The notes under the pieces are model-generated. The model was given only the letters and a program-made list of their open reading frames with translations, ran no database searches and was not told the origin of the DNA. Source: Lachnospiraceae bacterium (GTDB lineage Bacteria > Bacillota > Clostridia > Lachnospirales > Lachnospiraceae). From it: a stretch of DNA of 64,000 nucleotides. The position numbers and the translations under genes are program-made. Of this stretch, positions 1 through 64,000 are shown one piece after another. Position 1 is the stretch's first letter, and each line of letters opens with the position of its first letter. The DNA is taken from contig JAFTWC010000018.1 in assembly GCA_017465475.1 (NCBI GenBank), positions 1 through 64,000 of the forward strand, read 5' to 3'.

Positions 1-1830
<1,830 letters not shown>

Positions 1831-1832
1831 CT

Positions 1833-1861
1833 AGAATACCACGAAAATCGGTATGTGTAAA
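1833..1861 (-). promoter_or_regulatory. Candidate sigma-A promoter of the PFOR gene
   Basis: On the minus strand TTTACA (1861-1856) and TATTCT (1838-1833) are separated by 17 bases. Position and spacing fit a sigma-A promoter for the gene starting at 1719. Confidence 0.5.
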
Positions 1862-2002
1862 GAGTTTCTTGCTTAAAAACGAGGAAATTTTTGTCACTTT
1901 TTCATAAAAAAAATCAGAAATCGGATGAAAATCATGTTAGTGTTGACGGAGAAAGCAGCATGGGGAAAAACGAATGGGATACCGAAAGAGAATAGAGGGT
2001 AC

Positions 2003-2030
2003 TTGAAAGAAAACCGGAATGTGATATACT
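2003..2030 (+). promoter_or_regulatory. Candidate sigma-A promoter of the EamA gene
   Basis: TTGAAA (2003-2008) and TATACT (2025-2030) with a 16-base spacer, about 35 bases before the EamA start codon. Confidence 0.55.
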
Positions 2031-2064
2031 ATCCGCAAAAGAAAAATGAAACGAGGAATTGAAA

Positions 2065-2934
2065 ATGAATAAACAAAAACAAAAAGGAATACGCTTTATT
2101 TTGTGCGCTGCGTTTTTCTTTGCAATGATGAATTTATTTGTGAAAGAAGCCGGAGATTTGCCGGTATGGCAGAAATGTTTCTTTCGGAACTTGGTGGCAG
2201 GCTTCATTGCGGTGGGAATGCTGTTGAAAAAGAAAGAACGTATTGTTATTCCGAAGGGAAACGGATGGCCACTGTTGATGCGTTGCGTCGGCGGGACCCT
2301 TGGAATATTGTGCAATTTTTATGCCATTGGGAAGATGAATATTGCAGATGCGTCCATGTTAAATAAGCTGTCACCGTTTTTCAGTATTATACTTTCTGTC
2401 TTCCTATTAAAAGAGCGGCCAAACAAAAAAGAAGTGCTTGCGGTTCTTTTGGCTTTTTCCGGCGCATTGTTTGTAGTGAAGCCATCGTTTCAGATGGAGT
2501 GCATTCCGGCGGTGTTTGGCGTGGCCAGCGGTTTGGGAGCGGGAATTGCTTACACCTACGTTCGCAAAATGAGTAAAAACGGTATGAAAAGTGATGTGAT
2601 TGTTTTTTGCTTTGCGGTATTTTCTTGTGTGTCGGTGATTCCGGGTATGCTTTTAACGTACGAACCCATGACAACAAAACAACTTATCTGCTTATTGTTA
2701 GCAGGTGCCTCGGCAGCCGGAGGGCAATTTTCCATTACCGCGGCTTATTTCCATGCTCCGGCAAAGGAGATTTCCGTATTCGATTATACCCAGGTGATTT
2801 TCGCGGCGATTTTAAGTTTTATCGTCTTTCGGGATTTGCCGGATGTGTGGAGTTTTGTAGGATATACTATTATAATCGGTACGGCTGTTTGGAAGTGGCG
2901 AGTGGGACGAGAGGAAATTTCAAAAGAGGGATAA
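2065..2934 (+). CDS. EamA/DMT-superfamily membrane transporter
   Basis: A 289-residue integral membrane protein with about ten hydrophobic segments arranged as two five-helix EamA halves, the usual size and architecture of drug/metabolite transporters. Typical features are the N-terminal FFAMMNLFVKEAG segment, the LLKERP loop after helix 4, and the second half with the GGQFSITAAY stretch. Substrate cannot be told from sequence; family members export amino acids, nucleotides or other small metabolites. ATG at 2065 is preferred over in-frame TTG at 2059 because GAGGA lies about 7 bases upstream of the ATG. It is transcribed alone and followed by the greA promoter. Confidence 0.85.
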   Translation: MNKQKQKGIRFILCAAFFFAMMNLFVKEAGDLPVWQKCFFRNLVAGFIAVGMLLKKKERIVIPKGNGWPLLMRCVGGTLGILCNFYAIGKMNIADASMLNKLSPFFSIILSVFLLKERPNKKEVLAVLLAFSGALFVVKPSFQMECIPAVFGVASGLGAGIAYTYVRKMSKNGMKSDVIVFCFAVFSCVSVIPGMLLTYEPMTTKQLICLLLAGASAAGGQFSITAAYFHAPAKEISVFDYTQVIFAAILSFIVFRDLPDVWSFVGYTIIIGTAVWKWRVGREEISKEG

Positions 2935-3013
2935 ACAGCGCATTCTTACTGCGTTTTGCTTAAGCCTCACGGTGTAATAAAGCGGAAAGGGATGAGCAAC
3001 ACCCAGAAAGACA

Positions 3014-3042
3014 TTGACAAATATCGGAAGATACGCTATAAT
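3014..3042 (+). promoter_or_regulatory. Consensus sigma-A promoter of greA
   Basis: TTGACA (3014-3019), a 17-base spacer and TATAAT (3037-3042): a perfect match to both sigma-A hexamers, about 45 bases upstream of the greA start. Confidence 0.85.
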
Positions 3043-3086
3043 CTTATGAATACTGGAGAAGTATGGATAAAGGAGGATTTTGCACT

Positions 3087-3572
3087 ATGGCGGCAGAAAA
3101 GAAAAACATACTGACTTATGAAGGTTTGAAGAAGCTGGAAGATGAGCTTGAGGATTTAAAGGTAGTTCGTCGTAAAGAGGTTGCGGATAAGATTAAGGAA
3201 GCAAGAGAGCAGGGAGATTTGTCCGAGAATGCAGAGTATGACGCAGCAAAGGACGAGCAGCGTGAAATCGAGGCACGTATCGAAGAGCTTGAGAAGATTT
3301 TAAAGAACGCAGAAGTAGTAGATGAAGATGAAGTGGATGTGGATACCATCAATATCGGCTGTAAGGTAAAGGTATTGGATATGGAGTATGATGAGGAATT
3401 AGAGCTTCGTATCGTTGGTTCTACCGAAGCAAGCAGTCTTCAGGGCAAGATTTCCAATGAGTCTCCGGTAGGCAAGGCGTTACTTCGCCATAAGGTAGGC
3501 GATGTGGTTGAGGTGGAGACCCAGGCCGGCACCGTGGAATACAAGATTTTAGAGATTCAGAAGTCAAACTAG
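3087..3572 (+). CDS. greA: Transcription elongation factor GreA
   Basis: GreA binds the secondary channel of RNA polymerase and stimulates cleavage of backtracked RNA, rescuing stalled elongation. The 161-residue product shows the N-terminal antiparallel coiled coil with the tip sequence [12 protein letters not shown], which carries the acidic residues that reach the polymerase active site, then the C-terminal FKBP-like domain ending in [13 protein letters not shown]. Length is normal for the family (about 158). ATG at 3087 is chosen because AGGAGG (3071-3076) lies 10 bases upstream; the in-frame upstream ATG at 3063 has no ribosome-binding site. It lies 95 bases before lysS and may be co-transcribed with it, an arrangement common in Clostridia. 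Confidence 0.97.
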
Positions 3573-3584
3573 TGTAGAGAAAAC

Positions 3585-3629
3585 ATCCGGTTAGTGATTT
3601 GATGAATTTATTCAAACTGCTTGCCGGAT
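3585..3629 (+). terminator. Weak hairpin between greA and lysS
   Basis: ATCCGG (3585-3590) pairs with CCGGAT (3624-3629), followed by TTGTTT. The loop is long and the stem short, so this may be a leaky attenuator rather than a true terminator. Confidence 0.3.
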
Positions 3630-3667
3630 TTGTTTCATAAGATATAAAAGTTTCGGAGGAAAGACCA

Positions 3668-5176
3668 GTGGCAGAAGAAAATATGCAGAAGGCTGCACAG
3701 GCAGCACCGCAGCAGGATGTAAACGAACTCATCCGTGTCCGCAGAGAAAAGCTTGCACAGTTGCAGGCAGACGGGAAGGACCCGTTCCAGATTACAAAGT
3801 ATGACGTAACCCATCACAGCACCGAGATTAAGGATAATTTTGATGAGATGGAAGGCAAAACCGTACGTATCGCAGGCCGTGTCATGTCCAAACGTGTTAT
3901 GGGTAAGGCTTCTTTCTGCAATGTGCAGGATTTAAAGGGTAATATTCAGTCTTATGTAGCAAGAGACAGTATCGGCGAAGAGTCCTATGCGGATTTCAAG
4001 AAGTTTGACGTGGGTGATATCGTAGGTATCGAAGGTGAAGTATTTAAGACGAAGACCGGTGAAACCTCTGTTCATGCCATGAAGGTGACCCTGCTCAGTA
4101 AGAGCTTACAGGTGCTTCCGGAGAAGTATCACGGTCTGACCAATACCGATATTCGTTATCGTCAGAGATATACGGACCTGATTATGAACGCAGATGTAAA
4201 GGAAACTTTTGTAAAGCGTTCCAAGATTATCAGTGCAATCCGTCGTTACCTTGACAATGAAGGTTTTATGGAAGTAGAGACTCCGATGCTTGTGGCAAAT
4301 GCAGGCGGTGCAGCGGCAAGACCGTTTGAGACCCACTACAATGCCTTGGATGAGGATGTGAAGCTTCGTATTTCCTTAGAGCTTTACTTAAAGAGATTAA
4401 TTGTAGGCGGCTTGGAGCGTGTATACGAAATCGGCCGTGTATTCCGTAACGAAGGATTGGATACCAGACACAATCCGGAGTTCACCCTCATGGAGTTGTA
4501 TCAGGCATATACCGATTACCACGGCATGATGGATTTGACCGAGAGTCTGTTCCGTTACCTTGCGGAGGAAGTATGCGGTACCACCACCATTACGTACGGT
4601 GAGCACACCATCGACCTTGGAAAGCCGTTTGAACGTCTGACCATGATTGAAGCGGTTAAGAAGTACACCGGCGTGGATTTCGATGAGATTAAAGACACTG
4701 CGGAAGCAAAGAAGATTGCGGATGAGAAGGACGTACACTACGAAGCACGTCACGAGAAGGGTGACATTTTGAATCTGTTCTTCGAGGAGTTTGTAGAAGA
4801 GCACCTGATTCAGCCGACCTTTATTATGGATCATCCGGTAGAAGTTTCTCCGCTTACCAAGAGAAAGCCGGATAAGCCGGATTACGTGGAGCGTTTCGAA
4901 TTGTTCATCAACACTTGGGAGATGTGTAATGCTTACTCCGAGCTGAATGACCCGATTGATCAGAGAGAGCGTTTTAAGGCACAGGAAGCAGCTCTTGCAG
5001 CAGGCGATGAAGAAGCAAACACCACCGATGAGGACTTTATGAATGCCCTCGAAATCGGTATGCCGCCGACCGGTGGTATCGGTTACGGTATCGACCGTTT
5101 GGTAATGTTACTTACCAACAGCCCGGCGATTCGTGATGTATTGCTCTTCCCGACGATGAAGAGTTTGGATAAGTAA
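3668..5176 (+). CDS. lysS: Lysyl-tRNA synthetase, class II
   Basis: LysRS charges tRNA-Lys with lysine in the cytoplasm. The 502-residue protein has an N-terminal OB-fold anticodon-binding domain (about 60-170) and the class II catalytic domain with motif 1 ([21 protein letters not shown]), motif 2 ([20 protein letters not shown], with its ATP-binding Arg) and motif 3 ([14 protein letters not shown]) near the C-terminus. Length matches bacterial LysS. Translation starts at GTG 3668: GGAGG (3655-3659) lies 8 bases upstream, while the next ATG (3683) has no such site. It is followed by a clear terminator. Confidence 0.98.
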
Positions 5177-5193
5177 TTGAATTAAAAAGGAGA

Positions 5194-5227
5194 AGTAGCC
5201 GAACGGACAGGTTTGGCTACTTTTTTT
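5194..5227 (+). terminator. Rho-independent terminator after lysS
   Basis: AGTAGCC (5194-5200) and GGCTACT (5215-5221) form a 7-bp stem with a 14-base loop, followed directly by a T tract. Confidence 0.85.
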
Positions 5228-5278
5228 ATTTTGGATAATGTTAGAAAGAAAATATTACCTTTGCTTATGTGATGACTA

Positions 5279-5309
5279 TTACAAACGCATACAACACATA
5301 ACGTATGCT
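5279..5309 (+). promoter_or_regulatory. Shared island promoter, copy 1 (radical-SAM cluster)
   Basis: TTACAAAC (5279-5286), 17 bases, then TATGCT (5304-5309). The same arrangement precedes the kinase gene and the MBL/GrpE/Hsp70 operon. Here the spacer also contains a dyad, GCATAC (5287-5292) with GTATGC (5303-5308), overlapping the -10 element and possibly an operator. The leader to the first start codon is about 118 bases. Confidence 0.6.
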
Positions 5310-5434
5310 TAGTTCATAAGGAAAACCAATAGGGGATTTGATAATAATCAATGCCGGCGAAGGGTTGTTATGAATGAACCGATAGGATTCCTTTATATTG
5401 AAAACGATGGTTTACAATGAAAGGAGAACTTCTT

Positions 5435-6352
5435 ATGAACAGAAGCAAAAAAAGAATTATCTACAATATTACAAAACAGTGTCCGTATTCCTGTAAATTT
5501 TGTGTTATGGATGCCGGACCGAAATGCCGGAGTGAGGAGCTGACATTAGGAGACAAGATTAAGATATGTGAGAATATCGATATTCCTAATGTACAGATTG
5601 ATCTTTCCGGAGGAGAAGTGATGCTTCGTAAAGCAGATAGTAATGAGATTATTGATTTATTATCTAAGAAATTCGGAAAGGAAAACGTGGGAATCAGTTC
5701 TTCCGGTTTTGGTATTGATTCGGAGGAAGCAGCATTCCTGGCAAGCAGAGTCAATGATGTTGAGATGACAATGGATTCCGTTCCGGAGTATCATTATGAA
5801 TACAGACAGATGCTGTATCATGCAAATGCAGCAATGGCCACTGATAACTTAAAGAAGAAGGACGTGAAAGTCGGAATTCAGACGGTATTAACCCGCGTGC
5901 ATTATGAAAATCCGGACATCTTATGGGATTTGTATGGCTGGTTAAGAAAGCATGAAGTGGATGAATGGAGTTTAATTCGATACTTCCCGTCAGGCAGAGG
6001 TGAGCGGTATGCGAATCTTGAACTTACAGACAAGGAAAATGAGGAACTGGTGAATTATATTAAGAGCCTGTGTGACAAAAATCAGAAACTTAAGCTTGAT
6101 ATTCACTACTTGTTACCGGGAAGTCCTAAGAGTCATCAGTGCAGATGTGTCAAACATTCCATTGGAATTTTACCGAATGGTGATGTTACTGCATGTTTCT
6201 GGGGCTTGGACGGAACAGGGAATATAAAGGACAGTAAGTTTTATTTGGGAAATTTACTTGAACAGAAGTTGAGTGAGATTCTTAACGGTCCCAATGCGGT
6301 GTATTGGGAGAACTATTGCGGTAAATGTCCGTTGTCTGAGGAGGATGAATAA
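5435..6352 (+). CDS. Radical SAM protein with SPASM-like C-terminal cysteines
   Basis: A 305-residue radical S-adenosylmethionine enzyme. The SAM-cleaving 4Fe-4S motif is C16-x3-C20-x2-C23 (CPYSCKFC), with the SAM-binding SGGE at 58-61. The C-terminal third carries C236, C238, C254, C295 and C298 around GILPNGDVTACFWG and NYCGKCPL, the pattern of an auxiliary-cluster SPASM/twitch domain; such enzymes often modify peptides or proteins. No precursor peptide was recognised nearby. ATG 5435 is preferred over ATG 5417 because AAAGGAGAA lies just upstream of it. It is the first gene of a four-gene unit; its stop is one base before the next start. Substrate unknown. Confidence 0.85.
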   Translation: MNRSKKRIIYNITKQCPYSCKFCVMDAGPKCRSEELTLGDKIKICENIDIPNVQIDLSGGEVMLRKADSNEIIDLLSKKFGKENVGISSSGFGIDSEEAAFLASRVNDVEMTMDSVPEYHYEYRQMLYHANAAMATDNLKKKDVKVGIQTVLTRVHYENPDILWDLYGWLRKHEVDEWSLIRYFPSGRGERYANLELTDKENEELVNYIKSLCDKNQKLKLDIHYLLPGSPKSHQCRCVKHSIGILPNGDVTACFWGLDGTGNIKDSKFYLGNLLEQKLSEILNGPNAVYWENYCGKCPLSEEDE

Positions 6353-6353
6353 G

Positions 6354-7382
6354 ATGGTATTCAACGTATTAAACATTATTTCAGGTTTTTTGGAAGTTGG
6401 CAGTGTAGTCTACGGAATGAAACACTTTGGTATATACGGAGCCCTGATTGGGGCTCTGTGTTACCAGCTGGGCAATCTTGTTCCGAGTCCTTTCACGATT
6501 TCAAAACGATTGTGTAATGTCTTCATGGTGATAGCGGCGATGGGGCTGGTTGTCGGCTTACATACAGAAGAAGCGGTATTGTTTTCTGTCCCTTTTTTAG
6601 CGGCAGTGTTACAAAACATACGATCAAGTTATAAAGTGAACATTAATAAAAATGATAGAAGTGCAGATGATGCAAAAAATGTTCGCTTTGGAAAAGAGAA
6701 AAAGAGATTCGTTCGGATCATTGGTTTTGTGTTTGGTTTTTTATTGAATAGTCTGACCGGCTTGTTATGTTGCGTTATCGTTGGATTTTTAGTAAATAAA
6801 TCGGAACAGAGCAGCAAAAATAAGATGCAACGTATGAAATTTAACGTATTCGATTATGTTCTTCTGTTTCATGAAATCCATTACTTTGTTTACTGCTATT
6901 GCATGATTGCAATCGCTTATGAAAGTTTTGGTTCTGTGATGGCGTGTGTTATGTTTTTAATGAGTTGGTTACTATATGTTTTTTCTCCAAGAGCATATAC
7001 GCAAATTGAGAAGTTGTTTCATGGTAATTATATAAAGACGTTTGTTTTGGGACATTTGGTCTTAATAACAATCCTGATCGTTATAGCAGGACATACGGAA
7101 TTACCTGTAAAATTGGTATTTTGGATGCTGACCGGAATAGGAGGCACTACGGAGTACTGCATTGAAAGAATCGAAAAGCAGAAAAACATGTATGAGAAAG
7201 ATGCCCATACTGCCGCGGAGAATCTGGGACATGTAGGGGGAGTTGCATTAAGTATACTTCTGTATATGTATACAAACAATCTTAATAACGCGTTAGTTGC
7301 AGCAATACTGTGTGCTGCGGCAGCAATCGTGTTGATGATAATCGGAAATAAGAAAGGAGTACGGGAATATGAGAATAAGTGA
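6354..7382 (+). CDS. Polytopic membrane protein of unknown function in the radical-SAM cluster
   Basis: A 342-residue protein not recognised as any named family. It has roughly eight to ten hydrophobic segments, with a basic, Lys/Arg/Asn-rich cytoplasmic-looking stretch around residues 85-125 and a His-containing helix FNVFDYVLLFHEIHYFVYCY in the middle. The C-terminus is basic. ATG 6354 follows GAGGAGG (6338-6344) by 9 bases; ATG 6345 would leave no spacing. It follows the SPASM protein by one base and overlaps the next gene by 14 bases, so synthesis of the three is probably translationally coupled. It could anchor the enzymes or move their product across the membrane; both are guesses. Confidence 0.75.
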   Translation: MVFNVLNIISGFLEVGSVVYGMKHFGIYGALIGALCYQLGNLVPSPFTISKRLCNVFMVIAAMGLVVGLHTEEAVLFSVPFLAAVLQNIRSSYKVNINKNDRSADDAKNVRFGKEKKRFVRIIGFVFGFLLNSLTGLLCCVIVGFLVNKSEQSSKNKMQRMKFNVFDYVLLFHEIHYFVYCYCMIAIAYESFGSVMACVMFLMSWLLYVFSPRAYTQIEKLFHGNYIKTFVLGHLVLITILIVIAGHTELPVKLVFWMLTGIGGTTEYCIERIEKQKNMYEKDAHTAAENLGHVGGVALSILLYMYTNNLNNALVAAILCAAAAIVLMIIGNKKGVREYENK

Positions 7383-8190
7383 AAAAGAATGCAAATCGAT
7401 TATGGTAAAGTCAAAATTGCCGGATGCGGATTATGTGATTAATCCATATGTAGGATGTTGCCATCAGTGTATCTATTGCTACGCCCAGTTCATGTCCAGA
7501 TTTACGGGACATGCAGGAGAGCAATGGGGAAGCTATATGGATATAAAGAGAGGAGGAGAATTGATAAAAAAAGACTTATCGGGCAAAACGGTTTTATTGG
7601 GGTCAGTAACGGATCCGTATAATCCGCTTGAAAAAAAGTATGGTGCGACCCGGCAAATTCTGCAAAAGCTGCTTAGGGAAAACACAAATGCAAACATTGA
7701 GATTTTAACAAAATCGCCGCTGGTAGTAAGGGATATTGATTTGTTGAGACAGTTTGACAATATCCGAATCGGAATATCGTTATCCACGATGGATGCTGTT
7801 TTTGCAAAAAGAATAGAAAAAAATGTTGTTTCTCCGCAGGAACGAGTGGATGCGATGAAAGAGTTACATAGAAACGGTATCCGGGTATATGCCTTTGTTT
7901 CTCCGATTTTTCCTTTGACGGATGGTTGGAAACAGGTGGTCGATCAGGTCCGGGAGTATGCCGATTTAATATGTTTTGAAAATTTGAATTTGCGGGCTAA
8001 TTACAAATATGAAGTTCTCGAAATGATTCGTGAGTTCTATCCGGATAAGTACGATGCGTATGTGAGTCTTTATTCGAATCCGGGAACGCTTCGTGCATAC
8101 TGGGAAAGTCTGGCTACGGAAATCGGAAATTATTTAGGCGAAACGGCGCATAAACTTTATTTCTTCCATGATGAAATAAAAAAGAAGTAA
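7369..8190 (+). CDS. SPL-like radical SAM protein (resembles the radical SAM mobile-pair B group)
   Basis: A 273-residue radical SAM protein with C30-x3-C34-x2-C37 (CCHQCIYC) in the context NPYVGCCHQCIYCYAQ, followed by GSVTDPYNPLE, LTKSPLVVRDIDLL and FENLNLR. These strings match the spore-photoproduct-lyase-like branch, in particular, from memory, the proteins called radical SAM mobile pair protein B. SplB itself repairs a thymine dimer; the function of this branch is not established. There is no SPASM domain. The start at ATG 7369 has AAGGAG upstream and overlaps the preceding gene by 14 bases. Pairing with a second radical SAM gene (5435-6352) fits the idea of a two-enzyme system. Confidence 0.8.
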   Translation: MRISEKECKSIMVKSKLPDADYVINPYVGCCHQCIYCYAQFMSRFTGHAGEQWGSYMDIKRGGELIKKDLSGKTVLLGSVTDPYNPLEKKYGATRQILQKLLRENTNANIEILTKSPLVVRDIDLLRQFDNIRIGISLSTMDAVFAKRIEKNVVSPQERVDAMKELHRNGIRVYAFVSPIFPLTDGWKQVVDQVREYADLICFENLNLRANYKYEVLEMIREFYPDKYDAYVSLYSNPGTLRAYWESLATEIGNYLGETAHKLYFFHDEIKKK

Positions 8191-8222
8191 GGAATGATTA
8201 TTGCGCTTAGAAAGGAGTTAGT

Positions 8223-9257
8223 ATGAAGTTCTTAGGCTATGAAGTGAATGGTTATGTTGTTGCTGCATCGTGTCCTGCAACGGAGTGTATTGAGAATGTG
8301 GTGAAATGTGCGGAGAACGGTGCACAGGCGGTTATTCTTAAATCTGCTTCAAGTTCCAGGACGAATGACGGAAAGAAAAGAAGATGTTATATAGATTATG
8401 AGAAAAAGCAGTTTTGGTCTGAATCCGGGTTTGACAGAGAAATGTTATTGATTGATGAAGCGGTAGAATTAACGAAATCAGCTAAATTACGTACAGGCAT
8501 CTTGATTATTCCGAGTGTTTGCGAACTGACATATGATACCAAACAATGGGTCGAAACATGCAAAAGATTAGAGAATGCAGGTGCGGACGCGCTTCAGTTG
8601 GACTTCTTTTATTTTAACGATATGTTATGTGAAGACGGTCTTAAGGAAAAGATGATTACTCTGTTGAAAGCAGTTATGAATGAGCTGTCAATCCCGATTA
8701 TGCCCAAAGTAAATCATAACCTGCCGGCATCCTATATTGCTAAGATTTTCAGGGAGGCCGGGGTGAAATATGTGTCATTGTTAGATTCCGTGAGATCTGT
8801 TTTGCCTAATAACCCGATATTTGAGGGAAAGAGTTTGTCTGTATTTGGAGAGTGGATGTTCCCTTTGACAAAGCAATATACTAAGATTCTGGTAGATTCG
8901 GGCTTTGAGGTATGCGCCGGTGGCGGCGTTACAAACGGAAGCATGGCAGCGGAATTGGTTGAGCTGGGGGCTTCAACCGTTCAGATAGCAATGGAAATCC
9001 TTCTGAATGGCTATGCCAGATTTTCTGAGATTGAAAAGGAATGTAAGCAATGTATGCAAAAAATGGATAGACACCGGAACTCCCACTTTATCGAAAACCG
9101 AAAAGCATCAGTTAATCTTTCAAAGTGTACCGGATGCGGAAGATGCAAAGTGCAGTGCTTTTGTAATGTGGCAAAAGACTTAGTAAATGATAATACGCAA
9201 TGCGAAGGATGCGGATTATGCGCTGATATTTGCAAATCAGGTGCGATAACAATTTGA
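8223..9257 (+). CDS. Dihydroorotate dehydrogenase-like flavoprotein with C-terminal 2x[4Fe-4S] ferredoxin domain
   Basis: A 344-residue protein. Residues 1-265 form a TIM barrel of the DHODH/PreA type, with a lysine in IMPKVNHN (K162) and an FMN-phosphate-binding end CAGGGVTNGS (231-240) followed by GASTVQIAMEILLNG. Residues 299-344 are a bacterial-type ferredoxin with two Cys motifs, CTGCGRCKVQC and CEGCGLCADIC. The usual catalytic ELNxSCP region is replaced by LQLDFFYFND, so orotate synthesis is unlikely. The architecture resembles the PreA subunit of dihydropyrimidine dehydrogenase. As last gene of the unit it may pass electrons to the two radical SAM enzymes or reduce their product; this is inferred only from context. 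Confidence 0.82.
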   Translation: MKFLGYEVNGYVVAASCPATECIENVVKCAENGAQAVILKSASSSRTNDGKKRRCYIDYEKKQFWSESGFDREMLLIDEAVELTKSAKLRTGILIIPSVCELTYDTKQWVETCKRLENAGADALQLDFFYFNDMLCEDGLKEKMITLLKAVMNELSIPIMPKVNHNLPASYIAKIFREAGVKYVSLLDSVRSVLPNNPIFEGKSLSVFGEWMFPLTKQYTKILVDSGFEVCAGGGVTNGSMAAELVELGASTVQIAMEILLNGYARFSEIEKECKQCMQKMDRHRNSHFIENRKASVNLSKCTGCGRCKVQCFCNVAKDLVNDNTQCEGCGLCADICKSGAITI

Positions 9258-9304
9258 CTTGATGGCTGAATTGTGCCACCTAAAAGGATAGTAGTTACAG
9301 ACGA

Positions 9305-9332
9305 GAAAACAGAGAGCTTTATCAGCTCTCTG
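9305..9332 (-). terminator. Terminator of the minus-strand HTH-like gene
   Basis: CAGAGAGCT (9310-9318) and AGCTCTCTG (9324-9332) form a perfect 9-bp stem with a 5-base loop. On the minus strand it is followed by TTTTCTC. The hairpin overlaps the last codons of the gene that ends at 9322. Confidence 0.6.
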
Positions 9333-10617
9333 TTCTCTCGTTAAGTAATATCATTGACATGCATTCACGGAAGTACCAAAGCGGATCATCTGCCTGGGCG
9401 GAACACATGATAATCCAATCAAAAGGATTTCCTGCATAAAGCTCTTCGTATCCGCATTCTTGTAACGTAGCATTCATTTCATCGAAAAATACGTCGCTTA
9501 ATGGGATTTCGTCGTCAAAATCCGCGTCTGTTGCGATTTTTATTTCGCACCAGAAACGGTAAAATTCTAATAGAAGGATGGTTTTTCTAATAGAATCATA
9601 GGATTTGCTTTGTGTAACTTTTGATTCCGATAATACATCGGACAGGGTTTTCCTTGAAGGGAAATTGGCTTTGACAACATCCGGTATGGACATTTTGTCA
9701 ATGAAACGTTCTTTGTCGGTCTCGATTATTTGTTTCAATCCAAGGATTGTCTCCAGAAGAAAATTTTTGGACCGTATATTCTTTTTTTCAATCATTTCAA
9801 GAAACGTTTCATTCGGGAATTCGAATGCGATTTCCTTCATAATCAGTCCCCATTCTTTTTGATTCTTTTGTTCGGGGAGAATTCCGTGGGTTGTGTTTTT
9901 CAGTTTAATCTTTCGTTTGATTTTTTCAATTTCATTTTTTGCGTTCTCCGAAGGGAGTAGTTCATTTACTAAATTATCAAGCAGGGCATAGGCGGTTTCG
10001 TTCCAGGTTGAGAAATTCTCCTTGTTCAGTACTAAAAAGGAAATGAGTTCCTCTTTTGACTTAATATCTTCCACCCGTTGTTTCACAAATAAGGTATAGT
10101 TTGGATACTTTTTGGCGGATGAAGATGTGGCGGGTGCCTGTTCTACTTCGTCGATTATGGTAAGCGCATCTTTGTAAGACATACCGTTTTTGAAGCAGAA
10201 ATAGAATACGGACTCGTCAATGGTATGACAATTGAATGCTCTGTCATAATAAACGTGATTGAAAAACCATATGGTTTCCTCAAAGCTGAGATTTAAAGCG
10301 AAGCATATTTCGTAAATCTGTTTTCTGTATCCTGCTTCAATTTTCGGACGATGTTCACCGGTAAACCAGGAAATAACAGTGGTAAGAGAAATAGGTGAGC
10401 CTATTTCCTGCAGCTTTTTTGATAATACCCGAGCCATTTCATTTGGGGAGGTGTCGGTACAAGCATATTCTTTTTTTATCATTATTTCGGAAAGACCCTG
10501 ATGAAAGGCACGGAAATTATCCGGATCTCGTAAGAAGTCCATTGCCTTGTCCGCACCATCCTCGTCCATAAAGCTGTAAATACTGTCCGAATTATATTGT
10601 GTATAGTTTTTATTCAT
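9322..10617 (-). CDS. Unrecognised 431-residue protein with HTH-like N-terminal region, divergent to the kinase gene
   Basis: Not assignable to a named family. The N-terminal 150 residues include a helix-turn-helix-like stretch (LSKKLQEIG then SLTTVISWFTGEHRP) resembling an XRE-type domain, and YKDALTIIDE helices; the remainder is mostly helical and charged without membrane segments. ATG 10617 has GGAGG 8 bases upstream; the in-frame TTG at 10623 would sit too close to it. It is transcribed away from the kinase gene and shares a 258-base intergenic region containing a long dyad. Location and fold suggest a regulator of the island or an accessory factor of the kinase/chaperone cassette; this is inference. 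Confidence 0.7.
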   Translation of the reverse strand: MNKNYTQYNSDSIYSFMDEDGADKAMDFLRDPDNFRAFHQGLSEIMIKKEYACTDTSPNEMARVLSKKLQEIGSPISLTTVISWFTGEHRPKIEAGYRKQIYEICFALNLSFEETIWFFNHVYYDRAFNCHTIDESVFYFCFKNGMSYKDALTIIDEVEQAPATSSSAKKYPNYTLFVKQRVEDIKSKEELISFLVLNKENFSTWNETAYALLDNLVNELLPSENAKNEIEKIKRKIKLKNTTHGILPEQKNQKEWGLIMKEIAFEFPNETFLEMIEKKNIRSKNFLLETILGLKQIIETDKERFIDKMSIPDVVKANFPSRKTLSDVLSESKVTQSKSYDSIRKTILLLEFYRFWCEIKIATDADFDDEIPLSDVFFDEMNATLQECGYEELYAGNPFDWIIMCSAQADDPLWYFRECMSMILLNERTES

Positions 10618-10640
10618 TGCCAACGCCTCCGTTTACACAA

Positions 10641-10701
10641 AAATCTCATAAAAATATTATATATGCAAATTGTCGAAAAATCTATATATTTTGTGAGATT
10701 T
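10641..10701. promoter_or_regulatory. Long AT-rich dyad between the divergent HTH-like and kinase genes
   Basis: AAATCTCA (10641-10648) is matched by TGAGATTT (10694-10701), and after one mismatch AAAA by TTTT, giving near-perfect arms around a 36-base centre. A TATAAT-like hexamer for the minus gene lies inside the dyad. It is a plausible operator, perhaps for the adjacent HTH-like protein. The rest of the 258-base spacer holds the kinase promoter. Confidence 0.45.
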
Positions 10702-10751
10702 GTAGTAAAATGGAAACAAAGCAAGGTGTTTGCGTCATCTGCAAATCAGTA

Positions 10752-10782
10752 TTACAAACTCTGTCATATCATTCTGTATACT
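10752..10782 (+). promoter_or_regulatory. Shared island promoter, copy 2 (kinase gene)
   Basis: TTACAAAC (10752-10759), 17 bases, then TATACT (10777-10782). Element sequence and spacing are the same as at 5279-5309 and 15236-15266. Leader about 87 bases. Confidence 0.6.
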
Positions 10783-10875
10783 GAAGTCATCAAACGGAGA
10801 TGAGGTATATGGAATGAATGAAAATGTGTGTCAAAGAAACAGTCGGATGGTGTTTACAGAAAAGAGGAAGGATAG

Positions 10876-13800
10876 ATGATTGACAGCAGAATAGCGTTGC
10901 CGAGAGGCTTTAAGTTGAAAATAGGAGAGAAAGAATATTGTATTACGTCAGAGGTGGGGAGAGGTGCCAACAGTATCGTTTACAATGCGGAATATGTGGA
11001 TTCATCGGGAATTGAGCATCTGGCCAGAGTGAAGGAGCTATATCCGGTCTATATAACGATATACAGGAGCTCTTGTTATGAAATAAGCTGCGATGAAAGA
11101 CAGTCGGATAAATATGAGGCTGCTAAAAAGCGGTTTCAATCTTCCTATAGAGCAAATGCAGAGTTCAGAAGAATGTACGGAATGGTGAATTCTACCGTTA
11201 ATGTTGTAGATATGGCGGAGCTTAACGGTACCATATATTCCGTTATGAATCTGGATGAGGGGGAAGATTATCTTAGTTATAAGGATGAAAGTCTGATTGA
11301 AACGTTTACCCATGTGAAGACCCTGGCTACCGTAATTGACAAATATCATGAAGAGGGATTTTTACATTTGGATATAAAGCCGGAAAACGTATTTGTTATA
11401 CCGGAAACGGCGGAGCATATTCTTTTGTTTGATTTCGATTCCGTTTGCAGAATCAGCGATTTGCAAGAGAAAAGGATTATGGATTTATCCTTTTCGGAGG
11501 GATTTTCAGCTCCCGAGCAGGTGCAGGGCAAAATTTCAAAAGTCGGACCGCAAACGGACATCTATGCCCTCGGAGCATTATTATTTTATAAGATATTTGA
11601 CAGAAAGCCGACGCTTGCAGACAGCCGTTATTTATCCTGTTTTGATTATAAGGACATGAGGTTTTATGATGAAAGATTGCGACCTGCCTTTTTTACGAAA
11701 CTTAAAGAGTTTTTTCATAAAACGATGGTTGTTTCGACATTGTTACGGTGGAAATCGGTGAAGGAAGTTATCGTAGCATTGGAGGAGTTAATCAAACTTG
11801 CTGATTTGGAAGCCACTTATTTAATTGATACCTTTACCTACAATTCTGCGTACTTTGTCGGGAGAGAAGAGGAACTCGAAGAAATACATGAAGAGTTAAA
11901 GGACAATAGCGTCTTGTTTCTTTCCGGAATCGGAGGAATAGGAAAAACAGAGTTGGCAAAGAGGTTTGTAGCCCGATATCGTGATGAGTTTGATACGGTA
12001 GCGTTTGCATATTTTCAGAATTCCATTGAGTATACGACGTGTCACGAAATCCTGATAAATAATATGTCAATGGAGGAAGAAGAAAGTGAACAGGAGTATT
12101 TTGAACGGGTTTTGGAAGTTTTGAGAAAAAGCACCTCTAAGCGAGATTTGATTTTATTGGATAACTTTGATGTGGAGCGGGATGACCGCTTGGAAGAGTT
12201 GCTTCAGTGTCCGTGCAAATTCCTGATTACGACCAGAAACAGAAATATAAGGGACTGGAACTTCAACGAAGTCAAAGTGGACCGTATGACGGATGATAAG
12301 GATTTGATGGCCCTTTTTACTTCTTACAATGAGGAAGAGTATGAAGCTGCGGAATACGAGGCGGTAAGGGAACTGATTGCTTTTGTTGATGGTCATACGA
12401 TGACGGTAGAGCTGATTGCAAAGTATTTGCGTGATTCCGAACAGAGCCCGACGGAGTTGTATCGGAACTTCATGGAAAAAAGCGGCGTTACAAACACGGA
12501 TGACGAACGTATCGTTAATCAGCGAAAAGATCGCAGGATGAATTCGGAAAGTGTAAACCGGCATTTATCAATCCTATTTGATGTGTTCAATTTTGATGAA
12601 GCATCGAAAGAAATTATCAGCAGCTTATCCTTGTTTGCAGGAATAAGAATCCGAAGAATGCTTTTTGAAGAATTATGCGGAATGAACGGAGTGAGCAACT
12701 ATATCGATATGCTGATGAAACGGGGATGGATTGAAAGTACCGGGGAGAATCAGAAAATCTTTTTGCACCAGGTAATTCAGGATTTGGTATATACGAAACT
12801 GAATCCTACAACAGAGAGTTGTCCTCATATCGCTTCCGGAATATACCAATATAGAAGGGAACCTGTTGACGATTATTCTGTGCGACGGATAAAAAGACGG
12901 GTATTTGATGTGATTGCTGACCGGATTGGCGGAGAAGACCTTATGTATGCCAAAATCTGCCTGGAATATGGGAAAAGGGACGCCATTGAGGAAGCAATTG
13001 TGATTTGCAAGAGGATAGGCACGGAAGAGGCATACCGCATTTTGGCGAATCTATATATGGAACAAATAAGAGACATATGCCGATGCGATGACATGTTTGA
13101 TGCGTTTGCAACGGAAGACGTATTAGAGGAATACGCTCAAAGACAAATTGTTTCCGTAGGCAACTTGTTTGACTTGGCAATAGAAGCTTGTGAAAAAGCC
13201 AACAGTAACCGCCAGATACAGACGGCTGAATTGGTAAGACTGGCAAAAAGAATGGATAGCCACATGAGTGATTTGCTGATGAATGGGTTTTTTGACGAGG
13301 TTCCGGAAGCAGAGTCCATTTATCAAAGAATTATTGGTATATTTGAGAACGTGAATGCTGATTTTGTCGGATATTCTATTTCAGATGAGTTAAAAGAAGA
13401 GGTTCTTGAAAATGTGAGGGACTTCTTTTCGGATGACTATTCCATATTCAGATGGGGAGATTACTCTGATCCTGCTAAGGTGTCTTTTTATCAGGAGTTG
13501 CTGGATGAGGTAAGAAACGGAAAAAATGCTGACGGAACTAGCGAAAGTACGGACATTGTATTTCATTCCGGTGATTATTCCTATAGTGACATAGGGGATG
13601 CTTATATGGCAAACGAGGATTATGAGAATGCCATTCAAATGTATCAGAAGGCCTATGAGGAGGATAGCGAACCGATAGATTGGATATTATCCAGGTTATC
13701 CAAGGCACACCTGAAAATGGGCAATTCTGATTCTGCGACAGAGTGTTTGGTTAAGGCTCTGGATTATGATAAGCGATGTATTGCAAACGGGGAAGAATTC

Positions 13801-15147
13801 GGACACTATTCGGGGTATATCTGTTTGGATCTTATAAAAATTCTTATTGATGCAAACAGAAGAAAAGAGGCGGAACGATATGCCGGAGAATTGATAACCT
13901 ATATAGAACCGGAGATACAAAAGGATGACGCCGATTTGCAGTATATCCGTTATGTGTTGGCGGCTAAGTGGTATTTGTACCGCTTGGCGGAGTGCGCAGA
14001 CGATAAAAAGAACTACTGGTGTGAATGCGTAAAGCTATATAATCGCCTGGGAAACACGGAGTTGGGCGAATGTGTTCTGGGATTTCTCGAAGATTATTTT
14101 GAGTATGAGAACGTGGAGTTTAAGGAAATACCGGCCGTAATCAAGCGTGTTAATCCCGGATTCGGAAAGGAAGAACAAAAGGTCCGGTTGATGGAAGGGA
14201 TTATTGATAAGTACTGTGATACGAAAGAGTTCGAACTGTGTCATATTTATTTACTTATCATCTGCGCTGAAATAACAAGTGATATTTTATACAAGGGGCA
14301 GAAGCGGCCACTGGAGTATTGTCTAAAAGCCGAGGAACTGCTTTCACGGTATTCGGGAGAAACCCGGTTTCCGGAGGAAAGAGAATATCTCAGAAATAAA
14401 ATAATTCAGATGAAAGCAGAAGTTATGTCAAATGCTACTCCATTTGATTTTGATGAAATAAATGCTGTTCGTAAACAATGTAATTATTATCTTGTGGCAG
14501 AGCAGGAAGCTCAAACTTTGAATACAGAGAAGCAGATTGACCTTTGGAAAGAAGCAGCAGACGGTTACGGCTATATAGGCGATTATGTGAATGAGATTCG
14601 GTGTTTGGAACAGGCTCAGATGCTGATGCTTCCTGTTTTAAATTTGTATGATTACAGTCGTTTTGATTACAATTTATGGAACGTAATGTGGCTTCAGGAG
14701 AGGGCGTGGTGTAATCTTTTACAGTATGAAAAGGCGAAAGACGTTATAAAAGAGCTGTATTTGAAAACGCTTGAAAACTATAAAGAGAAGAGGAAGGAAA
14801 GTGAGTACTTAAACTATTTAAAAAATATAGCAGAGCTTTACGAAGAGACAAAAGATGCGGGGAGGACTTTTCGAGGATTCTTGATATGGCTATACAGTTT
14901 GCTTTCGGATAAATGTGACGAACGTATTCTGTTACGTTTTTTCGACAGCGTAAGTGATATAGAAAATGTTGTTCAAGAATTGACTGCGATTGTATCGGGT
15001 ACGACGGTAAAGGAAATCGATGAAATGACGGAATTTATAGAAGCGATAGAACGATTGGATTTGACCGAGCAGGAGAGACAGTTAATTCAGCCGTTATTAG
15101 ATGTGATAGTTGCGGAATACCAAAATAAGGATGTGGAGTTTAAGTAA
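10876..15147 (+). CDS. Giant Ser/Thr protein kinase - STAND (NB-ARC-like) ATPase - TPR protein
   Basis: A 1423-residue cytoplasmic multidomain protein. Residues about 20-305 form a Hanks-type kinase: Gly-rich loop GRGANSIVY (28-36), Lys in RVKEL (K53), catalytic loop HLDIKPEN (164-171, HLD instead of HRD), DFD (186-188, for DFG), APE (212-214) and DIYALGALLF. Residues 327-560 form a STAND NTPase: FVGREEEL, P-loop GIGGIGKT (351-358), Walker B DLILLDNFD and the ITTR sensor (451-454). The C-terminal half is helical, with TPR-type repeats clearest around 905-975 (YMANEDYENAIQMYQKAYEE). STAND proteins with repeat tails are typically ligand-triggered switches in signalling or immunity. It is the first gene of the cassette, with its own promoter and strong terminator. 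The ligand and phosphorylation targets are unknown. Confidence 0.88.
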   Translation: MIDSRIALPRGFKLKIGEKEYCITSEVGRGANSIVYNAEYVDSSGIEHLARVKELYPVYITIYRSSCYEISCDERQSDKYEAAKKRFQSSYRANAEFRRMYGMVNSTVNVVDMAELNGTIYSVMNLDEGEDYLSYKDESLIETFTHVKTLATVIDKYHEEGFLHLDIKPENVFVIPETAEHILLFDFDSVCRISDLQEKRIMDLSFSEGFSAPEQVQGKISKVGPQTDIYALGALLFYKIFDRKPTLADSRYLSCFDYKDMRFYDERLRPAFFTKLKEFFHKTMVVSTLLRWKSVKEVIVALEELIKLADLEATYLIDTFTYNSAYFVGREEELEEIHEELKDNSVLFLSGIGGIGKTELAKRFVARYRDEFDTVAFAYFQNSIEYTTCHEILINNMSMEEEESEQEYFERVLEVLRKSTSKRDLILLDNFDVERDDRLEELLQCPCKFLITTRNRNIRDWNFNEVKVDRMTDDKDLMALFTSYNEEEYEAAEYEAVRELIAFVDGHTMTVELIAKYLRDSEQSPTELYRNFMEKSGVTNTDDERIVNQRKDRRMNSESVNRHLSILFDVFNFDEASKEIISSLSLFAGIRIRRMLFEELCGMNGVSNYIDMLMKRGWIESTGENQKIFLHQVIQDLVYTKLNPTTESCPHIASGIYQYRREPVDDYSVRRIKRRVFDVIADRIGGEDLMYAKICLEYGKRDAIEEAIVICKRIGTEEAYRILANLYMEQIRDICRCDDMFDAFATEDVLEEYAQRQIVSVGNLFDLAIEACEKANSNRQIQTAELVRLAKRMDSHMSDLLMNGFFDEVPEAESIYQRIIGIFENVNADFVGYSISDELKEEVLENVRDFFSDDYSIFRWGDYSDPAKVSFYQELLDEVRNGKNADGTSESTDIVFHSGDYSYSDIGDAYMANEDYENAIQMYQKAYEEDSEPIDWILSRLSKAHLKMGNSDSATECLVKALDYDKRCIANGEEFGHYSGYICLDLIKILIDANRRKEAERYAGELITYIEPEIQKDDADLQYIRYVLAAKWYLYRLAECADDKKNYWCECVKLYNRLGNTELGECVLGFLEDYFEYENVEFKEIPAVIKRVNPGFGKEEQKVRLMEGIIDKYCDTKEFELCHIYLLIICAEITSDILYKGQKRPLEYCLKAEELLSRYSGETRFPEEREYLRNKIIQMKAEVMSNATPFDFDEINAVRKQCNYYLVAEQEAQTLNTEKQIDLWKEAADGYGYIGDYVNEIRCLEQAQMLMLPVLNLYDYSRFDYNLWNVMWLQERAWCNLLQYEKAKDVIKELYLKTLENYKEKRKESEYLNYLKNIAELYEETKDAGRTFRGFLIWLYSLLSDKCDERILLRFFDSVSDIENVVQELTAIVSGTTVKEIDEMTEFIEAIERLDLTEQERQLIQPLLDVIVAEYQNKDVEFK

Positions 15148-15168
15148 AAACCGTAATAGAAGTATGTG

Positions 15169-15217
15169 AAAAAGACAGGTAGGAACACCTAGGTTAGGTG
15201 TCCCGCCTGTCTTTTTT
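15169..15217 (+). terminator. Strong terminator after the kinase gene
   Basis: AAAGACAGG (from 15171) pairs with CCTGTCTTT, extended inside by GGAACACCTA/TAGGTGTCCC, and the stem runs into a T tract ending at 15217. It separates the kinase transcript from the MBL operon. Confidence 0.88.
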
Positions 15218-15235
15218 CACTATTACAAATCATTC

Positions 15236-15266
15236 TTACAAACAGTGACATACGGGATGATATCCT
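15236..15266 (+). promoter_or_regulatory. Shared island promoter, copy 3 (MBL-GrpE-Hsp70 operon)
   Basis: TTACAAAC (15236-15243), 17 bases, then TATCCT (15261-15266). A second near-copy TTACAAAT sits 13 bases upstream (15223-15230). The leader is short (about 25 bases) before the AAAGGAGG ribosome-binding site of the first gene. Confidence 0.6.
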
Positions 15267-15297
15267 TAATGTAAAGAAAAGGAAAGGAGGACAACAG

Positions 15298-16446
15298 ATG
15301 AGCGTCAGAGGAAAAATACCGTTTATTCCTTTGGGCGGCGGTCAAAGAGTTGGCGCCAGCTGCTATTATTTGCAGTTGGCCGGCGCCAACATAATACTTG
15401 ACGCGGGAACCGGATTGAAGGAAGGGATTGAGTACGGGCCTGATCTTTACGGGTTAGCTACTTCACCGTTTATTGAATCCTTGGGGCAGATAGACCAGAT
15501 TTATATTTCACATGCCCATGCCGATCATGTTGCATATCTGATGGACCTTGCAGCAATGGCACCCAGAGCGAGTATCTATATGACGGAACCTACAAAAGTG
15601 CTTGCGGAATTTCAATTGTATGACCGTTTGCTTAACAGCGGGAAACTAAAGGAGGAAAGAGCGCAATTGGCGGTAAAAAGTTTAATGGACCGCATTGTAG
15701 TGGTTTCGTATCTGCAGAGTCTTGACTTTGGGAAATATAAGGTAACATTTTATCCGGCCGGACATATTCCCGGAGCGATGATGGTGCACTTTGAGGGAGC
15801 GGGGACATCGATTTTATATACCGGTGACTTTTCTCTTGAAGGAACAAGCTTAACACCGGGGTGTGTACTGCCGAATGCGAGTCCGGAGATTTTGATTATG
15901 TGTGGATTGCATGCGAAGCATCCGGATTTTCATAAGTCAAAAATGAACCTGCAAGACAAAGCAGATGCATTGCTGGAGTATGCGTATAAGACCCGTACGA
16001 ACGTAAAATGCTGTGTCCAACAGTTAAGCAAGTCGGTTGAAGTATTAAAAGCACTAAATGATGCAAACAAGTATGAAATACCGATAGTTTTGGATGATTC
16101 GGTAATGAACCCGGTACGAAAAATGGAACAATTACGAATTCCTATTTTGACCAAACACAATAAACTTCTGAGCAATAATGTGGAACGGCCTCATATTTAT
16201 CTTTCGGCGGTCCGCAAGGGAACGGGGAGTGGGTATAAGGAGGTGAAGATGGATTTTTCCCTACATGAGGACTACGACGATATGAAGGCATTCATAAAGA
16301 AGTTGAATCCGAAAACAGTAGCAATGGTACATTGCGGAGCTCCGTATAAGGATACGGACAATACGATTGAACAGGAACTGATTAACGACGGTGAATGCAG
16401 AGCACAGTTTATATTTGCCGAAGAAAGTGAAATTAATTTTTTATAG
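15298..16446 (+). CDS. Metallo-beta-lactamase-fold hydrolase, RNase J/CPSF-like (beta-CASP-type)
   Basis: A 382-residue protein with the zinc-binding motif H72-A-H74-A-D76-H77, the further ligands H156 (AGHIPG) and D177 (YTGDFS), and a late His in MVHCG (H345). The segment after the GD motif (QQLSKSVEVLKALND followed by IPIVLDD) resembles a beta-CASP domain, so the protein is probably a nucleic-acid hydrolase of the RNase J/CPSF73 class, though smaller than RNase J. Another MBL hydrolase activity cannot be excluded. ATG 15298 follows GGAGG by 8 bases. It is the first gene of an operon with a GrpE-like protein (11 bases on) and an Hsp70. Confidence 0.8.
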   Translation: MSVRGKIPFIPLGGGQRVGASCYYLQLAGANIILDAGTGLKEGIEYGPDLYGLATSPFIESLGQIDQIYISHAHADHVAYLMDLAAMAPRASIYMTEPTKVLAEFQLYDRLLNSGKLKEERAQLAVKSLMDRIVVVSYLQSLDFGKYKVTFYPAGHIPGAMMVHFEGAGTSILYTGDFSLEGTSLTPGCVLPNASPEILIMCGLHAKHPDFHKSKMNLQDKADALLEYAYKTRTNVKCCVQQLSKSVEVLKALNDANKYEIPIVLDDSVMNPVRKMEQLRIPILTKHNKLLSNNVERPHIYLSAVRKGTGSGYKEVKMDFSLHEDYDDMKAFIKKLNPKTVAMVHCGAPYKDTDNTIEQELINDGECRAQFIFAEESEINFL

Positions 16447-16457
16447 GAGATGAGAAA

Positions 16458-17552
16458 ATGAATAACAAAATCAATCCGAAGATGAAGGAAGTTATTGACG
16501 GGATGCACAAAGAAATGCTGCGTAAGATAACGAAGGCCGGGCGCCTTAATGAAAACATTGTGAAGGAGAATCGTATCTTTACAATCCTTTGCAGAGATGC
16601 CGGAGCAGAGCCTCGATGTATTGCAGAAATTATGAATTCTGCTTATGGAGAGGATATGTCAGGCGAAGATGTGATTCAGGTACTACGAGACAGAAGAATG
16701 ACACGACAGTCCGAGAGACGAGAAGTGTTCATCTGGGCAGAAAAGGTAAGCAAGGCTTTTGACGGTGCAATGAATGGTGATAAGGCTTCTTACGAACAGT
16801 TTGAGAAATTAAGAAAGAGCGCGGCACTTAGCAGCGGGAAGAAATATGATACACAGGACAGAATCGCGCTCCTTATGATGTTTGAGAATAGTCCGTATCT
16901 TGATTTTGATGAAGCAATGCAGCAGTTACACCAGCTGGGAAACACCTATGCCCACTATTATCTTATTGATGTATCGGATATTCTTGCAGATGTATATGGC
17001 TACAGAACAGAGGAAAGCGATAAGAAAAATTCGGGTAAGTCAATGTCGGAGCATAACGAATTGACATATGAGCAGGCGATAAGACGACTTCGGAGAGTGG
17101 AAAATTCCTTAGAAAGAACGAATCTGATGCTTCAGGATTTGCAGGATGAGTTCGAAGAGCAGCTTGAGGCCGGTAAGGTGAAAGAGCTTACGGATTTTTT
17201 TGCAAAACTGAATTCAGAGAAGTACGGTTGCATTTTAGATGAGTTGCTTGTAATCAGAAAAGGCGTTGAGGATCTTAGAAAGAACAATTATGAGTTGCCG
17301 CTTGAGATTAACGGATTGCTGATTATGGTCAGAAAACTTATCCAGTTTGTTAGAGATAACCATATTGAGCCAATGATGAAACCTGGCGCTGTTTATGAGA
17401 TGACAGCATCTGAGGTGGAGAACTGTGATTATGAAGGAACACCGTTTGTGGGGCTTGACGAAAAGAAAAAAGTGCAGGTGGTTTCTCCGGGGTGGATTTA
17501 CAAAGAAAAAGAGATACAGATTTCAAGACCTAAACTGAAAGAGGAGGAATAA
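16458..17552 (+). CDS. GrpE-like nucleotide-exchange factor with a large extra N-terminal region
   Basis: A 364-residue cytoplasmic protein. Residues about 200-255 form a charged coiled coil (RRLRRVENSLERTNLMLQDL), and the last 90 residues look like GrpE: helix LIMVRKLIQFVRDN, then the beta-wing-like PMMKPGAVYEMTASEVE, GTPFVGLDEKKKVQVVSPGW and a final IQISRPKL strand. GrpE releases ADP from DnaK; here the partner would be the Hsp70 encoded 3 bases downstream. Canonical GrpE is about 190 residues; the N-terminal 200 residues here are unrecognised and could bind a cassette-specific partner. Function is inferred from fold resemblance plus adjacency. Confidence 0.65.
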   Translation: MNNKINPKMKEVIDGMHKEMLRKITKAGRLNENIVKENRIFTILCRDAGAEPRCIAEIMNSAYGEDMSGEDVIQVLRDRRMTRQSERREVFIWAEKVSKAFDGAMNGDKASYEQFEKLRKSAALSSGKKYDTQDRIALLMMFENSPYLDFDEAMQQLHQLGNTYAHYYLIDVSDILADVYGYRTEESDKKNSGKSMSEHNELTYEQAIRRLRRVENSLERTNLMLQDLQDEFEEQLEAGKVKELTDFFAKLNSEKYGCILDELLVIRKGVEDLRKNNYELPLEINGLLIMVRKLIQFVRDNHIEPMMKPGAVYEMTASEVENCDYEGTPFVGLDEKKKVQVVSPGWIYKEKEIQISRPKLKEEE

Positions 17553-17555
17553 AAA

Positions 17556-20387
17556 ATGAAACAGACAAATAATAGTGAACACAATGACCTTTGCGTAGGT
17601 ATCGATCTTGGTACAACAAATTCAGCAATTGCAATTATCAACGAAAAGCCGAACGGTGAAATTGTGAGCAAGGTGCTGGAGATTAAAAGAACAACGGATA
17701 TTTATGATAATACCAACAGCGGTATCAGTCTTTCAACTGTTAAGAGATCAACCTTGCCGTCGTGTGTGTATTACAGACAGGACAAAAATTATGAGCCGGT
17801 TGTAGGTGATTTTGCGAAGCTGCAGTATTCCTTAAGACCGCATCTTGTGGCTAAGTCCATAAAAAGTCAGATGGGAAATGCACACGTAGAAGGCTTAGAC
17901 GAGGCAATCCCGGATGAAACCCCGTCTCAGGTATCTGCAAGAATTCTTACTCATTTAAAGAAAGAGGCAGAGGGAACGGTAAGATGCAATATTGATGATG
18001 CGGTGATAACCGTACCGGCGAATTTTGATCCTGCTATGTGTAAGGCAACCAGAGATGCGGCAGAAATGGCCGGAATCAAGGTTCGAAATGAGGATGGTTC
18101 CGAGAGAGCCGTACTCCTTTCTGAACCAAATGCAGTCATTTATGATCTTATCAATCAGATTAGAAACGGTGAGATCCCGAATTGTATTCTCGATTTAAGT
18201 ACCAAGAAAACAGTTCTTGTATTTGATATGGGAGGCGGCACGTTAGATATTACGGCTCATGAGATTATGAGACGTGAGGATAATCCGGAGATTCTTAAGG
18301 TAGATGAAATCGCTACCAACAGATATACATTACTGGGCGGAGATGATTTTGATGATGCCATTGCCAGAACCATGTATGAAAGATATCTAAAGTTATATTC
18401 GGGTCATCCGAATGTAGTAAGTGTTCTGAAAAAGAATGAAAAGATTATTATGCCGTTACTGAAATCACATGCCGAAAATCTTAAGCTGGAACTTAATGAG
18501 AGATGCGGAGACAGCTATGACTCCGGTTGGGATGATCCGGCAGATGAAATTACATTTGATGTGGGTGGTCGTTTGCATGGTATCGGTTATGCATACGATG
18601 ATAAATTCACGAAGGATGAGGTGGAAGAGATTCTTGCTCATTTTATGGCAAAGAATTTGACATTTAATGATTATAAGAATCTTGATGCAATTTCAGACAC
18701 AAGAAATATTATCTATCCTATTCTTGACGTTCTTAACAAAGCTGCAGTTAAGCTTGGCGTAGATAATATTAAAGTGGATGCCGTTGTGGTTAACGGCGGT
18801 ATGTCTAAGTTCTATATGGTTACAGACCGATTGACGGAGTTTTTTGGTTTTGAGCCGATTGTTGCGCTTGACCCTGATTTGGCAGTGGCCAGAGGTGCAG
18901 CAGTATATCATTACTACCTTCATAAGTATGAGGAGATGCAGGATGATATGCGTTTGTTAGGAACAAGTGAGATGAGTGAACCGCTTACATTAAGTAACGG
19001 CAGAACCGGTAAAAGTACGACGGATGGTTCAAACATAACGAAAGAGAAGCCTTTTGCGCCAATCCAGTGGGGAAAGACGATCCTTAATGACAGTCTTTAC
19101 CTTGGAGTTAAGAATGGTGGAGTTCAGATGATTATACCGACCGGTGCAGAGCTTCCGTATGTTTCTGAAGTGATGCATGGCTTTCGAATTGAACCGGGTC
19201 AGTCCATTGTTTCTGTCCCTATTAAAAGCAGAAACATTGATGGCACATATAGAAGTATTGCTTCCGGTAACATTTCGTTTAAGAAACATTATCCGAATGG
19301 AGCTTATGTGGCATTTTTAGTAGAGATGGGCAAAAACAAAGTCATCACGATGAAAGCCTGGACCAGCGATGATGAGAGCGGAAGCAGTCAATTAGAGGTC
19401 GGGCAGGTTGACATCGTTATTGATAATAAAGACATTCAGAAAAGCAAGTTCAGAATAACGCCGCCGTCGGGAAGCACCTTAAATCCAAAGGCAGAGATTA
19501 GTACTCTTATTCAACTTTGTACCAATTATGACCATTGCAGACGACCGGAGGAACGAGGAAAACTGGCCAAGAAGATCTCTGAGCGTTCATCGGTAATTTG
19601 TAACGCAAGTAACAAAAACGAATTTGCAGATACGATCCTTAAGGCTTTGGACACATCTTATTCCCAAGAAGCACGTACTCGTCTCTTTGTAATAGCGAGA
19701 AGAATAGGAGCCGGTTGGAGTAAGTGGCAGAAGAAAAAACTTTATGATATTGTTATGAGTCAATTGCTTCCGGTGCTGAACGGTTTTGGCTCTTACGGGA
19801 CAAAAGTTACAACAAATGCACAAGCAATTCAATGTCTGGGTATTTGCGGCGAAGAAATGAAGATTGAAAAAATATTGCCGTTATACGAGTATACGGCGTA
19901 TATTCAGCCTTGCTTGTATGCGCAGGCTAAGGCAGGCTGCGGAATAGAAGTCCTTCTGAAACGATTTCAACAGGATGCAACGTGGGCACTTGAAAGAAGA
20001 AGCAGATTTTTACAGTTTAGTGCTTGGGCAATGGGTGTAATCTTACATAATAATCCTCAGCAATTTGCTGTGATAGGAGAAAAGGAAGCGAGTATGGTGG
20101 TTGATAAGCTCTGCGAACTCATTAAATCAGGTCTTCTGAATGCAGCTGAACTTACATCCTGCATTATTGCCCTTGGTTGTATATGCGATTCCAGACAGGG
20201 AGAAGCCTTTGTCAATCAGAAGGATAGACTGGCTGCAATAGAGGCAATCGGAAGTGCAGAAGGCTTTAATTCATATGAAATTATGGCTCTGCAGACTAAG
20301 CCGTGTGCCTTGGCTGATAAAATGATAAGCGGAACGGTTCTCGATGAAGAAGAGGAGGCGTATTTGCTTACAAAGCTTGATATGTAA
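17556..20387 (+). CDS. Hsp70-family chaperone with C-terminal helical repeat domain
   Basis: A 943-residue protein. Residues 1-460 are an Hsp70/actin-type ATPase: phosphate-1 VGIDLGTTNSA (14-24), VITVPANF (150-157), phosphate-2 FDMGGGTLDI (223-232), GGDDFD (261-266) and adenosine motif VVNGGMSKFY (411-420) with DLAVARGAAVY. Residues about 490-640 look beta-rich like a substrate-binding domain (KTILNDSLYLGVKNGGV). From about 650 to the end is an alpha-helical, HEAT-like region instead of the usual lid, and there is no EEVD-like tail. It is clearly distinct from housekeeping DnaK (about 610 residues). It is the last gene of the operon, 3 bases after the GrpE-like gene and followed by a terminator, and probably couples ATP hydrolysis to remodelling of an unknown client. 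Confidence 0.88.
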   Translation: MKQTNNSEHNDLCVGIDLGTTNSAIAIINEKPNGEIVSKVLEIKRTTDIYDNTNSGISLSTVKRSTLPSCVYYRQDKNYEPVVGDFAKLQYSLRPHLVAKSIKSQMGNAHVEGLDEAIPDETPSQVSARILTHLKKEAEGTVRCNIDDAVITVPANFDPAMCKATRDAAEMAGIKVRNEDGSERAVLLSEPNAVIYDLINQIRNGEIPNCILDLSTKKTVLVFDMGGGTLDITAHEIMRREDNPEILKVDEIATNRYTLLGGDDFDDAIARTMYERYLKLYSGHPNVVSVLKKNEKIIMPLLKSHAENLKLELNERCGDSYDSGWDDPADEITFDVGGRLHGIGYAYDDKFTKDEVEEILAHFMAKNLTFNDYKNLDAISDTRNIIYPILDVLNKAAVKLGVDNIKVDAVVVNGGMSKFYMVTDRLTEFFGFEPIVALDPDLAVARGAAVYHYYLHKYEEMQDDMRLLGTSEMSEPLTLSNGRTGKSTTDGSNITKEKPFAPIQWGKTILNDSLYLGVKNGGVQMIIPTGAELPYVSEVMHGFRIEPGQSIVSVPIKSRNIDGTYRSIASGNISFKKHYPNGAYVAFLVEMGKNKVITMKAWTSDDESGSSQLEVGQVDIVIDNKDIQKSKFRITPPSGSTLNPKAEISTLIQLCTNYDHCRRPEERGKLAKKISERSSVICNASNKNEFADTILKALDTSYSQEARTRLFVIARRIGAGWSKWQKKKLYDIVMSQLLPVLNGFGSYGTKVTTNAQAIQCLGICGEEMKIEKILPLYEYTAYIQPCLYAQAKAGCGIEVLLKRFQQDATWALERRSRFLQFSAWAMGVILHNNPQQFAVIGEKEASMVVDKLCELIKSGLLNAAELTSCIIALGCICDSRQGEAFVNQKDRLAAIEAIGSAEGFNSYEIMALQTKPCALADKMISGTVLDEEEEAYLLTKLDM

Positions 20388-20396
20388 TACAAATAT

Positions 20397-20426
20397 AAGA
20401 AAACAGTCCTACGGGGCTGTTTTCTT
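20397..20426 (+). terminator. Terminator after the Hsp70 gene
   Basis: AAGAAAACAG (20397-20406) and CTGTTTTCTT (20417-20426) are perfect complements with a 10-base loop; the 3' arm supplies the T-rich tail. Confidence 0.75.
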
Positions 20427-20504
20427 GTGGACATAAAAGTTGCAATTTTTCGCGGTTCGCGCAATAAAATGCATAAAATATGCAATAAAACATGTACGAA
20501 AATA

Positions 20505-20513
20505 TGGTATACT
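20505..20513 (+). promoter_or_regulatory. Candidate extended -10 promoter of the xylanase gene
   Basis: TGG followed by TATACT (20508-20513) is an extended -10 element 40 bases before the start codon. Upstream, GCAATAAAA occurs twice (near 20461 and 20482) with an intervening GCATAAAA, direct repeats that might bind a regulator. Confidence 0.4.
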
Positions 20514-20552
20514 ATATAAAGAAATTTGACAAACAGAAAGCGAGGAGATTTC

Positions 20553-22556
20553 ATGAAGTTACGAAAGAAAGCGTTACTTATGATGGCGTTAACCGTACTG
20601 TGTTTCTGTGCTTTTGCGGCTTGCTCCGGTGAAGAGCAGAGTGATACGAATGTTACATCGACTCCGGAGGTAACGGAAGCCCCGGCTGGCGATGAGAGTG
20701 TCGAAATCACGACTCCGACAGAGGAACCTGCTGCAACCGATGCTCCGGCCCCGACGGAGGTACCTGCGGCAACAGCGACCCCGGCTCCGACAGAGGCCCC
20801 GGAAGCAACCGAAGCCCCGACTCCGACAAAAGCCCCGGAAGCAACCGAAGTCCCGGCTCCGACAGAAACACCGGTAGCAACCGAAGCCCCGGCCCCGACG
20901 GAGGCACCGAAGCCGACAGCGACTCCGGTTCCGACGAAAGCCCCGGAACCGACCAAAGCACCGGCAGTGTCCGGTCCGACGGATTTGACCTATGATTTTA
21001 ATGAGTTGTTGTACCAGACTTCTTACGGTACCCAGTACACCATTGAGACGGACGGTTCAATTTCCCTGCAGTACGAAGGGTTATATCAGGAGATAAAGCT
21101 GAGCCTTCCGAAGTTGATTGATATGAGTCATTGTCTTGGTGTTACCGTGAAGATGAAGAGTGAAGCGGGAAATCTTGCAGTAAAACTTTACGATAAGGAC
21201 TTCAATGAAGTATTTGTTCGCTATGACGGACAGACAACGGGAGTGGCAGATCATCTGCTGGCACCGGCATTGACCACGGAGGTGGCAGGAATCGGTCTGA
21301 TGGCATGTACGGAGATGGAGGATTATTCCAACTTTGTTGCTACGGTATATTCCGTAACCTTCCATATGGATGCAACATATGGCGGAGCAGGGACGGAAGA
21401 ACCGGTGGAGGTTAGTAAAACCGGAGCGCTTGTAAACGCAGCAGAAAAGCACAACTTCAGCTTCGGCATTGTAATGAACAGCAGAGATTTAACGAATGAT
21501 AAGTACAAGACTTTGTTGGGAGAGGAATGTACCAGCGTAAGCTTCGGTAACGAAATGAAGGCATATTCCTTGTTGAATCAGACTGCTTCGAAGAGAAGTA
21601 AAGACGGTATGCCGGTGATGAATTACAATACCGCAGATCGTATGGTGCAGCTTGCGGTTCAGCAAGGTGTGAAGATACGTGGTCATGTTCTTGTGTGGGA
21701 CGCCCATATGAGCGATTGGTTTTTCAGAGAAGGCTATGACAGCAAAGGTGCTTATGTGGACCGTGAGACCATGTTAAAACGTCTGGAGTATTATATTGAC
21801 CAGGTGATTACGCATTTTGAAGAGAAGTATCCGGGCACGGTTTATTGTTGGGATGTAGTAAACGAAGCAGTAGGTGACGGTACCGGTGAGTATGTTTATG
21901 CCGATAAACGTCATGTGCGTACAAAGCGTAACGGGGAAGATAATCCGTTCTATACCATAATCGGAGATGATTACGTGGAGCTTTCTTTCCTCTATGCAAA
22001 GAACACGGTAGAAAAGCTTCAGGCAAAGAATCCGGATGTGGAAATTGCATTATTTTACAATGATTACAGTACATTCTACGATAAAAAGCGTGATGCGATT
22101 TGTGAATTGGTAACGAGTATCAACTCCTATGCAAAGGATGCAAGCGGCAATTATCGGAAGCTTTGTGACGGTATCGGTATGCAGAGCTATGTGGGGGGAT
22201 ACGGAACGCAGAACGGTTGTATGAATGATTCTGATATTACGAGAATTAAGACTGCAGTGAAGAAGTTCCATTCCCTTGGCGTGGATGTGCATGTGACAGA
22301 GCTTGCGGTGCGTAATTACGACCCGGCTAAGGCGGATCGGCACGCGGAATTTTACGGGGATTTGTTCCGGGCGTATGCGGAATTGAACGCAGAGGAGCTT
22401 ATGATCTCCAATATTACCGTTTGGGGTTATAACGACAGACCGTCGTTGCCGAAAACAGACTACGGATATAAGCAGAACGGACCGTATTGCGGTTTGTTTG
22501 ATGAGAATTATGAAAAGAAATCTTCTTATCATGCGGTGGTAGAAGCACTGAAGTAG
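20553..22556 (+). CDS. Endo-1,4-beta-xylanase, GH10, lipoprotein with Pro/Thr linker
   Basis: Cleaves beta-1,4-xylan outside the cell. The 667-residue protein starts with a lipoprotein-like signal (CFCAFAAC, Cys24), then an Ala/Pro/Thr/Glu linker of tandem TEAPxPTxAP-type units (about 40-145), a beta-rich carbohydrate-binding-like region (about 150-285) and a GH10 domain (about 300-667). Catalytic residues are E438 in WDVVNEA (acid/base) and E583 in VTELAV (nucleophile); GHVLVWDAHMSDWFF is the family's substrate-cleft motif. ATG 20553 follows GAGGAG closely; an upstream in-frame start at 20526 lacks a site. It is a stand-alone gene with its own terminator. The repetitive linker DNA (20660-20960) could vary in length between strains. 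Confidence 0.95.
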   Translation: MKLRKKALLMMALTVLCFCAFAACSGEEQSDTNVTSTPEVTEAPAGDESVEITTPTEEPAATDAPAPTEVPAATATPAPTEAPEATEAPTPTKAPEATEVPAPTETPVATEAPAPTEAPKPTATPVPTKAPEPTKAPAVSGPTDLTYDFNELLYQTSYGTQYTIETDGSISLQYEGLYQEIKLSLPKLIDMSHCLGVTVKMKSEAGNLAVKLYDKDFNEVFVRYDGQTTGVADHLLAPALTTEVAGIGLMACTEMEDYSNFVATVYSVTFHMDATYGGAGTEEPVEVSKTGALVNAAEKHNFSFGIVMNSRDLTNDKYKTLLGEECTSVSFGNEMKAYSLLNQTASKRSKDGMPVMNYNTADRMVQLAVQQGVKIRGHVLVWDAHMSDWFFREGYDSKGAYVDRETMLKRLEYYIDQVITHFEEKYPGTVYCWDVVNEAVGDGTGEYVYADKRHVRTKRNGEDNPFYTIIGDDYVELSFLYAKNTVEKLQAKNPDVEIALFYNDYSTFYDKKRDAICELVTSINSYAKDASGNYRKLCDGIGMQSYVGGYGTQNGCMNDSDITRIKTAVKKFHSLGVDVHVTELAVRNYDPAKADRHAEFYGDLFRAYAELNAEELMISNITVWGYNDRPSLPKTDYGYKQNGPYCGLFDENYEKKSSYHAVVEALK

Positions 22557-22571
22557 AAAGAGATAGGATGG

Positions 22572-22600
22572 AAAAGGACTCAAAAGAGTCCTTTTTCTTT
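22572..22600 (+). terminator. Terminator after the xylanase gene
   Basis: AAAAGGACTC (22572-22581), loop AAAA, GAGTCCTTTTT (22586-22596), followed by CTTT. Confidence 0.85.
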
Positions 22601-22643
22601 GTGTGAATACCGGCGGAGCGTATGGAAGAGCGGGTGAGGAACT

Positions 22644-22662
22644 ATCCAACCTGCGGTTGGAT
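22644..22662. other. Perfect 8-bp hairpin of unknown role
   Basis: ATCCAACC (22644-22651), loop TGC, GGTTGGAT (22655-22662). No T tract follows, so it is not a standard terminator. It lies between the xylanase terminator and the XRE gene. Confidence 0.4.
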
Positions 22663-22692
22663 GACCGGTAAATGTTTCAAACCAACGCGTTA

Positions 22693-22736
22693 TTGTTTTT
22701 TGCGGCACTTGCCTGTAAACTATAGGTGTAGCTACA
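22693..22736 (+). promoter_or_regulatory. Candidate promoter and operator of the XRE regulator gene
   Basis: TTGTTT (22693-22698), 17 bases, TAAACT (22716-22721). Just downstream is the perfect palindrome TGTAGCTACA (22727-22736), well placed for autorepression by the XRE protein encoded from 22761. Confidence 0.4.
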
Positions 22737-22760
22737 AAACAAAAATTAGGGAGGTTTCCT

Positions 22761-23531
22761 ATGAATACAATAAAATTACAGGAACAGATTGCGTTTTTAA
22801 GAAAACAAAAAGGATTTACCCAGGAAGAGCTGGCCAAGGCCCTGGGTGTGACCAATCAGGCAGTCTCAAAATGGGAATCCGGTCAGTGTTTCCCGGATAT
22901 TCAGTTGCTTCCGGAGTTGGCAAAGTTTTTTGAGGTGACTGTAGATGAACTTCTCGGTTGTAGTTCGACAAAGGGATTGGGAGAAATCTGCTTGAATTTG
23001 AAGGACTATTTTGCTGCTCTTCCGGAGAAGGAGTCCTTTGAGAAATGTTATCGTATTGCGGCACTATTACACGAAATTGCTGTCACCGACGGGTGTAAAA
23101 ACTTTGTTCCGTGGGATGATAGGGACTACGCCGGAGATAATATTTCTGACTGGGGACTTTCTGTCTGCTCTGAACCGGAAGGCAGTACCGGGAGAATGAC
23201 AGACAGCATCTTCTTTTCGTTAGGTAAAGCATTTCAGACTCCGAATATTTCTCAATTATATGAATTATCCCTTATAATGGAGCGCTTTTCGGATCTTCGT
23301 GTTTTGAAAACCATGTATGCCCTTCATGAATTAACCATAAAGGATTTTGATCTTTTTGTGTCCTTGGAGGATATTGCGGTAAGTGCAAAACTGCAACCGG
23401 AGGAGGCAAAAGCAGCCATTGAAAAACTGCCGCTCACCGTAAAGGAAGAAGAGGGTGAACTGCGGTATCGGTTGGAAGGTCCTTTCTGTCACATGCCGGC
23501 GTTATTGACGTTTCTGTTTAAATTCCGGTAG
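22761..23531 (+). CDS. XRE-family transcriptional regulator with C-terminal helical domain
   Basis: A 256-residue protein. Residues 7-62 are a typical HTH_3/XRE domain (LRKQKGFTQEELAKALGV, then NQAVSKWESGQCFPD and LLPELAKFFEVTVDELLG). The C-terminal part (70-256) is an unrecognised, mixed helical domain with a DDRDYAGDNISDWGL stretch, perhaps for ligand or partner binding; proteins of this shape are common in Clostridia and their signals are mostly unknown. Ribosome-binding site GGGAGG lies about 7 bases before ATG 22761. It is monocistronic and possibly autoregulated through the palindrome at 22727. Confidence 0.88.
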   Translation: MNTIKLQEQIAFLRKQKGFTQEELAKALGVTNQAVSKWESGQCFPDIQLLPELAKFFEVTVDELLGCSSTKGLGEICLNLKDYFAALPEKESFEKCYRIAALLHEIAVTDGCKNFVPWDDRDYAGDNISDWGLSVCSEPEGSTGRMTDSIFFSLGKAFQTPNISQLYELSLIMERFSDLRVLKTMYALHELTIKDFDLFVSLEDIAVSAKLQPEEAKAAIEKLPLTVKEEEGELRYRLEGPFCHMPALLTFLFKFR

Positions 23532-23617
23532 TTAGTTTCAAAGAGCGTCTGTTTAATCAAGAATCCGGTATTTACCTGTGTGGAATGATTTGTGGGAAGG
23601 AATAATAGGAAAAGTAT

Positions 23618-23699
23618 AAGGTGCAGGATTTGCACCTTTACGTGAAAGGAAGTGCAAATTTTGCACTTTTACTATTGACATGAGTGCAAAATTTGCACT
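23618..23699 (+). promoter_or_regulatory. Three phased GTGCA...TGCAC operators over the mntA-hepT promoter
   Basis: Three palindromes precede the toxin-antitoxin genes: AAGGTGCA-N5-TGCACCTT (23618-23638), AAGTGCAAA-N1-TTTGCACTT (23650-23668) and AGTGCAAA-N1-TTTGCACT (23683-23699). Their centres (about 23628, 23659 and 23691) are 31 and 32 bases apart, three helical turns, so bound dimers would lie on one DNA face. The third fills the spacer of the promoter. A half site GGTGCAAAT (23714-23722) overlaps the ribosome-binding site. The HTH domain of the MntA protein is the likely ligand. Confidence 0.75.
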
Positions 23700-23704
23700 A
23701 TACT
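23675..23704 (+). promoter_or_regulatory. Sigma-A promoter of the mntA-hepT operon
   Basis: TTGACA (23675-23680) and TATACT (23699-23704) with an 18-base spacer occupied by the third operator, an ideal arrangement for repression by occlusion. Confidence 0.75.
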
Positions 23705-23722
23705 GTAGTCGGAGGTGCAAAT

Positions 23723-24196
23723 ATGGGAGAACTAAAAGAGTTAAGAATCGAAAAGAATATGACACAGAAAGAGGCTGCAGAGTGTCTTGGGGTTTCGTTG
23801 CGTTCTTATAAGTCTTATGAAAATGAAAAAGAAAAGCGTAATACGATGAAATATAAATATATGGTGGAACAATTGGAGAAAGTGGATTTCATAGACGAAG
23901 AGCATGGCGTATTAACTATTGAGAGTATTCGGAGAAAATGCGACAATGTCCTTTCAAAGTACGATGTGGCATTTTGTTATTTGTTCGGCTCTTATGCCAA
24001 AGGAAAAGAAACACCCGTCAGTGATGTTGATTTATTGATTTCTGCCGATATAAAGGGACTAAAGTTTTACGGAATGGTAGAGGAGTTAAGGACAGCTCTT
24101 CGGAAACGTGTAGAAGTGTTGGATATGAATCAGTTGAGGGAGAATCCGGAATTGACGGAAGAGATACTTAAGGATGGGGTGAAGATATATGGATAA
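23723..24196 (+). CDS. mntA: MntA-type antitoxin: HTH domain fused to MNT nucleotidyltransferase
   Basis: A 157-residue protein. Residues 1-50 are an HTH (LRIEKNMTQKEAAECLGV, then LRSYKSYENEKEKRN) and residues about 65-157 a minimal nucleotidyltransferase with the GSx10DxD signature: GS at 89-90 and D101/D103 in PVSDVDLLIS. In characterised HEPN-MNT systems the MNT enzyme transfers AMP to a tyrosine of the HEPN RNase, neutralising it. ATG 23723 has GGAGGT (23711-23716) upstream; the earlier in-frame ATG at 23684 lies inside an operator and is rejected. It overlaps hepT by 8 bases. Fusion of the DNA-binding domain to the antitoxin explains the operator array upstream: one protein probably does both jobs. 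Confidence 0.87.
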   Translation: MGELKELRIEKNMTQKEAAECLGVSLRSYKSYENEKEKRNTMKYKYMVEQLEKVDFIDEEHGVLTIESIRRKCDNVLSKYDVAFCYLFGSYAKGKETPVSDVDLLISADIKGLKFYGMVEELRTALRKRVEVLDMNQLRENPELTEEILKDGVKIYG

Positions 24197-24440
24197 TATA
24201 AAGAATGATGCGTATTATGTTCAAAACATGCTGTTTCGTATGATTCAGATTTCGGAAAATGCGAAGAAACTATCAGATGACTATAGGGCGACACATAGTT
24301 ATATACCGTGGAATGCGTTGGGGGGATTGAGAAATCGAATCGTGCATGACTACGGTAATGTGGACTTAAATATTGTGTATGAAACGTTGAAACGTGATAT
24401 GCCGGAGGTACTGGAATTGCTGGAAGATGAAAAGGATTGA
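24189..24440 (+). CDS. hepT: HepT-like HEPN-domain toxin (DUF86), unusually short
   Basis: An 83-residue partner of MntA. It carries the HEPN RNase motif R48-x4-H53-x-Y55 (RNRIVHDY); in HepT the Arg and His cleave RNA and the Tyr is the site of AMP addition. Typical DUF86 proteins are about 110-140 residues. From memory of relatives, the segment between MDNIKNDAYYV and LFRMIQISENAKKL normally contains about 25-30 further residues, so an internal in-frame deletion is likely, which would remove part of the first helices and might inactivate the toxin. The reading frame cannot extend upstream because of TGA at 24180. It overlaps mntA by 8 bases. Confidence 0.82.
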   Translation: MDNIKNDAYYVQNMLFRMIQISENAKKLSDDYRATHSYIPWNALGGLRNRIVHDYGNVDLNIVYETLKRDMPEVLELLEDEKD

Positions 24441-24535
24441 AATATACGCTGTGTAAACTAAACTTTCCAAAAAACAACCTTATTCTTTGGAGAAACAACC
24501 TAAAATCATCGGAAGAACATTTAAAACACCAAAAA

Positions 24536-24552
24536 TGCAACTGTAAGTTGCA
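24536..24552 (+). promoter_or_regulatory. Candidate operator upstream of the HTH-GlmM gene
   Basis: TGCAAC-N5-GTTGCA is a 17-bp palindrome, with a second partial copy, ACTGTTAAGTTGC, at 24561-24573 abutting the -35 element. Both lie just upstream of the promoter of a gene whose product has an N-terminal HTH, suggesting autoregulation. No gene is seen between 24441 and 24643. Confidence 0.5.
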
Positions 24553-24573
24553 GAAATAACACTGTTAAGTTGC

Positions 24574-24602
24574 TTGAAAGTGTATTGGTACTCTGCTATA
24601 AT
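24574..24602 (+). promoter_or_regulatory. Sigma-A promoter of the HTH-GlmM operon
   Basis: TTGAAA (24574-24579), 17 bases, TATAAT (24597-24602). Confidence 0.75.
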
Positions 24603-24643
24603 TGTATCATAATATAGTAGTATGTGAAAAAAGGAGAACGCGT

Positions 24644-26266
24644 ATGACTATCGGACAGAAACTCATTCACTTGCGAAACGTAGCAGATATGTCTCAGGAG
24701 CAGCTTTCGGAAGCTCTTGGAGTGTCCCGTCAGTCCATTTCAAAGTGGGAAATGGATCAGGCACTTCCGCAGATTGAAAAGGTGATTCAGTTAGCGGAGA
24801 TTTTCGGCGTAACCACAGATGAATTATTACTGGATAAAATAGAGATTAACCGCCGACCGGTAAACGAGCCCCGGAAGCTGAAGTATTTCGGTACCGATGG
24901 CTTCAGAGGAGAGGCAAACGTGAATCTGACCTCCATGCAGGCCTATAAAGTAGGGCGCTTTTTGGGGTGGTATTTTTCCTCCAAGCTTTCCGGTTGTACC
25001 AAGCCGGGGTATCGTCCGCGGATTGTCATCGGTAAGGATACTCGTCGTTCCAGTTATATGCTGGAATATTCCATAGTGGCAGGTATGGCTGCCAGCGGTG
25101 CGGATGTGTATATGTTGCATGTGATTACCACGCCGGGTGTGTCCTATGTGACCCGTAAGGATGAGTTTGACTGCGGTATTATGATTACGGCCTCCCATAA
25201 CCCGTTTGGAGACAACGGAATCAAAGTGTTGAATCGCTACGGTGAGAAGTTAGACGATGAAACCACCATGTTGATTGAGGCTTATATCGACGGGGATTTA
25301 CATGCCCTTGGGGTAACGGGAGAGGATTTGCCGTTAGCACAGGGTGCGAAGCTTGGTTGCATCCATGAGTATTCTGCAGGAAGAAACCGTTATACCGGAT
25401 ATCTTATTTCTCTTGCATCCAACTCTTATAAAAGACTGAAAATCGGTTTGGACTGCGCCAACGGTGCGGCTTGGAATATTGCGGGAGCAGTGTTCAGTGC
25501 CTTGGGAGCCCAGACCTATGTCATCGGGGATGAGCCGGATGGTGTGAATATTAACGAGGGTTGCGGTTCTACGCATATTGAGAAGCTTAAGAAACTGGTT
25601 AAGGAAAAGCATTTGGATGTGGGCTTTGCTTTTGACGGAGACGCGGACCGTTGTATTGCGGTGGATGAAAACGGCAACGAAGTAGACGGTGATGCCATGA
25701 TTTATATTCTTGGTAAGCGGATGAAGATGCGTGGTACGTTAAATGACAATACGGTAGTGACTACCATTATGTCCAATTCCGGGTTTGTGGCAAGCCTTGA
25801 GGAAGCAGGGATGAAGTGCGTACAGACCAAGGTGGGCGACCGTTTCGTATACGAGTGTATGCAGAACAACGACTATGCCATCGGAGGAGAACAGTCCGGC
25901 CACATTATTTTAAAGAAATACGCCACCACCGGCGACGGTATTTTAACGGCGATTATGATTGCGGAAGAATTGTGTGATTCTAAGTCTTCTCTTGGAAAAC
26001 TCACGGAGCCGATTCGTTTATATCCGCAGTTTTTAAAGAATGTAAGAGTAAAAAATAAGGCGGCGGTGCTTAACGATGCCAAGGTATTAAAGGCAAAAGA
26101 AGAAGTGGAAAAACTCATTAACAAAAAGGGCAGAGTACTTCTTCGGGAGAGCGGCACAGAGCCGGTCATCCGTGTCATGGTGGAAAGCGAATCTCAGGAA
26201 AAGTGTGTGGAATATGCGGATATGATAGTGAATGTAATTGTCGAAGGAGGACATTGTGTTGGATAA
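24644..26266 (+). CDS. XRE-type HTH domain fused to phosphoglucosamine mutase (GlmM-like)
   Basis: A 540-residue fusion. Residues 1-63 are an XRE DNA-binding domain (LRNVADMSQEQLSEALGV, then RQSISKWEMDQALPQ and DELL). Residues 78-540 are a complete alpha-D-phosphohexomutase: KYFGTDGFRGE start, phosphoserine loop TASHNP (S184), metal loop DGDADR (331-336), sugar-binding GGEQSGH (414-420) and phosphate-binding RESGTEPVIRV (501-511). GlmM converts glucosamine-6-P to glucosamine-1-P for UDP-GlcNAc synthesis; GGEQSGH favours GlmM over phosphomannomutase. ATG 24644 has AAGGAG 7 bases upstream. It is followed by a hexapeptide-repeat protein (overlapping) and nagB, so the operon concerns amino sugars. 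A catalytic regulator is unusual; it might sense substrate through the enzyme domain. Confidence 0.9.
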   Translation: MTIGQKLIHLRNVADMSQEQLSEALGVSRQSISKWEMDQALPQIEKVIQLAEIFGVTTDELLLDKIEINRRPVNEPRKLKYFGTDGFRGEANVNLTSMQAYKVGRFLGWYFSSKLSGCTKPGYRPRIVIGKDTRRSSYMLEYSIVAGMAASGADVYMLHVITTPGVSYVTRKDEFDCGIMITASHNPFGDNGIKVLNRYGEKLDDETTMLIEAYIDGDLHALGVTGEDLPLAQGAKLGCIHEYSAGRNRYTGYLISLASNSYKRLKIGLDCANGAAWNIAGAVFSALGAQTYVIGDEPDGVNINEGCGSTHIEKLKKLVKEKHLDVGFAFDGDADRCIAVDENGNEVDGDAMIYILGKRMKMRGTLNDNTVVTTIMSNSGFVASLEEAGMKCVQTKVGDRFVYECMQNNDYAIGGEQSGHIILKKYATTGDGILTAIMIAEELCDSKSSLGKLTEPIRLYPQFLKNVRVKNKAAVLNDAKVLKAKEEVEKLINKKGRVLLRESGTEPVIRVMVESESQEKCVEYADMIVNVIVEGGHCVG

Positions 26267-26921
26267 GTTAGTGAAGACAAAAGAATTATACGCTTCCTGG
26301 CCGGAGTATTTGGCAGAGTTGTTTGAAAGTTGCGAATATCCGTGGGAAATGCTCCCGAAGATTAAGGAGTATGCGAAAGCACTGATTGAGAAAGGAATTC
26401 CGGGCTATACCTTATATGCCGAAGGAGTACTGGTGGGTGAAAATGTAAAGATTTACCCGACGGCTACCATTGAGGGCCCTGCCATCATTGGTTCTGGCAC
26501 CGAAGTTCGTCCGGGAGCATTTATCCGTGGCAGCGTGATTACCGGAGAAAATTGTGTTATGGGAAATTCTTCGGAGTTTAAAAATTGCGTGCTTTTGGAT
26601 AAGGTGCAGGCGCCTCATTACAACTACATCGGTGATTCTATTATGGGAAACAAAGCCCACACCGGTGCGGGAACCATTTGTTCCAACTTAAAGTCTGATG
26701 GTAAGGCAGTGGTGATTCACGGGGATGTGGACTATGAGACCGGACTTCGTAAAATCGGCGGTATTCTGGCGGATGGTGCAGATGTGGGATGCGGTTCTGT
26801 TATCAATCCGGGCACGGTCATCGGGAAAAACACCTCCGTATATCCGCTTACCGCACTGCGCGGGGTATATCCTGCAGATTGTATTGTAAAGGATACCAAG
26901 ACAGTTGTGAAGCGGGTGTAA
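26256..26921 (+). CDS. Left-handed beta-helix (hexapeptide repeat) protein, GlmU C-terminal-like
   Basis: A 221-residue protein. An N-terminal helical part (ELYASWPEYLAELFE) precedes a series of hexapeptide repeats (VKIYPTATIEGPAIIG, TEVRPGAFIRG, GAGTICSN, GSVINPGTVIGKNT) that form a trimeric parallel beta helix as in the acetyltransferase half of GlmU. There is no pyrophosphorylase domain (no GTRMxS motif), so it is likely an acetyltransferase or sugar-nucleotide-related protein acting next to GlmM; exact activity is unproven. The start is uncertain: GTG 26256 (5 bases after AAGGAGG) or TTG 26259 (8 bases); either overlaps the GlmM stop codon, indicating coupling. Confidence 0.78.
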   Translation: MLDKLVKTKELYASWPEYLAELFESCEYPWEMLPKIKEYAKALIEKGIPGYTLYAEGVLVGENVKIYPTATIEGPAIIGSGTEVRPGAFIRGSVITGENCVMGNSSEFKNCVLLDKVQAPHYNYIGDSIMGNKAHTGAGTICSNLKSDGKAVVIHGDVDYETGLRKIGGILADGADVGCGSVINPGTVIGKNTSVYPLTALRGVYPADCIVKDTKTVVKRV

Positions 26922-27023
26922 AACCGATGGAACAAGCCGGTTTGTCAAAAAGTGAAACTGATCGGCGCAGTTTGTGAATCAGAGAATAAAAAGTTAAATA
27001 TAAAAGAGAAGGAGACTATCACT

Positions 27024-27734
27024 ATGAATTTTATCAAGGTAAATAACTATGACGAACTCAGCACCAAGGCGGCAGCACTTATTTGTGCCCAGGTAGTAAT
27101 GAAACCGAACTGTGTTCTTGGTTTGGCTACCGGTTCTTCCCCGCTGGGGACTTACGAAAAGATTGCAGAGAAGTGTGCCAAGGGCGAGGTGGACTTTTCC
27201 AAGGTTTCTTCCATTAATCTTGACGAGTATGTAGGCCTTGACGGTTCGAATGACCAGAGCTATCGTTATTTCATGAACACCAATTTGTTCGAAAAGATTA
27301 ATATCGATGTTACCAAGACCAATGTACCGAACGGTTGTGCAGCAGACCTTAAGGCAGAGTGCGAGGCTTACGATGCATTAATCGCGCAGTCCGGCGGGAT
27401 TGACTTGCAGCTTCTCGGTATCGGCCTTGACGGTCACATCGGTTTTAACGAGCCGGATACTTATTTTGAAAAGGCAACCCATGTGGTAGATCTGGACCCG
27501 TCCACCATCGAGGCAAATGCTCGTTTCTTTGCTTCTGAGGCAGATGTGCCGAGAAAGGCAGTTACCATGGGAATGGGTGGCATCATGAGTGCAAAGAAGG
27601 TACTTTTGATTGCCAACGGTAAGAATAAGAAGGACATCGTAGAGAAGGCTTTCTTTGGTCCGATTACACCGTCCTGTCCGGCATCCATTTTGCAGTTACA
27701 TCCGGATTTGACTGTGATTTACAGCGAGAACTAA
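27024..27734 (+). CDS. nagB: Glucosamine-6-phosphate deaminase
   Basis: NagB converts glucosamine-6-P to fructose-6-P and ammonia, linking amino-sugar use to glycolysis. The 236-residue protein has the LGLATGSSPLGTYE phosphate-binding loop, the INLDEYVGL motif with its general-base Asp, and the catalytic GIGLDGHIGFNEP loop with Asp and His. It is the short form typical of Firmicutes. ATG 27024 has AAGGAG 9 bases upstream; the longer in-frame start at 26952 lacks one. The 102-base gap after the beta-helix gene has no terminator, so co-transcription is likely. Confidence 0.96.
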   Translation: MNFIKVNNYDELSTKAAALICAQVVMKPNCVLGLATGSSPLGTYEKIAEKCAKGEVDFSKVSSINLDEYVGLDGSNDQSYRYFMNTNLFEKINIDVTKTNVPNGCAADLKAECEAYDALIAQSGGIDLQLLGIGLDGHIGFNEPDTYFEKATHVVDLDPSTIEANARFFASEADVPRKAVTMGMGGIMSAKKVLLIANGKNKKDIVEKAFFGPITPSCPASILQLHPDLTVIYSEN

Positions 27735-27808
27735 TTACGGATTTTATGGATGTATGAGAAGATAGTTTTCGGGAATCGAAAACAGAAAAGCCGGAAAGAA
27801 ATGTAAAA

Positions 27809-27858
27809 AGAGAGGTTGCGCCTTGCGGTTTGATTCCGTAGGGCACAACCTCTTTTAT
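27809..27858. terminator. Bidirectional terminator between nagB and the MFS gene
   Basis: AAGAGGTTG near 27810 pairs with CAACCTCTT near 27845-27853, with GCC/GGC extending the stem. T-rich tails occur on both strands (TTTTATTG on plus, TTTTTACAT on minus). Confidence 0.75.
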
Positions 27859-27900
27859 TGTTATAGTATTGTAATCACAAGCAACGTGAATTACGGAAGA

Positions 27901-29196
27901 TTACTTCGCTGCTTTCTTCTTATGGTCTACTAAGAAGATGCTGATTAATAATGCAACCACATACAGAGCAAGGGTTAAATACAATACTGCCTGATAACCG
28001 TCCGGGTTGATCATGTTGCCGTGACCGTCATCTACGAAGGAACCGACCTTGTTTACAATGAGGGAAGCAATCTGATTACCGGTTAATCCTGCAAATGCCC
28101 ATGCGGAAAGCACAAGACCATGGATGGCGCTGATGTTGCCCATGCCGTAGTGGTCGGATAATAAGGTCGGTACATTACTGAAACCGCCGCCGTAACCTGC
28201 ATTTACGATAAACAAAAGCACAAGTACAAAAATCAGAAGAATCGTACTGGAACCGCGATCGGTGATACCTTTGGTAAGAACAACAATACCGGTAGCTGCA
28301 ATGGACAAGACAAAAATAATTTTGTAAATGGTATTGCGGTTCTTCATCTTATCAGCCCATGCGGAGAAGCCCAAACGTCCGCCTGCATTAAAGATGGCGG
28401 TAACGGAAGAAAGTACACCAGCCATGCCTGCGAGACCGATACATTTGATAATCATCTTTTCCTGGGAAATCAATGCGAGACCACAGGTGATGTTTAAATA
28501 GAACATTAACCAAATGCCGATGAAAACAAGCGGCTTTTCTTTGATACAGTCAATGGCACGGGCACCCTTTTCCTTGGTGGCCGGCTCATGCCAGCCTGCC
28601 GGCTTCGCCAGAAGAAGATGACCCACAAACATCATAACAAAGTAAATGGCTGCAAGAATCAGGAACATTTTGTAGATGCCGCCCTCACCGAGGGAAGCTA
28701 ACATTGCCTGCATAATCGGGCTTGCGATAGCTTTTGCGGCACCGAAACCTGCTACGGCAAGACCGGTAGCAAGACCCTTGCGGTCACTGAACCAGAGCAT
28801 TAATGTTTTTACCGGAGATAAGTAACCGGTACCGAGACCGATACCCATGATGAAACCGTAGCAAACATAAATACCGATTAACGCCAATAGGCTTCCCTTA
28901 TGTGCACCGCCGTACCAAATAAAGAAACCGGTACCGGCCATACCTGCTGCAAAGCAAATGGCAGCCAATAAGGAAGATTTATGTATATCTTTTTCTACAA
29001 TATTTCCTAAGAAAGCAGCAGAGATTCCGAGGAAGAAAATAGCAAAGCTGAATGCCCACTCGGTTGCGCTTTTGGAAAAGCCGATGTAATCTGCGATTTC
29101 CTGACTGAAAATCGACCAACAGTATACCGTGCCGATACTGCAATGCAAAAGTAATGCAGGGATGGCGGCACGAAGCCATTTGTTTTGGAATTTCAT
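27901..29196 (-). CDS. MFS transporter, oxalate/formate antiporter (OFA)-like family
   Basis: A 431-residue, 12-helix major facilitator. The N-terminal CSIGTVYCWSIFSQEIA segment, SATEWAFSFAIFFLGISAAF and the cytoplasmic loop LMLWFSDRKGLATGLAVAGFG are hallmarks of the OFA group, whose members exchange small carboxylates such as oxalate/formate or monocarboxylates. The real substrate is unknown. It starts at ATG 29196 with AGGTGGA upstream; longer upstream starts would add a region without features. Monocistronic, converging with nagB. Confidence 0.85.
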   Translation of the reverse strand: MKFQNKWLRAAIPALLLHCSIGTVYCWSIFSQEIADYIGFSKSATEWAFSFAIFFLGISAAFLGNIVEKDIHKSSLLAAICFAAGMAGTGFFIWYGGAHKGSLLALIGIYVCYGFIMGIGLGTGYLSPVKTLMLWFSDRKGLATGLAVAGFGAAKAIASPIMQAMLASLGEGGIYKMFLILAAIYFVMMFVGHLLLAKPAGWHEPATKEKGARAIDCIKEKPLVFIGIWLMFYLNITCGLALISQEKMIIKCIGLAGMAGVLSSVTAIFNAGGRLGFSAWADKMKNRNTIYKIIFVLSIAATGIVVLTKGITDRGSSTILLIFVLVLLFIVNAGYGGGFSNVPTLLSDHYGMGNISAIHGLVLSAWAFAGLTGNQIASLIVNKVGSFVDDGHGNMINPDGYQAVLYLTLALYVVALLISIFLVDHKKKAAK

Positions 29197-29279
29197 ATAT
29201 AGTTCCACCTTTCTGTTTCTGTATAAATATAGAAGTTGAATAATTGGTCTGTATGGAATTAACAACCTCCCGACGAAAT

Positions 29280-29308
29280 AGAATAACATGAACAGGAGAA
29301 TTTTGCAA
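29280..29308 (-). promoter_or_regulatory. Promoter of the MFS gene
   Basis: Minus strand TTGCAA (29308-29303), 17 bases, TATTCT (29285-29280). Confidence 0.55.
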
Positions 29309-29393
29309 GATGAGATTGAAAAAAATTTAACAAATATTGAACCGGTAGCTTTTTATAAAGAATAAACAGAGGGGTGTATACTGTGGAATTGAG

Positions 29394-29422
29394 TAGACAA
29401 AAGTAGTGTTTTGAAGTATAAT
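29394..29422 (+). promoter_or_regulatory. Promoter of the CHASE2-cyclase operon
   Basis: TAGACA (29394-29399), 17 bases, TATAAT (29417-29422), 50 bases before the start codon. Confidence 0.65.
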
Positions 29423-29471
29423 TACAGTAGGTTTTTTCTATTTGAAAAGAGACATATTGAGGTGTGTACCT

Positions 29472-31283
29472 ATGAAGATACTAAAGAGAATATGCAGTTG
29501 TCTTTTATTCGGAGTATTGGCTTTTACGGGAGTTTTCTCAGGGGTGTTGGATGCTGCGGATAAATCGGCTGAGGATATGTTGTATCATCGTCCGGGGAAA
29601 ATTGACGCGAAAATAAAGATAGTAAAGATTGATGATCGTACTATGAATCGGTTGGGAGAGTTTTCTTCCTGGGACCGGGATATTTACGCGGATTTGGTGG
29701 AAACGTTGTGTGTGTCCGAGGAGATACGACCGGCGGTAATCGGATTCGATGTGTTATTCGGCGATGAAAAGAATGGGGAGACTGATGCACGATTTGCCAG
29801 AGTCTGTGGAGAGCAGGGGAATGTGGTGACCGGTCTCAGCTATGTGTTTACGAAAAAAACGTTTGAGGATCTGCAGGGAAACCTGTACGAGAATAAAATG
29901 TATGCGGAGGAGAAAGTACTTCCTTACGCGAGCTTACGTGAGGCTACGAGACAAGGTTTTGTAAATGCCTTGATGGATGAGGATGACAGTATTATCCGAA
30001 GTTCTTTTTTGTATTTTACAGAAGAAGACGGAACGAAAGTTCAGAGCTTCAGCAGTGCGGTCTATGCAACCTATATGGAGTTTCTCGGGAAAACGGCGGA
30101 ATATCCGACAGAAAAGAATAAAATGACGTTTCGATATTCCGGAAAACCGGGTGAACATGAAAATGTTTCTTTGGTGGATGTATTAGACGGAACCGTTCCG
30201 CCGGAGGCATTTAACGATTGCATTGTATTGGTAGGGGCATATGCCCAGGGGTTTATGGATGCCTACTTTGTTCCGGTGGACCGTTCTGCTCAGATGTATG
30301 GAGTGGAGATTCATGCCAATGTCATTCAGGCATTATTGGAACAAAAAACATTGACGCAGATTCCTGCAGCAGCGGAAGCAATCGTAACTGCATTGATTGT
30401 AATTGCGTTGGTGTTGCTTTGCGAACGGCTCAGTGTGGGAAAGGTTGCTGCAGTTTGTGGCATCGTTGTGGTGGTTAAGATGGCAGCGGGCTTTGTGCTG
30501 TTTGGACTGGGGTATTCGGGAAATGTACTGGTACTTCCGGTTACAACAGTTGCGGTAGGAATTTATAGTATTGCATTACAGTATTACCGGGCGCGTAAGG
30601 CTAAACAAAGTATCGAAAAGGCATTTCGAAAGTATGTGGCACCCCAGGTGGTAAAAGAAATTGCGAAAAGCGGAACCTATGAGTTAAAACTTGGGGGAGA
30701 AAACAGAGAAATTGCGGTTCTGTTTGTAGATATCAGAGGGTTCACGTCCTTATCCGAGAAGATTTCTGCGGAACAGGTGGTAGAGATTTTAAATGAGTAT
30801 CTTGCGCTGACAACGGAATGTGTGTTTCGGCACGGCGGGACGTTAGATAAGTTTGTGGGAGATGCCACCATGGCGGTGTTTAATGCGCCTTTTGATACGG
30901 AAGATTATGTGTATAAGGCAGTTCTTACTGCGTGGGATATTGTACGGGGAGGAGACCGGATTGAGAAGGAGTTTACGGAACGCTTTGGAATACCGGTAGG
31001 ATTCGGAGTGGGAATTAATTGCGGTCCGGCAGTTGTGGGCAATATCGGTTGTGAGTTCCGGATGGATTATACCGCCATCGGAGATACGGTAAATACGGCG
31101 GCCCGTTTGGAGGCAAATGCACCGAGAGGTACGATTTATATCAGTGAAACGGTGTACCGTCAGGTGAAAGACCGTATTACGGTAGATGAAGTAGGAGAAA
31201 TTCCGTTAAAAGGAAAAGCGAACGGTGTGTATGTGTATTCGGTAACAGGTGTGAACGGAGAGCAGAGTCCGAATAAGGAGTGA
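29472..31283 (+). CDS. CHASE2-domain class III adenylate cyclase
   Basis: A 603-residue membrane protein. An N-terminal membrane helix (about 10-25) precedes an extracytoplasmic CHASE2 sensor (about 28-290, with IVKIDDRTM, IGFDVLF and YGVEIHANVIQALLE), then three membrane helices (about 300-370) and a cytoplasmic class III cyclase (about 410-580). Metal-binding Asp420 (VDIRGFTSL) and Asp464, adenine-specifying Lys460 (DKFVGD) and Thr534 (DYTAIGDTVN), and Asn541/Arg545 are present; a Lys/Thr pair indicates ATP, not GTP, as substrate (class IIIb). ATG 29472 has GAGGTG upstream. It is first of four tightly packed genes ending in a cNMP-binding protein, so cAMP is probably made and read locally. 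The CHASE2 signal is unknown. Confidence 0.92.
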   Translation: MKILKRICSCLLFGVLAFTGVFSGVLDAADKSAEDMLYHRPGKIDAKIKIVKIDDRTMNRLGEFSSWDRDIYADLVETLCVSEEIRPAVIGFDVLFGDEKNGETDARFARVCGEQGNVVTGLSYVFTKKTFEDLQGNLYENKMYAEEKVLPYASLREATRQGFVNALMDEDDSIIRSSFLYFTEEDGTKVQSFSSAVYATYMEFLGKTAEYPTEKNKMTFRYSGKPGEHENVSLVDVLDGTVPPEAFNDCIVLVGAYAQGFMDAYFVPVDRSAQMYGVEIHANVIQALLEQKTLTQIPAAAEAIVTALIVIALVLLCERLSVGKVAAVCGIVVVVKMAAGFVLFGLGYSGNVLVLPVTTVAVGIYSIALQYYRARKAKQSIEKAFRKYVAPQVVKEIAKSGTYELKLGGENREIAVLFVDIRGFTSLSEKISAEQVVEILNEYLALTTECVFRHGGTLDKFVGDATMAVFNAPFDTEDYVYKAVLTAWDIVRGGDRIEKEFTERFGIPVGFGVGINCGPAVVGNIGCEFRMDYTAIGDTVNTAARLEANAPRGTIYISETVYRQVKDRITVDEVGEIPLKGKANGVYVYSVTGVNGEQSPNKE

Positions 31284-31287
31284 GTGT

Positions 31288-32064
31288 ATGAGACAACTAT
31301 TAATCATCCCGGATCGAAACGACTTGGATGAATCCCTGAGGCTGGCTTTTGAATACGGAGTGGGATTGGAATACAATGATTTTTTTGCTCCGGATCTTTT
31401 GGAGGATGAGAGGAAACAGCAGGAAGTTGTGGCAACCTATCAAGGTAAGAGACTGCCGGTGTATTGTACTTTGCACGGTGCATTTTACGATGTGATTCCC
31501 TTCAGTCCGGATATAAGAATTAGAGAGGTTGCGAAACTGCGCATCTGTCAGAGCATGGAAATCGCAAAACAACTGGGTGCAAAGGTGGTAGTGTTTCACA
31601 CAAGCTACAATCCGAGTTTGAATTCGGAAGGCTATGTAAAACAATGGCTTGATACCAATGAGAAGTTTTGGAGTGAAGTTCTTTCAAAATACCCGGAGAC
31701 AGCCGTTTACTTGGAAAACACCTTTGAACAGACACCGGATGTGTTGGAGCGGTTGTCAGAGCAACTTTGTAAATTTGAAAACTACGGAGTCTGTCTGGAT
31801 TTTGCCCATGCATGTTTGTCAAAAACAGCGCCGGATGAATGGGCGAAACGGCTTGGCAGGTTTGTAAAGCATATTCATATCAATGATAATGACGGCATCA
31901 GTGACTTGCACCAGGCTTGGGGTGACGGGACACTTGACAGAGCGTGTTTTTATCGTTGTTATGAAACGTATTTACAGGATGCTACGGTATTGGTAGAAAC
32001 ATCGAAAAAAGAAGATACGATTCGTTCTCTTCGGAAGCTGAAAGAGGAAGGATTTTTAAAATAA
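31288..32064 (+). CDS. Sugar-phosphate isomerase/AP-endonuclease-2-like TIM-barrel protein
   Basis: A 258-residue protein of the xylose-isomerase-like TIM-barrel superfamily. Metal-ligand-like residues are visible in TLHGAFYD, VVVFHTSYN, VYLENTF, GVCLDFAHA and KHIHINDNDG, giving the usual Glu/His/Asp pattern, followed by GDGTLD. Members include sugar isomerases, epimerases and endonuclease IV; the substrate here is not predictable. It begins 4 bases after the cyclase stop, and the FecR-type lipoprotein follows 18 bases later, an odd partner for a cAMP operon. Confidence 0.8.
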   Translation: MRQLLIIPDRNDLDESLRLAFEYGVGLEYNDFFAPDLLEDERKQQEVVATYQGKRLPVYCTLHGAFYDVIPFSPDIRIREVAKLRICQSMEIAKQLGAKVVVFHTSYNPSLNSEGYVKQWLDTNEKFWSEVLSKYPETAVYLENTFEQTPDVLERLSEQLCKFENYGVCLDFAHACLSKTAPDEWAKRLGRFVKHIHINDNDGISDLHQAWGDGTLDRACFYRCYETYLQDATVLVETSKKEDTIRSLRKLKEEGFLK

Positions 32065-32082
32065 TTATTTCGGGGGCATTGT

Positions 32083-35000
32083 ATGATACAAAAGAAGGCA
32101 GAACGATTCAAAAGAGTATGGGGAGTTCTGATGATGGCATTATTACCGGTACTTATTTGTGCCGGGTGTACGGATGGTGATTTCACGTTTCGAACCATCA
32201 GTGTGGCGGAAGTGTCCGGTACGGTAACTGTTACGAAAGATACTTCTTCTTATAAGGCATATGTGGGAATGGTATTGCAGGAAGGACACGAGATTACCAC
32301 CGAAAAGGACAGCTACGCCCGCTTTGTTTTAGATGGGGATAAGTATGCCAAGTTAGAAGAAGAGAGTAAGGTGGTATTTGAAACCGTGGGAGAACTGGGA
32401 AGCGGAAAGACAAGAATTCGTCTGGAACGGGGCTCTGTTACCGGTGAAATTGTGAAGCCGTTAGGAAAGGATGAAGAGTTTGTTATTAATACGCCGAATG
32501 CGGTGCTGGCCATTCGCGGTACCTTTTTCCGCATTGACATCAGAGAAACGGAAAGAGGCGATGTAGTAACGGACGTGATGATCTACAGCGGAGCGGTGGC
32601 AGCACGACGCGTGTTCCCGGATGGCACCATGAGCCGGGAGGAAGTGCTAATCAACGCCGGACGGCAGGCTACCATCTGCATGACAGAGGATGATACCTTC
32701 TATGTATTGGCGGATGAAAAGGGAGAAGAGGTTTTCATTGATCCGGAGCTTTTTGTGCCGGAAGAGGGAGAAACTCTGGATGTAACCACCCCGATACAGA
32801 CCGAAGAGATTTCGGATGGCGATTTGGTGGATTTATATTTTGCAAGTCAAAACGGACATGAGATGTTCGTACCGATAGAAGAATTGGAACAGAAACTGGA
32901 GGATAGGGAAATCGAGGTAGAAACCTATACTCCGGTGTATACGGTGGTGGAGCAGGTACTTGAACTGTATGGAGCCAAGGAGGGAACAGAAAAGCCGGAA
33001 ATAACCTTACTGCCGACCCCGTCTCCGAGACCGACCGCAACGGCAAAACCGAAGCCGGCAGCGACGGAGACTCCGAAACCAACGGCCACGGCTACACCGA
33101 CGGCAACTGCAACCCCGGAGCCGACAATAAAGCCGGAACCGACGGCAACGCCGATGCCGGAACTGACGGCAACGCCGACACCGAAGCCGACGGCAACAGC
33201 GACGCCGACAGCAACGGCAAAACCAAAGCCGACAGCAACGCCAAAACCAACGGTAAAGCCGAAGCCGACCGCAACAGCAACGCCAAAGCCAACGGCAACA
33301 CCGAAGCCGACAGCAACCCCGGTACCAACGGCAACGCCGACACCAAAGCCGACAGCAACCCCGGTGCCAACGGCAACGCCGACACCAAAGCCGACCGCAA
33401 CCCCGGTGCCAACGGCAACACCAAAGCCGACAGCAACTCCATGGCCGACCCAACCGATACAGCCGTCTCAGCCGACGCATGAGCATACAGAGCAGTGGGT
33501 AACGACAGAAGCTACCTGTACCCAGTCAGGTGTAACAAGGGTGACTTGTATGACCTGTGGCGCAGAGCTTTCAAGGGAAGTGATTCCTGCAAAGGGACAT
33601 GTTTGGGAAACAGAATATACGACAGATACCCCTGCTACTTGTACAACGGCAGGAAGCCGGTCCATACATTGTGAGAATTGTAATGAGAAGAAAGATGAAA
33701 TAGAGATTCCGGCAGGACATAGCTTTGGAGAGTGGCAGACGACAGTTGAGTCCACGTGTTTTTCGCACGGCGAGGTAGAACGTAGTTGTTCGGTTTGCGG
33801 TGAAACGGAGCATGGTTATAAGGGCATGCTGGAACATGATTACGAAGAGGATTTTACGGTGGATGAGGCGGCCACTTGCAGTGCGGAAGGAAGTAAATCC
33901 AGACACTGTAAAAACTGCGAGGCCACCACGGATGTGACAGCGATTCCGATGATGGACCATACGGAAGATGCAGGCGGAACGGAAGAATGTCATTTGATGT
34001 GTAGTGTATGCGGAACAACATTAGAAGACGGAAGTTTTCACAGTATAACGAGTGAAGTGACGAAGACTGCGAAGTGTGTTGAAGCCGGAGAAACGACCTA
34101 TACTTGTACCTGTGGTTATAGTTATACGGAGGAGATTGCGGCACTGGGACATTTTAAGGCACTTTTTGATGCATCTGATACTTATTGTGACAGATGTGGC
34201 ACCAGATGGGTAGAAATCGATTCCGTTAATTTCCCGGATGAGATGTTCTGTACTTATGTCAGACAGTTTGATACGGACGGCAGCGGTTATTTGTTAGGAG
34301 ATGAGCTGGCTGCAGTAACTACCATCAATATCGCGGGAACTGACACGCAAGATGGTGGATACAGGGATCTGTCCTTTATCGGTATGTTCCCGGAATTGAC
34401 CACGTTAAATTGTGCGTATAACAGCTCTATTACAAGTATTGATTTAAGCAGTAATACGAAGTTGACACAGCTGGATGTGACCGGTTGTGATGGCTTAACA
34501 ACTTTGAACGTAATGGATTGTGCGGAATTGACGAGTCTTGACGTTAGCGGATGTACGGGATTGACAAGTCTTGGAGCATCGAATTCCGGACTTACAATAC
34601 TGACGTTGCCGGCAAGCAATGCGGCTCTTGTGAGTTTAAATGTCTCAAACACACAGATTACACAGTTGGATCTTTCGGGGTGTATTGCTTTGGAATCTAT
34701 AACTGTAGACGGTAGTAAGTTGGATACTTTGAGAATAAATGAGACCAGTACTCCGGCTGTCACATATATCAGTGCAGCGGGCTGTACGGCGCTGCGGACA
34801 TTAAATGTATCGGTAGGATATGATGCATTGGAAACGCTGAATGTCAGCGGTTGTTCCTCGCTTGGATCGTTGCAGCTCTCTTTATGTGCAAACCTTTCAA
34901 GCTTGAATGTAAGCGGTTGTACCGGTATGACCAGTTTGGATATCGGCAGTACAAAGGTTGCAGATATGGGTACCATTGGATTGGATGGCTTAATCAGCCT

Positions 35001-35304
35001 GACATCCTTCGGTGCAAGTCAGGCAAATCTTGATGATGATGATATGGATGTACTTCAGTCATGTCTGCCGATTACACTGAAGTATTTGACATTAGTATCT
35101 AATCCGAATATAACGGAAATAACGTTGCACGGATTTACGGAGTTAGTATCACTGCAATTAGCGGATTGTACCGGTTTGACCTCTGTTGATTTGACAGGAT
35201 GTAATCCTACCGGAGCATTAACAGTAGTGACCAGTGGTACGAATATAAGACAGACGGATATTGTGGGCTGGCAGGCTCATTGGACATGTATAAAGGAAGA
35301 TTAA
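32083..35304 (+). CDS. FecR-domain lipoprotein with Pro/Thr linker, Cys-motif repeats and leucine-rich repeats
   Basis: A 1073-residue secreted protein. Residues 1-29 form a lipoprotein-like signal ending CAGC (C29). Residues about 38-210 are a FecR-type beta domain (VSGTVTVTKD, ARFVLDGDKYAKL, NTPNAVLAIRGTFF). Residues 310-465 are a PTATPxP linker of tandem repeats. Residues 465-690 contain about six Cys-motif repeats of the form ATCTxxG...CxxC...IPAxGH, common in Lachnospiraceae surface proteins. An EF-hand-like loop DTDGSGYLLGDE (about 727-738) precedes roughly ten LRRs (LTSLDVSGCTGLTSL type). FecR domains often accompany CHASE2 and sigma/cyclase signalling, so it may relay envelope or polysaccharide contact to the cyclase. 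Confidence 0.88.
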   Translation: MIQKKAERFKRVWGVLMMALLPVLICAGCTDGDFTFRTISVAEVSGTVTVTKDTSSYKAYVGMVLQEGHEITTEKDSYARFVLDGDKYAKLEEESKVVFETVGELGSGKTRIRLERGSVTGEIVKPLGKDEEFVINTPNAVLAIRGTFFRIDIRETERGDVVTDVMIYSGAVAARRVFPDGTMSREEVLINAGRQATICMTEDDTFYVLADEKGEEVFIDPELFVPEEGETLDVTTPIQTEEISDGDLVDLYFASQNGHEMFVPIEELEQKLEDREIEVETYTPVYTVVEQVLELYGAKEGTEKPEITLLPTPSPRPTATAKPKPAATETPKPTATATPTATATPEPTIKPEPTATPMPELTATPTPKPTATATPTATAKPKPTATPKPTVKPKPTATATPKPTATPKPTATPVPTATPTPKPTATPVPTATPTPKPTATPVPTATPKPTATPWPTQPIQPSQPTHEHTEQWVTTEATCTQSGVTRVTCMTCGAELSREVIPAKGHVWETEYTTDTPATCTTAGSRSIHCENCNEKKDEIEIPAGHSFGEWQTTVESTCFSHGEVERSCSVCGETEHGYKGMLEHDYEEDFTVDEAATCSAEGSKSRHCKNCEATTDVTAIPMMDHTEDAGGTEECHLMCSVCGTTLEDGSFHSITSEVTKTAKCVEAGETTYTCTCGYSYTEEIAALGHFKALFDASDTYCDRCGTRWVEIDSVNFPDEMFCTYVRQFDTDGSGYLLGDELAAVTTINIAGTDTQDGGYRDLSFIGMFPELTTLNCAYNSSITSIDLSSNTKLTQLDVTGCDGLTTLNVMDCAELTSLDVSGCTGLTSLGASNSGLTILTLPASNAALVSLNVSNTQITQLDLSGCIALESITVDGSKLDTLRINETSTPAVTYISAAGCTALRTLNVSVGYDALETLNVSGCSSLGSLQLSLCANLSSLNVSGCTGMTSLDIGSTKVADMGTIGLDGLISLTSFGASQANLDDDDMDVLQSCLPITLKYLTLVSNPNITEITLHGFTELVSLQLADCTGLTSVDLTGCNPTGALTVVTSGTNIRQTDIVGWQAHWTCIKED
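33010..33450 (+). repeat. Tandem coding repeat (Pro-Thr-Ala linker) in the FecR/LRR gene
   Basis: Units close to CCGACGGCAACGCCGACACC recur with variation, encoding PTATPxPK. The last three larger units (33312-33435) are almost identical, so strand slippage could change linker length in frame. A similar but separate tract sits in the xylanase gene (20700-20960). Confidence 0.75.
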
Positions 35305-35316
35305 GGAGGCTGCTTT

Positions 35317-36462
35317 ATGCGGGAAGAAACTATTACACAGCTTAAGAAGCTATCTACGCCGAAGACCTTTGCGAAAAATGAATACATTTGTTACGAAGGA
35401 CAGCCGGGGGAGGAGATGCATATCATCTTAAAAGGCTCGGTAGGTGTGTTTGTGACAGGAGCCATCGGGACATTAAATCAGGTGGCTACCATAAAAAGCG
35501 GAGATTTTTTCGGGGAGATGGCGATTTTTGACAATCTTCCCCGCAGCGCATCCTGTATTGCGTTGGAGGACACGGTTACGGTGGCAGTAAATAAGCAGAA
35601 TCTGCAGGATTTTATTGCATTCTGCCCGGATATGGCAAAGCAGATTTTGGAGAACATGAGCGGTCGTATCCGGAAGCTGGATGAAGAGCTTTACAAAAAC
35701 AATCGCTTTGTAAAGAATCGTCATGTACCGCGGTTTAAGATCCCGGGAGAATGCAGGGGCGGCTATCGGGCGAGAAAGCCGTATACGGACCCGAAATTAA
35801 TGGTGGAATACAAACAGGCCTGTCCGATTTGCGGGAAAGCGGTATCGGTAAAGGATTTGAAGCGTAATACGCTGGAAGTCAGGGAGTTATCCATGGATTG
35901 CCGAGTGCATTATGCGGGAGTAGACCCGTTATGGTTTGAGATTATTTCCTGTCCGTATTGCCATTATACCAACCACTATTTGAAGTTTTTCGGAGTGAAT
36001 CAGTTTGAGTTTGAGGAAGTGAAGAAGATTCTTCTGAATGAACATAAGCCGGTGGTGGAAGCACGGTTTGAGAAACGGACAGATACGGATATTTTGGTGA
36101 TGCAGTATTTGCAGGCCATTCACATCAACGAACATATCAATGCAGGCGGAAATGTGCTCATCGGAAATCTGTGGAGAAGTCTGTATTGGCTTGCAAAGGA
36201 TGCCAACGACAGAGACTTTTCGGTGTATTGTGCGAAGATGGCCATTGAAAAGTATCAGGCGGCACTGGAAGAAAACCGCTTTTTTGACGGAGTAGAACGG
36301 TCTTCCACGGCGTTGTCCTTAGTGAATCTGATGGTATTTTGTAATACATGGACGGTGCAGCGGTATGTGAATATCGCCTTAGAGAGTCCGGATGCACGGG
36401 TGACAGAGCATGCGGTGAAGTTAAAGGCACAGATTGAGCGCCGGGAGCAAGAGCAGAAGTAA
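35317..36462 (+). CDS. Cyclic-nucleotide-binding protein with DUF2225-type zinc-ribbon/helical domain
   Basis: A 381-residue cytoplasmic protein. Residues 10-125 are a CRP-type cNMP-binding domain with the phosphate-binding cassette FGEMAIFDNLPRSASC (E67 and R76 contact cyclic nucleotide). There is no HTH; instead residues about 168-230 hold Cys pairs (ACPICGKAV and CPYCHYTNH) followed by a helical region, matching the DUF2225 architecture. It therefore probably binds cAMP but acts through protein contacts rather than as a CRP repressor. ATG 35317 follows AGGAGG by 7 bases. It is the last gene of the CHASE2-cyclase operon and the predicted receptor of its product. Confidence 0.87.
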   Translation: MREETITQLKKLSTPKTFAKNEYICYEGQPGEEMHIILKGSVGVFVTGAIGTLNQVATIKSGDFFGEMAIFDNLPRSASCIALEDTVTVAVNKQNLQDFIAFCPDMAKQILENMSGRIRKLDEELYKNNRFVKNRHVPRFKIPGECRGGYRARKPYTDPKLMVEYKQACPICGKAVSVKDLKRNTLEVRELSMDCRVHYAGVDPLWFEIISCPYCHYTNHYLKFFGVNQFEFEEVKKILLNEHKPVVEARFEKRTDTDILVMQYLQAIHINEHINAGGNVLIGNLWRSLYWLAKDANDRDFSVYCAKMAIEKYQAALEENRFFDGVERSSTALSLVNLMVFCNTWTVQRYVNIALESPDARVTEHAVKLKAQIERREQEQK

Positions 36463-36501
36463 CGTATGAATTTACAGTAAGAAATCGGAACATGATATAA
36501 C

Positions 36502-36541
36502 CCGGGGGTTTTGTATTAGCATGCAGAACCCCGGATTTTTT
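36502..36541 (+). terminator. Terminator of the cAMP operon
   Basis: CCGGGG-G-TTTTG (from 36502) pairs with CAGAACCCCGG (ending 36534) around a central loop, followed by ATTTTTT. Confidence 0.75.
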
Positions 36542-36584
36542 ACGCTATAGGAAGTTGTTGCTTGAAGCGACCCGCCGCAGGCGG

Positions 36585-36612
36585 AGAATCTCGCTTGCGA
36601 GATTCTTTGTTC
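36585..36612 (+). terminator. Second hairpin before the PfkB gene
   Basis: AGAATCTCGC (36585-36594), loop TT, GCGAGATTCT (36597-36606), then TTGTTCT; preceded by a smaller CCGCC/GGCGG hairpin (36572-36584). It could be a backup terminator or a REP-like element. Confidence 0.5.
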
Positions 36613-36657
36613 TAAGTTTAAACTACATATGATTCTATGGAAAAAGGAGAGATCACT

Positions 36658-37506
36658 TTGAATAGAGAGCAAAAGAACCGAGAAAAGGGAATGAAAGGTC
36701 TTTTCGTAGGCCTTTGTACCAAAGATATCTTATATTACACCGATGACTTACCTAGTCACAATCACAAATCCAAAACCGAAGACTTTGCCACCTACATCGG
36801 TGGTCCGGCAGCCAATGCTGCCATCACGTATGCGGCATTAGGCGGTGATGCGACGCTGGCCACCTGTCTCGGAGACAGTACGGAGAGCCGGGCTATGATA
36901 GAGGAGTTGAACGGTTATGGGGTAAGGGTGCTCAATTATGCCGAGTATGACACTGTACCGAATACGGCGTGTATTGTGGTGTCAAGTGATGGAAAGCGGA
37001 CCATTTTAAGCGGACAACACGGATTTACCGTAAATCGGGAATTTGACTTGGATTCATATGATTTTGCACTTTTTGATTGTAATCAGCAGGAAATTTCTCT
37101 GGATATTTTGAGCGATTTCGGAGCGTTGGAAGGAAAGGCGGTCGTTTTGGATGCGGGAAGCATTAAGCCGAACATTGAAAAGTTCCTGGGGAGAGCTGAT
37201 ATTGTGATTGCCTCCGAGGATTTTAAGGATGAGGCAGGGAAGAACGTATTCGAAATGGAATGTAATGCGATGCACAAGGCCATTACCCGAGGAGAACGCC
37301 CGATTTTGTACGGGGGGAAGGAATTTCCGGTAGAGCCTGTGAATGCGGTGGATACCTTAGGCGCAGGAGATATTTTCCACGGAGCATTTTGTTTCGGATA
37401 TTTTGAAAAAGGGTATTCTTGTGAAGAAGCCCTTGTGTTTGCCGGTAAGGTGGCAAGCGAGAGTGTGAAGTATCGTGGCCCGAGAGAGTGGATGAAGCAT
37501 CGATAG
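36658..37506 (+). CDS. PfkB-family carbohydrate kinase
   Basis: A 282-residue ribokinase-type sugar kinase. Features are the N-terminal GLFVGLCTKDILY strand, the YIGGPAANAAITYAALG substrate motif, VVLDAGSIKPN and the C-terminal signature DTLGAGDIFHGAF with the catalytic Asp of GAGD. The sugar substrate is not predictable; the family covers ribose, fructose, adenosine and ketodeoxygluconate kinases. TTG 36658 is chosen because AAGGAGA lies 7 bases upstream; ATG 36637 and ATG 36691 lack proper sites. It is monocistronic, preceded by two hairpins. Confidence 0.88.
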   Translation: MNREQKNREKGMKGLFVGLCTKDILYYTDDLPSHNHKSKTEDFATYIGGPAANAAITYAALGGDATLATCLGDSTESRAMIEELNGYGVRVLNYAEYDTVPNTACIVVSSDGKRTILSGQHGFTVNREFDLDSYDFALFDCNQQEISLDILSDFGALEGKAVVLDAGSIKPNIEKFLGRADIVIASEDFKDEAGKNVFEMECNAMHKAITRGERPILYGGKEFPVEPVNAVDTLGAGDIFHGAFCFGYFEKGYSCEEALVFAGKVASESVKYRGPREWMKHR

Positions 37507-37649
37507 AGAACAAAATAAAATTTTCAACTTTTTAAAAAAACTTTTTTAAAACTTTTGAAGTAATCTCCTTCTTCTTGTGTGATATTTTGGTTCTTTGATG
37601 CGTTCATTAAGTGAAAAGCTTTTCAAGAGAAGAAAATGAGGTGAATGGT

Positions 37650-38126
37650 TTGGACACAAAAGAATATGAGCGACTGGTAAACTTGTATCTGAACAGCATT
37701 TACCGCGTGGCATTTAACGGATGTGCTTGTAGCAGCGATGCGGAGGATGTGACACAGAACACGTTCATTAAGCTGTGGGAGCGAAAGGAAGCGTTTCCGG
37801 ATGATGATTATGCCAGAAGGTGGTTAATCCGGGTGGCGGTAAACGAGTGTAAGAGCTTGTGGAGGACGGCATGGAAACGGAAAACGACTTATCTGGAAGA
37901 AGCAGAGAGGGAGCCGGTGTTTTCTGTACCGGAGAAAAGCGACTTGTATTATGCGGTGAGGGAGCTTCCTGTAAACTACCGGCAGATTGTACATTTATAT
38001 TATTTTGAAGAGTATAGTGTAAAGGATATCGCACGGCTTATGAAGCTCTCGGAAACAGCGGTTCAGACGAGACTCCTCAGAGCAAGGCAGAAGCTGAAGG
38101 AAAAGCTAAAGGAGGCATGGAAATGA
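37650..38126 (+). CDS. ECF-type RNA polymerase sigma factor
   Basis: A 158-residue extracytoplasmic-function sigma factor. Region 2 (NLYLNSIYRVAFNG, DAEDVTQNTFIKLWERKEAF, then RRWLIRVAVNECKSLWR) and region 4 (LPVNYRQIVHLYYFEEYSVKDIARLM, with the HTH ending ETAVQTRLLRARQKLKEKL) are complete; region 3 is absent as expected. TTG 37650 has GAGGTG 6 bases upstream and gives the usual N-terminus MDTKEYERLV; the in-frame GTG 37611 lacks a site. Its stop overlaps the ATG of the membrane partner, the normal layout of sigma/anti-sigma pairs. The regulon is unknown. Confidence 0.93.
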   Translation: MDTKEYERLVNLYLNSIYRVAFNGCACSSDAEDVTQNTFIKLWERKEAFPDDDYARRWLIRVAVNECKSLWRTAWKRKTTYLEEAEREPVFSVPEKSDLYYAVRELPVNYRQIVHLYYFEEYSVKDIARLMKLSETAVQTRLLRARQKLKEKLKEAWK

Positions 38127-38833
38127 GAGGAGAAGAACAAAACAGAAGCTTTTATAAAGAAACATTTGAAGAACTTCCGGTGCCGGAGAGACTGGTAGAA
38201 AAGGTAGGTAAGATAAGCGAAGGGACAGAAAAGAGGAAAAGGACGGTTGCCGGAGGTGTGATGCGGAAAGTGGCAATGGCTGCGGCTATCCTGGTGGTTC
38301 TTTTTGCGGGAAGCAACGGAATAGCCTATGCTATGACAGGAGAAACCTGGCTGGAAGCAATGATGGTTCGGATTGATATCGAGGGAGAGGAATACGATGT
38401 AGAATTGAGGGAACATCAGCTTAGAAGCGGTGAAACCATCTATATCGGCGATATAGAGACGGAAAACGATGAGGAATATCGTGTTCAAGTGTTCAAACCG
38501 GGACAGGAAGTGAGAACGTGTTTTGAGATGGCGGATGCCGAAATGTGTTTTGAAGAGGACAGAATCTATATTTTGGATGACGGTTTGGAACTTGATATTA
38601 CCGAGGATTTCCGAGATGATGGTCGTGCAAAGGGAACCTATGAAGTAAACGGTATTCTGAAAGGATATAGTCTCTGGGAAAGGGACGGAAAAAAGTGCTG
38701 TTGGATGGAAATTCTTTATGACGGAGAAAAAGAAAATGTATGGCTTAGAGATTGGCTGCCGGAGGGACTTCCGACCGAAAAAACACGGGAGTCTGAAAAG
38801 CAGGAACCGCCGACACCGATATCGGAACGATAA
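38123..38833 (+). CDS. Single-pass membrane protein, probable anti-sigma factor
   Basis: A 236-residue protein with a short N-terminal cytoplasmic part (1-48, FEELPVPERLVEKVGKI), one membrane helix (about 50-72, AAILVVLFAGSNGIAYAM) and an acidic extracytoplasmic domain with no recognised fold, ending in a Pro/Glu-rich tail. ATG 38123 has GGAGG 7 bases upstream and overlaps the sigma stop (ATGA). Position and topology make it the likely anti-sigma factor, although no zinc-type HxxxCxxC motif is present in the N-terminus. Confidence 0.75.
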   Translation: MRGEEQNRSFYKETFEELPVPERLVEKVGKISEGTEKRKRTVAGGVMRKVAMAAAILVVLFAGSNGIAYAMTGETWLEAMMVRIDIEGEEYDVELREHQLRSGETIYIGDIETENDEEYRVQVFKPGQEVRTCFEMADAEMCFEEDRIYILDDGLELDITEDFRDDGRAKGTYEVNGILKGYSLWERDGKKCCWMEILYDGEKENVWLRDWLPEGLPTEKTRESEKQEPPTPISER

Positions 38834-38848
38834 GACGATAAAATGAAA

Positions 38849-38954
38849 ATCTTACCATTCGGAAAGGAAACTTATACGTTTTAGATGGTAAGGTTTTACC
38901 TGAGTTTTTCAAATGTACCATTAGAATGTATATTTTGCACTTTTCAATGGTAAA
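38849..38954. other. Two consecutive TACCAT/ATGGTA dyads downstream of the anti-sigma gene
   Basis: CTTACCAT (38851-38858) matches ATGGTAAG (38885-38892), and TACCATT (38916-38922) matches AATGGTA (38946-38952). The same half-site is used four times in alternating orientation. It could be a weak terminator region or a protein-binding site. No gene is seen in 38834-39100. Confidence 0.35.
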
Positions 38955-39025
38955 AAGAACAGGTGGAGCCTGCCGGGGATGATTTTTCGGGCATGTGGTG
39001 CATAGTATGAAGGTTGAATAACAGA

Positions 39026-39064
39026 GAGGGCATCCCTTAGTTGAGCTGACTTTGGGATGCCCTT
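39026..39064 (-). terminator. Hairpin downstream of the minus-strand PFOR operon
   Basis: GAGGGCATCCC and GGGATGCCCT form a strong stem with a 17-base loop. On the minus strand it is followed by CTCTGTTATTC, only moderately T-rich. Confidence 0.5.
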
Positions 39065-39100
39065 GCTTTGTTGATTAAATTATCCGCATGAGGGAGACTC

Positions 39101-42100
39101 TTACATCTCTTCCATTGTCTTATACTTCTGATACCGTATACCGGAATCTTCCTTTGCGGCCTTAAATAAGGTTTCCGCATGCTCCGGGAAGGTACGTTTA
39201 AGTGCTGCGTAACGGGTTTCGCCTTCAAGGAATTCTTCGTAGTCTAAGCTCGGCTCCTTGGAATCCACGGTAAGCGGCTTTTCAGCGTTCGGGTTGTAGC
39301 GGTATAAAATCCAGTAACCTGCGTCCACGGCACGCTTCATTTCCTGCTGTACGTTTGCCATGCCGGCCTTAATGCCGTGAGCTGCACACGGAGTGTAAGC
39401 AATGATGACAGACGGTCCCTTATGTTCCTCTGCTTCCTTTACAGCCTTGATGAGTTGGTTCGGGTCAGCGCCCATGGCAACCTGTGCCACGTATACATTG
39501 CCGTAGGTCTGGAAGATAGCACCTAAGTCTTTCTTTCTACTTCTCTTACCTGCGGAAGCAAACTGTGCTACGGCACCCAGCGGAGTTGCCTTGGAGCTCT
39601 GACCGCCGGTGTTACTGTAAATCTCGGTATCTACGACAAATACGTTAATATCTTCGCCGCTGGCTACTACGTGATCCAAACCGCCGAAGCCGATATCGTA
39701 TGCCCAACCGTCACCGCCGAACATCCAGAAACATTTCTTCGCTAACTGGTCCTTACGTTCCAAAATCTTCGCTGCGGTTGCAGAATTCATCTTTTCAAGC
39801 TCAGCCACCAAAGCGTCGGTGGTCTGACGGGACTGATCAAAATCATCAAAACTGTCTAACCAGTTCTTTGCGACTTCACTGCCGGTTTCTGCGGCATATG
39901 CTTCTACCAAAGCCTTTTGTGCCTGACGCTGCTGCTTCACGGATAAGAACATACCCATAGCAAGCTCTGCGTTGTTCTCAAATAAGCTGTTGGTCCAAGC
40001 CGGTCCGAAACCGCGCTTGTTGGTAGTGTACGGAATGCCAGGCATCGGGGAGCCCCAAGCCTGGGAACAACCGGTTGCGTTTGCCCAGTATACACGGTCG
40101 CCGAAGAGCTGGGTCAGAAGCTTTGCGTACGGAGTTTCGCCACAACCTGCGCAGGCAGCGGAGAACTCGATAAGCGGCTGACGGAACTGGCTTCCCTTAA
40201 TGGTGTAAGGGGAGAAGAGATCGCCCTTATCGGAAACGGAAAGTCCATAGTTCCACAAAATATTCTTTTCTTCATTTAATTCAACCGGCTCCATGGTAAT
40301 TGCTTTTTCCTTGGCCGGACAGCAAGCTACACAGCTGCCGCATCCGGTACAATCGTAAGCAGAAATCTGCATGGAGAAATGTAGTCCCTTTGCCGCCGGA
40401 CCGTTGGCCGGTGCTGTCACAAAGCCTTCCGGAGCGTTTGCCTTTTCTTCATCGTTCAATAAGTACGGGCGGATAACCGCGTGCGGACATACGAGAGCAC
40501 ACTTGTTACACTGGATACATTTCTGTGCATCCCAAACCGGAACCTGAAGAGCAATACCGCGCTTTTCGTAAGCGGTAAGGCCAAGGTCGATACGGCCGTC
40601 TTCATAGCCCTTAAATGCGCTGACCGGAAGGTCGTCGCCCTTTTGCTTGTTAATCGGCTCTAAAATGCCGGTTACGACAGAAGGAACATCCAGTGCAGCG
40701 GCTGCTTCGGATACTTCCTCTGCATCCTTCCAGGAAGCCGGAACTTCTACTTTTACAATCTTTGTTGCGCCTGCGTCGATGGCAGCTACGTTACGGGCTA
40801 CCACATCGTCACCCTTCGCAAAATAGGTCTTCTTGGTAGCGGCCTTAATCATATCCAGTGCTTCCGTGGTCGGAATAACTTCCATGAGAGCAAAGAAGGA
40901 AGCCTGAAGGACCGTATTGGTGTGACTGCCGAGGCCTAACTCCTGGGCAATCTTATTTGCATCAATAACATAGAAGTTGATGTTCTTTTCAGCAATCTGA
41001 CGACGTACCTTTGCCGGGATATGAGCGGTCAACTCTTCTCCGGTCCAGCTGCAGTTAAGAAGGAAGGTGCCGCCTTCTACAATCTCATCTACAATGTCGT
41101 ACTGGGTAATGTAGCTTTGGTTGTGGCATGCTACGAAATCGGCGCTCTTTACATAGTAGGAGCTGGTAATCGGTTCGTCGGAGAAACGCAGGTGGGACTT
41201 GGTTACACCAAAGGATTTTTTTGCATCATATTCAAAATAAGCTTGTGCGAACTTATCGGTATTATCGTTAATAATACGAACGGTATTGTGGTTTGCACCT
41301 ACGGTACCGTCACCGCCCAGCCCCCAGAACTTACAACGGATGACACCGGCCTTTGCATCAGAGAACGGCTTAACCGGTAAGGAGAGATGGGTGACATCAT
41401 CGTTGATACCAATGGTGAAGTTGGTTTTCGGAACGGCAGAAGAAAGATTTTCAAATACTGCTAAAATCTGTGCCGGATCCGTATCTTTGGAACTTAAACC
41501 ATAACGGCCGCCGATAACCTTAATATTTCTGTCGGAACTCATAAGTACGCTGCATACGTCCTCGAATAACGGCTCGCCTGCGCTGCCCATTGCCTTACAA
41601 CGGTCAAGCACTGCAATGCGCTTTACACTTTCCGGAAGAGCTTTTAAGAAATACTCTGCAGAGAACGGACGGTATAAGTGTACTTGTAAGAAACCTACCT
41701 TCTTGCCTTCTGCGCGAAGAGCATCCACGGCATCCCGGATAACGCCACTGGCAGAACCCATAGCAATGACAACGTCTGTTGCATCCGGATCACCGTAGTA
41801 ATTAAATACATGGTACTCGCGGCCGGTAATCTTTGTGATTTCACCGAGATACTTTTCTACGATGTCTGGAAGGGCATTATAGAATGTGTTGTGAGCTTCT
41901 CGTACCTGGAAGTATACGTCACCGTTTTGTACGGTGTTACGTAAGGTCGGGTGTTCCGGATTTAAGGAACCGTCACGGAACTCTTTTAAAGCATCCTGAT
42001 TGATAAGAGAACCCACCGCATCCATATCAGGAAGCTCGATTTTATTAATCTCATGGGAGGTACGGAAACCGTCGAAGAAATGCATGAACGGAATCCGGCC

Positions 42101-42586
42101 TTCGATGGCGGATAAATGTGCCACAGGAGCAAGGTCGGCTACTTCCTGTACGCTGCCGGAAGACAACATGGCAAATCCGGTTTGGCGACATGCCATAACG
42201 TCGGAGTGGTCGCCGAAAATACTCATGGCATGGGTACCTACGGTACGGGATGCCACATGAAGTACGGCCGGAAGACGCTCACCGGCAATACGGTAGAGAA
42301 CCGGTACCATCAGCATAAGTCCCTGAGAGGACGTATATGTAGTTGCTAAAGAACCGGTCTGCAATGCACCGTGTACGGCGGTGATTGCACCTGCCTCGGA
42401 CTGCATCTCGGTTAAGGTGACGGTCTGGCCGAAGACATTTTTACGTCCCTTTGCGGACCAGGCGTCGGTGAGACCCGCCATCGGAGAAGACGGGGTAATC
42501 GGATAAATTGCGGCTATCTCAGTAAAGGGATAGGCCATATGTGCGGCGGCTTCATTGCCGTCCATGGTAACAAAATTTTTCGCCAT
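39101..42586 (-). CDS. nifJ: Pyruvate:ferredoxin (2-oxoacid:ferredoxin) oxidoreductase, full length, in a T-box operon
   Basis: A 1161-residue single-chain PFOR. Visible are [11 protein letters not shown] near the N-terminus, the CoA/gamma domains, two [4Fe-4S] motifs CIQCNKCALVCPHAV and CTGCGSCVACCPAKEKAI, the third-cluster cysteines including ACAGCGETPY, and the TPP motif GDGWAYDIGFGGLDHV with YSNTGGQSSKAT. The reaction is reversible: 2-oxoacid + CoA to acyl-CoA + CO2 with ferredoxin. ATG 42586 has GAGG upstream; the open frame continues upstream without a site. It starts 61 bases after the acyl-CoA synthetase gene without a clear terminator between, so it probably belongs to the leucine T-box operon, unlike the paralogue at 1-1719. 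Preference for branched oxoacids is possible but unproven. Confidence 0.95.
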   Translation of the reverse strand: MAKNFVTMDGNEAAAHMAYPFTEIAAIYPITPSSPMAGLTDAWSAKGRKNVFGQTVTLTEMQSEAGAITAVHGALQTGSLATTYTSSQGLMLMVPVLYRIAGERLPAVLHVASRTVGTHAMSIFGDHSDVMACRQTGFAMLSSGSVQEVADLAPVAHLSAIEGRIPFMHFFDGFRTSHEINKIELPDMDAVGSLINQDALKEFRDGSLNPEHPTLRNTVQNGDVYFQVREAHNTFYNALPDIVEKYLGEITKITGREYHVFNYYGDPDATDVVIAMGSASGVIRDAVDALRAEGKKVGFLQVHLYRPFSAEYFLKALPESVKRIAVLDRCKAMGSAGEPLFEDVCSVLMSSDRNIKVIGGRYGLSSKDTDPAQILAVFENLSSAVPKTNFTIGINDDVTHLSLPVKPFSDAKAGVIRCKFWGLGGDGTVGANHNTVRIINDNTDKFAQAYFEYDAKKSFGVTKSHLRFSDEPITSSYYVKSADFVACHNQSYITQYDIVDEIVEGGTFLLNCSWTGEELTAHIPAKVRRQIAEKNINFYVIDANKIAQELGLGSHTNTVLQASFFALMEVIPTTEALDMIKAATKKTYFAKGDDVVARNVAAIDAGATKIVKVEVPASWKDAEEVSEAAAALDVPSVVTGILEPINKQKGDDLPVSAFKGYEDGRIDLGLTAYEKRGIALQVPVWDAQKCIQCNKCALVCPHAVIRPYLLNDEEKANAPEGFVTAPANGPAAKGLHFSMQISAYDCTGCGSCVACCPAKEKAITMEPVELNEEKNILWNYGLSVSDKGDLFSPYTIKGSQFRQPLIEFSAACAGCGETPYAKLLTQLFGDRVYWANATGCSQAWGSPMPGIPYTTNKRGFGPAWTNSLFENNAELAMGMFLSVKQQRQAQKALVEAYAAETGSEVAKNWLDSFDDFDQSRQTTDALVAELEKMNSATAAKILERKDQLAKKCFWMFGGDGWAYDIGFGGLDHVVASGEDINVFVVDTEIYSNTGGQSSKATPLGAVAQFASAGKRSRKKDLGAIFQTYGNVYVAQVAMGADPNQLIKAVKEAEEHKGPSVIIAYTPCAAHGIKAGMANVQQEMKRAVDAGYWILYRYNPNAEKPLTVDSKEPSLDYEEFLEGETRYAALKRTFPEHAETLFKAAKEDSGIRYQKYKTMEEM

Positions 42587-42647
42587 GATAAATACCTCAT
42601 TTATTTGATGTAATCGTTTTTCGAAGTGCCGGAAAACCGGCTTCTTC

Positions 42648-45164
42648 TTACTTGTTGCTTTTTGCGGTATCAATACCTGCAGCACCTACTAAACCGAGAC
42701 GCTCTGCAGCTTCCTCACGCATTTTATATTTTAACACTTTTCCCGCTGCATTCATAGGGAAAGATTTCACAAATTCAATATATTTCGGAACCTTATGACG
42801 GGCCATGCTTGCGGTGATATAGTCGTGCATTTCTGTTTCCGTCATGGTCTTGCCTTCCTTTAAAATGATGCAAGCCATGGCTTCCTCACCGTATTTTTTA
42901 TCCGGAACACCGATGACCTGTACGTCCTGTACAAACGGATGGGTGTAAATGAATTCCTCGATTTCCTTCGGATAAATATTTTCGCCGCCGCGGATAATCA
43001 TATCCTTGAGACGTCCGGTAATGCGATAGTTGCCGTTCTTATCACGGCAGGCAAGGTCTCCGGAGTGGAGCCAGCCCTCTGCATCTACAGTACCGCGGGT
43101 GGCTTCCGGCATCTTGTAGTAGCCCTTCATGGTGTTGTAACCGCGGGAACAGAATTCGCCGTTTTCGCCGTCCTTTACTTCTTCACCGGTTTCCGGATCG
43201 ATAATCTTACATTCAATGTGCGGGAAGTTGTAACCTACGGTGTCGCAACGTAAGTCTAACGAATCGGTCCATGCGGACATGGTACTGCCCGGAGAAGACT
43301 CGGTCTGTCCGTATACGCTGACTATACCGGTCATGTTCATTTCCTTCGGATCTGCCGCACGACGCATCAGCTCCGGCGGACAGCCTGCGCCTGCCATAAT
43401 ACCGGTACGCATGTGGGAGAAGTCAGTCTTTCTGTAATCCTCATGGTTGAACATGGCGATAAACATGGTCGGTACACCGTTAAAACAGGTGATACGTTCC
43501 TGGTTGATGCAGGCCAGAGAGGATTTTGCAGAGAAGTACGGCATCGGGCATACGGTAGCACCGTGGGTCAGGGATGCGGTCATGGAAAGTACCATGCCGA
43601 AACAGTGGAACATCGGTACCTGAATCATCATACGGTCCGCAGTGGACAGTCCCATGCGGTCACCGATACACTTACCGTTATTTACTACATTGTAGTGGGT
43701 TAACATAACGCCCTTCGGGAATCCGGTGGTTCCGGAGGTGTACTGCATGTTACAAACATCTTCCGGTTTTACCTTCGCTGCCATACGATTCAGTTCTTCT
43801 TGCGGAACTAAGTTGCCCCGTTCCATTGCCTCTTCGAAGGTCAGGCAACCCGGCTGCTTAAAACCTACGGTAATGACGTTACGAAGGAACGGCAAACGCT
43901 TACAGTGTAACGGTTCTCCCGGCTTTGTTGTTGCAATTTCCGGGCAAATTTCATTGATAATTTCTTTATAGTTGGAATCCAGGCAGGATTCTACCATAAC
44001 TAAAGTATGAGTATCGGACTGACGGAACAAATAGTCTGCCTCGTGTCTCTTATATGCGGTATTTACCGTAACCAAAACAGCACCGATTTTTGTGGTTGCC
44101 CAGAAGGTAATAAACCATGCAGGAACGTTGGTGGCCCAGATGGATACTTTGCTTCCGGCTTTTACACCCATGGAAATAAGGGCTTTAGCGAACTGATCCA
44201 CATCCTCACGGAACTGTTCATAAGTACGGACATAATCCAAAGTGGTGTACTTAAAGGCGTACTGGTCCGGGAATTCTTCCACCATACGGTCCAGTACCTG
44301 GGAGAAGGTCAGGTTGATTAACTCATCCTTCTTCCATACATATTGACCGGTGCCGTCATGGTTTGGATACAATGCTTTTTTCTTGCCACGGGTCTTTTCG
44401 AAACGGCTCATGTAGTTCACAAAGTGAGTAAAGATTACTTCGTAATCCGGTAAATCCTCCATCCATTCGGTCTTCCATTCCAAAGAGAGGAAGCCGTCGT
44501 AGTCGATGGAAGAGAGGGCACGCATAATGTCTGCAACCGGCATGGTGCCTTCACCGATTAAGTTATAGGTTTCTTTATCGTCAGAGTCACGCAAATGTAC
44601 ATGTTTTACATAGGCACCGAGATTTTTTATGGTAGTGTCCGCACTTTCTTCACAGTCACGGTACGGATGCTGTACATCCCATAGAGCAGCCAACTGGTCG
44701 CAGGCAAAGTCATCCATCATGGCACGAAGTCGTGCAGTATCGGCAAAGATGCCGCTGGTCTTAATCAAGATGGTAACTTCTGCAGCTTCCGCTTCTGCTA
44801 ACAGCTCACTTAAACGAGCCCGAACAAGATCCTCGTTATCCTGCAGAGCTACTACGGATACATACGGAACCTCAGCCTGCTTTGCAAGTTGGATCAGTTG
44901 CTGAACCAAAGCAACCGAGCTGTTGTCTTCCGAGGATAAATCACAGGAAGTGTCAAAACAAGGAATAGAGAGTTTCTTTTCTCTCATCTGTCGTACGGTA
45001 GTGGCAACATTATATTTATGGAACGGGCCGCTTTTTTCCGTTAATGGAGCAACGTACGGCAAATTGTAAATTTCTATTCCCTCAAAGCGCATATCTACGC
45101 CGGCGGCAAGCCATTCTTCCCAAGTCAGATGGGACCAACCTCTGGTAGAAAACGAAAGTTTCAT
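42648..45164 (-). CDS. TIM-barrel (sugar isomerase-like) domain fused to an acyl-CoA synthetase (AMP-binding)
   Basis: An 838-residue fusion. Residues 1-265 are a xylose-isomerase/AP-endonuclease-2-like barrel (FEGIEIYNLPYV, LAALWDVQHPYRD, VKHVHLRDSDD, FLSLEWKTEW). Residues about 295-825 are a complete ANL adenylating enzyme: YTSGTTGFPKGVMLTH, VYGQTESSPGS, LHSGDLACRD, GRLKDMIIRGGENIYPKEIE and C-terminal Lys in NAAGKVLKYK. The ANL half should form acyl-CoA from a carboxylic acid, ATP and CoA. No frame break separates the halves. GGAGG precedes ATG 45164. The fusion is unusual; it sits 3 bases after the LeuA-like gene and before PFOR, which would take its acyl-CoA for reductive carboxylation if the reaction runs backwards. 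Confidence 0.88.
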   Translation of the reverse strand: MKLSFSTRGWSHLTWEEWLAAGVDMRFEGIEIYNLPYVAPLTEKSGPFHKYNVATTVRQMREKKLSIPCFDTSCDLSSEDNSSVALVQQLIQLAKQAEVPYVSVVALQDNEDLVRARLSELLAEAEAAEVTILIKTSGIFADTARLRAMMDDFACDQLAALWDVQHPYRDCEESADTTIKNLGAYVKHVHLRDSDDKETYNLIGEGTMPVADIMRALSSIDYDGFLSLEWKTEWMEDLPDYEVIFTHFVNYMSRFEKTRGKKKALYPNHDGTGQYVWKKDELINLTFSQVLDRMVEEFPDQYAFKYTTLDYVRTYEQFREDVDQFAKALISMGVKAGSKVSIWATNVPAWFITFWATTKIGAVLVTVNTAYKRHEADYLFRQSDTHTLVMVESCLDSNYKEIINEICPEIATTKPGEPLHCKRLPFLRNVITVGFKQPGCLTFEEAMERGNLVPQEELNRMAAKVKPEDVCNMQYTSGTTGFPKGVMLTHYNVVNNGKCIGDRMGLSTADRMMIQVPMFHCFGMVLSMTASLTHGATVCPMPYFSAKSSLACINQERITCFNGVPTMFIAMFNHEDYRKTDFSHMRTGIMAGAGCPPELMRRAADPKEMNMTGIVSVYGQTESSPGSTMSAWTDSLDLRCDTVGYNFPHIECKIIDPETGEEVKDGENGEFCSRGYNTMKGYYKMPEATRGTVDAEGWLHSGDLACRDKNGNYRITGRLKDMIIRGGENIYPKEIEEFIYTHPFVQDVQVIGVPDKKYGEEAMACIILKEGKTMTETEMHDYITASMARHKVPKYIEFVKSFPMNAAGKVLKYKMREEAAERLGLVGAAGIDTAKSNK

Positions 45165-45167
45165 AGA

Positions 45168-46574
45168 TTAAGCCTCCTCGTAAACGATTTTGTTGATGGC
45201 ACTGATATAGGCCTGAATACTGGAACCGATAATATCGGTGGAAGTTCCTCTTCCGGAATAAAGTTTTCCGTTTGAGCGAAGCTTAATTACGGTTTCGCCC
45301 ATAGCTTCGCGGCCTTCTGTTACGGCACGTACCTGGAAGTCATCCAGTTCGTAGTGACACCCTAAAATATTTTCTAAAGCTAAGAAAGCGGCATCTACCG
45401 GACCGTCACCCAATGCAACACCCTCTAAGGCTTGACCGTTCTTTTCTAACTTCATCTGAGCCATGGAGGAAGCGGTGTTGCTGGCGGTAATGTGATAACT
45501 GGTTAATACATAGGTGGCCGGCACCTGCATAGCGGCAGAAGCGACGATGGTATCCAGTTCCTTAGAGGAAATCATATCTTTGCGGGCTGCAATTTTTTGA
45601 AATGCTTCCCATACCTTTGCACTGTCTTCTTCGCTTAAGTCATAACCTAATTTTTCTACTGCCTTTAATACCGTGGTCATATTGTCCTGTGCAGTAAGAT
45701 TCATTTCTTCCACATCATCCTGTACACCGTTGTCAAACGGAGAATTCTTACTGCGAGTGGTTTCACAAATCCATGCAATCTGCTTTACGATGCGGTTTAT
45801 TTCCACAGTGCGAACGGAACATGTAACGCCGAAGGATTCACCCTTAGTGGAAAGCAAACGTGCAATGTTCGGCAAGGAAATTTGATTAGCACAATATGCG
45901 GAGGTTTTAAGCTCACGAACACCATGCTTAATGGCTGCGATGGCACAGGCATCGGCCATGGCCAGCTCGTTGGAACAGGAAAGACCAAGAACTACATCCT
46001 GAAGCTCCGGAACATTTTTGTTTAAAGCATCAAAGAACTCAGCAAATTCTTCCGGAAGCATGGCACCGGTGGCGTCACATACGGTAACGGTTTTGGCACC
46101 TGCTGCAATAGCGGTTTTAATTGCCTGATATAAAAATGCCTCATCGCTTCTGGTAGCATCGTCTGCAATAAACTCTACATCGGTGGTTTTTTCACAACAA
46201 GCGGTGATGACTTCTTCAATGGTCTTTAACATGGCATCCGGTTTTTTGTGGAACAAGTATTCCATCTGTACCGGACTGACGGAAGCGAACACCTGCAAAC
46301 GAGGGCTTTTGGCTTCCTTTACGGCATTCCAGGTAGCTTCTACACTTTCCTTATTTAAAGAAACCGGTACGGCTACAATGCTGTTCTGTACGGTAGAGGC
46401 GATGGACTTAATGCGCAAGGCATCCACCTTCGGCTGGGAGATCCCCTCCAGCTCAATTACGTTTACATTTAGTTTATCTAATAGTTTCGGTAGTTCGATT
46501 TTTTCTTTAAAGGAGAGGGAGAATTCTTTCCCGGTCTGTTTTAATGTTGTGTCGCTGATTCTGATTTGGTTCAT
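45168..46574 (-). CDS. 2-isopropylmalate synthase (LeuA)-like protein with degenerate catalytic site
   Basis: A 468-residue protein of the LeuA/homocitrate synthase family. The C-terminal leucine-binding regulatory domain is well kept (AQMKLEKNGQ, VALGDGPVDAAFLALENIL, GRGTSTDIIGSSIQAYISAIN). In the barrel, the N-terminal DTTLRDGEQ motif reads DTTLKQTGKE, losing the catalytic Arg and metal-binding Asp, and the HxHND metal motif reads SCSNEL, losing both His. It is therefore unlikely to make isopropylmalate and may be a leucine sensor, a scaffold or a changed enzyme. GGAGG precedes ATG 46574. It is the first gene behind the T-box leader. Confidence 0.85.
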   Translation of the reverse strand: MNQIRISDTTLKQTGKEFSLSFKEKIELPKLLDKLNVNVIELEGISQPKVDALRIKSIASTVQNSIVAVPVSLNKESVEATWNAVKEAKSPRLQVFASVSPVQMEYLFHKKPDAMLKTIEEVITACCEKTTDVEFIADDATRSDEAFLYQAIKTAIAAGAKTVTVCDATGAMLPEEFAEFFDALNKNVPELQDVVLGLSCSNELAMADACAIAAIKHGVRELKTSAYCANQISLPNIARLLSTKGESFGVTCSVRTVEINRIVKQIAWICETTRSKNSPFDNGVQDDVEEMNLTAQDNMTTVLKAVEKLGYDLSEEDSAKVWEAFQKIAARKDMISSKELDTIVASAAMQVPATYVLTSYHITASNTASSMAQMKLEKNGQALEGVALGDGPVDAAFLALENILGCHYELDDFQVRAVTEGREAMGETVIKLRSNGKLYSGRGTSTDIIGSSIQAYISAINKIVYEEA

Positions 46575-46605
46575 GATAATCCTCCTTGTTTTTTGATTTT
46601 TCTTT

Positions 46606-46898
46606 AAAAAAAGAAAAGTCCCTGAAGCATTTGCGCTTCAAGGACGAATAAACGATTCGCGGTACCACCTTGCTTACAGTTGTCTCACGACAAACTGTCT
46701 CTCTCGGACTCCAATAAGTCCAAAGCCGATAACGAGGCTGACCGTACTCCACTACACAAATAAAAATCCTTCGCAGAGTCGACTCGGGAGTGAGATTGCT
46801 AACTTTTATCCGTACCGGTTCACACCAACCACCGGCTCTCTGAAACCCTCAAAAAAGAAGCATAATTCCGTCACAGTCGTTATTTCTAATTCGAAATT
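46606..46898 (-). ncRNA. T-box riboswitch leader, probable leucine (CUC) specifier
   Basis: Read on the minus strand, Stem I starts near 46879 (CGACT) and closes with AGTCG; it contains an AGAGAG/GGTGTGAACCGG distal part and the 3' specifier segment GCAATCTCACTCCC. CTC at 46794-46792, followed by A, would pair with the tRNA-Leu anticodon; ATC (Ile) one base over is a weaker alternative because T follows. The T-box sequence AGGTGGTACCGCG lies at 46670-46658. It is followed by the terminator GTCCTTGAAGC/GCTTCAGGGAC (46645-46618) with a T run to 46606. Uncharged tRNA should stabilise the antiterminator and switch on the LeuA-like, acyl-CoA synthetase and PFOR genes when leucine is scarce. Confidence 0.9.
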
Positions 46899-46904
46899 GG
46901 ATTC

Positions 46905-46933
46905 ATTATATCACGTTGGTGCGATGAAGTCAA
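46905..46933 (-). promoter_or_regulatory. Sigma-A promoter of the T-box operon
   Basis: Minus strand TTGACT (46933-46928), 17 bases, TATAAT (46910-46905), just upstream of the T-box leader. Confidence 0.85.
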
Positions 46934-46998
46934 CAGTAAAATAAAAAAGTTTTGAGGAACATCTAATAAAATATAATAAATTATGTACTGTCGCACTA

Positions 46999-47027
46999 TT
47001 TACATTCGTTCGTAAAGGTGATATACT
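46999..47027 (+). promoter_or_regulatory. Promoter of the sugar-transferase/pilus gene region
   Basis: TTTACA (46999-47004), 17 bases, TATACT (47022-47027), 46 bases before the TTG start codon. Confidence 0.7.
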
Positions 47028-47072
47028 TATGTTAGATAACTATACTTAAAAACGGACGAGGAGGCGATTGAC

Positions 47073-48455
47073 TTGAATAAGTTTAATCGGGGAGTAAGTA
47101 CGAATTTACTACATATGGTCTGCGATTGTTGCTTTATGATAATTGCTTTTTTGATAGCATCTTTAATAGCAGGCCTGACACCTTATCGGTCTTTGGAATT
47201 GTACGGCCCGCTTTGTGCTTTGTTTATGTTGATATTTGTTATGGTGAATAAAGATGCACGAACTTACAATATTACCACATTCTTTTATGTGGACCGGACA
47301 ATATATACAATTACAAAGTCCTTTTTGATTGCATTGGTGCCGGTGGCTATTATTATTGTAGATTACGTGTCAAGAAATTCTTTTGATTTGAAGTTTTACG
47401 GTTCCTATGTGATTGCATCCTATGTACTGGTGATTGTAGGGGCATTTGTAGTGCGTTATTTGGCAAAACATTGGAAGTTTAATGCACCGCGTATTCTTTT
47501 GGTAGGAGATATTGACCGGTTTGATACATTTAAGAAGTTTCTGTTTAAAAGCAATACTTCCGTCAAATTAATCGGTTACGTCAGCATGGAAGAAACCAAC
47601 GATGAACGTTATCTGGGAAATATTAAGGATTTGGAAAAATTGTTACAGGAAAATGCCATAAGTCAGGTTTATATTATGCATCGTAAGACGGACCTCGTGG
47701 ATATTCAGGAATACATGGATATCTGCCTGGATATGGGCGTTTCTGTTAAAATTATCGTAAAGTTGTTTCAGGCCCATGGTGCACAACGCTATGTCAGCAG
47801 TGTAGGGACCTATCCGGTGGTGACGTATCACAGAGTGTGTTTGGACGACACGTCAAGGGCTATGAAACGGATTATTGATATCATCGGAAGTTTGGTCGGA
47901 ATCATTTTGTCGTCGCCGATTATGCTTATTACTGCCATTGCAATTAAATTGGACTCTAAAGGACCGGTTATTTTTAAGCAAAAACGTGCCGGTATCAACG
48001 GAAGTACCTTTAATATGTACAAGTTCCGCAGCATGTGTGTGGATGCAGAAGAACTGAAGGCAAAATTACAGGAACAAAATGAAGTGAAAGACGGCATGAT
48101 GTTTAAGATGAAGGATGATCCCCGTATTACAAAGGTGGGAAAGTTCATCCGTAAGACCAGTATAGATGAGCTGCCTCAGTTTTTTAACGTGTTGTTCGGT
48201 AGTATGAGTCTTGTAGGGACAAGACCTCCCACACTGGATGAGGTGGAGAAGTATAAAAGAACCCATTGGCGCAGAATGAGTATTAAGCCGGGTATTACAG
48301 GGATGTGGCAGGTAAGCGGAAGAAGCCAGATTACGGACTTTGAAGAGATTGTGGAGTTAGATACCATTTATATTGATAAATGGAGCATTTGGCTTGACTT
48401 TAAGATTATGTTGAAAACGGTATTGTCTTTGATACAGCGTAAGGGCGCATATTAA
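47073..48455 (+). CDS. Undecaprenyl-phosphate sugar-1-phosphate transferase (WbaP/EpsL-like)
   Basis: A 460-residue polyisoprenyl-phosphate hexose-1-phosphate transferase that starts an exopolysaccharide or surface glycan on the membrane lipid. There are about four to five N-terminal membrane helices, a Rossmann-like cytoplasmic middle (APRILLVGDIDRF to about 240) and the C-terminal catalytic domain (about 260-460) with RIIDIIGSLVGIILSSP, FKQKRAGINGSTFNMYKFRSM, SIDELPQFFNVLFGSMSLVG and TRPPTLDEVEKY. The TTG start at 47073 has GAGGAGG about 8 bases upstream. The remaining biosynthesis genes are not in the window; downstream are a regulator and pilus genes. Confidence 0.93.
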   Translation: MNKFNRGVSTNLLHMVCDCCFMIIAFLIASLIAGLTPYRSLELYGPLCALFMLIFVMVNKDARTYNITTFFYVDRTIYTITKSFLIALVPVAIIIVDYVSRNSFDLKFYGSYVIASYVLVIVGAFVVRYLAKHWKFNAPRILLVGDIDRFDTFKKFLFKSNTSVKLIGYVSMEETNDERYLGNIKDLEKLLQENAISQVYIMHRKTDLVDIQEYMDICLDMGVSVKIIVKLFQAHGAQRYVSSVGTYPVVTYHRVCLDDTSRAMKRIIDIIGSLVGIILSSPIMLITAIAIKLDSKGPVIFKQKRAGINGSTFNMYKFRSMCVDAEELKAKLQEQNEVKDGMMFKMKDDPRITKVGKFIRKTSIDELPQFFNVLFGSMSLVGTRPPTLDEVEKYKRTHWRRMSIKPGITGMWQVSGRSQITDFEEIVELDTIYIDKWSIWLDFKIMLKTVLSLIQRKGAY

Positions 48456-48503
48456 TAGAAGAAAACAATAGAGCGTATGCGATTGTAATGGAGGAGAGGT
48501 TAC

Positions 48504-49706
48504 ATGGAGAAGAAACAGGTCGTTTCTGTTCGGGTGTTTCAGTCCATGGAATTGGAATGGGACGGACACAGCATAAAAAATGAAGGGAATCGTTCGCAAA
48601 AGTTGTGGTTAATTTTGGCGTATATTATTCTTTCCGGACAAAACGGAGCAACACAGGACGGTATTTTGTCAACCTTCTGGGAAGGTTCGGAAACGGGACC
48701 GGGTGTATTAAAAACAGCGTTGCATCGTATCAGAACGATGTTGGCGGAAAGCTTTGGAGAAACCTTTGCAAAAGAGTTTATTTGTTGTCAGAAGAAGACC
48801 TATACGATAAATGAGTCGTACACGGTTGTTTGTGACGCGGAAGAGTTTGAAAATTATGTCCGATTGGCCAGACAGACCAAAAATACGGATGAACAGCTTA
48901 ATCTGTATAAGAAAGCATTTGAATTGTATCGGGGAGAATTTTTAAGTGTATTCTCCGATACGTCATGGGTGACACCGCTTCATGTGTATTATCGGAATTT
49001 GTATTTGGAAGTGATTTGTTCTATTCTCGAGATTTGTGAGAAGAAGCAGGAGTATGAAGAGGTCATTGAGCTGTTGCAACGTGCCGGTAAGATAGTAAAG
49101 TATGAGGAATCCCTGTATGTGTACCTGATGCGCTATCTGATGCGGATGGAAAAGTACTCGGATGTTATGAATGTATACCGGCAGTTAAGTGAAATGTTAG
49201 AAGAACGTTTGGATGCGAAACCGTCCGAGGAAGCAAAATCACTGTATTACGAAGCTATGTATGCGTCCAGCACCAGATTGGCGAACATGGAAGAAGTGAT
49301 TTCTTTGGTAGAACGGCAGGATGCTGACAGAGAAGCAATGTATTGTGAACTGGACTTTTTTAAAGAATTGTATCATGCGTATTGCAACGGTCTTTCGCGT
49401 AATCAACAAAGAATTTGTCTGGCAATGATTGATATTACGGATATTCAGGATCGGTTGCTTTCGAAGCGCAGTCTTGCCTGTTGTGTGGCAAATTTAAAAG
49501 AAGTTCTGTGTAAGAATCTAAGAGCGGGAGATATTATTTCCATGTGCTCTCCGTGTCAGTTTGTGTTGCTTTTGCCGAATGCGTTGGAGGCAGATGTGAA
49601 AAGGGTGATGGAGCGCGTGAAAAAAGTCTATTTTAAAAAGTATGTACATTCGCCGGCGAAGTTGACCTGTTATGTAAAATCGGTAGCAGCCGGTGAAAAA
49701 CGGTAG
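48504..49706 (+). CDS. BTAD/SARP-type regulator with degenerate GGDEF-like C-terminus
   Basis: A 400-residue cytoplasmic protein. The N-terminal 100 residues resemble an OmpR-type winged helix as in SARP regulators (QKLWLILAYIILSGQNGATQDGILSTFW, VLKTALHRIRTMLAE), followed by a bacterial transcriptional activation (BTAD) helical domain (CDAEEFENYVRLA, LYRGEFLSVFSDTSWV, YEESLYVYLMRYLM). The last about 110 residues (ICLAMIDITDIQDRL, LRAGDIISMCSPCQFVLLLP) look like a GGDEF fold without the GGDEF motif. It lies 48 bases after the sugar transferase and 24 bases before the transglutaminase-like gene, and could control the surface and pilus genes. Target unknown. Confidence 0.78.
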   Translation: MEKKQVVSVRVFQSMELEWDGHSIKNEGNRSQKLWLILAYIILSGQNGATQDGILSTFWEGSETGPGVLKTALHRIRTMLAESFGETFAKEFICCQKKTYTINESYTVVCDAEEFENYVRLARQTKNTDEQLNLYKKAFELYRGEFLSVFSDTSWVTPLHVYYRNLYLEVICSILEICEKKQEYEEVIELLQRAGKIVKYEESLYVYLMRYLMRMEKYSDVMNVYRQLSEMLEERLDAKPSEEAKSLYYEAMYASSTRLANMEEVISLVERQDADREAMYCELDFFKELYHAYCNGLSRNQQRICLAMIDITDIQDRLLSKRSLACCVANLKEVLCKNLRAGDIISMCSPCQFVLLLPNALEADVKRVMERVKKVYFKKYVHSPAKLTCYVKSVAAGEKR

Positions 49707-49730
49707 GCACTGGCGAAAGGAGGAGTCCTG

Positions 49731-50639
49731 ATGAAGAAATTTACGAAAGTGGCAATCGGAGTAGTTGCAGCTTGTACGCTGCTGTTGTCCGGGTACGGGT
49801 TGCTTTGTGTGACCGGAGCAGGCGAAAGCAAAGCGGTGGTTTACGTGCCGGAAGCCTCGGGTGAACTTGTAAAGAAAAACGATTCCATGATAATCGATTA
49901 TTCCAATGCCACAAAGGGGTATGTCATGGTACGATATTTACAGGAAACCGAAAGTAAGTTAAAGGCGCAGGTAAAAGGACCGGAGGGAACTACATATACC
50001 TATACACTGACTCCGAAAAAATGGGCGGCATTTCCGCTTTCGGAAGGAAACGGAAAATATAAGATTTCCGTATTCCGGAATGTGTCCGGGAATTCTTATG
50101 CTACCGTTGGGTCCAAAAGTATTGATGTGGAATTGGAAGATGAGTTACTTCCGTTTTTGACGGCTAATCAGTATGTTGACTATACAGAAGATACCAAGTG
50201 TGTCGTGCAGGCCGAGAAAACCTGTAAAGGTTTGGAGGGCGAACTGGCGAAGGTAGATGCTATTTATAAGTGGACTATGAAGAAGTTCAGTTACAGTACC
50301 ATGAAAGCAAAAAAAGTAGAAAGCGGTTATGTACCGGATTTGGATGCGGTATATAAATCCCGTAAGGCCATTTGCTTTGACTATGCATCTACCATGGTAG
50401 CCATGCTTCGCAGCCAGGGAGTGCCGACAAAGTTAGTGATCGGATACAGCGGTTCCGTGTATCATGCATGGATTAGTGTATATATAGAAGAAAGCGGTTG
50501 GGTAACCGGTATTGTATACTTTGACGGAGAAAACTGGAGTCTTATGGACCCGACATTTGCGGATACGGCGAAGTCGGAAGAAGAGTTTAAAGAGTATATC
50601 GGAGATGCAACAAATTATACACAGAAGTATGTTTACTAA
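49731..50639 (+). CDS. Secreted transglutaminase-like (cysteine protease-fold) protein
   Basis: A 302-residue exported protein. An N-terminal signal or anchor (VAIGVVAACTLLLSGYGLLC) is followed by a beta-rich region (40-145) and a transglutaminase-like domain with the triad Cys215 (AICFDYAS), His245 (YHAWISV) and Asp273 (SLMDPTF). Such proteins crosslink or cleave cell-surface proteins or peptides. It shares a junction with the pilus genes (its stop is next to the following upstream ATG), so it may process pilins or wall components; this is inference. Confidence 0.87.
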   Translation: MKKFTKVAIGVVAACTLLLSGYGLLCVTGAGESKAVVYVPEASGELVKKNDSMIIDYSNATKGYVMVRYLQETESKLKAQVKGPEGTTYTYTLTPKKWAAFPLSEGNGKYKISVFRNVSGNSYATVGSKSIDVELEDELLPFLTANQYVDYTEDTKCVVQAEKTCKGLEGELAKVDAIYKWTMKKFSYSTMKAKKVESGYVPDLDAVYKSRKAICFDYASTMVAMLRSQGVPTKLVIGYSGSVYHAWISVYIEESGWVTGIVYFDGENWSLMDPTFADTAKSEEEFKEYIGDATNYTQKYVY

Positions 50640-50665
50640 TGAATTTCGGGCGGAGAAAGGCAGAT

Positions 50666-51712
50666 ATGAAGAGAATTACGTTTTCAAATGAATATATATC
50701 AGTGTTTTGTCTGCAGATTGCGTTGCTGTTGCATGCGGGAATTCATTTGGCAGACGGAGTACACCTTTTAGCGGAGGATGAAAAGGATGCCGTGACCGGT
50801 GAAGTGTTATGTTCCATGGCAGAATTTTTGGACGAAGGAAAGGCGTTATCCGAGGCAATGAAAAGTGTTGGGGTATTTCCTGCCTATGTAGTGCATATGA
50901 CGGAAACCGGAGAGAGTACAGGACGCTTGGAACAGGCGTTTCGCAGTATGGCGGAGTATTATGAAGGACGAAAGCAATTGCAGGACCGAATGAAAAGCGC
51001 GCTGTTGTATCCGTTGGTTTTGTTGGTGTTGATGTTGGCTGTAATAGGAATTTTATTGGTAAAGGTTTTGCCGGTATTTCAAAAGGTATATGAGCAACTG
51101 GGAGGTTCAATGGAGGGACTTGCCGGTGGATTATTGGTTGCCGGGTACGGATTGGAACGGGTTGTACCGATTATCGGTGTCGTGGTGGTAGTAGTGGTAT
51201 TGTTGGCTGTTATCATCTATTTACACAGCGGGTTGCGTGCGGGATGTTTGACGCTGTTGAAGAAGATGACGGCAGGGTGGCGTTTATCGAAGGAAATTAA
51301 TGTATCCGGGTTTGCGGCAGCACTTTCCATGGGGATGGCCAGTGGTCTGCAGACGGAGGAGGCTCTTATGTTGGCGGCGTCGTTCCACAATGATGTGCCG
51401 AAAACGAAGGAAAGATTCCAGCGTTGCAGCGAGGCGGTAGAAAGCGGTATGACGTTACCGGAGGCGTTACGGGAAACGGAGTTGTTGGAGCCGATGTATT
51501 GCAGAATGCTGTCTCTCGGTGAAAAAAGCGGTACTGCAGATACGGTGATGGGAGAAATAGCCCGTCGTCTGGAGGATAGAGCCCGGAATTCCATTGAGAG
51601 TCTGGTAAGTAAAGTAGAACCCACGATTGTGATTGGAGCATCGTTGATTGTAGGTATGATTTTGTTGGCGGTTATGTTGCCGTTAATGAATATCATGTCC
51701 TCCATCGGATAG
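50666..51712 (+). CDS. Type IV pilus/type II secretion inner-membrane protein (PilC/GspF-like)
   Basis: A 348-residue platform protein of a type IV pilus-like machine. It has two repeats of the GspF domain (CLQIALLLHAGIHLADGVHLLAE and VSGFAAALSMGMASGLQTEEALML), each with the MTETGESTGRLEQAF / LSLGEKSGTADTVMGEIA signature, and three membrane helices (about 115-145, 170-195 and 320-342). Family members are about 400 residues; this one is a little short at the N-terminus. ATG 50666 has GGAGAAAGG upstream; ATG 50639, overlapping the previous stop, does not. Confidence 0.88.
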   Translation: MKRITFSNEYISVFCLQIALLLHAGIHLADGVHLLAEDEKDAVTGEVLCSMAEFLDEGKALSEAMKSVGVFPAYVVHMTETGESTGRLEQAFRSMAEYYEGRKQLQDRMKSALLYPLVLLVLMLAVIGILLVKVLPVFQKVYEQLGGSMEGLAGGLLVAGYGLERVVPIIGVVVVVVVLLAVIIYLHSGLRAGCLTLLKKMTAGWRLSKEINVSGFAAALSMGMASGLQTEEALMLAASFHNDVPKTKERFQRCSEAVESGMTLPEALRETELLEPMYCRMLSLGEKSGTADTVMGEIARRLEDRARNSIESLVSKVEPTIVIGASLIVGMILLAVMLPLMNIMSSIG

Positions 51713-51720
51713 GAGACAAG

Positions 51721-52047
51721 ATGAGAAGAAAACGCGGAAACGGTTTATGGGAAGCGTTGAAGCTTTTGTTGGCTCCGGTGCTGGTGATTGCTGTATTGTA
51801 TTGCGTTTTAACCGCTATCGGCGGAGTGGAGCAGGGACAGCAACAGGAAAATGAAAAGCGTTTACAGGATGCCATAAAAAAGGCGGTAGTAACATGTTAT
51901 ACCATCGAAGGTGTGTATCCGGCTACATTGGAGTATGTGGAAGAACACTATGGTCTTGTGGTGGATCGGGACAGATATGACGTATTCTACGAGATATTTG
52001 CAGACAATATTATGCCGGATATTACGGTAATACCGAAGAGGAAGTAA
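51721..52047 (+). CDS. Small single-pass protein of the pilus cluster
   Basis: A 108-residue protein: basic N-terminus, one long hydrophobic helix (about 13-34, LLLAPVLVIAVLYCVLTAI) and a C-terminal soluble part with RLQDAIKKAVVTCYTIEGVYPATLEYV, similar to the pseudopilin alpha-helix followed by the EG.YP turn seen in type IV pilin-like proteins. No canonical prepilin peptidase site (G/FTLIE) is visible. It starts 8 bases after pilC-like and precedes three further small membrane proteins. Confidence 0.72.
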   Translation: MRRKRGNGLWEALKLLLAPVLVIAVLYCVLTAIGGVEQGQQQENEKRLQDAIKKAVVTCYTIEGVYPATLEYVEEHYGLVVDRDRYDVFYEIFADNIMPDITVIPKRK

Positions 52048-52057
52048 GGGGAACCGG

Positions 52058-52573
52058 ATGAATAGTAAAACAAGAAAGCATGAAATAGACAATGTATTTG
52101 TACTATTATTATTTACCTTGTTCGCAGGGTGTGTTTTGATGGTGTTGTTGTTGGGTGCTTCTTCCTACGAGAAAGTGGTAGAGCGGGATGCAAAAGCGTA
52201 TAATGCAAGGACCGGTGTGCGATATATTGCAGCAAAATTGCGGCATGGTGATGAGTCTGCTTGTGTGCAGGCTGGTTCTTTTACGGATAAAAATAATAGG
52301 AATGCAGATGAAATTCCAACTCTGTATCTCGGAATGAGAGCAGAGGGGGAATTTTATTATACAAAAATATATTACTATGACGGCTATATCAGAGAGCTTT
52401 TGTGCATGGAAGAAGATGAGCTGGACCCTGAGGACGGACAGGAAGTTTTGCAGGCGACTTCCTTTTCTTTGGAACAGGAAGGAAATTTACTGAAAGTGTC
52501 GGTAGGAGACGAAAATGGTGAGAAACATACCGTTTCCCTGGCAATTCGCAGTGAAGGGGAGGTGGAACCGTGA
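52058..52573 (+). CDS. Pilus-cluster membrane-anchored protein (DUF4860-like)
   Basis: A 171-residue protein with one N-terminal membrane helix (about 12-33, VFVLLLFTLFAGCVLMVLLLG) and a soluble domain with RTGVRYIAAKLRHGD and a beta-rich end. The layout resembles the DUF4860 family found with minor pilins in Clostridia (recognised from memory, moderate certainty). It overlaps the next gene by 4 bases and is probably a minor pilin-type subunit. Confidence 0.72.
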   Translation: MNSKTRKHEIDNVFVLLLFTLFAGCVLMVLLLGASSYEKVVERDAKAYNARTGVRYIAAKLRHGDESACVQAGSFTDKNNRNADEIPTLYLGMRAEGEFYYTKIYYYDGYIRELLCMEEDELDPEDGQEVLQATSFSLEQEGNLLKVSVGDENGEKHTVSLAIRSEGEVEP

Positions 52574-53001
52574 AACATGAGAGAAGTAAGTCACCGTTGG
52601 TTTTAATGGAGCAGGCGATTATGATTCTTGTATTCTCGGTTGCTGCCACACTTTGTATACAAGCGTTTGTCGGAGCAGACAGGACTTCAAGGGAGATGTA
52701 CCGAAGAGACCGGGCTGCAGATTGTTGCCAAACAATGGCGGAAACGTTGAAAGCAATGAAAGGGGATTACATCGTGACGGCAGAACTGCTGGACGGTGAA
52801 TTCAGAGATGACAGATTGATTGTTTCCTATGATAAGGATTGGCAAATCACGGAGTTTGCAACGGCGGAGTATATTCTTTGTGTGGAAGAAGTGACGGAAG
52901 GAGAGTATGTGACGACGGCAAAGGTTTCCGTAAAAGAAAAAAATGAGGGGAAGGAAATCTTTTCATTGCCGGTGAGCTGGCAGGAGGTGGCACATGAATA
53001 A
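52570..53001 (+). CDS. Minor pilin-like membrane protein
   Basis: A 143-residue protein starting at GTG 52570 (GGAGGTGG upstream; GTGA overlap with the previous stop). It has a single hydrophobic helix (about 12-34, MEQAIMILVFSVAATLCIQAFVG) and a soluble domain. The SPLVLMEQAIMILV stretch recalls a pilin N-helix with a Glu near its start. Probable pilus or pseudopilus component. Confidence 0.68.
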   Translation: MKHERSKSPLVLMEQAIMILVFSVAATLCIQAFVGADRTSREMYRRDRAADCCQTMAETLKAMKGDYIVTAELLDGEFRDDRLIVSYDKDWQITEFATAEYILCVEEVTEGEYVTTAKVSVKEKNEGKEIFSLPVSWQEVAHE

Positions 53002-53398
53002 AGAGAAAAAACGATTGCCTCTTACCGGAGGAAGCTCTCTCCTTGTGATTTTTTCTGTCCTATGCCTGACGGTTTTTGCTATGCTGTCTCTTAGTACCGT
53101 AAAGGCTGATTTGCGAATTGCAGATGCTTCCGTGCAGGCGGTGGAAGAATATTACGCGGCTGATTTCGAAGCGGAACGGATTCTGGGATTATTGAGAGCA
53201 GGGCAAATACCGGAAGGTGTGAAACAAGAGGGCAGCCTGTATGCGTATTTGTGCCCGGTGTCCGAAACACAAGCACTGAGTGTGGTTGTACGTGTAAATA
53301 AGGAAGAATATCAGATACAACAATGGAAGGTTGTGACAACGACCGAATGGAGTCCGCAGGAGTACTTGGATCTTTGGATTCCGGAAAGTGAGGAATAA
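52994..53398 (+). CDS. Minor pilin-like membrane protein
   Basis: A 134-residue protein with an N-terminal LPLTGGSSLLVIFSVLCLT segment resembling a prepilin leader followed by a hydrophobic helix, then helix SVQAVEEYYAADFEAERILGLL typical of PilX-like minor pilins, and a beta-rich tail. It overlaps the preceding gene by 8 bases and ends 1 base before the ATPase gene. Confidence 0.7.
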   Translation: MNKEKKRLPLTGGSSLLVIFSVLCLTVFAMLSLSTVKADLRIADASVQAVEEYYAADFEAERILGLLRAGQIPEGVKQEGSLYAYLCPVSETQALSVVVRVNKEEYQIQQWKVVTTTEWSPQEYLDLWIPESEE

Positions 53399-53399
53399 A

Positions 53400-54455
53400 A
53401 TGGCATTTATTATACCCTATTTGGAACGCGCTGTAACGGAAGGCGCATCAGATATTTTCATTGTAGCGGGCGGTTTTATCAGTTGTAAGAAAAATGGTCA
53501 TCTTATGGCAATGAGTAATGAGAAGCTGACTCCGGATATGTCCCAGGAACTGATTACGGGACTGTATTGCGTAGCAAATAGAAAAAGGGAGTTGTATGAC
53601 CGGATTGGGGATGATGATTTCTCCTTTGCCATAGACGGTCTTGCAAGATTTCGTGTGAATGCATATCGCCAGAGAGGTTCCCTGGCTGCGGTAATTCGAG
53701 TGGTTTCCTTTGAAATACCGTCGGCTGCAGAAATGAATATTCCGGAAGAAGTGATGCGGATTGCGGAACAGCAGCACGGAATGGTATTGTTTTCGGGTAC
53801 GGCCGGCAGCGGTAAATCCACGACACAGGCCTGCATTATTGACCGCATGAACCATACGAGAGACGGGCATATTATTACGTTGGAGGACCCCATTGAATAT
53901 CTTCACAGAAACAGAAACTGCCTTATCAGTCAGAGGGAGATTGCCATTGACACGGATAATTATTTGTCTGCATTAAGAGCGTGCCTTCGTCAGGCTCCGG
54001 ACGTAATTCAACTGGGGGAAATGCGTGATTTTGAAACGATTTGTACTGCGGTAACGGCGGCGGAAACGGGACATTTATTGCTGGCAACTTTGCATACAAA
54101 GGGAGCAGTAAATACGATTGACCGAATTATTGATACCTTCCCGGCGGACCAGCAAAGCCAAATCAGAATTCAATTATCCATGGTATTAAATACGGTAGTA
54201 TCACAGCAACTGGTGCCGGATGTGGATGGTGGTATGGTTCCGGCCTTTGAAGTGATGAATATGAACAGCGCTATTCGAAATATGATCCGTGACAGCAAGA
54301 ACTATCAGATAGATAATGTAATTCAAACCTCTGCGGCAGATGGAATGATTTCCATGGACCAGTCACTGTTACGTTTGTACCAGGAGGGAAGAATTACGGC
54401 AGAGACGGCGGTAGAGTATGCTACAAATCCGGAGCAGGTAAGGCGCAAATTGTAA
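53400..54455 (+). CDS. pilT: Type IV pilus twitching ATPase, PilT-type
   Basis: A 351-residue hexameric secretion ATPase. Walker A GTAGSGKST (133-141), Asp box ITLEDPIE (159-166), Walker B DVIQLGEMRD with E207 (201-210), His box HLLLATLHT (225-233) and the PilT hallmark AIRNMIRD (291-298) are present. PilT normally powers retraction. No extension ATPase (PilB) is in the window, so this protein either serves both directions in a minimal machine or the partner is elsewhere. ATG 53400 follows GAGGA by 5 bases. It is the last gene of the pilus set. Confidence 0.93.
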   Translation: MAFIIPYLERAVTEGASDIFIVAGGFISCKKNGHLMAMSNEKLTPDMSQELITGLYCVANRKRELYDRIGDDDFSFAIDGLARFRVNAYRQRGSLAAVIRVVSFEIPSAAEMNIPEEVMRIAEQQHGMVLFSGTAGSGKSTTQACIIDRMNHTRDGHIITLEDPIEYLHRNRNCLISQREIAIDTDNYLSALRACLRQAPDVIQLGEMRDFETICTAVTAAETGHLLLATLHTKGAVNTIDRIIDTFPADQQSQIRIQLSMVLNTVVSQQLVPDVDGGMVPAFEVMNMNSAIRNMIRDSKNYQIDNVIQTSAADGMISMDQSLLRLYQEGRITAETAVEYATNPEQVRRKL

Positions 54456-54599
54456 GAAAGATAATTTTTTTTACAAAATTGAAGGTTTTCTCAAAAATGT
54501 AACCCGAAATGTAACTTTTGGGTCATATACTAAAAGCATAAACTGATTAGTATGTACCCGTGAACAAGTGATTGAAGTTATAGTTCGGAGGAAAATAAG
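54456..54599 (+). promoter_or_regulatory. Promoter region of the coiled-coil surface protein gene
   Basis: A direct repeat AAATGTAAC at 54495-54503 and 54507-54515 (12 bases apart) precedes TATACT (54526-54531). The repeat may be a regulator site or contain the -35 element (TGTAAC). The leader is about 65 bases with GGAGG before the start. Confidence 0.4.
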
Positions 54600-57500
54600 A
54601 TGAGAAGAAAAAACAACGTAGTAGGAAAAGTGGTTGCAAGCGCATTGGCAATGGCAATGGTAGTGGGTAATTTTGCTGTGGCTACTCCGGCAAGTGCGTA
54701 TGCAAGTGAAAAGAAGTTATCTGACGGTGTTCAGGAATATTTGGATGATTTATACGGTTCCTTAGCGGATGTCGAAGAGGCGCTGAATGACACGGCCGTA
54801 GAGTTGGTAGATGCCCAGGGTAAGGTAAATACCGTAAACGGTGCAATCGGTGGTGCAAATGAAACCGTAAATGCGGCAAACGGTGCAACCGATGCAGCAC
54901 AGACCGGTGTAAATGATGCAAAAGATGCTGTTGCAGATGCAAAGGAAGATTTGGATGTTGCAGCAGGAGCAGTAGAGGAAGCAAAAAATAAGGCAGAGGA
55001 AGCACGGACCGCTGCAAAGGAAGCAAATGATGCAGTGGCAGATGCAAATAACGCTGTTTCTGATGCAGAAGACGCTATTGCAGAAGCAAATGATGCTGTA
55101 AACAAAGCGGATGATGCGATTCAGGGAGCAAATGATGCACTTGATGAGGCAAAGGCAGATGCGGCAAATGCAAGTGAAGCAGTAGAAGCTGCGAAGGCAG
55201 CAGCGGAGGCGGCTAAGACTGCTGCAGGAAATGCAAAGAATACCGCAGATGTGGCAAAAGAAGCAGCAGAAGCATATGAGAATGTGACGACCAAGGCACA
55301 GACTGATGCTGAAGCTGCAGAAGGTGTTGCAACAGAAGTAAGAAATGATGCTGAAGAAAAGAAAGCAGGTATCGCGGATTCTGCTAACGTAGGTGTGGCA
55401 GATGCAAAGAATGCGGCAGAAGGCGCAGCAAACGATGCTACCTCTTTAAAGGATGGAGCTGCAGGAAATGCACAGAAAGCAGCAGATGGCTTAAATAAAG
55501 CAAACGGAACAACTTCCAGTAAAGAAGCAATGCAGGGTGCAACTGCAGCGCAGGAAGCAGCAGATGCAGCCGATGTACAGGCAAAGGAAGCTGAGGCACA
55601 GGCAAAGGCGGCAGAAGAGGCATATAAGGCAGCATTAAAGGCTTATATGGATGCTCTGGCAAAGGTAGAAGAAGAGGAAAAGAAGGCACAAGAGGCAATC
55701 GCAGCAGAGGAAGCAAAGGCAACCGAAGCAGTAAACGGTATGGCGGGGAAAGATGCAGAGTATCAGAATGCACAGGAGATTGCTAATGATGCAAAGAACC
55801 AGGCTGATCAGGCAAAAGCAGCGGTAGAAAATGCAAACGGTGTTGTTGATGCAGCAAACGAAAAGGTTGATGCAGCAAATAACAAGGCAGATGCAGCAGC
55901 AGAGCAGGCAGCTGTGGCAAATGGCAAGGCAGATGTTGCTGATCAGACTATGACAGATGCGAATACTGCAGTAGAAGAAGTAAACAGTAAGGTTGCAGAA
56001 GCAAATGAAGCAGTGAACAGTGCAAAGGCTGCAGCTGATGAAGCAAAGAAGCAGGCAGGCGATGTAAATAATGAAATTACCGGTTCCTTGAATGAGCAGG
56101 TAATTGCAGCAAATAAGAATGCAAAGGATGCATTAGAGGGCGCAAACGATGCACAGACAGCAGTTAATGGATTGACCGATGATATCAAAAATGCTAACGA
56201 TGCAATTGGGGCAACTGAGAAAGCGTTAGATGTTGCAAAAGAGGAAAGAGCAAAAGAAGATGCATTGTGGAATCAGATGAAGGATCAGTTGGAGGCAGCA
56301 CAGAAAGCAATGGATAATGCTGCAGACAAAGTAAGTGATGCCAGCACCGCTGTTACAAACGCTGATGATGCATTAAATAGCAAGGTAAATGAACTCGGTG
56401 GTCAGGAATATGTAGATGCGATTATGGATATTGAAAAGTCTGATGCCGCAAAGGATCAGCTTATTGAGACGGTAATCGGTCATCAGGCAAATGCAGAAGA
56501 GTTGGTATGGGACGGAACGCACTATGTATCCGGAGATCGTTACTTTAAGGTAGAAGACGGTAACGAGAAGGCATTTAATGTATATGAATATGCTTATACG
56601 GATGTGGAAGCAGTTACTTATAAAAATGTAGAAGAAGCAGAAAAAGCAGCTGCAGAACTTCATGACGGAGCAGTAAAGGAAGAAATCGGAAATGTATTCG
56701 GTGATGCAACCTTATCCTGGGTTGGAGTAAAGTTTGCAGAGTGGTTTGATGACTATGACTATGTAACTATGGTTGACGGTAAAGAAGTAGCACTTACAAA
56801 GGGTTTGACTTGTCTTTACTATGTAGTATATAACGGACCGTGGCCGACCATGGTGCCGGTGTATTATGATATTATTGCAAAGGGTGTTACAGGTTACAGC
56901 GTAACAGGTAAGGAACTGACTCAGGTAGGAGAAGATGCAGTAGCAACTTACGAGACAGTTTCTGATAAGATTGACCCGCTGAAGGATGAGTTACAACGTG
57001 CGAACACCGCGTTGGAAACAGCACAGGATGAAGCAACAATCGTAGAAAATGACATGGCTGCATTAACCCGTATTTATGGTGAGAACGGTCATATCATGAA
57101 CGGAAGAATGAAACAGGTTGGCGAAATAATCGCAATGTTACAGTCTACCGTAGATGGTTTAGAGGTAAATGATGTAGCAGATGTAGATGTTACTGCGGCA
57201 GAGCAGGCAGTAGCAGATGCACAGGCAGTAGCAGATGCATTGAAGGATTTGACTGATGTAGCAGGTAAGGTATTAGAAGATGCAAATGCAAATGTTGCAG
57301 CAGCTGATATTGCCGAGGTTGCCAGTGCAACGGGAAGCGATGCAAAAGCAAATCGTACGGAGAATGAATTAGATGCATATGCCGAAAAGGCAAGCAAGGC
57401 AGCGGCAGAAACTGTAGAGGCAGCAGAGCAGGCAGTAGAGGATGCAAAGGCTGCAGTAGAAGCTGCACAGGCAGCAGAAAATGCACAGGCAGCAGCAGAG

Positions 57501-58553
57501 CGTGCAAAAGCAGCAGCAGAAAGTGCACTTAACAATTTCGGTGACCTTAAGAATGGTGAAACCAGTGAAAATGTTTTAAAGGCAGCAAAGGATTTGCTTG
57601 ATGCAGCACTTAAGGCAATGGAAACTGCACAGAAGGCAGCAGAAGATGCGAAGGCACAGGCTGAGCAGGCTGTAGCGGATTACAATGCATCTTTAGAAAG
57701 AGTAAGTGAGTTACAGAAAGAAGAAGAAGAGGCATATCGTGAGTATTTAGAGTGGCTTGAGTATTTGGAATCTCAGCGTGAGATCATCGAAGATGAAGAA
57801 GTTCCGTTAGCAGATTTCAATGGTTCCGACGGAAGAAGACTTGAGGAAGTAGGCGATAAGCTTTATGTTTATGATGCAGAAGATCAGCTGGTAAAGAATG
57901 AGTTTTCTGTATTCGAAGATGAAAATGGTAAGATTTATATGGTATTTTCCGATGAGAACGGTGTGGTTGTAAAGGAAACCTTCATCGTAGAAAATGAGGA
58001 CGGAGAGTACGAACTTGTAGCAGCTTGGGATATGAACGACGACAGAGAGATTGACTTTGAAGAAGTGTTCGTATATTGGGCAGGTGAGGACGGTTTCTTA
58101 CTTCATGATAACAACGAAGAGATTCTTGATTTCGTATACTGTGCGGATGAAGAGTGTGTGATTATGAAGAGAGTAGAGAAGGAAGCTTCCGACGGAAAAG
58201 TTCTTAGAGTAATCGATGAGAAGATGTATGTATATAATGCAGAAGACGAGTTGGTAAAGAATGAGTTTTCCGTATTTGAAGATGATAAGGATGAACTTTA
58301 CATGACCTTTTCCGATGAAGACGGAGTTGTGGTAAGAGAAATCTTTATTGTGGAAAATGCAGACGGAACCTACACCTTGGTTAGTGCAGAAGATATGAAC
58401 GCAGATGAAGATGTTGATTTTGACGGCGCACTTGTGTATTTGGCATGCAGAGACGGCTTCCTGCTTCGTGACGATGAAAAAGAGATTCTTGATTGCATTT
58501 ATTACGCAGATGAAGAATATGTAATCAAGGAAAGAGAAGAATACGAAGAGTAA
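54600..58553 (+). CDS. Giant Ala-rich coiled-coil surface protein with C-terminal tandem domains
   Basis: A 1317-residue exported protein. A signal peptide (about 1-38, SALAMAMVVGNFAVATPASAYA) is followed by very Ala/Asn/Asp/Lys/Glu-rich helices (about 45-590) built from short DAxxAVxxANxA-like units, predicted as long coiled coils. A globular aromatic-rich domain (about 600-785, with GTHYVSGDRYFKVEDG and NGPWPTMVPVYYD) interrupts, then a second coiled coil (785-1060). The end holds two tandem acidic repeats of about 118 residues (from about 1079 and 1197; LVKNEFSVFEDENGKIY / LVKNEFSVFEDDKDELY). No LPxTG anchor or membrane tail is seen. It resembles fibrous adhesins in layout; function unknown. 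It sits between pilus and chemoreceptor genes. Confidence 0.85.
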   Translation: MRRKNNVVGKVVASALAMAMVVGNFAVATPASAYASEKKLSDGVQEYLDDLYGSLADVEEALNDTAVELVDAQGKVNTVNGAIGGANETVNAANGATDAAQTGVNDAKDAVADAKEDLDVAAGAVEEAKNKAEEARTAAKEANDAVADANNAVSDAEDAIAEANDAVNKADDAIQGANDALDEAKADAANASEAVEAAKAAAEAAKTAAGNAKNTADVAKEAAEAYENVTTKAQTDAEAAEGVATEVRNDAEEKKAGIADSANVGVADAKNAAEGAANDATSLKDGAAGNAQKAADGLNKANGTTSSKEAMQGATAAQEAADAADVQAKEAEAQAKAAEEAYKAALKAYMDALAKVEEEEKKAQEAIAAEEAKATEAVNGMAGKDAEYQNAQEIANDAKNQADQAKAAVENANGVVDAANEKVDAANNKADAAAEQAAVANGKADVADQTMTDANTAVEEVNSKVAEANEAVNSAKAAADEAKKQAGDVNNEITGSLNEQVIAANKNAKDALEGANDAQTAVNGLTDDIKNANDAIGATEKALDVAKEERAKEDALWNQMKDQLEAAQKAMDNAADKVSDASTAVTNADDALNSKVNELGGQEYVDAIMDIEKSDAAKDQLIETVIGHQANAEELVWDGTHYVSGDRYFKVEDGNEKAFNVYEYAYTDVEAVTYKNVEEAEKAAAELHDGAVKEEIGNVFGDATLSWVGVKFAEWFDDYDYVTMVDGKEVALTKGLTCLYYVVYNGPWPTMVPVYYDIIAKGVTGYSVTGKELTQVGEDAVATYETVSDKIDPLKDELQRANTALETAQDEATIVENDMAALTRIYGENGHIMNGRMKQVGEIIAMLQSTVDGLEVNDVADVDVTAAEQAVADAQAVADALKDLTDVAGKVLEDANANVAAADIAEVASATGSDAKANRTENELDAYAEKASKAAAETVEAAEQAVEDAKAAVEAAQAAENAQAAAERAKAAAESALNNFGDLKNGETSENVLKAAKDLLDAALKAMETAQKAAEDAKAQAEQAVADYNASLERVSELQKEEEEAYREYLEWLEYLESQREIIEDEEVPLADFNGSDGRRLEEVGDKLYVYDAEDQLVKNEFSVFEDENGKIYMVFSDENGVVVKETFIVENEDGEYELVAAWDMNDDREIDFEEVFVYWAGEDGFLLHDNNEEILDFVYCADEECVIMKRVEKEASDGKVLRVIDEKMYVYNAEDELVKNEFSVFEDDKDELYMTFSDEDGVVVREIFIVENADGTYTLVSAEDMNADEDVDFDGALVYLACRDGFLLRDDEKEILDCIYYADEEYVIKEREEYEE

Positions 58554-58589
58554 AACAAGTAAATGAGTGGTGGTATATCAGAATAAATA

Positions 58590-58634
58590 CAAGGGACTCC
58601 GGTAGTGATAAAAGCTATCGGGGTCCTTTGATTT
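58590..58634 (+). terminator. Terminator after the coiled-coil protein gene
   Basis: AAGGGACTCCGGTAG (from 58591) pairs with CTATCGGGGTCCTTTG (to 58630) with two G-U pairs; T-rich sequence follows. Confidence 0.75.
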
Positions 58635-58746
58635 ATTATAAAGACAAAAAGTCTGAATAAACCACATAAATTATGTACAAAATACGGCTGCGAACCAGTA
58701 AATGTGAAAATAATCAAAATAAATAATAAAGTAATACAAATTCGAG

Positions 58747-58775
58747 TTGTTTTTAATGAAAATATCTATTATAAT
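58747..58775 (+). promoter_or_regulatory. Sigma-A-type promoter of the chemoreceptor gene
   Basis: TTGTTT (58747-58752), 17 bases, TATAAT (58770-58775). No sigma-D (GCCGATAA) element was seen, unlike many Firmicute chemoreceptor genes. Confidence 0.6.
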
Positions 58776-58809
58776 TAAGATAACATCAGTAACAAAGGAG
58801 TGAATTGCT

Positions 58810-60855
58810 ATGAAGCATAAGGAAGTACAGGCACCGAAACAAAAAAGGGCTGAGAAGGGTCGTATTCAGATGGAGATTCTGAAGCAAATCGGTAAAATTG
58901 TTATCAGTTTCTTAATTGTTTTGGCAATTGTGGTGGGAATTATGTTGACCAACATTGTAAATGATGCGAATCAGACAGAGATTCAGCTTCGTTCTGAAGT
59001 GGCATCCTGGGAGGTGTCGGACTATTTTCAGCCGTATCTCGGTATGGTGGAAAATATGGCGATGAATCCGCAAGCACAACAGGTGCTGACGGATACTGTG
59101 GAAGGAAAGAATATCAGAAGACAGAAAGATTTTGCTACCACGGAGAAGTATTTATATAATTTGGCAAAGGGTGACGATAACCCTGTAGATGCCGCATGGT
59201 TAGTAGATTTGGATTCCAAGTCTCTTATGATGTCCAACGGACACACGGAAAGCGGTACCTTTGATGCAACGTCATATGAATGGTATTCCTGCGTAGAGGT
59301 AGGGGATACGGTGTATTCGGAGCCGTATGTGTCTTTCACAACGCAGGTGCCGGTTATCAGTCTTGCCTGTCCGGTATATTCTGATGATGATACGCCGGTG
59401 CTTCTCGGTATTGCCGGTGTGGATGTAAAGTTATCGAAAGTGGCAGAGGTAATGAAACATCATACCATCGGAAAGAATGGCTTTTCTATTTTACTTTCCG
59501 GGACGGGAGTAGTGGCATATGCACCGACGGAATCTATTGTTTTAACTAATATGGCTGATTTGGATGTGAATCCGGAAGCAGTGGAGGCTGTGAAGTCACA
59601 AACTGTTCAGTCTATGAAAGTAAAATTTGGCGGCAGCAGCGAGTTCGGTCATTTTGCCAAGGTGGGTACCAGCGGATATATGGTGCTCAGTGTAATGCCG
59701 GTAGGTGAATTTTACCAGTCTACAATTCTTTGTCTTGTTATGCTTGTTGTACTGAATATTGCTGCATGTGTTATTATCTATTTCGGTATTCGAAAGACGG
59801 CACAAAAGATTACAAAGCCGGTGGAAGAATTAAAGGATATTGCACAAAAGCTGGCAGAAGGTAATCTTGATGTAGAGCTTTCCGTGACTGCCAATAATGA
59901 GATTGGTGAGCTGGCATATTATATCGGAAAAACCGTAGAACGATTAAAAGAGTATATTGTTTATATCGATGAAGTGGCAGCGGTATTGGCAAATGTGGCA
60001 GATGGTGATTTACGCATTGAATTGAAGAATGAGTATGTGGGTGAGTTTGCAAAGTTAAAGGATGCATTACTGAACATTTCTGCAAGCTTGACACAGGTGT
60101 TAAGCGGAATTAATGAAAGTGCCGGTCAGGTATTGAACGGTTCCGATGAATTGGCAAATGTATCCCAGGCATTGGCGGAAGGTGCAACCATGCAGACCAT
60201 GGCGGTAGAGTCTCTTTTGACTACTACAAATAAGATTGCGGATGAAGTAGAGGAAAGCCGTGTAAAGGCCGAGGAGTCCGAGGTTGAAACCAATCGTGTA
60301 ACAAAGATGATGGAAGACAATCAGGAATTGATGAATCAAATGACTGCGGCAATGGAGAAAATCCGGTCTACATCCCAGGAGGTTGTAGGTATTATTCAGG
60401 CTATTGAGCAGATTGCAGATCAGACAAATCTTTTGGCACTGAATGCATCCATAGAGGCAGCAAGAGCAGGTGAGGCAGGAAGAGGTTTTGCGGTTGTTGC
60501 GGATGAAATCGGAAAGCTGGCAGATGAAAGCTCTAAGGCAGCCAATACGACTCGTGACTTGATTCAGGTGTCCTTAAATGAAATCGAAAAGGGTAATGAA
60601 GTTGCGGATACGGTTAAGAATTCCCTGTTAGAGGCTGTAAAAGCATTTGCACAGGTAAATCAGATGATTACCCAAACTGCGGAAATGGCAGTAGATCAGG
60701 CAGAGGATATGAAGCAGGTTCGTAAGGGCGTCGAGGACATTACACAAGGTATTTCCGAGAACTCTGCCATTGCGGAGGAAGCTTCCGCTACCTCTCAGGA
60801 GTTGGCAACACAGGCTTCGAACCTTAACGATTTAATCGGAAATTTCAAGTATTAA
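58810..60855 (+). CDS. Methyl-accepting chemotaxis protein with dCache-type sensor
   Basis: A 681-residue transmembrane chemoreceptor. Membrane helices at about 26-48 and 302-325 flank an extracytoplasmic dCache-like domain ([44 protein letters not shown]). A HAMP region (about 328-385, [19 protein letters not shown]) leads to the signalling domain with the conserved hairpin [20 protein letters not shown], then [15 protein letters not shown], which contacts CheA/CheW. The ligand is unknown. The closing [14 protein letters not shown] helix returns from the tip. ATG 58810 has AAAGGAG 9 bases upstream. It is 15 bases before the beta-mannosidase gene, so a sugar signal is conceivable. Confidence 0.95.
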
Positions 60856-60870
60856 GCAAGGAGATTACTT

Positions 60871-63357
60871 ATGGTGATTCGGGAATTAAATAAGAACTGG
60901 ACCATGAGAGACAGAAGCTGGGATGATTTTATCCCGGCTTCTGTGCCTGGTGACCTTTATACGGATTTGTTGAACAGTAAGAGAATGGAGGACCCTTATT
61001 ACAGAGACAATGAGTTGGCAGCATTGAAATTGTCGGAGAAAGAATATGAATATACGACAGTGTTTCTTGCGGACCGTGACGAAGTAGAGAAGGAACGGAT
61101 ACTGCTCCGTTTCGAGGGAATTGATACGCTGGCGGATGTTTACCTGAATGATAAGCAAATCGGGTTTGCAAATAATATGCACCGGGTATGGGAATATGAT
61201 GTGAAGTCCGTGTTAAAAGAAGGCGAAAACATACTAAAGGTAGTGTTTCATTCACCGACGAAGTATATCAGGGAAAAGTATAAACAAAGACGTCTTGACG
61301 GAACATCAGATGCTATGAGAGGATTTCCGTATTTGCGTAAGGCTCATTGCATGTTCGGATGGGACTGGGGTCCGAGGTTGCCCGGTGTAGGACTTTGGAG
61401 ACCGGTATATCTCATTGCCTATGATACGGTACGAATTGACAGTACTTATTTGAAACAAAAGCATACAAACGGCATTGTGGAACTGACCACAGAAGTGACA
61501 CTGGAAACTGCGGAAGGAAATTCTTTTACCTACGGAGAAAAGTCTGCATTGTTGTTAAAGGCAGAGCCGGTGATAAAGGAATTATCCGTAAAGGTAGAAG
61601 TACTTGATCCGGAGGGAAATGTTGTGGCGGAAGGTAACGGGGTCACGCCGATTTGTATTCAAAATCCGAAACTATGGTGGCCGGCCGGCTTTGGAGAACA
61701 GCCTCTTTATACGGTGAAAGTGACAGTTTCTTTTAACGGTAAGGACTTAGATACGTGGGAACGCAGAATCGGTCTTCGTACCATGTCTGTGACTACGGAA
61801 AAAGACGAATACGGAGAACGGTTTGCTCATGTAGTAAACGGTGTGGAAGTCTTTGCCATGGGCGGAGATTATATTCCGGAGGATAATTTACTGGCCCGGA
61901 CAAATCCGGAGAGAACGAGACAACTGCTTACGGATGCGAAGCTGGCAAATTTCAACAGCATTCGTGTTTGGGGCGGCGGATATTATCCGGAGGATTGGTT
62001 TTATGATACCTGTGATGAACTGGGACTTATCGTATGGCAGGATTTTATGTTTGCCTGCGCAGTGTATGATTTGACGGAAGAGTTTGAAGAAAATATTATT
62101 GCGGAATTTAAAGACAACATTAAGCGGTTACGGCATCATGCTTCCTTGGGATTGTGGTGCGGCAACAACGAGATGGAGCTTTTTGTGAAGCAGGGCGAAT
62201 GGGTGAATTCACCGAAAGAACAGAGCGATTATGTAAAAATGTATGAGTATATTTTGCCGAAAGTATTAAAGGAGTATGACCCGGAAGCGTTTTATTGGCC
62301 GGCAAGTCCGTCCAGCGGAGGCTGTTTTGATGAGCCGAATGATGAGACCAGAGGGGATGTACACTATTGGGAGGTTTGGCACGGAAATAAGCCGATTACC
62401 GAGTACCGGAAGTTCTATTTCAGATATCTTTCGGAATTCGGATTCCAGTCTTTTCCGGCGGTTAAAACCATTGAGACCTTTACGCTTCCGGAGGATCGGA
62501 ATATATACTCTTATGTAATGGAAAAGCATCAGAGAAATGCGGCGGCAAACGGAAAAATCTCCAATTACATGTCTCAGACATATTTGTATCCGTCCTCTTT
62601 TGATACGGTAGTTTATGCGTCACAGCTGTTGCAGGCTCAAGCAATTCGTTATGGCGTAGAGCATTTCAGAAGATGGCGGGGACGCTGTATGGGTACTGTT
62701 ATTTGGCAATTAAATGATTGTTGGCCGGTGGCGAGCTGGTCTTCAATCGACTATTACGGAAGATGGAAGGCGTTGCATTATTATGCCAAACGTTTCTTTG
62801 CTCCGGTACTGCTTTCCTGCGAGGAAGAAGGAATTCTTACACAGGACACCAATCCGAATGCGGAGCCGTATGAAGTGATAAAATCGGCTAAATTTAATAT
62901 TAGCAATGAAACCATGCAAGAGAAAACATTGACTGTAAAATGGCAGCTGCGAGATGCAAAGGGATGCGTAAAAGAAAGCTGCGAAGAAACCGTTTCTGTC
63001 CCTGCATTAGGTGTGGTATGGCTCACTAAAACGGAATTGCCGCAGGCAGAGTTGTATGAGGATCATGTATTTTATTCTTTGTGGGAAGATAATGAGATGA
63101 TAAGCAGCAGCAGCGTGCTCTTTTGCCAACCGAAATATTACCGGTTTGAGAATCCGGAACTTTCGGTGCGGGTAGAAGGCGACGAGGTAATTGTGGTTGC
63201 TAAGAACTATGCCAAAGATGTAGAGATTTTAAACGAAACGGAAGATATTCTTTTGGAGGATAATTACTTTGATATGGAACCGGGGGAACGGAGGGTGAAA
63301 ATTCTGCGCGGAGATGCGAAAGACATTCGTGTGCGCAGTACCTATGATATCCGGTAG
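60871..63357 (+). CDS. Beta-mannosidase, GH2
   Basis: Releases mannose from the non-reducing ends of beta-mannosides. The 828-residue protein has the GH2 jelly-roll N-terminus (LNKNWTMRDRSWDDFIPASV, HCMFGWDWGPRLPGVGLWRPV), the immunoglobulin-like domain and the TIM barrel with RVWGGGYYPEDWFYDTCDELG. Catalytic residues are E434 in CGNNEME (acid/base) and E522 in LSEFGFQS (nucleophile). There is no signal peptide, so it acts on imported manno-oligosaccharides in the cytoplasm. It starts at ATG 60871 with AAGGAG upstream, probably in one operon with the epimerase-family gene that follows 14 bases later. Confidence 0.95.
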   Translation: MVIRELNKNWTMRDRSWDDFIPASVPGDLYTDLLNSKRMEDPYYRDNELAALKLSEKEYEYTTVFLADRDEVEKERILLRFEGIDTLADVYLNDKQIGFANNMHRVWEYDVKSVLKEGENILKVVFHSPTKYIREKYKQRRLDGTSDAMRGFPYLRKAHCMFGWDWGPRLPGVGLWRPVYLIAYDTVRIDSTYLKQKHTNGIVELTTEVTLETAEGNSFTYGEKSALLLKAEPVIKELSVKVEVLDPEGNVVAEGNGVTPICIQNPKLWWPAGFGEQPLYTVKVTVSFNGKDLDTWERRIGLRTMSVTTEKDEYGERFAHVVNGVEVFAMGGDYIPEDNLLARTNPERTRQLLTDAKLANFNSIRVWGGGYYPEDWFYDTCDELGLIVWQDFMFACAVYDLTEEFEENIIAEFKDNIKRLRHHASLGLWCGNNEMELFVKQGEWVNSPKEQSDYVKMYEYILPKVLKEYDPEAFYWPASPSSGGCFDEPNDETRGDVHYWEVWHGNKPITEYRKFYFRYLSEFGFQSFPAVKTIETFTLPEDRNIYSYVMEKHQRNAAANGKISNYMSQTYLYPSSFDTVVYASQLLQAQAIRYGVEHFRRWRGRCMGTVIWQLNDCWPVASWSSIDYYGRWKALHYYAKRFFAPVLLSCEEEGILTQDTNPNAEPYEVIKSAKFNISNETMQEKTLTVKWQLRDAKGCVKESCEETVSVPALGVVWLTKTELPQAELYEDHVFYSLWEDNEMISSSSVLFCQPKYYRFENPELSVRVEGDEVIVVAKNYAKDVEILNETEDILLEDNYFDMEPGERRVKILRGDAKDIRVRSTYDIR

Positions 63358-63371
63358 AACGGGAGGCACCA

Positions 63372-64000
63372 ATGGGCGAAACAGTAAGAAAATATCAAAT
63401 TGATACGGCAGAAAATAAGGAGTTCATGAAAGAACTGCGAGAAAATTTATTTTCTTTTGGACACGGTTTTCCGTCTCCGGGTGGTGGTTCCTATTACTTG
63501 GGAGATGACGGAACACCGTGGAAGGAACGGAACCGGGAAACCTGGATCACCTGTCGTATGGCACATGTATACAGCATGGGTACGATGTTGGGACACGTGG
63601 GAAGTGAGGCATTGGTTGATGCTGCATTAAAAGGACTGAACGGGGAACTGAAAGATGCGGAACACGGCGGATGGTATGCCGGTTTGACAGCGGAAGGTGC
63701 CGTGGTGCCGAATAAGCAGTGTTATGCCCATGCGTTTGTGATATTAGCGGCATCCTCTGCCGTACTAGCCAATCGACCGGGAGCAGAGGGATTATTAAAG
63801 GAAGCTCTTGTTATATACGATGAGAAGTTTTGGCAGGAAGAGGAAGGTCTTTCTGTTGATACCTGGGATACTTCGTTTCAAAAGCTGGATACCTATCGTG
63901 GGTTAAATGCCAATATGCATACGGTGGAGGCTTTTTTGGCTGCGGCGGATGTGTTGGGAGAAGAGAAGTACCGGGTACGGGCCGGAAGGATTATTGACCG
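63372..64000 (+). CDS. N-acylglucosamine 2-epimerase (AGE)/mannose isomerase-family protein, 5' part
   Basis: The first about 209 residues are in the window; the rest lies beyond base 64000. RETWITCRMAHVYS, HGGWYAGLTAEG, KQCYAHAFVILAASSA and DTYRGLNANMHTVEAFLAA are typical of the (alpha/alpha)6-barrel AGE family, close to aldose-ketose (mannose/YihS-like) isomerases. Next to a beta-mannosidase, conversion of mannose to fructose (or epimerisation of a mannosyl sugar) is the likely role. ATG 63372 has GGGAGG upstream. Confidence 0.85.
   Translation, partial: MGETVRKYQIDTAENKEFMKELRENLFSFGHGFPSPGGGSYYLGDDGTPWKERNRETWITCRMAHVYSMGTMLGHVGSEALVDAALKGLNGELKDAEHGGWYAGLTAEGAVVPNKQCYAHAFVILAASSAVLANRPGAEGLLKEALVIYDEKFWQEEEGLSVDTWDTSFQKLDTYRGLNANMHTVEAFLAAADVLGEEKYRVRAGRIID

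Follow-up and report, generated by a model that had tools for sequence, protein, structure and literature searches.

A conserved MBL-GrpE-Hsp70 operon beside a kinase-STAND module in a Lachnospiraceae bacterium

Four adjacent plus-strand genes of a Lachnospiraceae bacterium (contig JAFTWC010000018.1) raise the question of whether a kinase-STAND protein, an MBL-fold protein, a GrpE-like protein and an Hsp70 belong to one system, and what such a set of proteins might do. The stretch of DNA analysed here, referred to as the window, comprises 64,000 nt (positions 1 to 64,000 of the contig). The four ORFs of the initial annotation agree with our coordinates and with the plus strand, and its domain calls agree with the Pfam matches (kinase, NB-ARC and TPR; MBL with RMMBL; Hsp70). 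A minus-strand gene at 9322-10623 and a hairpin between the kinase and MBL genes are additional to its list. The features of the locus are the following:

9322..10623, minus strand: conserved divergent partner of the kinase (label UPHTH), 433 aa
10876..15147, plus strand: Ser/Thr kinase-STAND NTPase-TPR protein (Pfam), 1423 aa; separate module
about 15161..15224, plus strand: predicted intrinsic terminator in the kinase-triad gap, folding energy -33.3 kcal/mol with z -7.34 relative to shuffled sequences
15298..16446, plus strand: MBL-fold protein of the CPSF73/INTS11/aCPSF1 type with a shortened beta-CASP domain, 382 aa; triad gene 1
16458..17552, plus strand: GrpE-like protein with an N-terminal domain modelled as nine helices, 364 aa; triad gene 2
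17556..20387, plus strand: Hsp70 with conserved ATPase residues and a C-terminus modelled as HEAT/ARM-like helices, 943 aa; triad gene 3

The locus is two modules side by side: module A (9322-15147) holds the kinase-STAND gene and its partner, and module B (15298-20387) is the triad operon. A single four-gene cassette, as first proposed, is not supported, given the rarity of the kinase at triad loci together with the terminator-like hairpin. Far from being a regular member, the kinase-STAND gene was found at 2 of the 40 triad loci with at least 4.5 kb of upstream sequence (the window and locus L089), and no triad protein was found in any of the 20 fetched stretches around kinase partners, so that the suggested search for all four genes being kept together gave a negative answer.

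The association of the MBL gene with a GrpE-Hsp70 pair of its own, also suggested by the initial annotation, is a real conserved unit that recurs in related contigs in constant order. Profile scanning of genome contigs (named collection) with the GrpE-like family recovered 63 loci, which by taxon name comprise 30 from Lachnospiraceae and other Eubacteriales-type bacteria, 29 from Selenomonadales or Quinella, two from Synergistaceae and one each from Phascolarctobacterium and Riflebacteria; going by organism names, the triad is present in many rumen and gut bacteria. The same profile matched 10 of 397 family genomes, one of them (G008) through a housekeeping grpE that was dropped from the triad set, leaving the own genome and eight others. 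All eight carry MBL, GrpE-like and Hsp70 genes in the same order, fused MBL-GrpE in one. Six of these eight loci duplicate contigs of the scan and were counted once, and with the two further ones the total is 65 distinct contigs besides that of the window, which hold the GrpE-like gene in 65, the Hsp70 gene in 64 and the MBL gene in 58 cases (the one and seven misses sit at contig ends); these loci were collected via the GrpE-like gene, stand-alone MBL or Hsp70 relatives lying outside the sample. Order and strand are constant in 50/50 loci with all three genes in the ORF set (the window counted, the fused L126 omitted), with median gaps of 17.5 nt (MBL-GrpE) and 9 nt (GrpE-Hsp70); a single MBL-GrpE gap measures 892 nt and the remaining gaps are at most 290 nt.

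In Hominifimenecus microfluidus strain CLA-AA-H215 (L126/L014) the MBL and GrpE-like proteins form a single 794-aa chain, from which it follows that they probably work together; the fusion argues for contact between the MBL protein and the exchange factor. Pairwise distances of the three proteins are correlated, partly because of shared ancestry, both over the 24 near loci (r 0.67 for MBL-GrpE, 0.75 for MBL-Hsp70 and 0.92 for GrpE-Hsp70) and over all 31 loci (r 0.96-0.98). Elsewhere the own genome has a GrpE gene beside another Hsp70, plus an RNase J, and therefore the triad is an extra set. The single-sequence MBL scan of genome contigs gave no relatives. The class-level profile search matched 2 of 291 genomes, namely the own genome and one match (E-value = 2.4e-4) with two stops that was taken as spurious, and the phylum-level search matched 1 of 299, the own genome. 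No GrpE-like relatives were found in phages, plasmids or viral contigs, the viral contigs being scanned both with the single sequence and with the profile.

Concerning module A, Pfam detects Pkinase (2.2e-14), NB-ARC (4.6e-11) and TPR in the 1423-aa protein. The nucleotide loop, the catalytic HxD and the P-loop are kept in 4/4 sequences, and the DFG motif reads DFD in 4/4. Matches to part of the protein turn up in 170 of 200 family genomes, and almost all are to the kinase or the STAND part alone. Near full-length homologues occur in 2 of the 199 other family genomes; both carry a divergent homologue of gene 9322-10623, and the triad profile misses both. PADLOC reported 31 families for the kinase, and the 25 matches listed are all kinase models (e.g., PD-T4-6, MkoA, mad6), the match covering the kinase part of the protein. 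The partner gene could not be assigned to any Pfam, NCBIfam or PADLOC family at the thresholds applied, and part of its protein appears HTH-like by eye. A profile of its family, which has relatives in L187-L206, matches 40 of 397 family genomes and found no relative in the viral contigs. Counted by hand, a kinase of this kind adjoins a gene of this family in 15 of 20 fetched loci (one convergent), lies within 5 kb in two and is missing from three; four of the 20 had been chosen knowing that a kinase match was near, and among the other 16 there are 11 adjacent cases.

The second joint locus, L089, belongs to an uncultured Lachnospiraceae MAG and has the same five-gene layout with different genes downstream. 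Identity between the window and L089 is 54% for the partner and 45% for the kinase by BLAST, and 37% and 34%, respectively, over whole alignments. In L089 the kinase stop is directly followed by a terminator-like hairpin, rich in GC and with a U run; the folded stretch has z -2.98. Since such a hairpin follows the kinase in both joint loci, the kinase module and the triad are probably transcribed separately, and the link between them is occasional. A first tree split the two triads, as if the kinase had arrived beside a triad on two separate occasions; this idea is not supportable, as a tree constrained to make them sisters was not rejected and even had the higher likelihood (p-AU 0.718). The arrangement of the window and L089 may therefore go back to one event. 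Downstream of its five genes (12450-18378) L089 encodes 369- and 925-aa proteins with no Pfam match, the latter with a relative in L079, a 461-aa protein with weak coiled-coil-type matches and, by eye, a radical-SAM activase-like gene.

The MBL protein matches Lactamase_B (1e-10) and, just over the cut-off, RMMBL (1.4e-4; 22.2 bits vs. 21.6). Its closest solved relatives in a profile search of the PDB are INTS11 (5.9e-49), CPSF73 (6.6e-48), archaeal CPSF (1.4e-37) and Cas14 (1.5e-35). The best NCBIfam match is aCPSF1, with 104.9 bits against a cut-off of 580.2, and type VII Cas14 reaches 66.8 against 800; PADLOC gave one weak row (0.0077). In an alignment of 33 sequences (the window's copy plus 32 of the other 58 MBL proteins found) D35, H72, H74, D76, H77, H156, D177, H323 and H345 are identical in 33/33; among these are the metal ligands (HxHxDH, H, D) and the beta-CASP histidines of motifs B and C. 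The motif-A acid (the INTS11 E203 site) is absent in 33/33: 29 sequences have Cys and 4 have Asn at this place. The aligned PDB chain has Gln at this site, and we take it to be the INTS11 E203Q construct. INTS11 E203Q is called enzymatically dead in one paper (PMC8565846), and E203Q is termed a catalytic mutation in another (PMC7980224). The beta-CASP domain is short, with 18 profile positions standing against 82 INTS11 residues between two matched stretches. Given the missing acid and the shortened domain, the MBL protein may be a weak or altered nuclease, or none at all. Both points weaken the earlier proposal of an ordinary nuclease effector.

The 364-aa protein of the window has no Pfam GrpE match, and its kinship, which the initial annotation had put forward, rests on the family profile, on the fused homologue L126, which lies over the Pfam GrpE cut-off (26.6 vs. 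25.8 bits), and on the layout of a predicted model. The family profile matches a 216-aa grpE frame in another genome (E-value = 1.9e-4) beside DnaK- and DnaJ-like genes, which apart from the Hsp70 match were named by eye. The model (mean pLDDT 86.6) is GrpE-like in layout, with a long helix at 204-251, two more helices and a beta domain at 303-362, and residues 7-180 are modelled as nine helices with no clear match. Foldseek gave no significant match for the model among the best 50 of 259; at the top of these 50 stand two GrpE chains with a probability of 0.63 (E-value = 0.72). Two matches in a PDB profile search with the GrpE-like profile were judged to be chance, and PADLOC returned one weak row (0.006).

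The 943-aa protein matches Pfam HSP70 (1.5e-39) and scores 136.9 bits with the DnaK equivalog model, against a cut-off of 648. In 62/62 sequences, 17 of the 23 ATPase-region positions inspected are identical, including the IDLGTTN and DxGGGT motifs. PDB profile matches listed at a cut-off of 1e-5 begin in the ATPase domain and mostly span it; at 1e-40 the same profile found nothing in the PDB. A beta-type substrate-binding domain is presumably kept between the ATPase and the C-terminus, judging from the alignment by comparison with DnaK. Residues 628-943 are modelled as 15 helices (mean pLDDT 91.7), and this C-terminus models as a HEAT/ARM-like arm. Its Foldseek matches are HEAT/ARM proteins such as importin-alpha (0.003); the fifth-ranked match (E-value = 0.013) is to chain D of the Integrator cleavage module, which we take to be IntS4, with importins ranking higher. 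HEAT/ARM matches are generic and none was found at 0.001, so the likeness to Integrator is a lead only. PADLOC gave no row for the Hsp70, and in the operon we noticed no gene for a J-domain partner.

When ORFs of selected triad loci were read by eye, most neighbours looked unrelated or housekeeping, and neighbour clusters common to several loci were few; the largest are tatC-like (17 loci) and TauE-like (15 loci), mainly in Selenomonads, one member of each having been checked. PADLOC was applied to 132 ORFs (120 to <1400 aa, a range that leaves out both STAND kinases), namely the two closest on each flank of 43 selected triad loci, of which 41 contributed ORFs. At 1e-15 they matched 35 families; the 25 listed include cas6 models in two ORFs, mad2 in four and mad3 in three, and type II methyltransferase, restriction-enzyme, DpdF, RecD and PDC models in one ORF each. 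A control of 140 ORFs from 20 stretches matched 47 families, the 25 listed each in 4 ORFs and nearly all kinase models; several control stretches lie on contigs known from kinase matches, and the control is consequently not clean. Three loci stand near type III CRISPR, cas6 or CARF genes: in L087 (1-8793) cas6, a CARF gene and type III-D CRISPR effector genes lie upstream of the triad, and a DUF697 gene separates them from the MBL gene; in L069 cas6 adjoins the MBL gene; and L113 has CARF and CARF-HEPN genes at least 2.5 kb downstream. A defence role is not established by these three loci.

Some further observations were made along the way. In L064 the triad is flanked on either side by an Hsp70 gene, one (446-2773) with an internal PIN_4 domain and the other (8753-10237) encoding a 495-aa Hsp70 in which most of the peptide-binding part seems to be missing. 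The window also encodes a GH10 protein with a repetitive Pro/Thr/Ala/Glu stretch (20526-22553), of which the antisense ORF 20216-20956 is probably a shadow, an HTH_3 domain fused to a complete phosphoglucomutase/phosphomannomutase (24602-26263) and a CHASE2 sensor fused to an adenylate/guanylate cyclase (29442-31280). Runs of N occur near the triad in L071 (about 7715-8644) and near the kinase partner in L187 (about 1361-3607).

Our preferred reading, in which we place about even confidence, is that module B is one machine in which a private chaperone cycle loads or gates a metallohydrolase acting on RNA or RNP, with module A separate and occasionally adjacent. For such a machine, complex formation, substrate and catalysis are what we infer. 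The GrpE-like protein would dock the MBL protein through its helical N-terminal domain, and the Hsp70, with its HEAT/ARM-like arm in place of the DnaK lid, would bind the RNP or the MBL protein itself. The ATP cycle, its pace set by the dedicated exchange factor, would then load, open or release the MBL protein on its RNA or RNP substrate, and the machine might serve in quality control or RNA processing, separately from the regular DnaK-GrpE pair and RNase J of the cell. Where the kinase-STAND module is adjacent, it may switch the triad or report on it.

Other explanations differ mostly in what they ask of the MBL protein and of the kinase. The triad might be a chaperone stress operon whose MBL protein acts on a small molecule or lipid and not on nucleic acid; many MBL proteins are non-nucleases and the active site is modified, but with INTS11 and CPSF73 as closest solved relatives and RMMBL just over its cut-off we consider this highly improbable. 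It is possible, yet on balance unlikely, that the MBL protein is a pseudo-nuclease, that is, a metal-binding scaffold or RNA binder serving as client adaptor for the private Hsp70. The Cys or Asn at the motif-A site, the shortened beta-CASP domain and the description of INTS11 E203Q as enzymatically dead (PMC8565846) speak for it; an inactive protein, however, would not need the metal ligands and both beta-CASP histidines that all 33 sequences keep. All five genes could also be one immune system, in which the STAND kinase senses infection and triggers an MBL protein held or released by the chaperones. The repetition of the five-gene layout in L089 with other genes downstream and the surroundings of L087, L069 and L113 are in line with this, and the STAND-like bNACHT25 is reported to need DnaJ for phage sensing, a precedent for chaperone coupling (PMC12169576). 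Yet the kinase is rare at triad loci and predicted terminators divide the units, credible defence genes are few among the scanned neighbours (in a comparison whose control was not clean), no GrpE-like relative was found in phages, plasmids or viral contigs, and the window and L089 may owe their common layout to one event. Taken together, these points make a five-gene immune system a doubtful reading.

Hsp70s usually serve many clients. An operon in which an Hsp70 and an exchange factor are coupled to a single metallohydrolase offers a tractable example of a dedicated chaperone machine, and the MBL branch concerned is that of the eukaryotic 3'-end processing nucleases. These MBL proteins naturally lack the motif-A acid yet keep every metal ligand, which opens the role of that residue to a direct test.

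Compared with known systems, the triad shares a GrpE-like layout and an Hsp70 ATPase with housekeeping grpE-dnaK-dnaJ, and it differs from it in the extra N-terminal domain, the HEAT/ARM-like C-terminus and the MBL partner, with no DnaJ noticed. Integrator (INTS4-INTS9-INTS11) and CPSF73-symplekin likewise pair a helical protein of HEAT type with an MBL/beta-CASP protein from the same branch (PMC7980224). Unlike them, the triad is bacterial and without a second MBL subunit, its HEAT-like part is fused to Hsp70, and its MBL protein lacks the motif-A acid and has a shortened beta-CASP domain. The triad might even be a convergent bacterial counterpart of the Integrator/CPSF cleavage core, in which an INTS11-like MBL protein would be held by the HEAT-type arm of an ATP-driven Hsp70, the private chaperone cycle gating RNA cleavage or RNP remodelling, with a kinase-STAND switch in front in some lineages; we put this forward as a speculative and rather improbable extension. 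Archaeal aCPSF1/FttA and type VII Cas14 are further MBL/beta-CASP relatives, the triad MBL protein being much shorter and far under their cut-offs. The kinase has a STAND-type NTPase in common with bNACHT25 and other STAND immune proteins (PMC12169576), and is unlike bNACHT25 in its kinase N-terminus, NB-ARC-type match, TPR tail and partner gene.

No description of the MBL-GrpE-Hsp70 set was found among the matches listed in searches of open PMC papers (subscription papers lay outside the scope), in agreement with the initial annotation. The GAP1-N2 GTPase-centred conflict systems include HSP70 and GrpE (Kaur et al., 2020; PMC7159879), and the term "MBL" occurs 0 times in the main text of that paper. 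Unlike these systems, GAP1-M (PF20014) was detected in 0 of 9 triad genomes searched, seven of which are at least 90% complete (a control search was positive in 1 of 14 genomes), and we noticed no GTPase with the triad. Like the triad, they contain an HSP70-GrpE pair in Firmicutes, and a subset has a second HSP70 without the peptide-binding domain, to be compared with L064 (PMC7159879). Among known systems, the HSP70-GrpE theme of the GAP1-N2 systems comes closest to the triad in composition.
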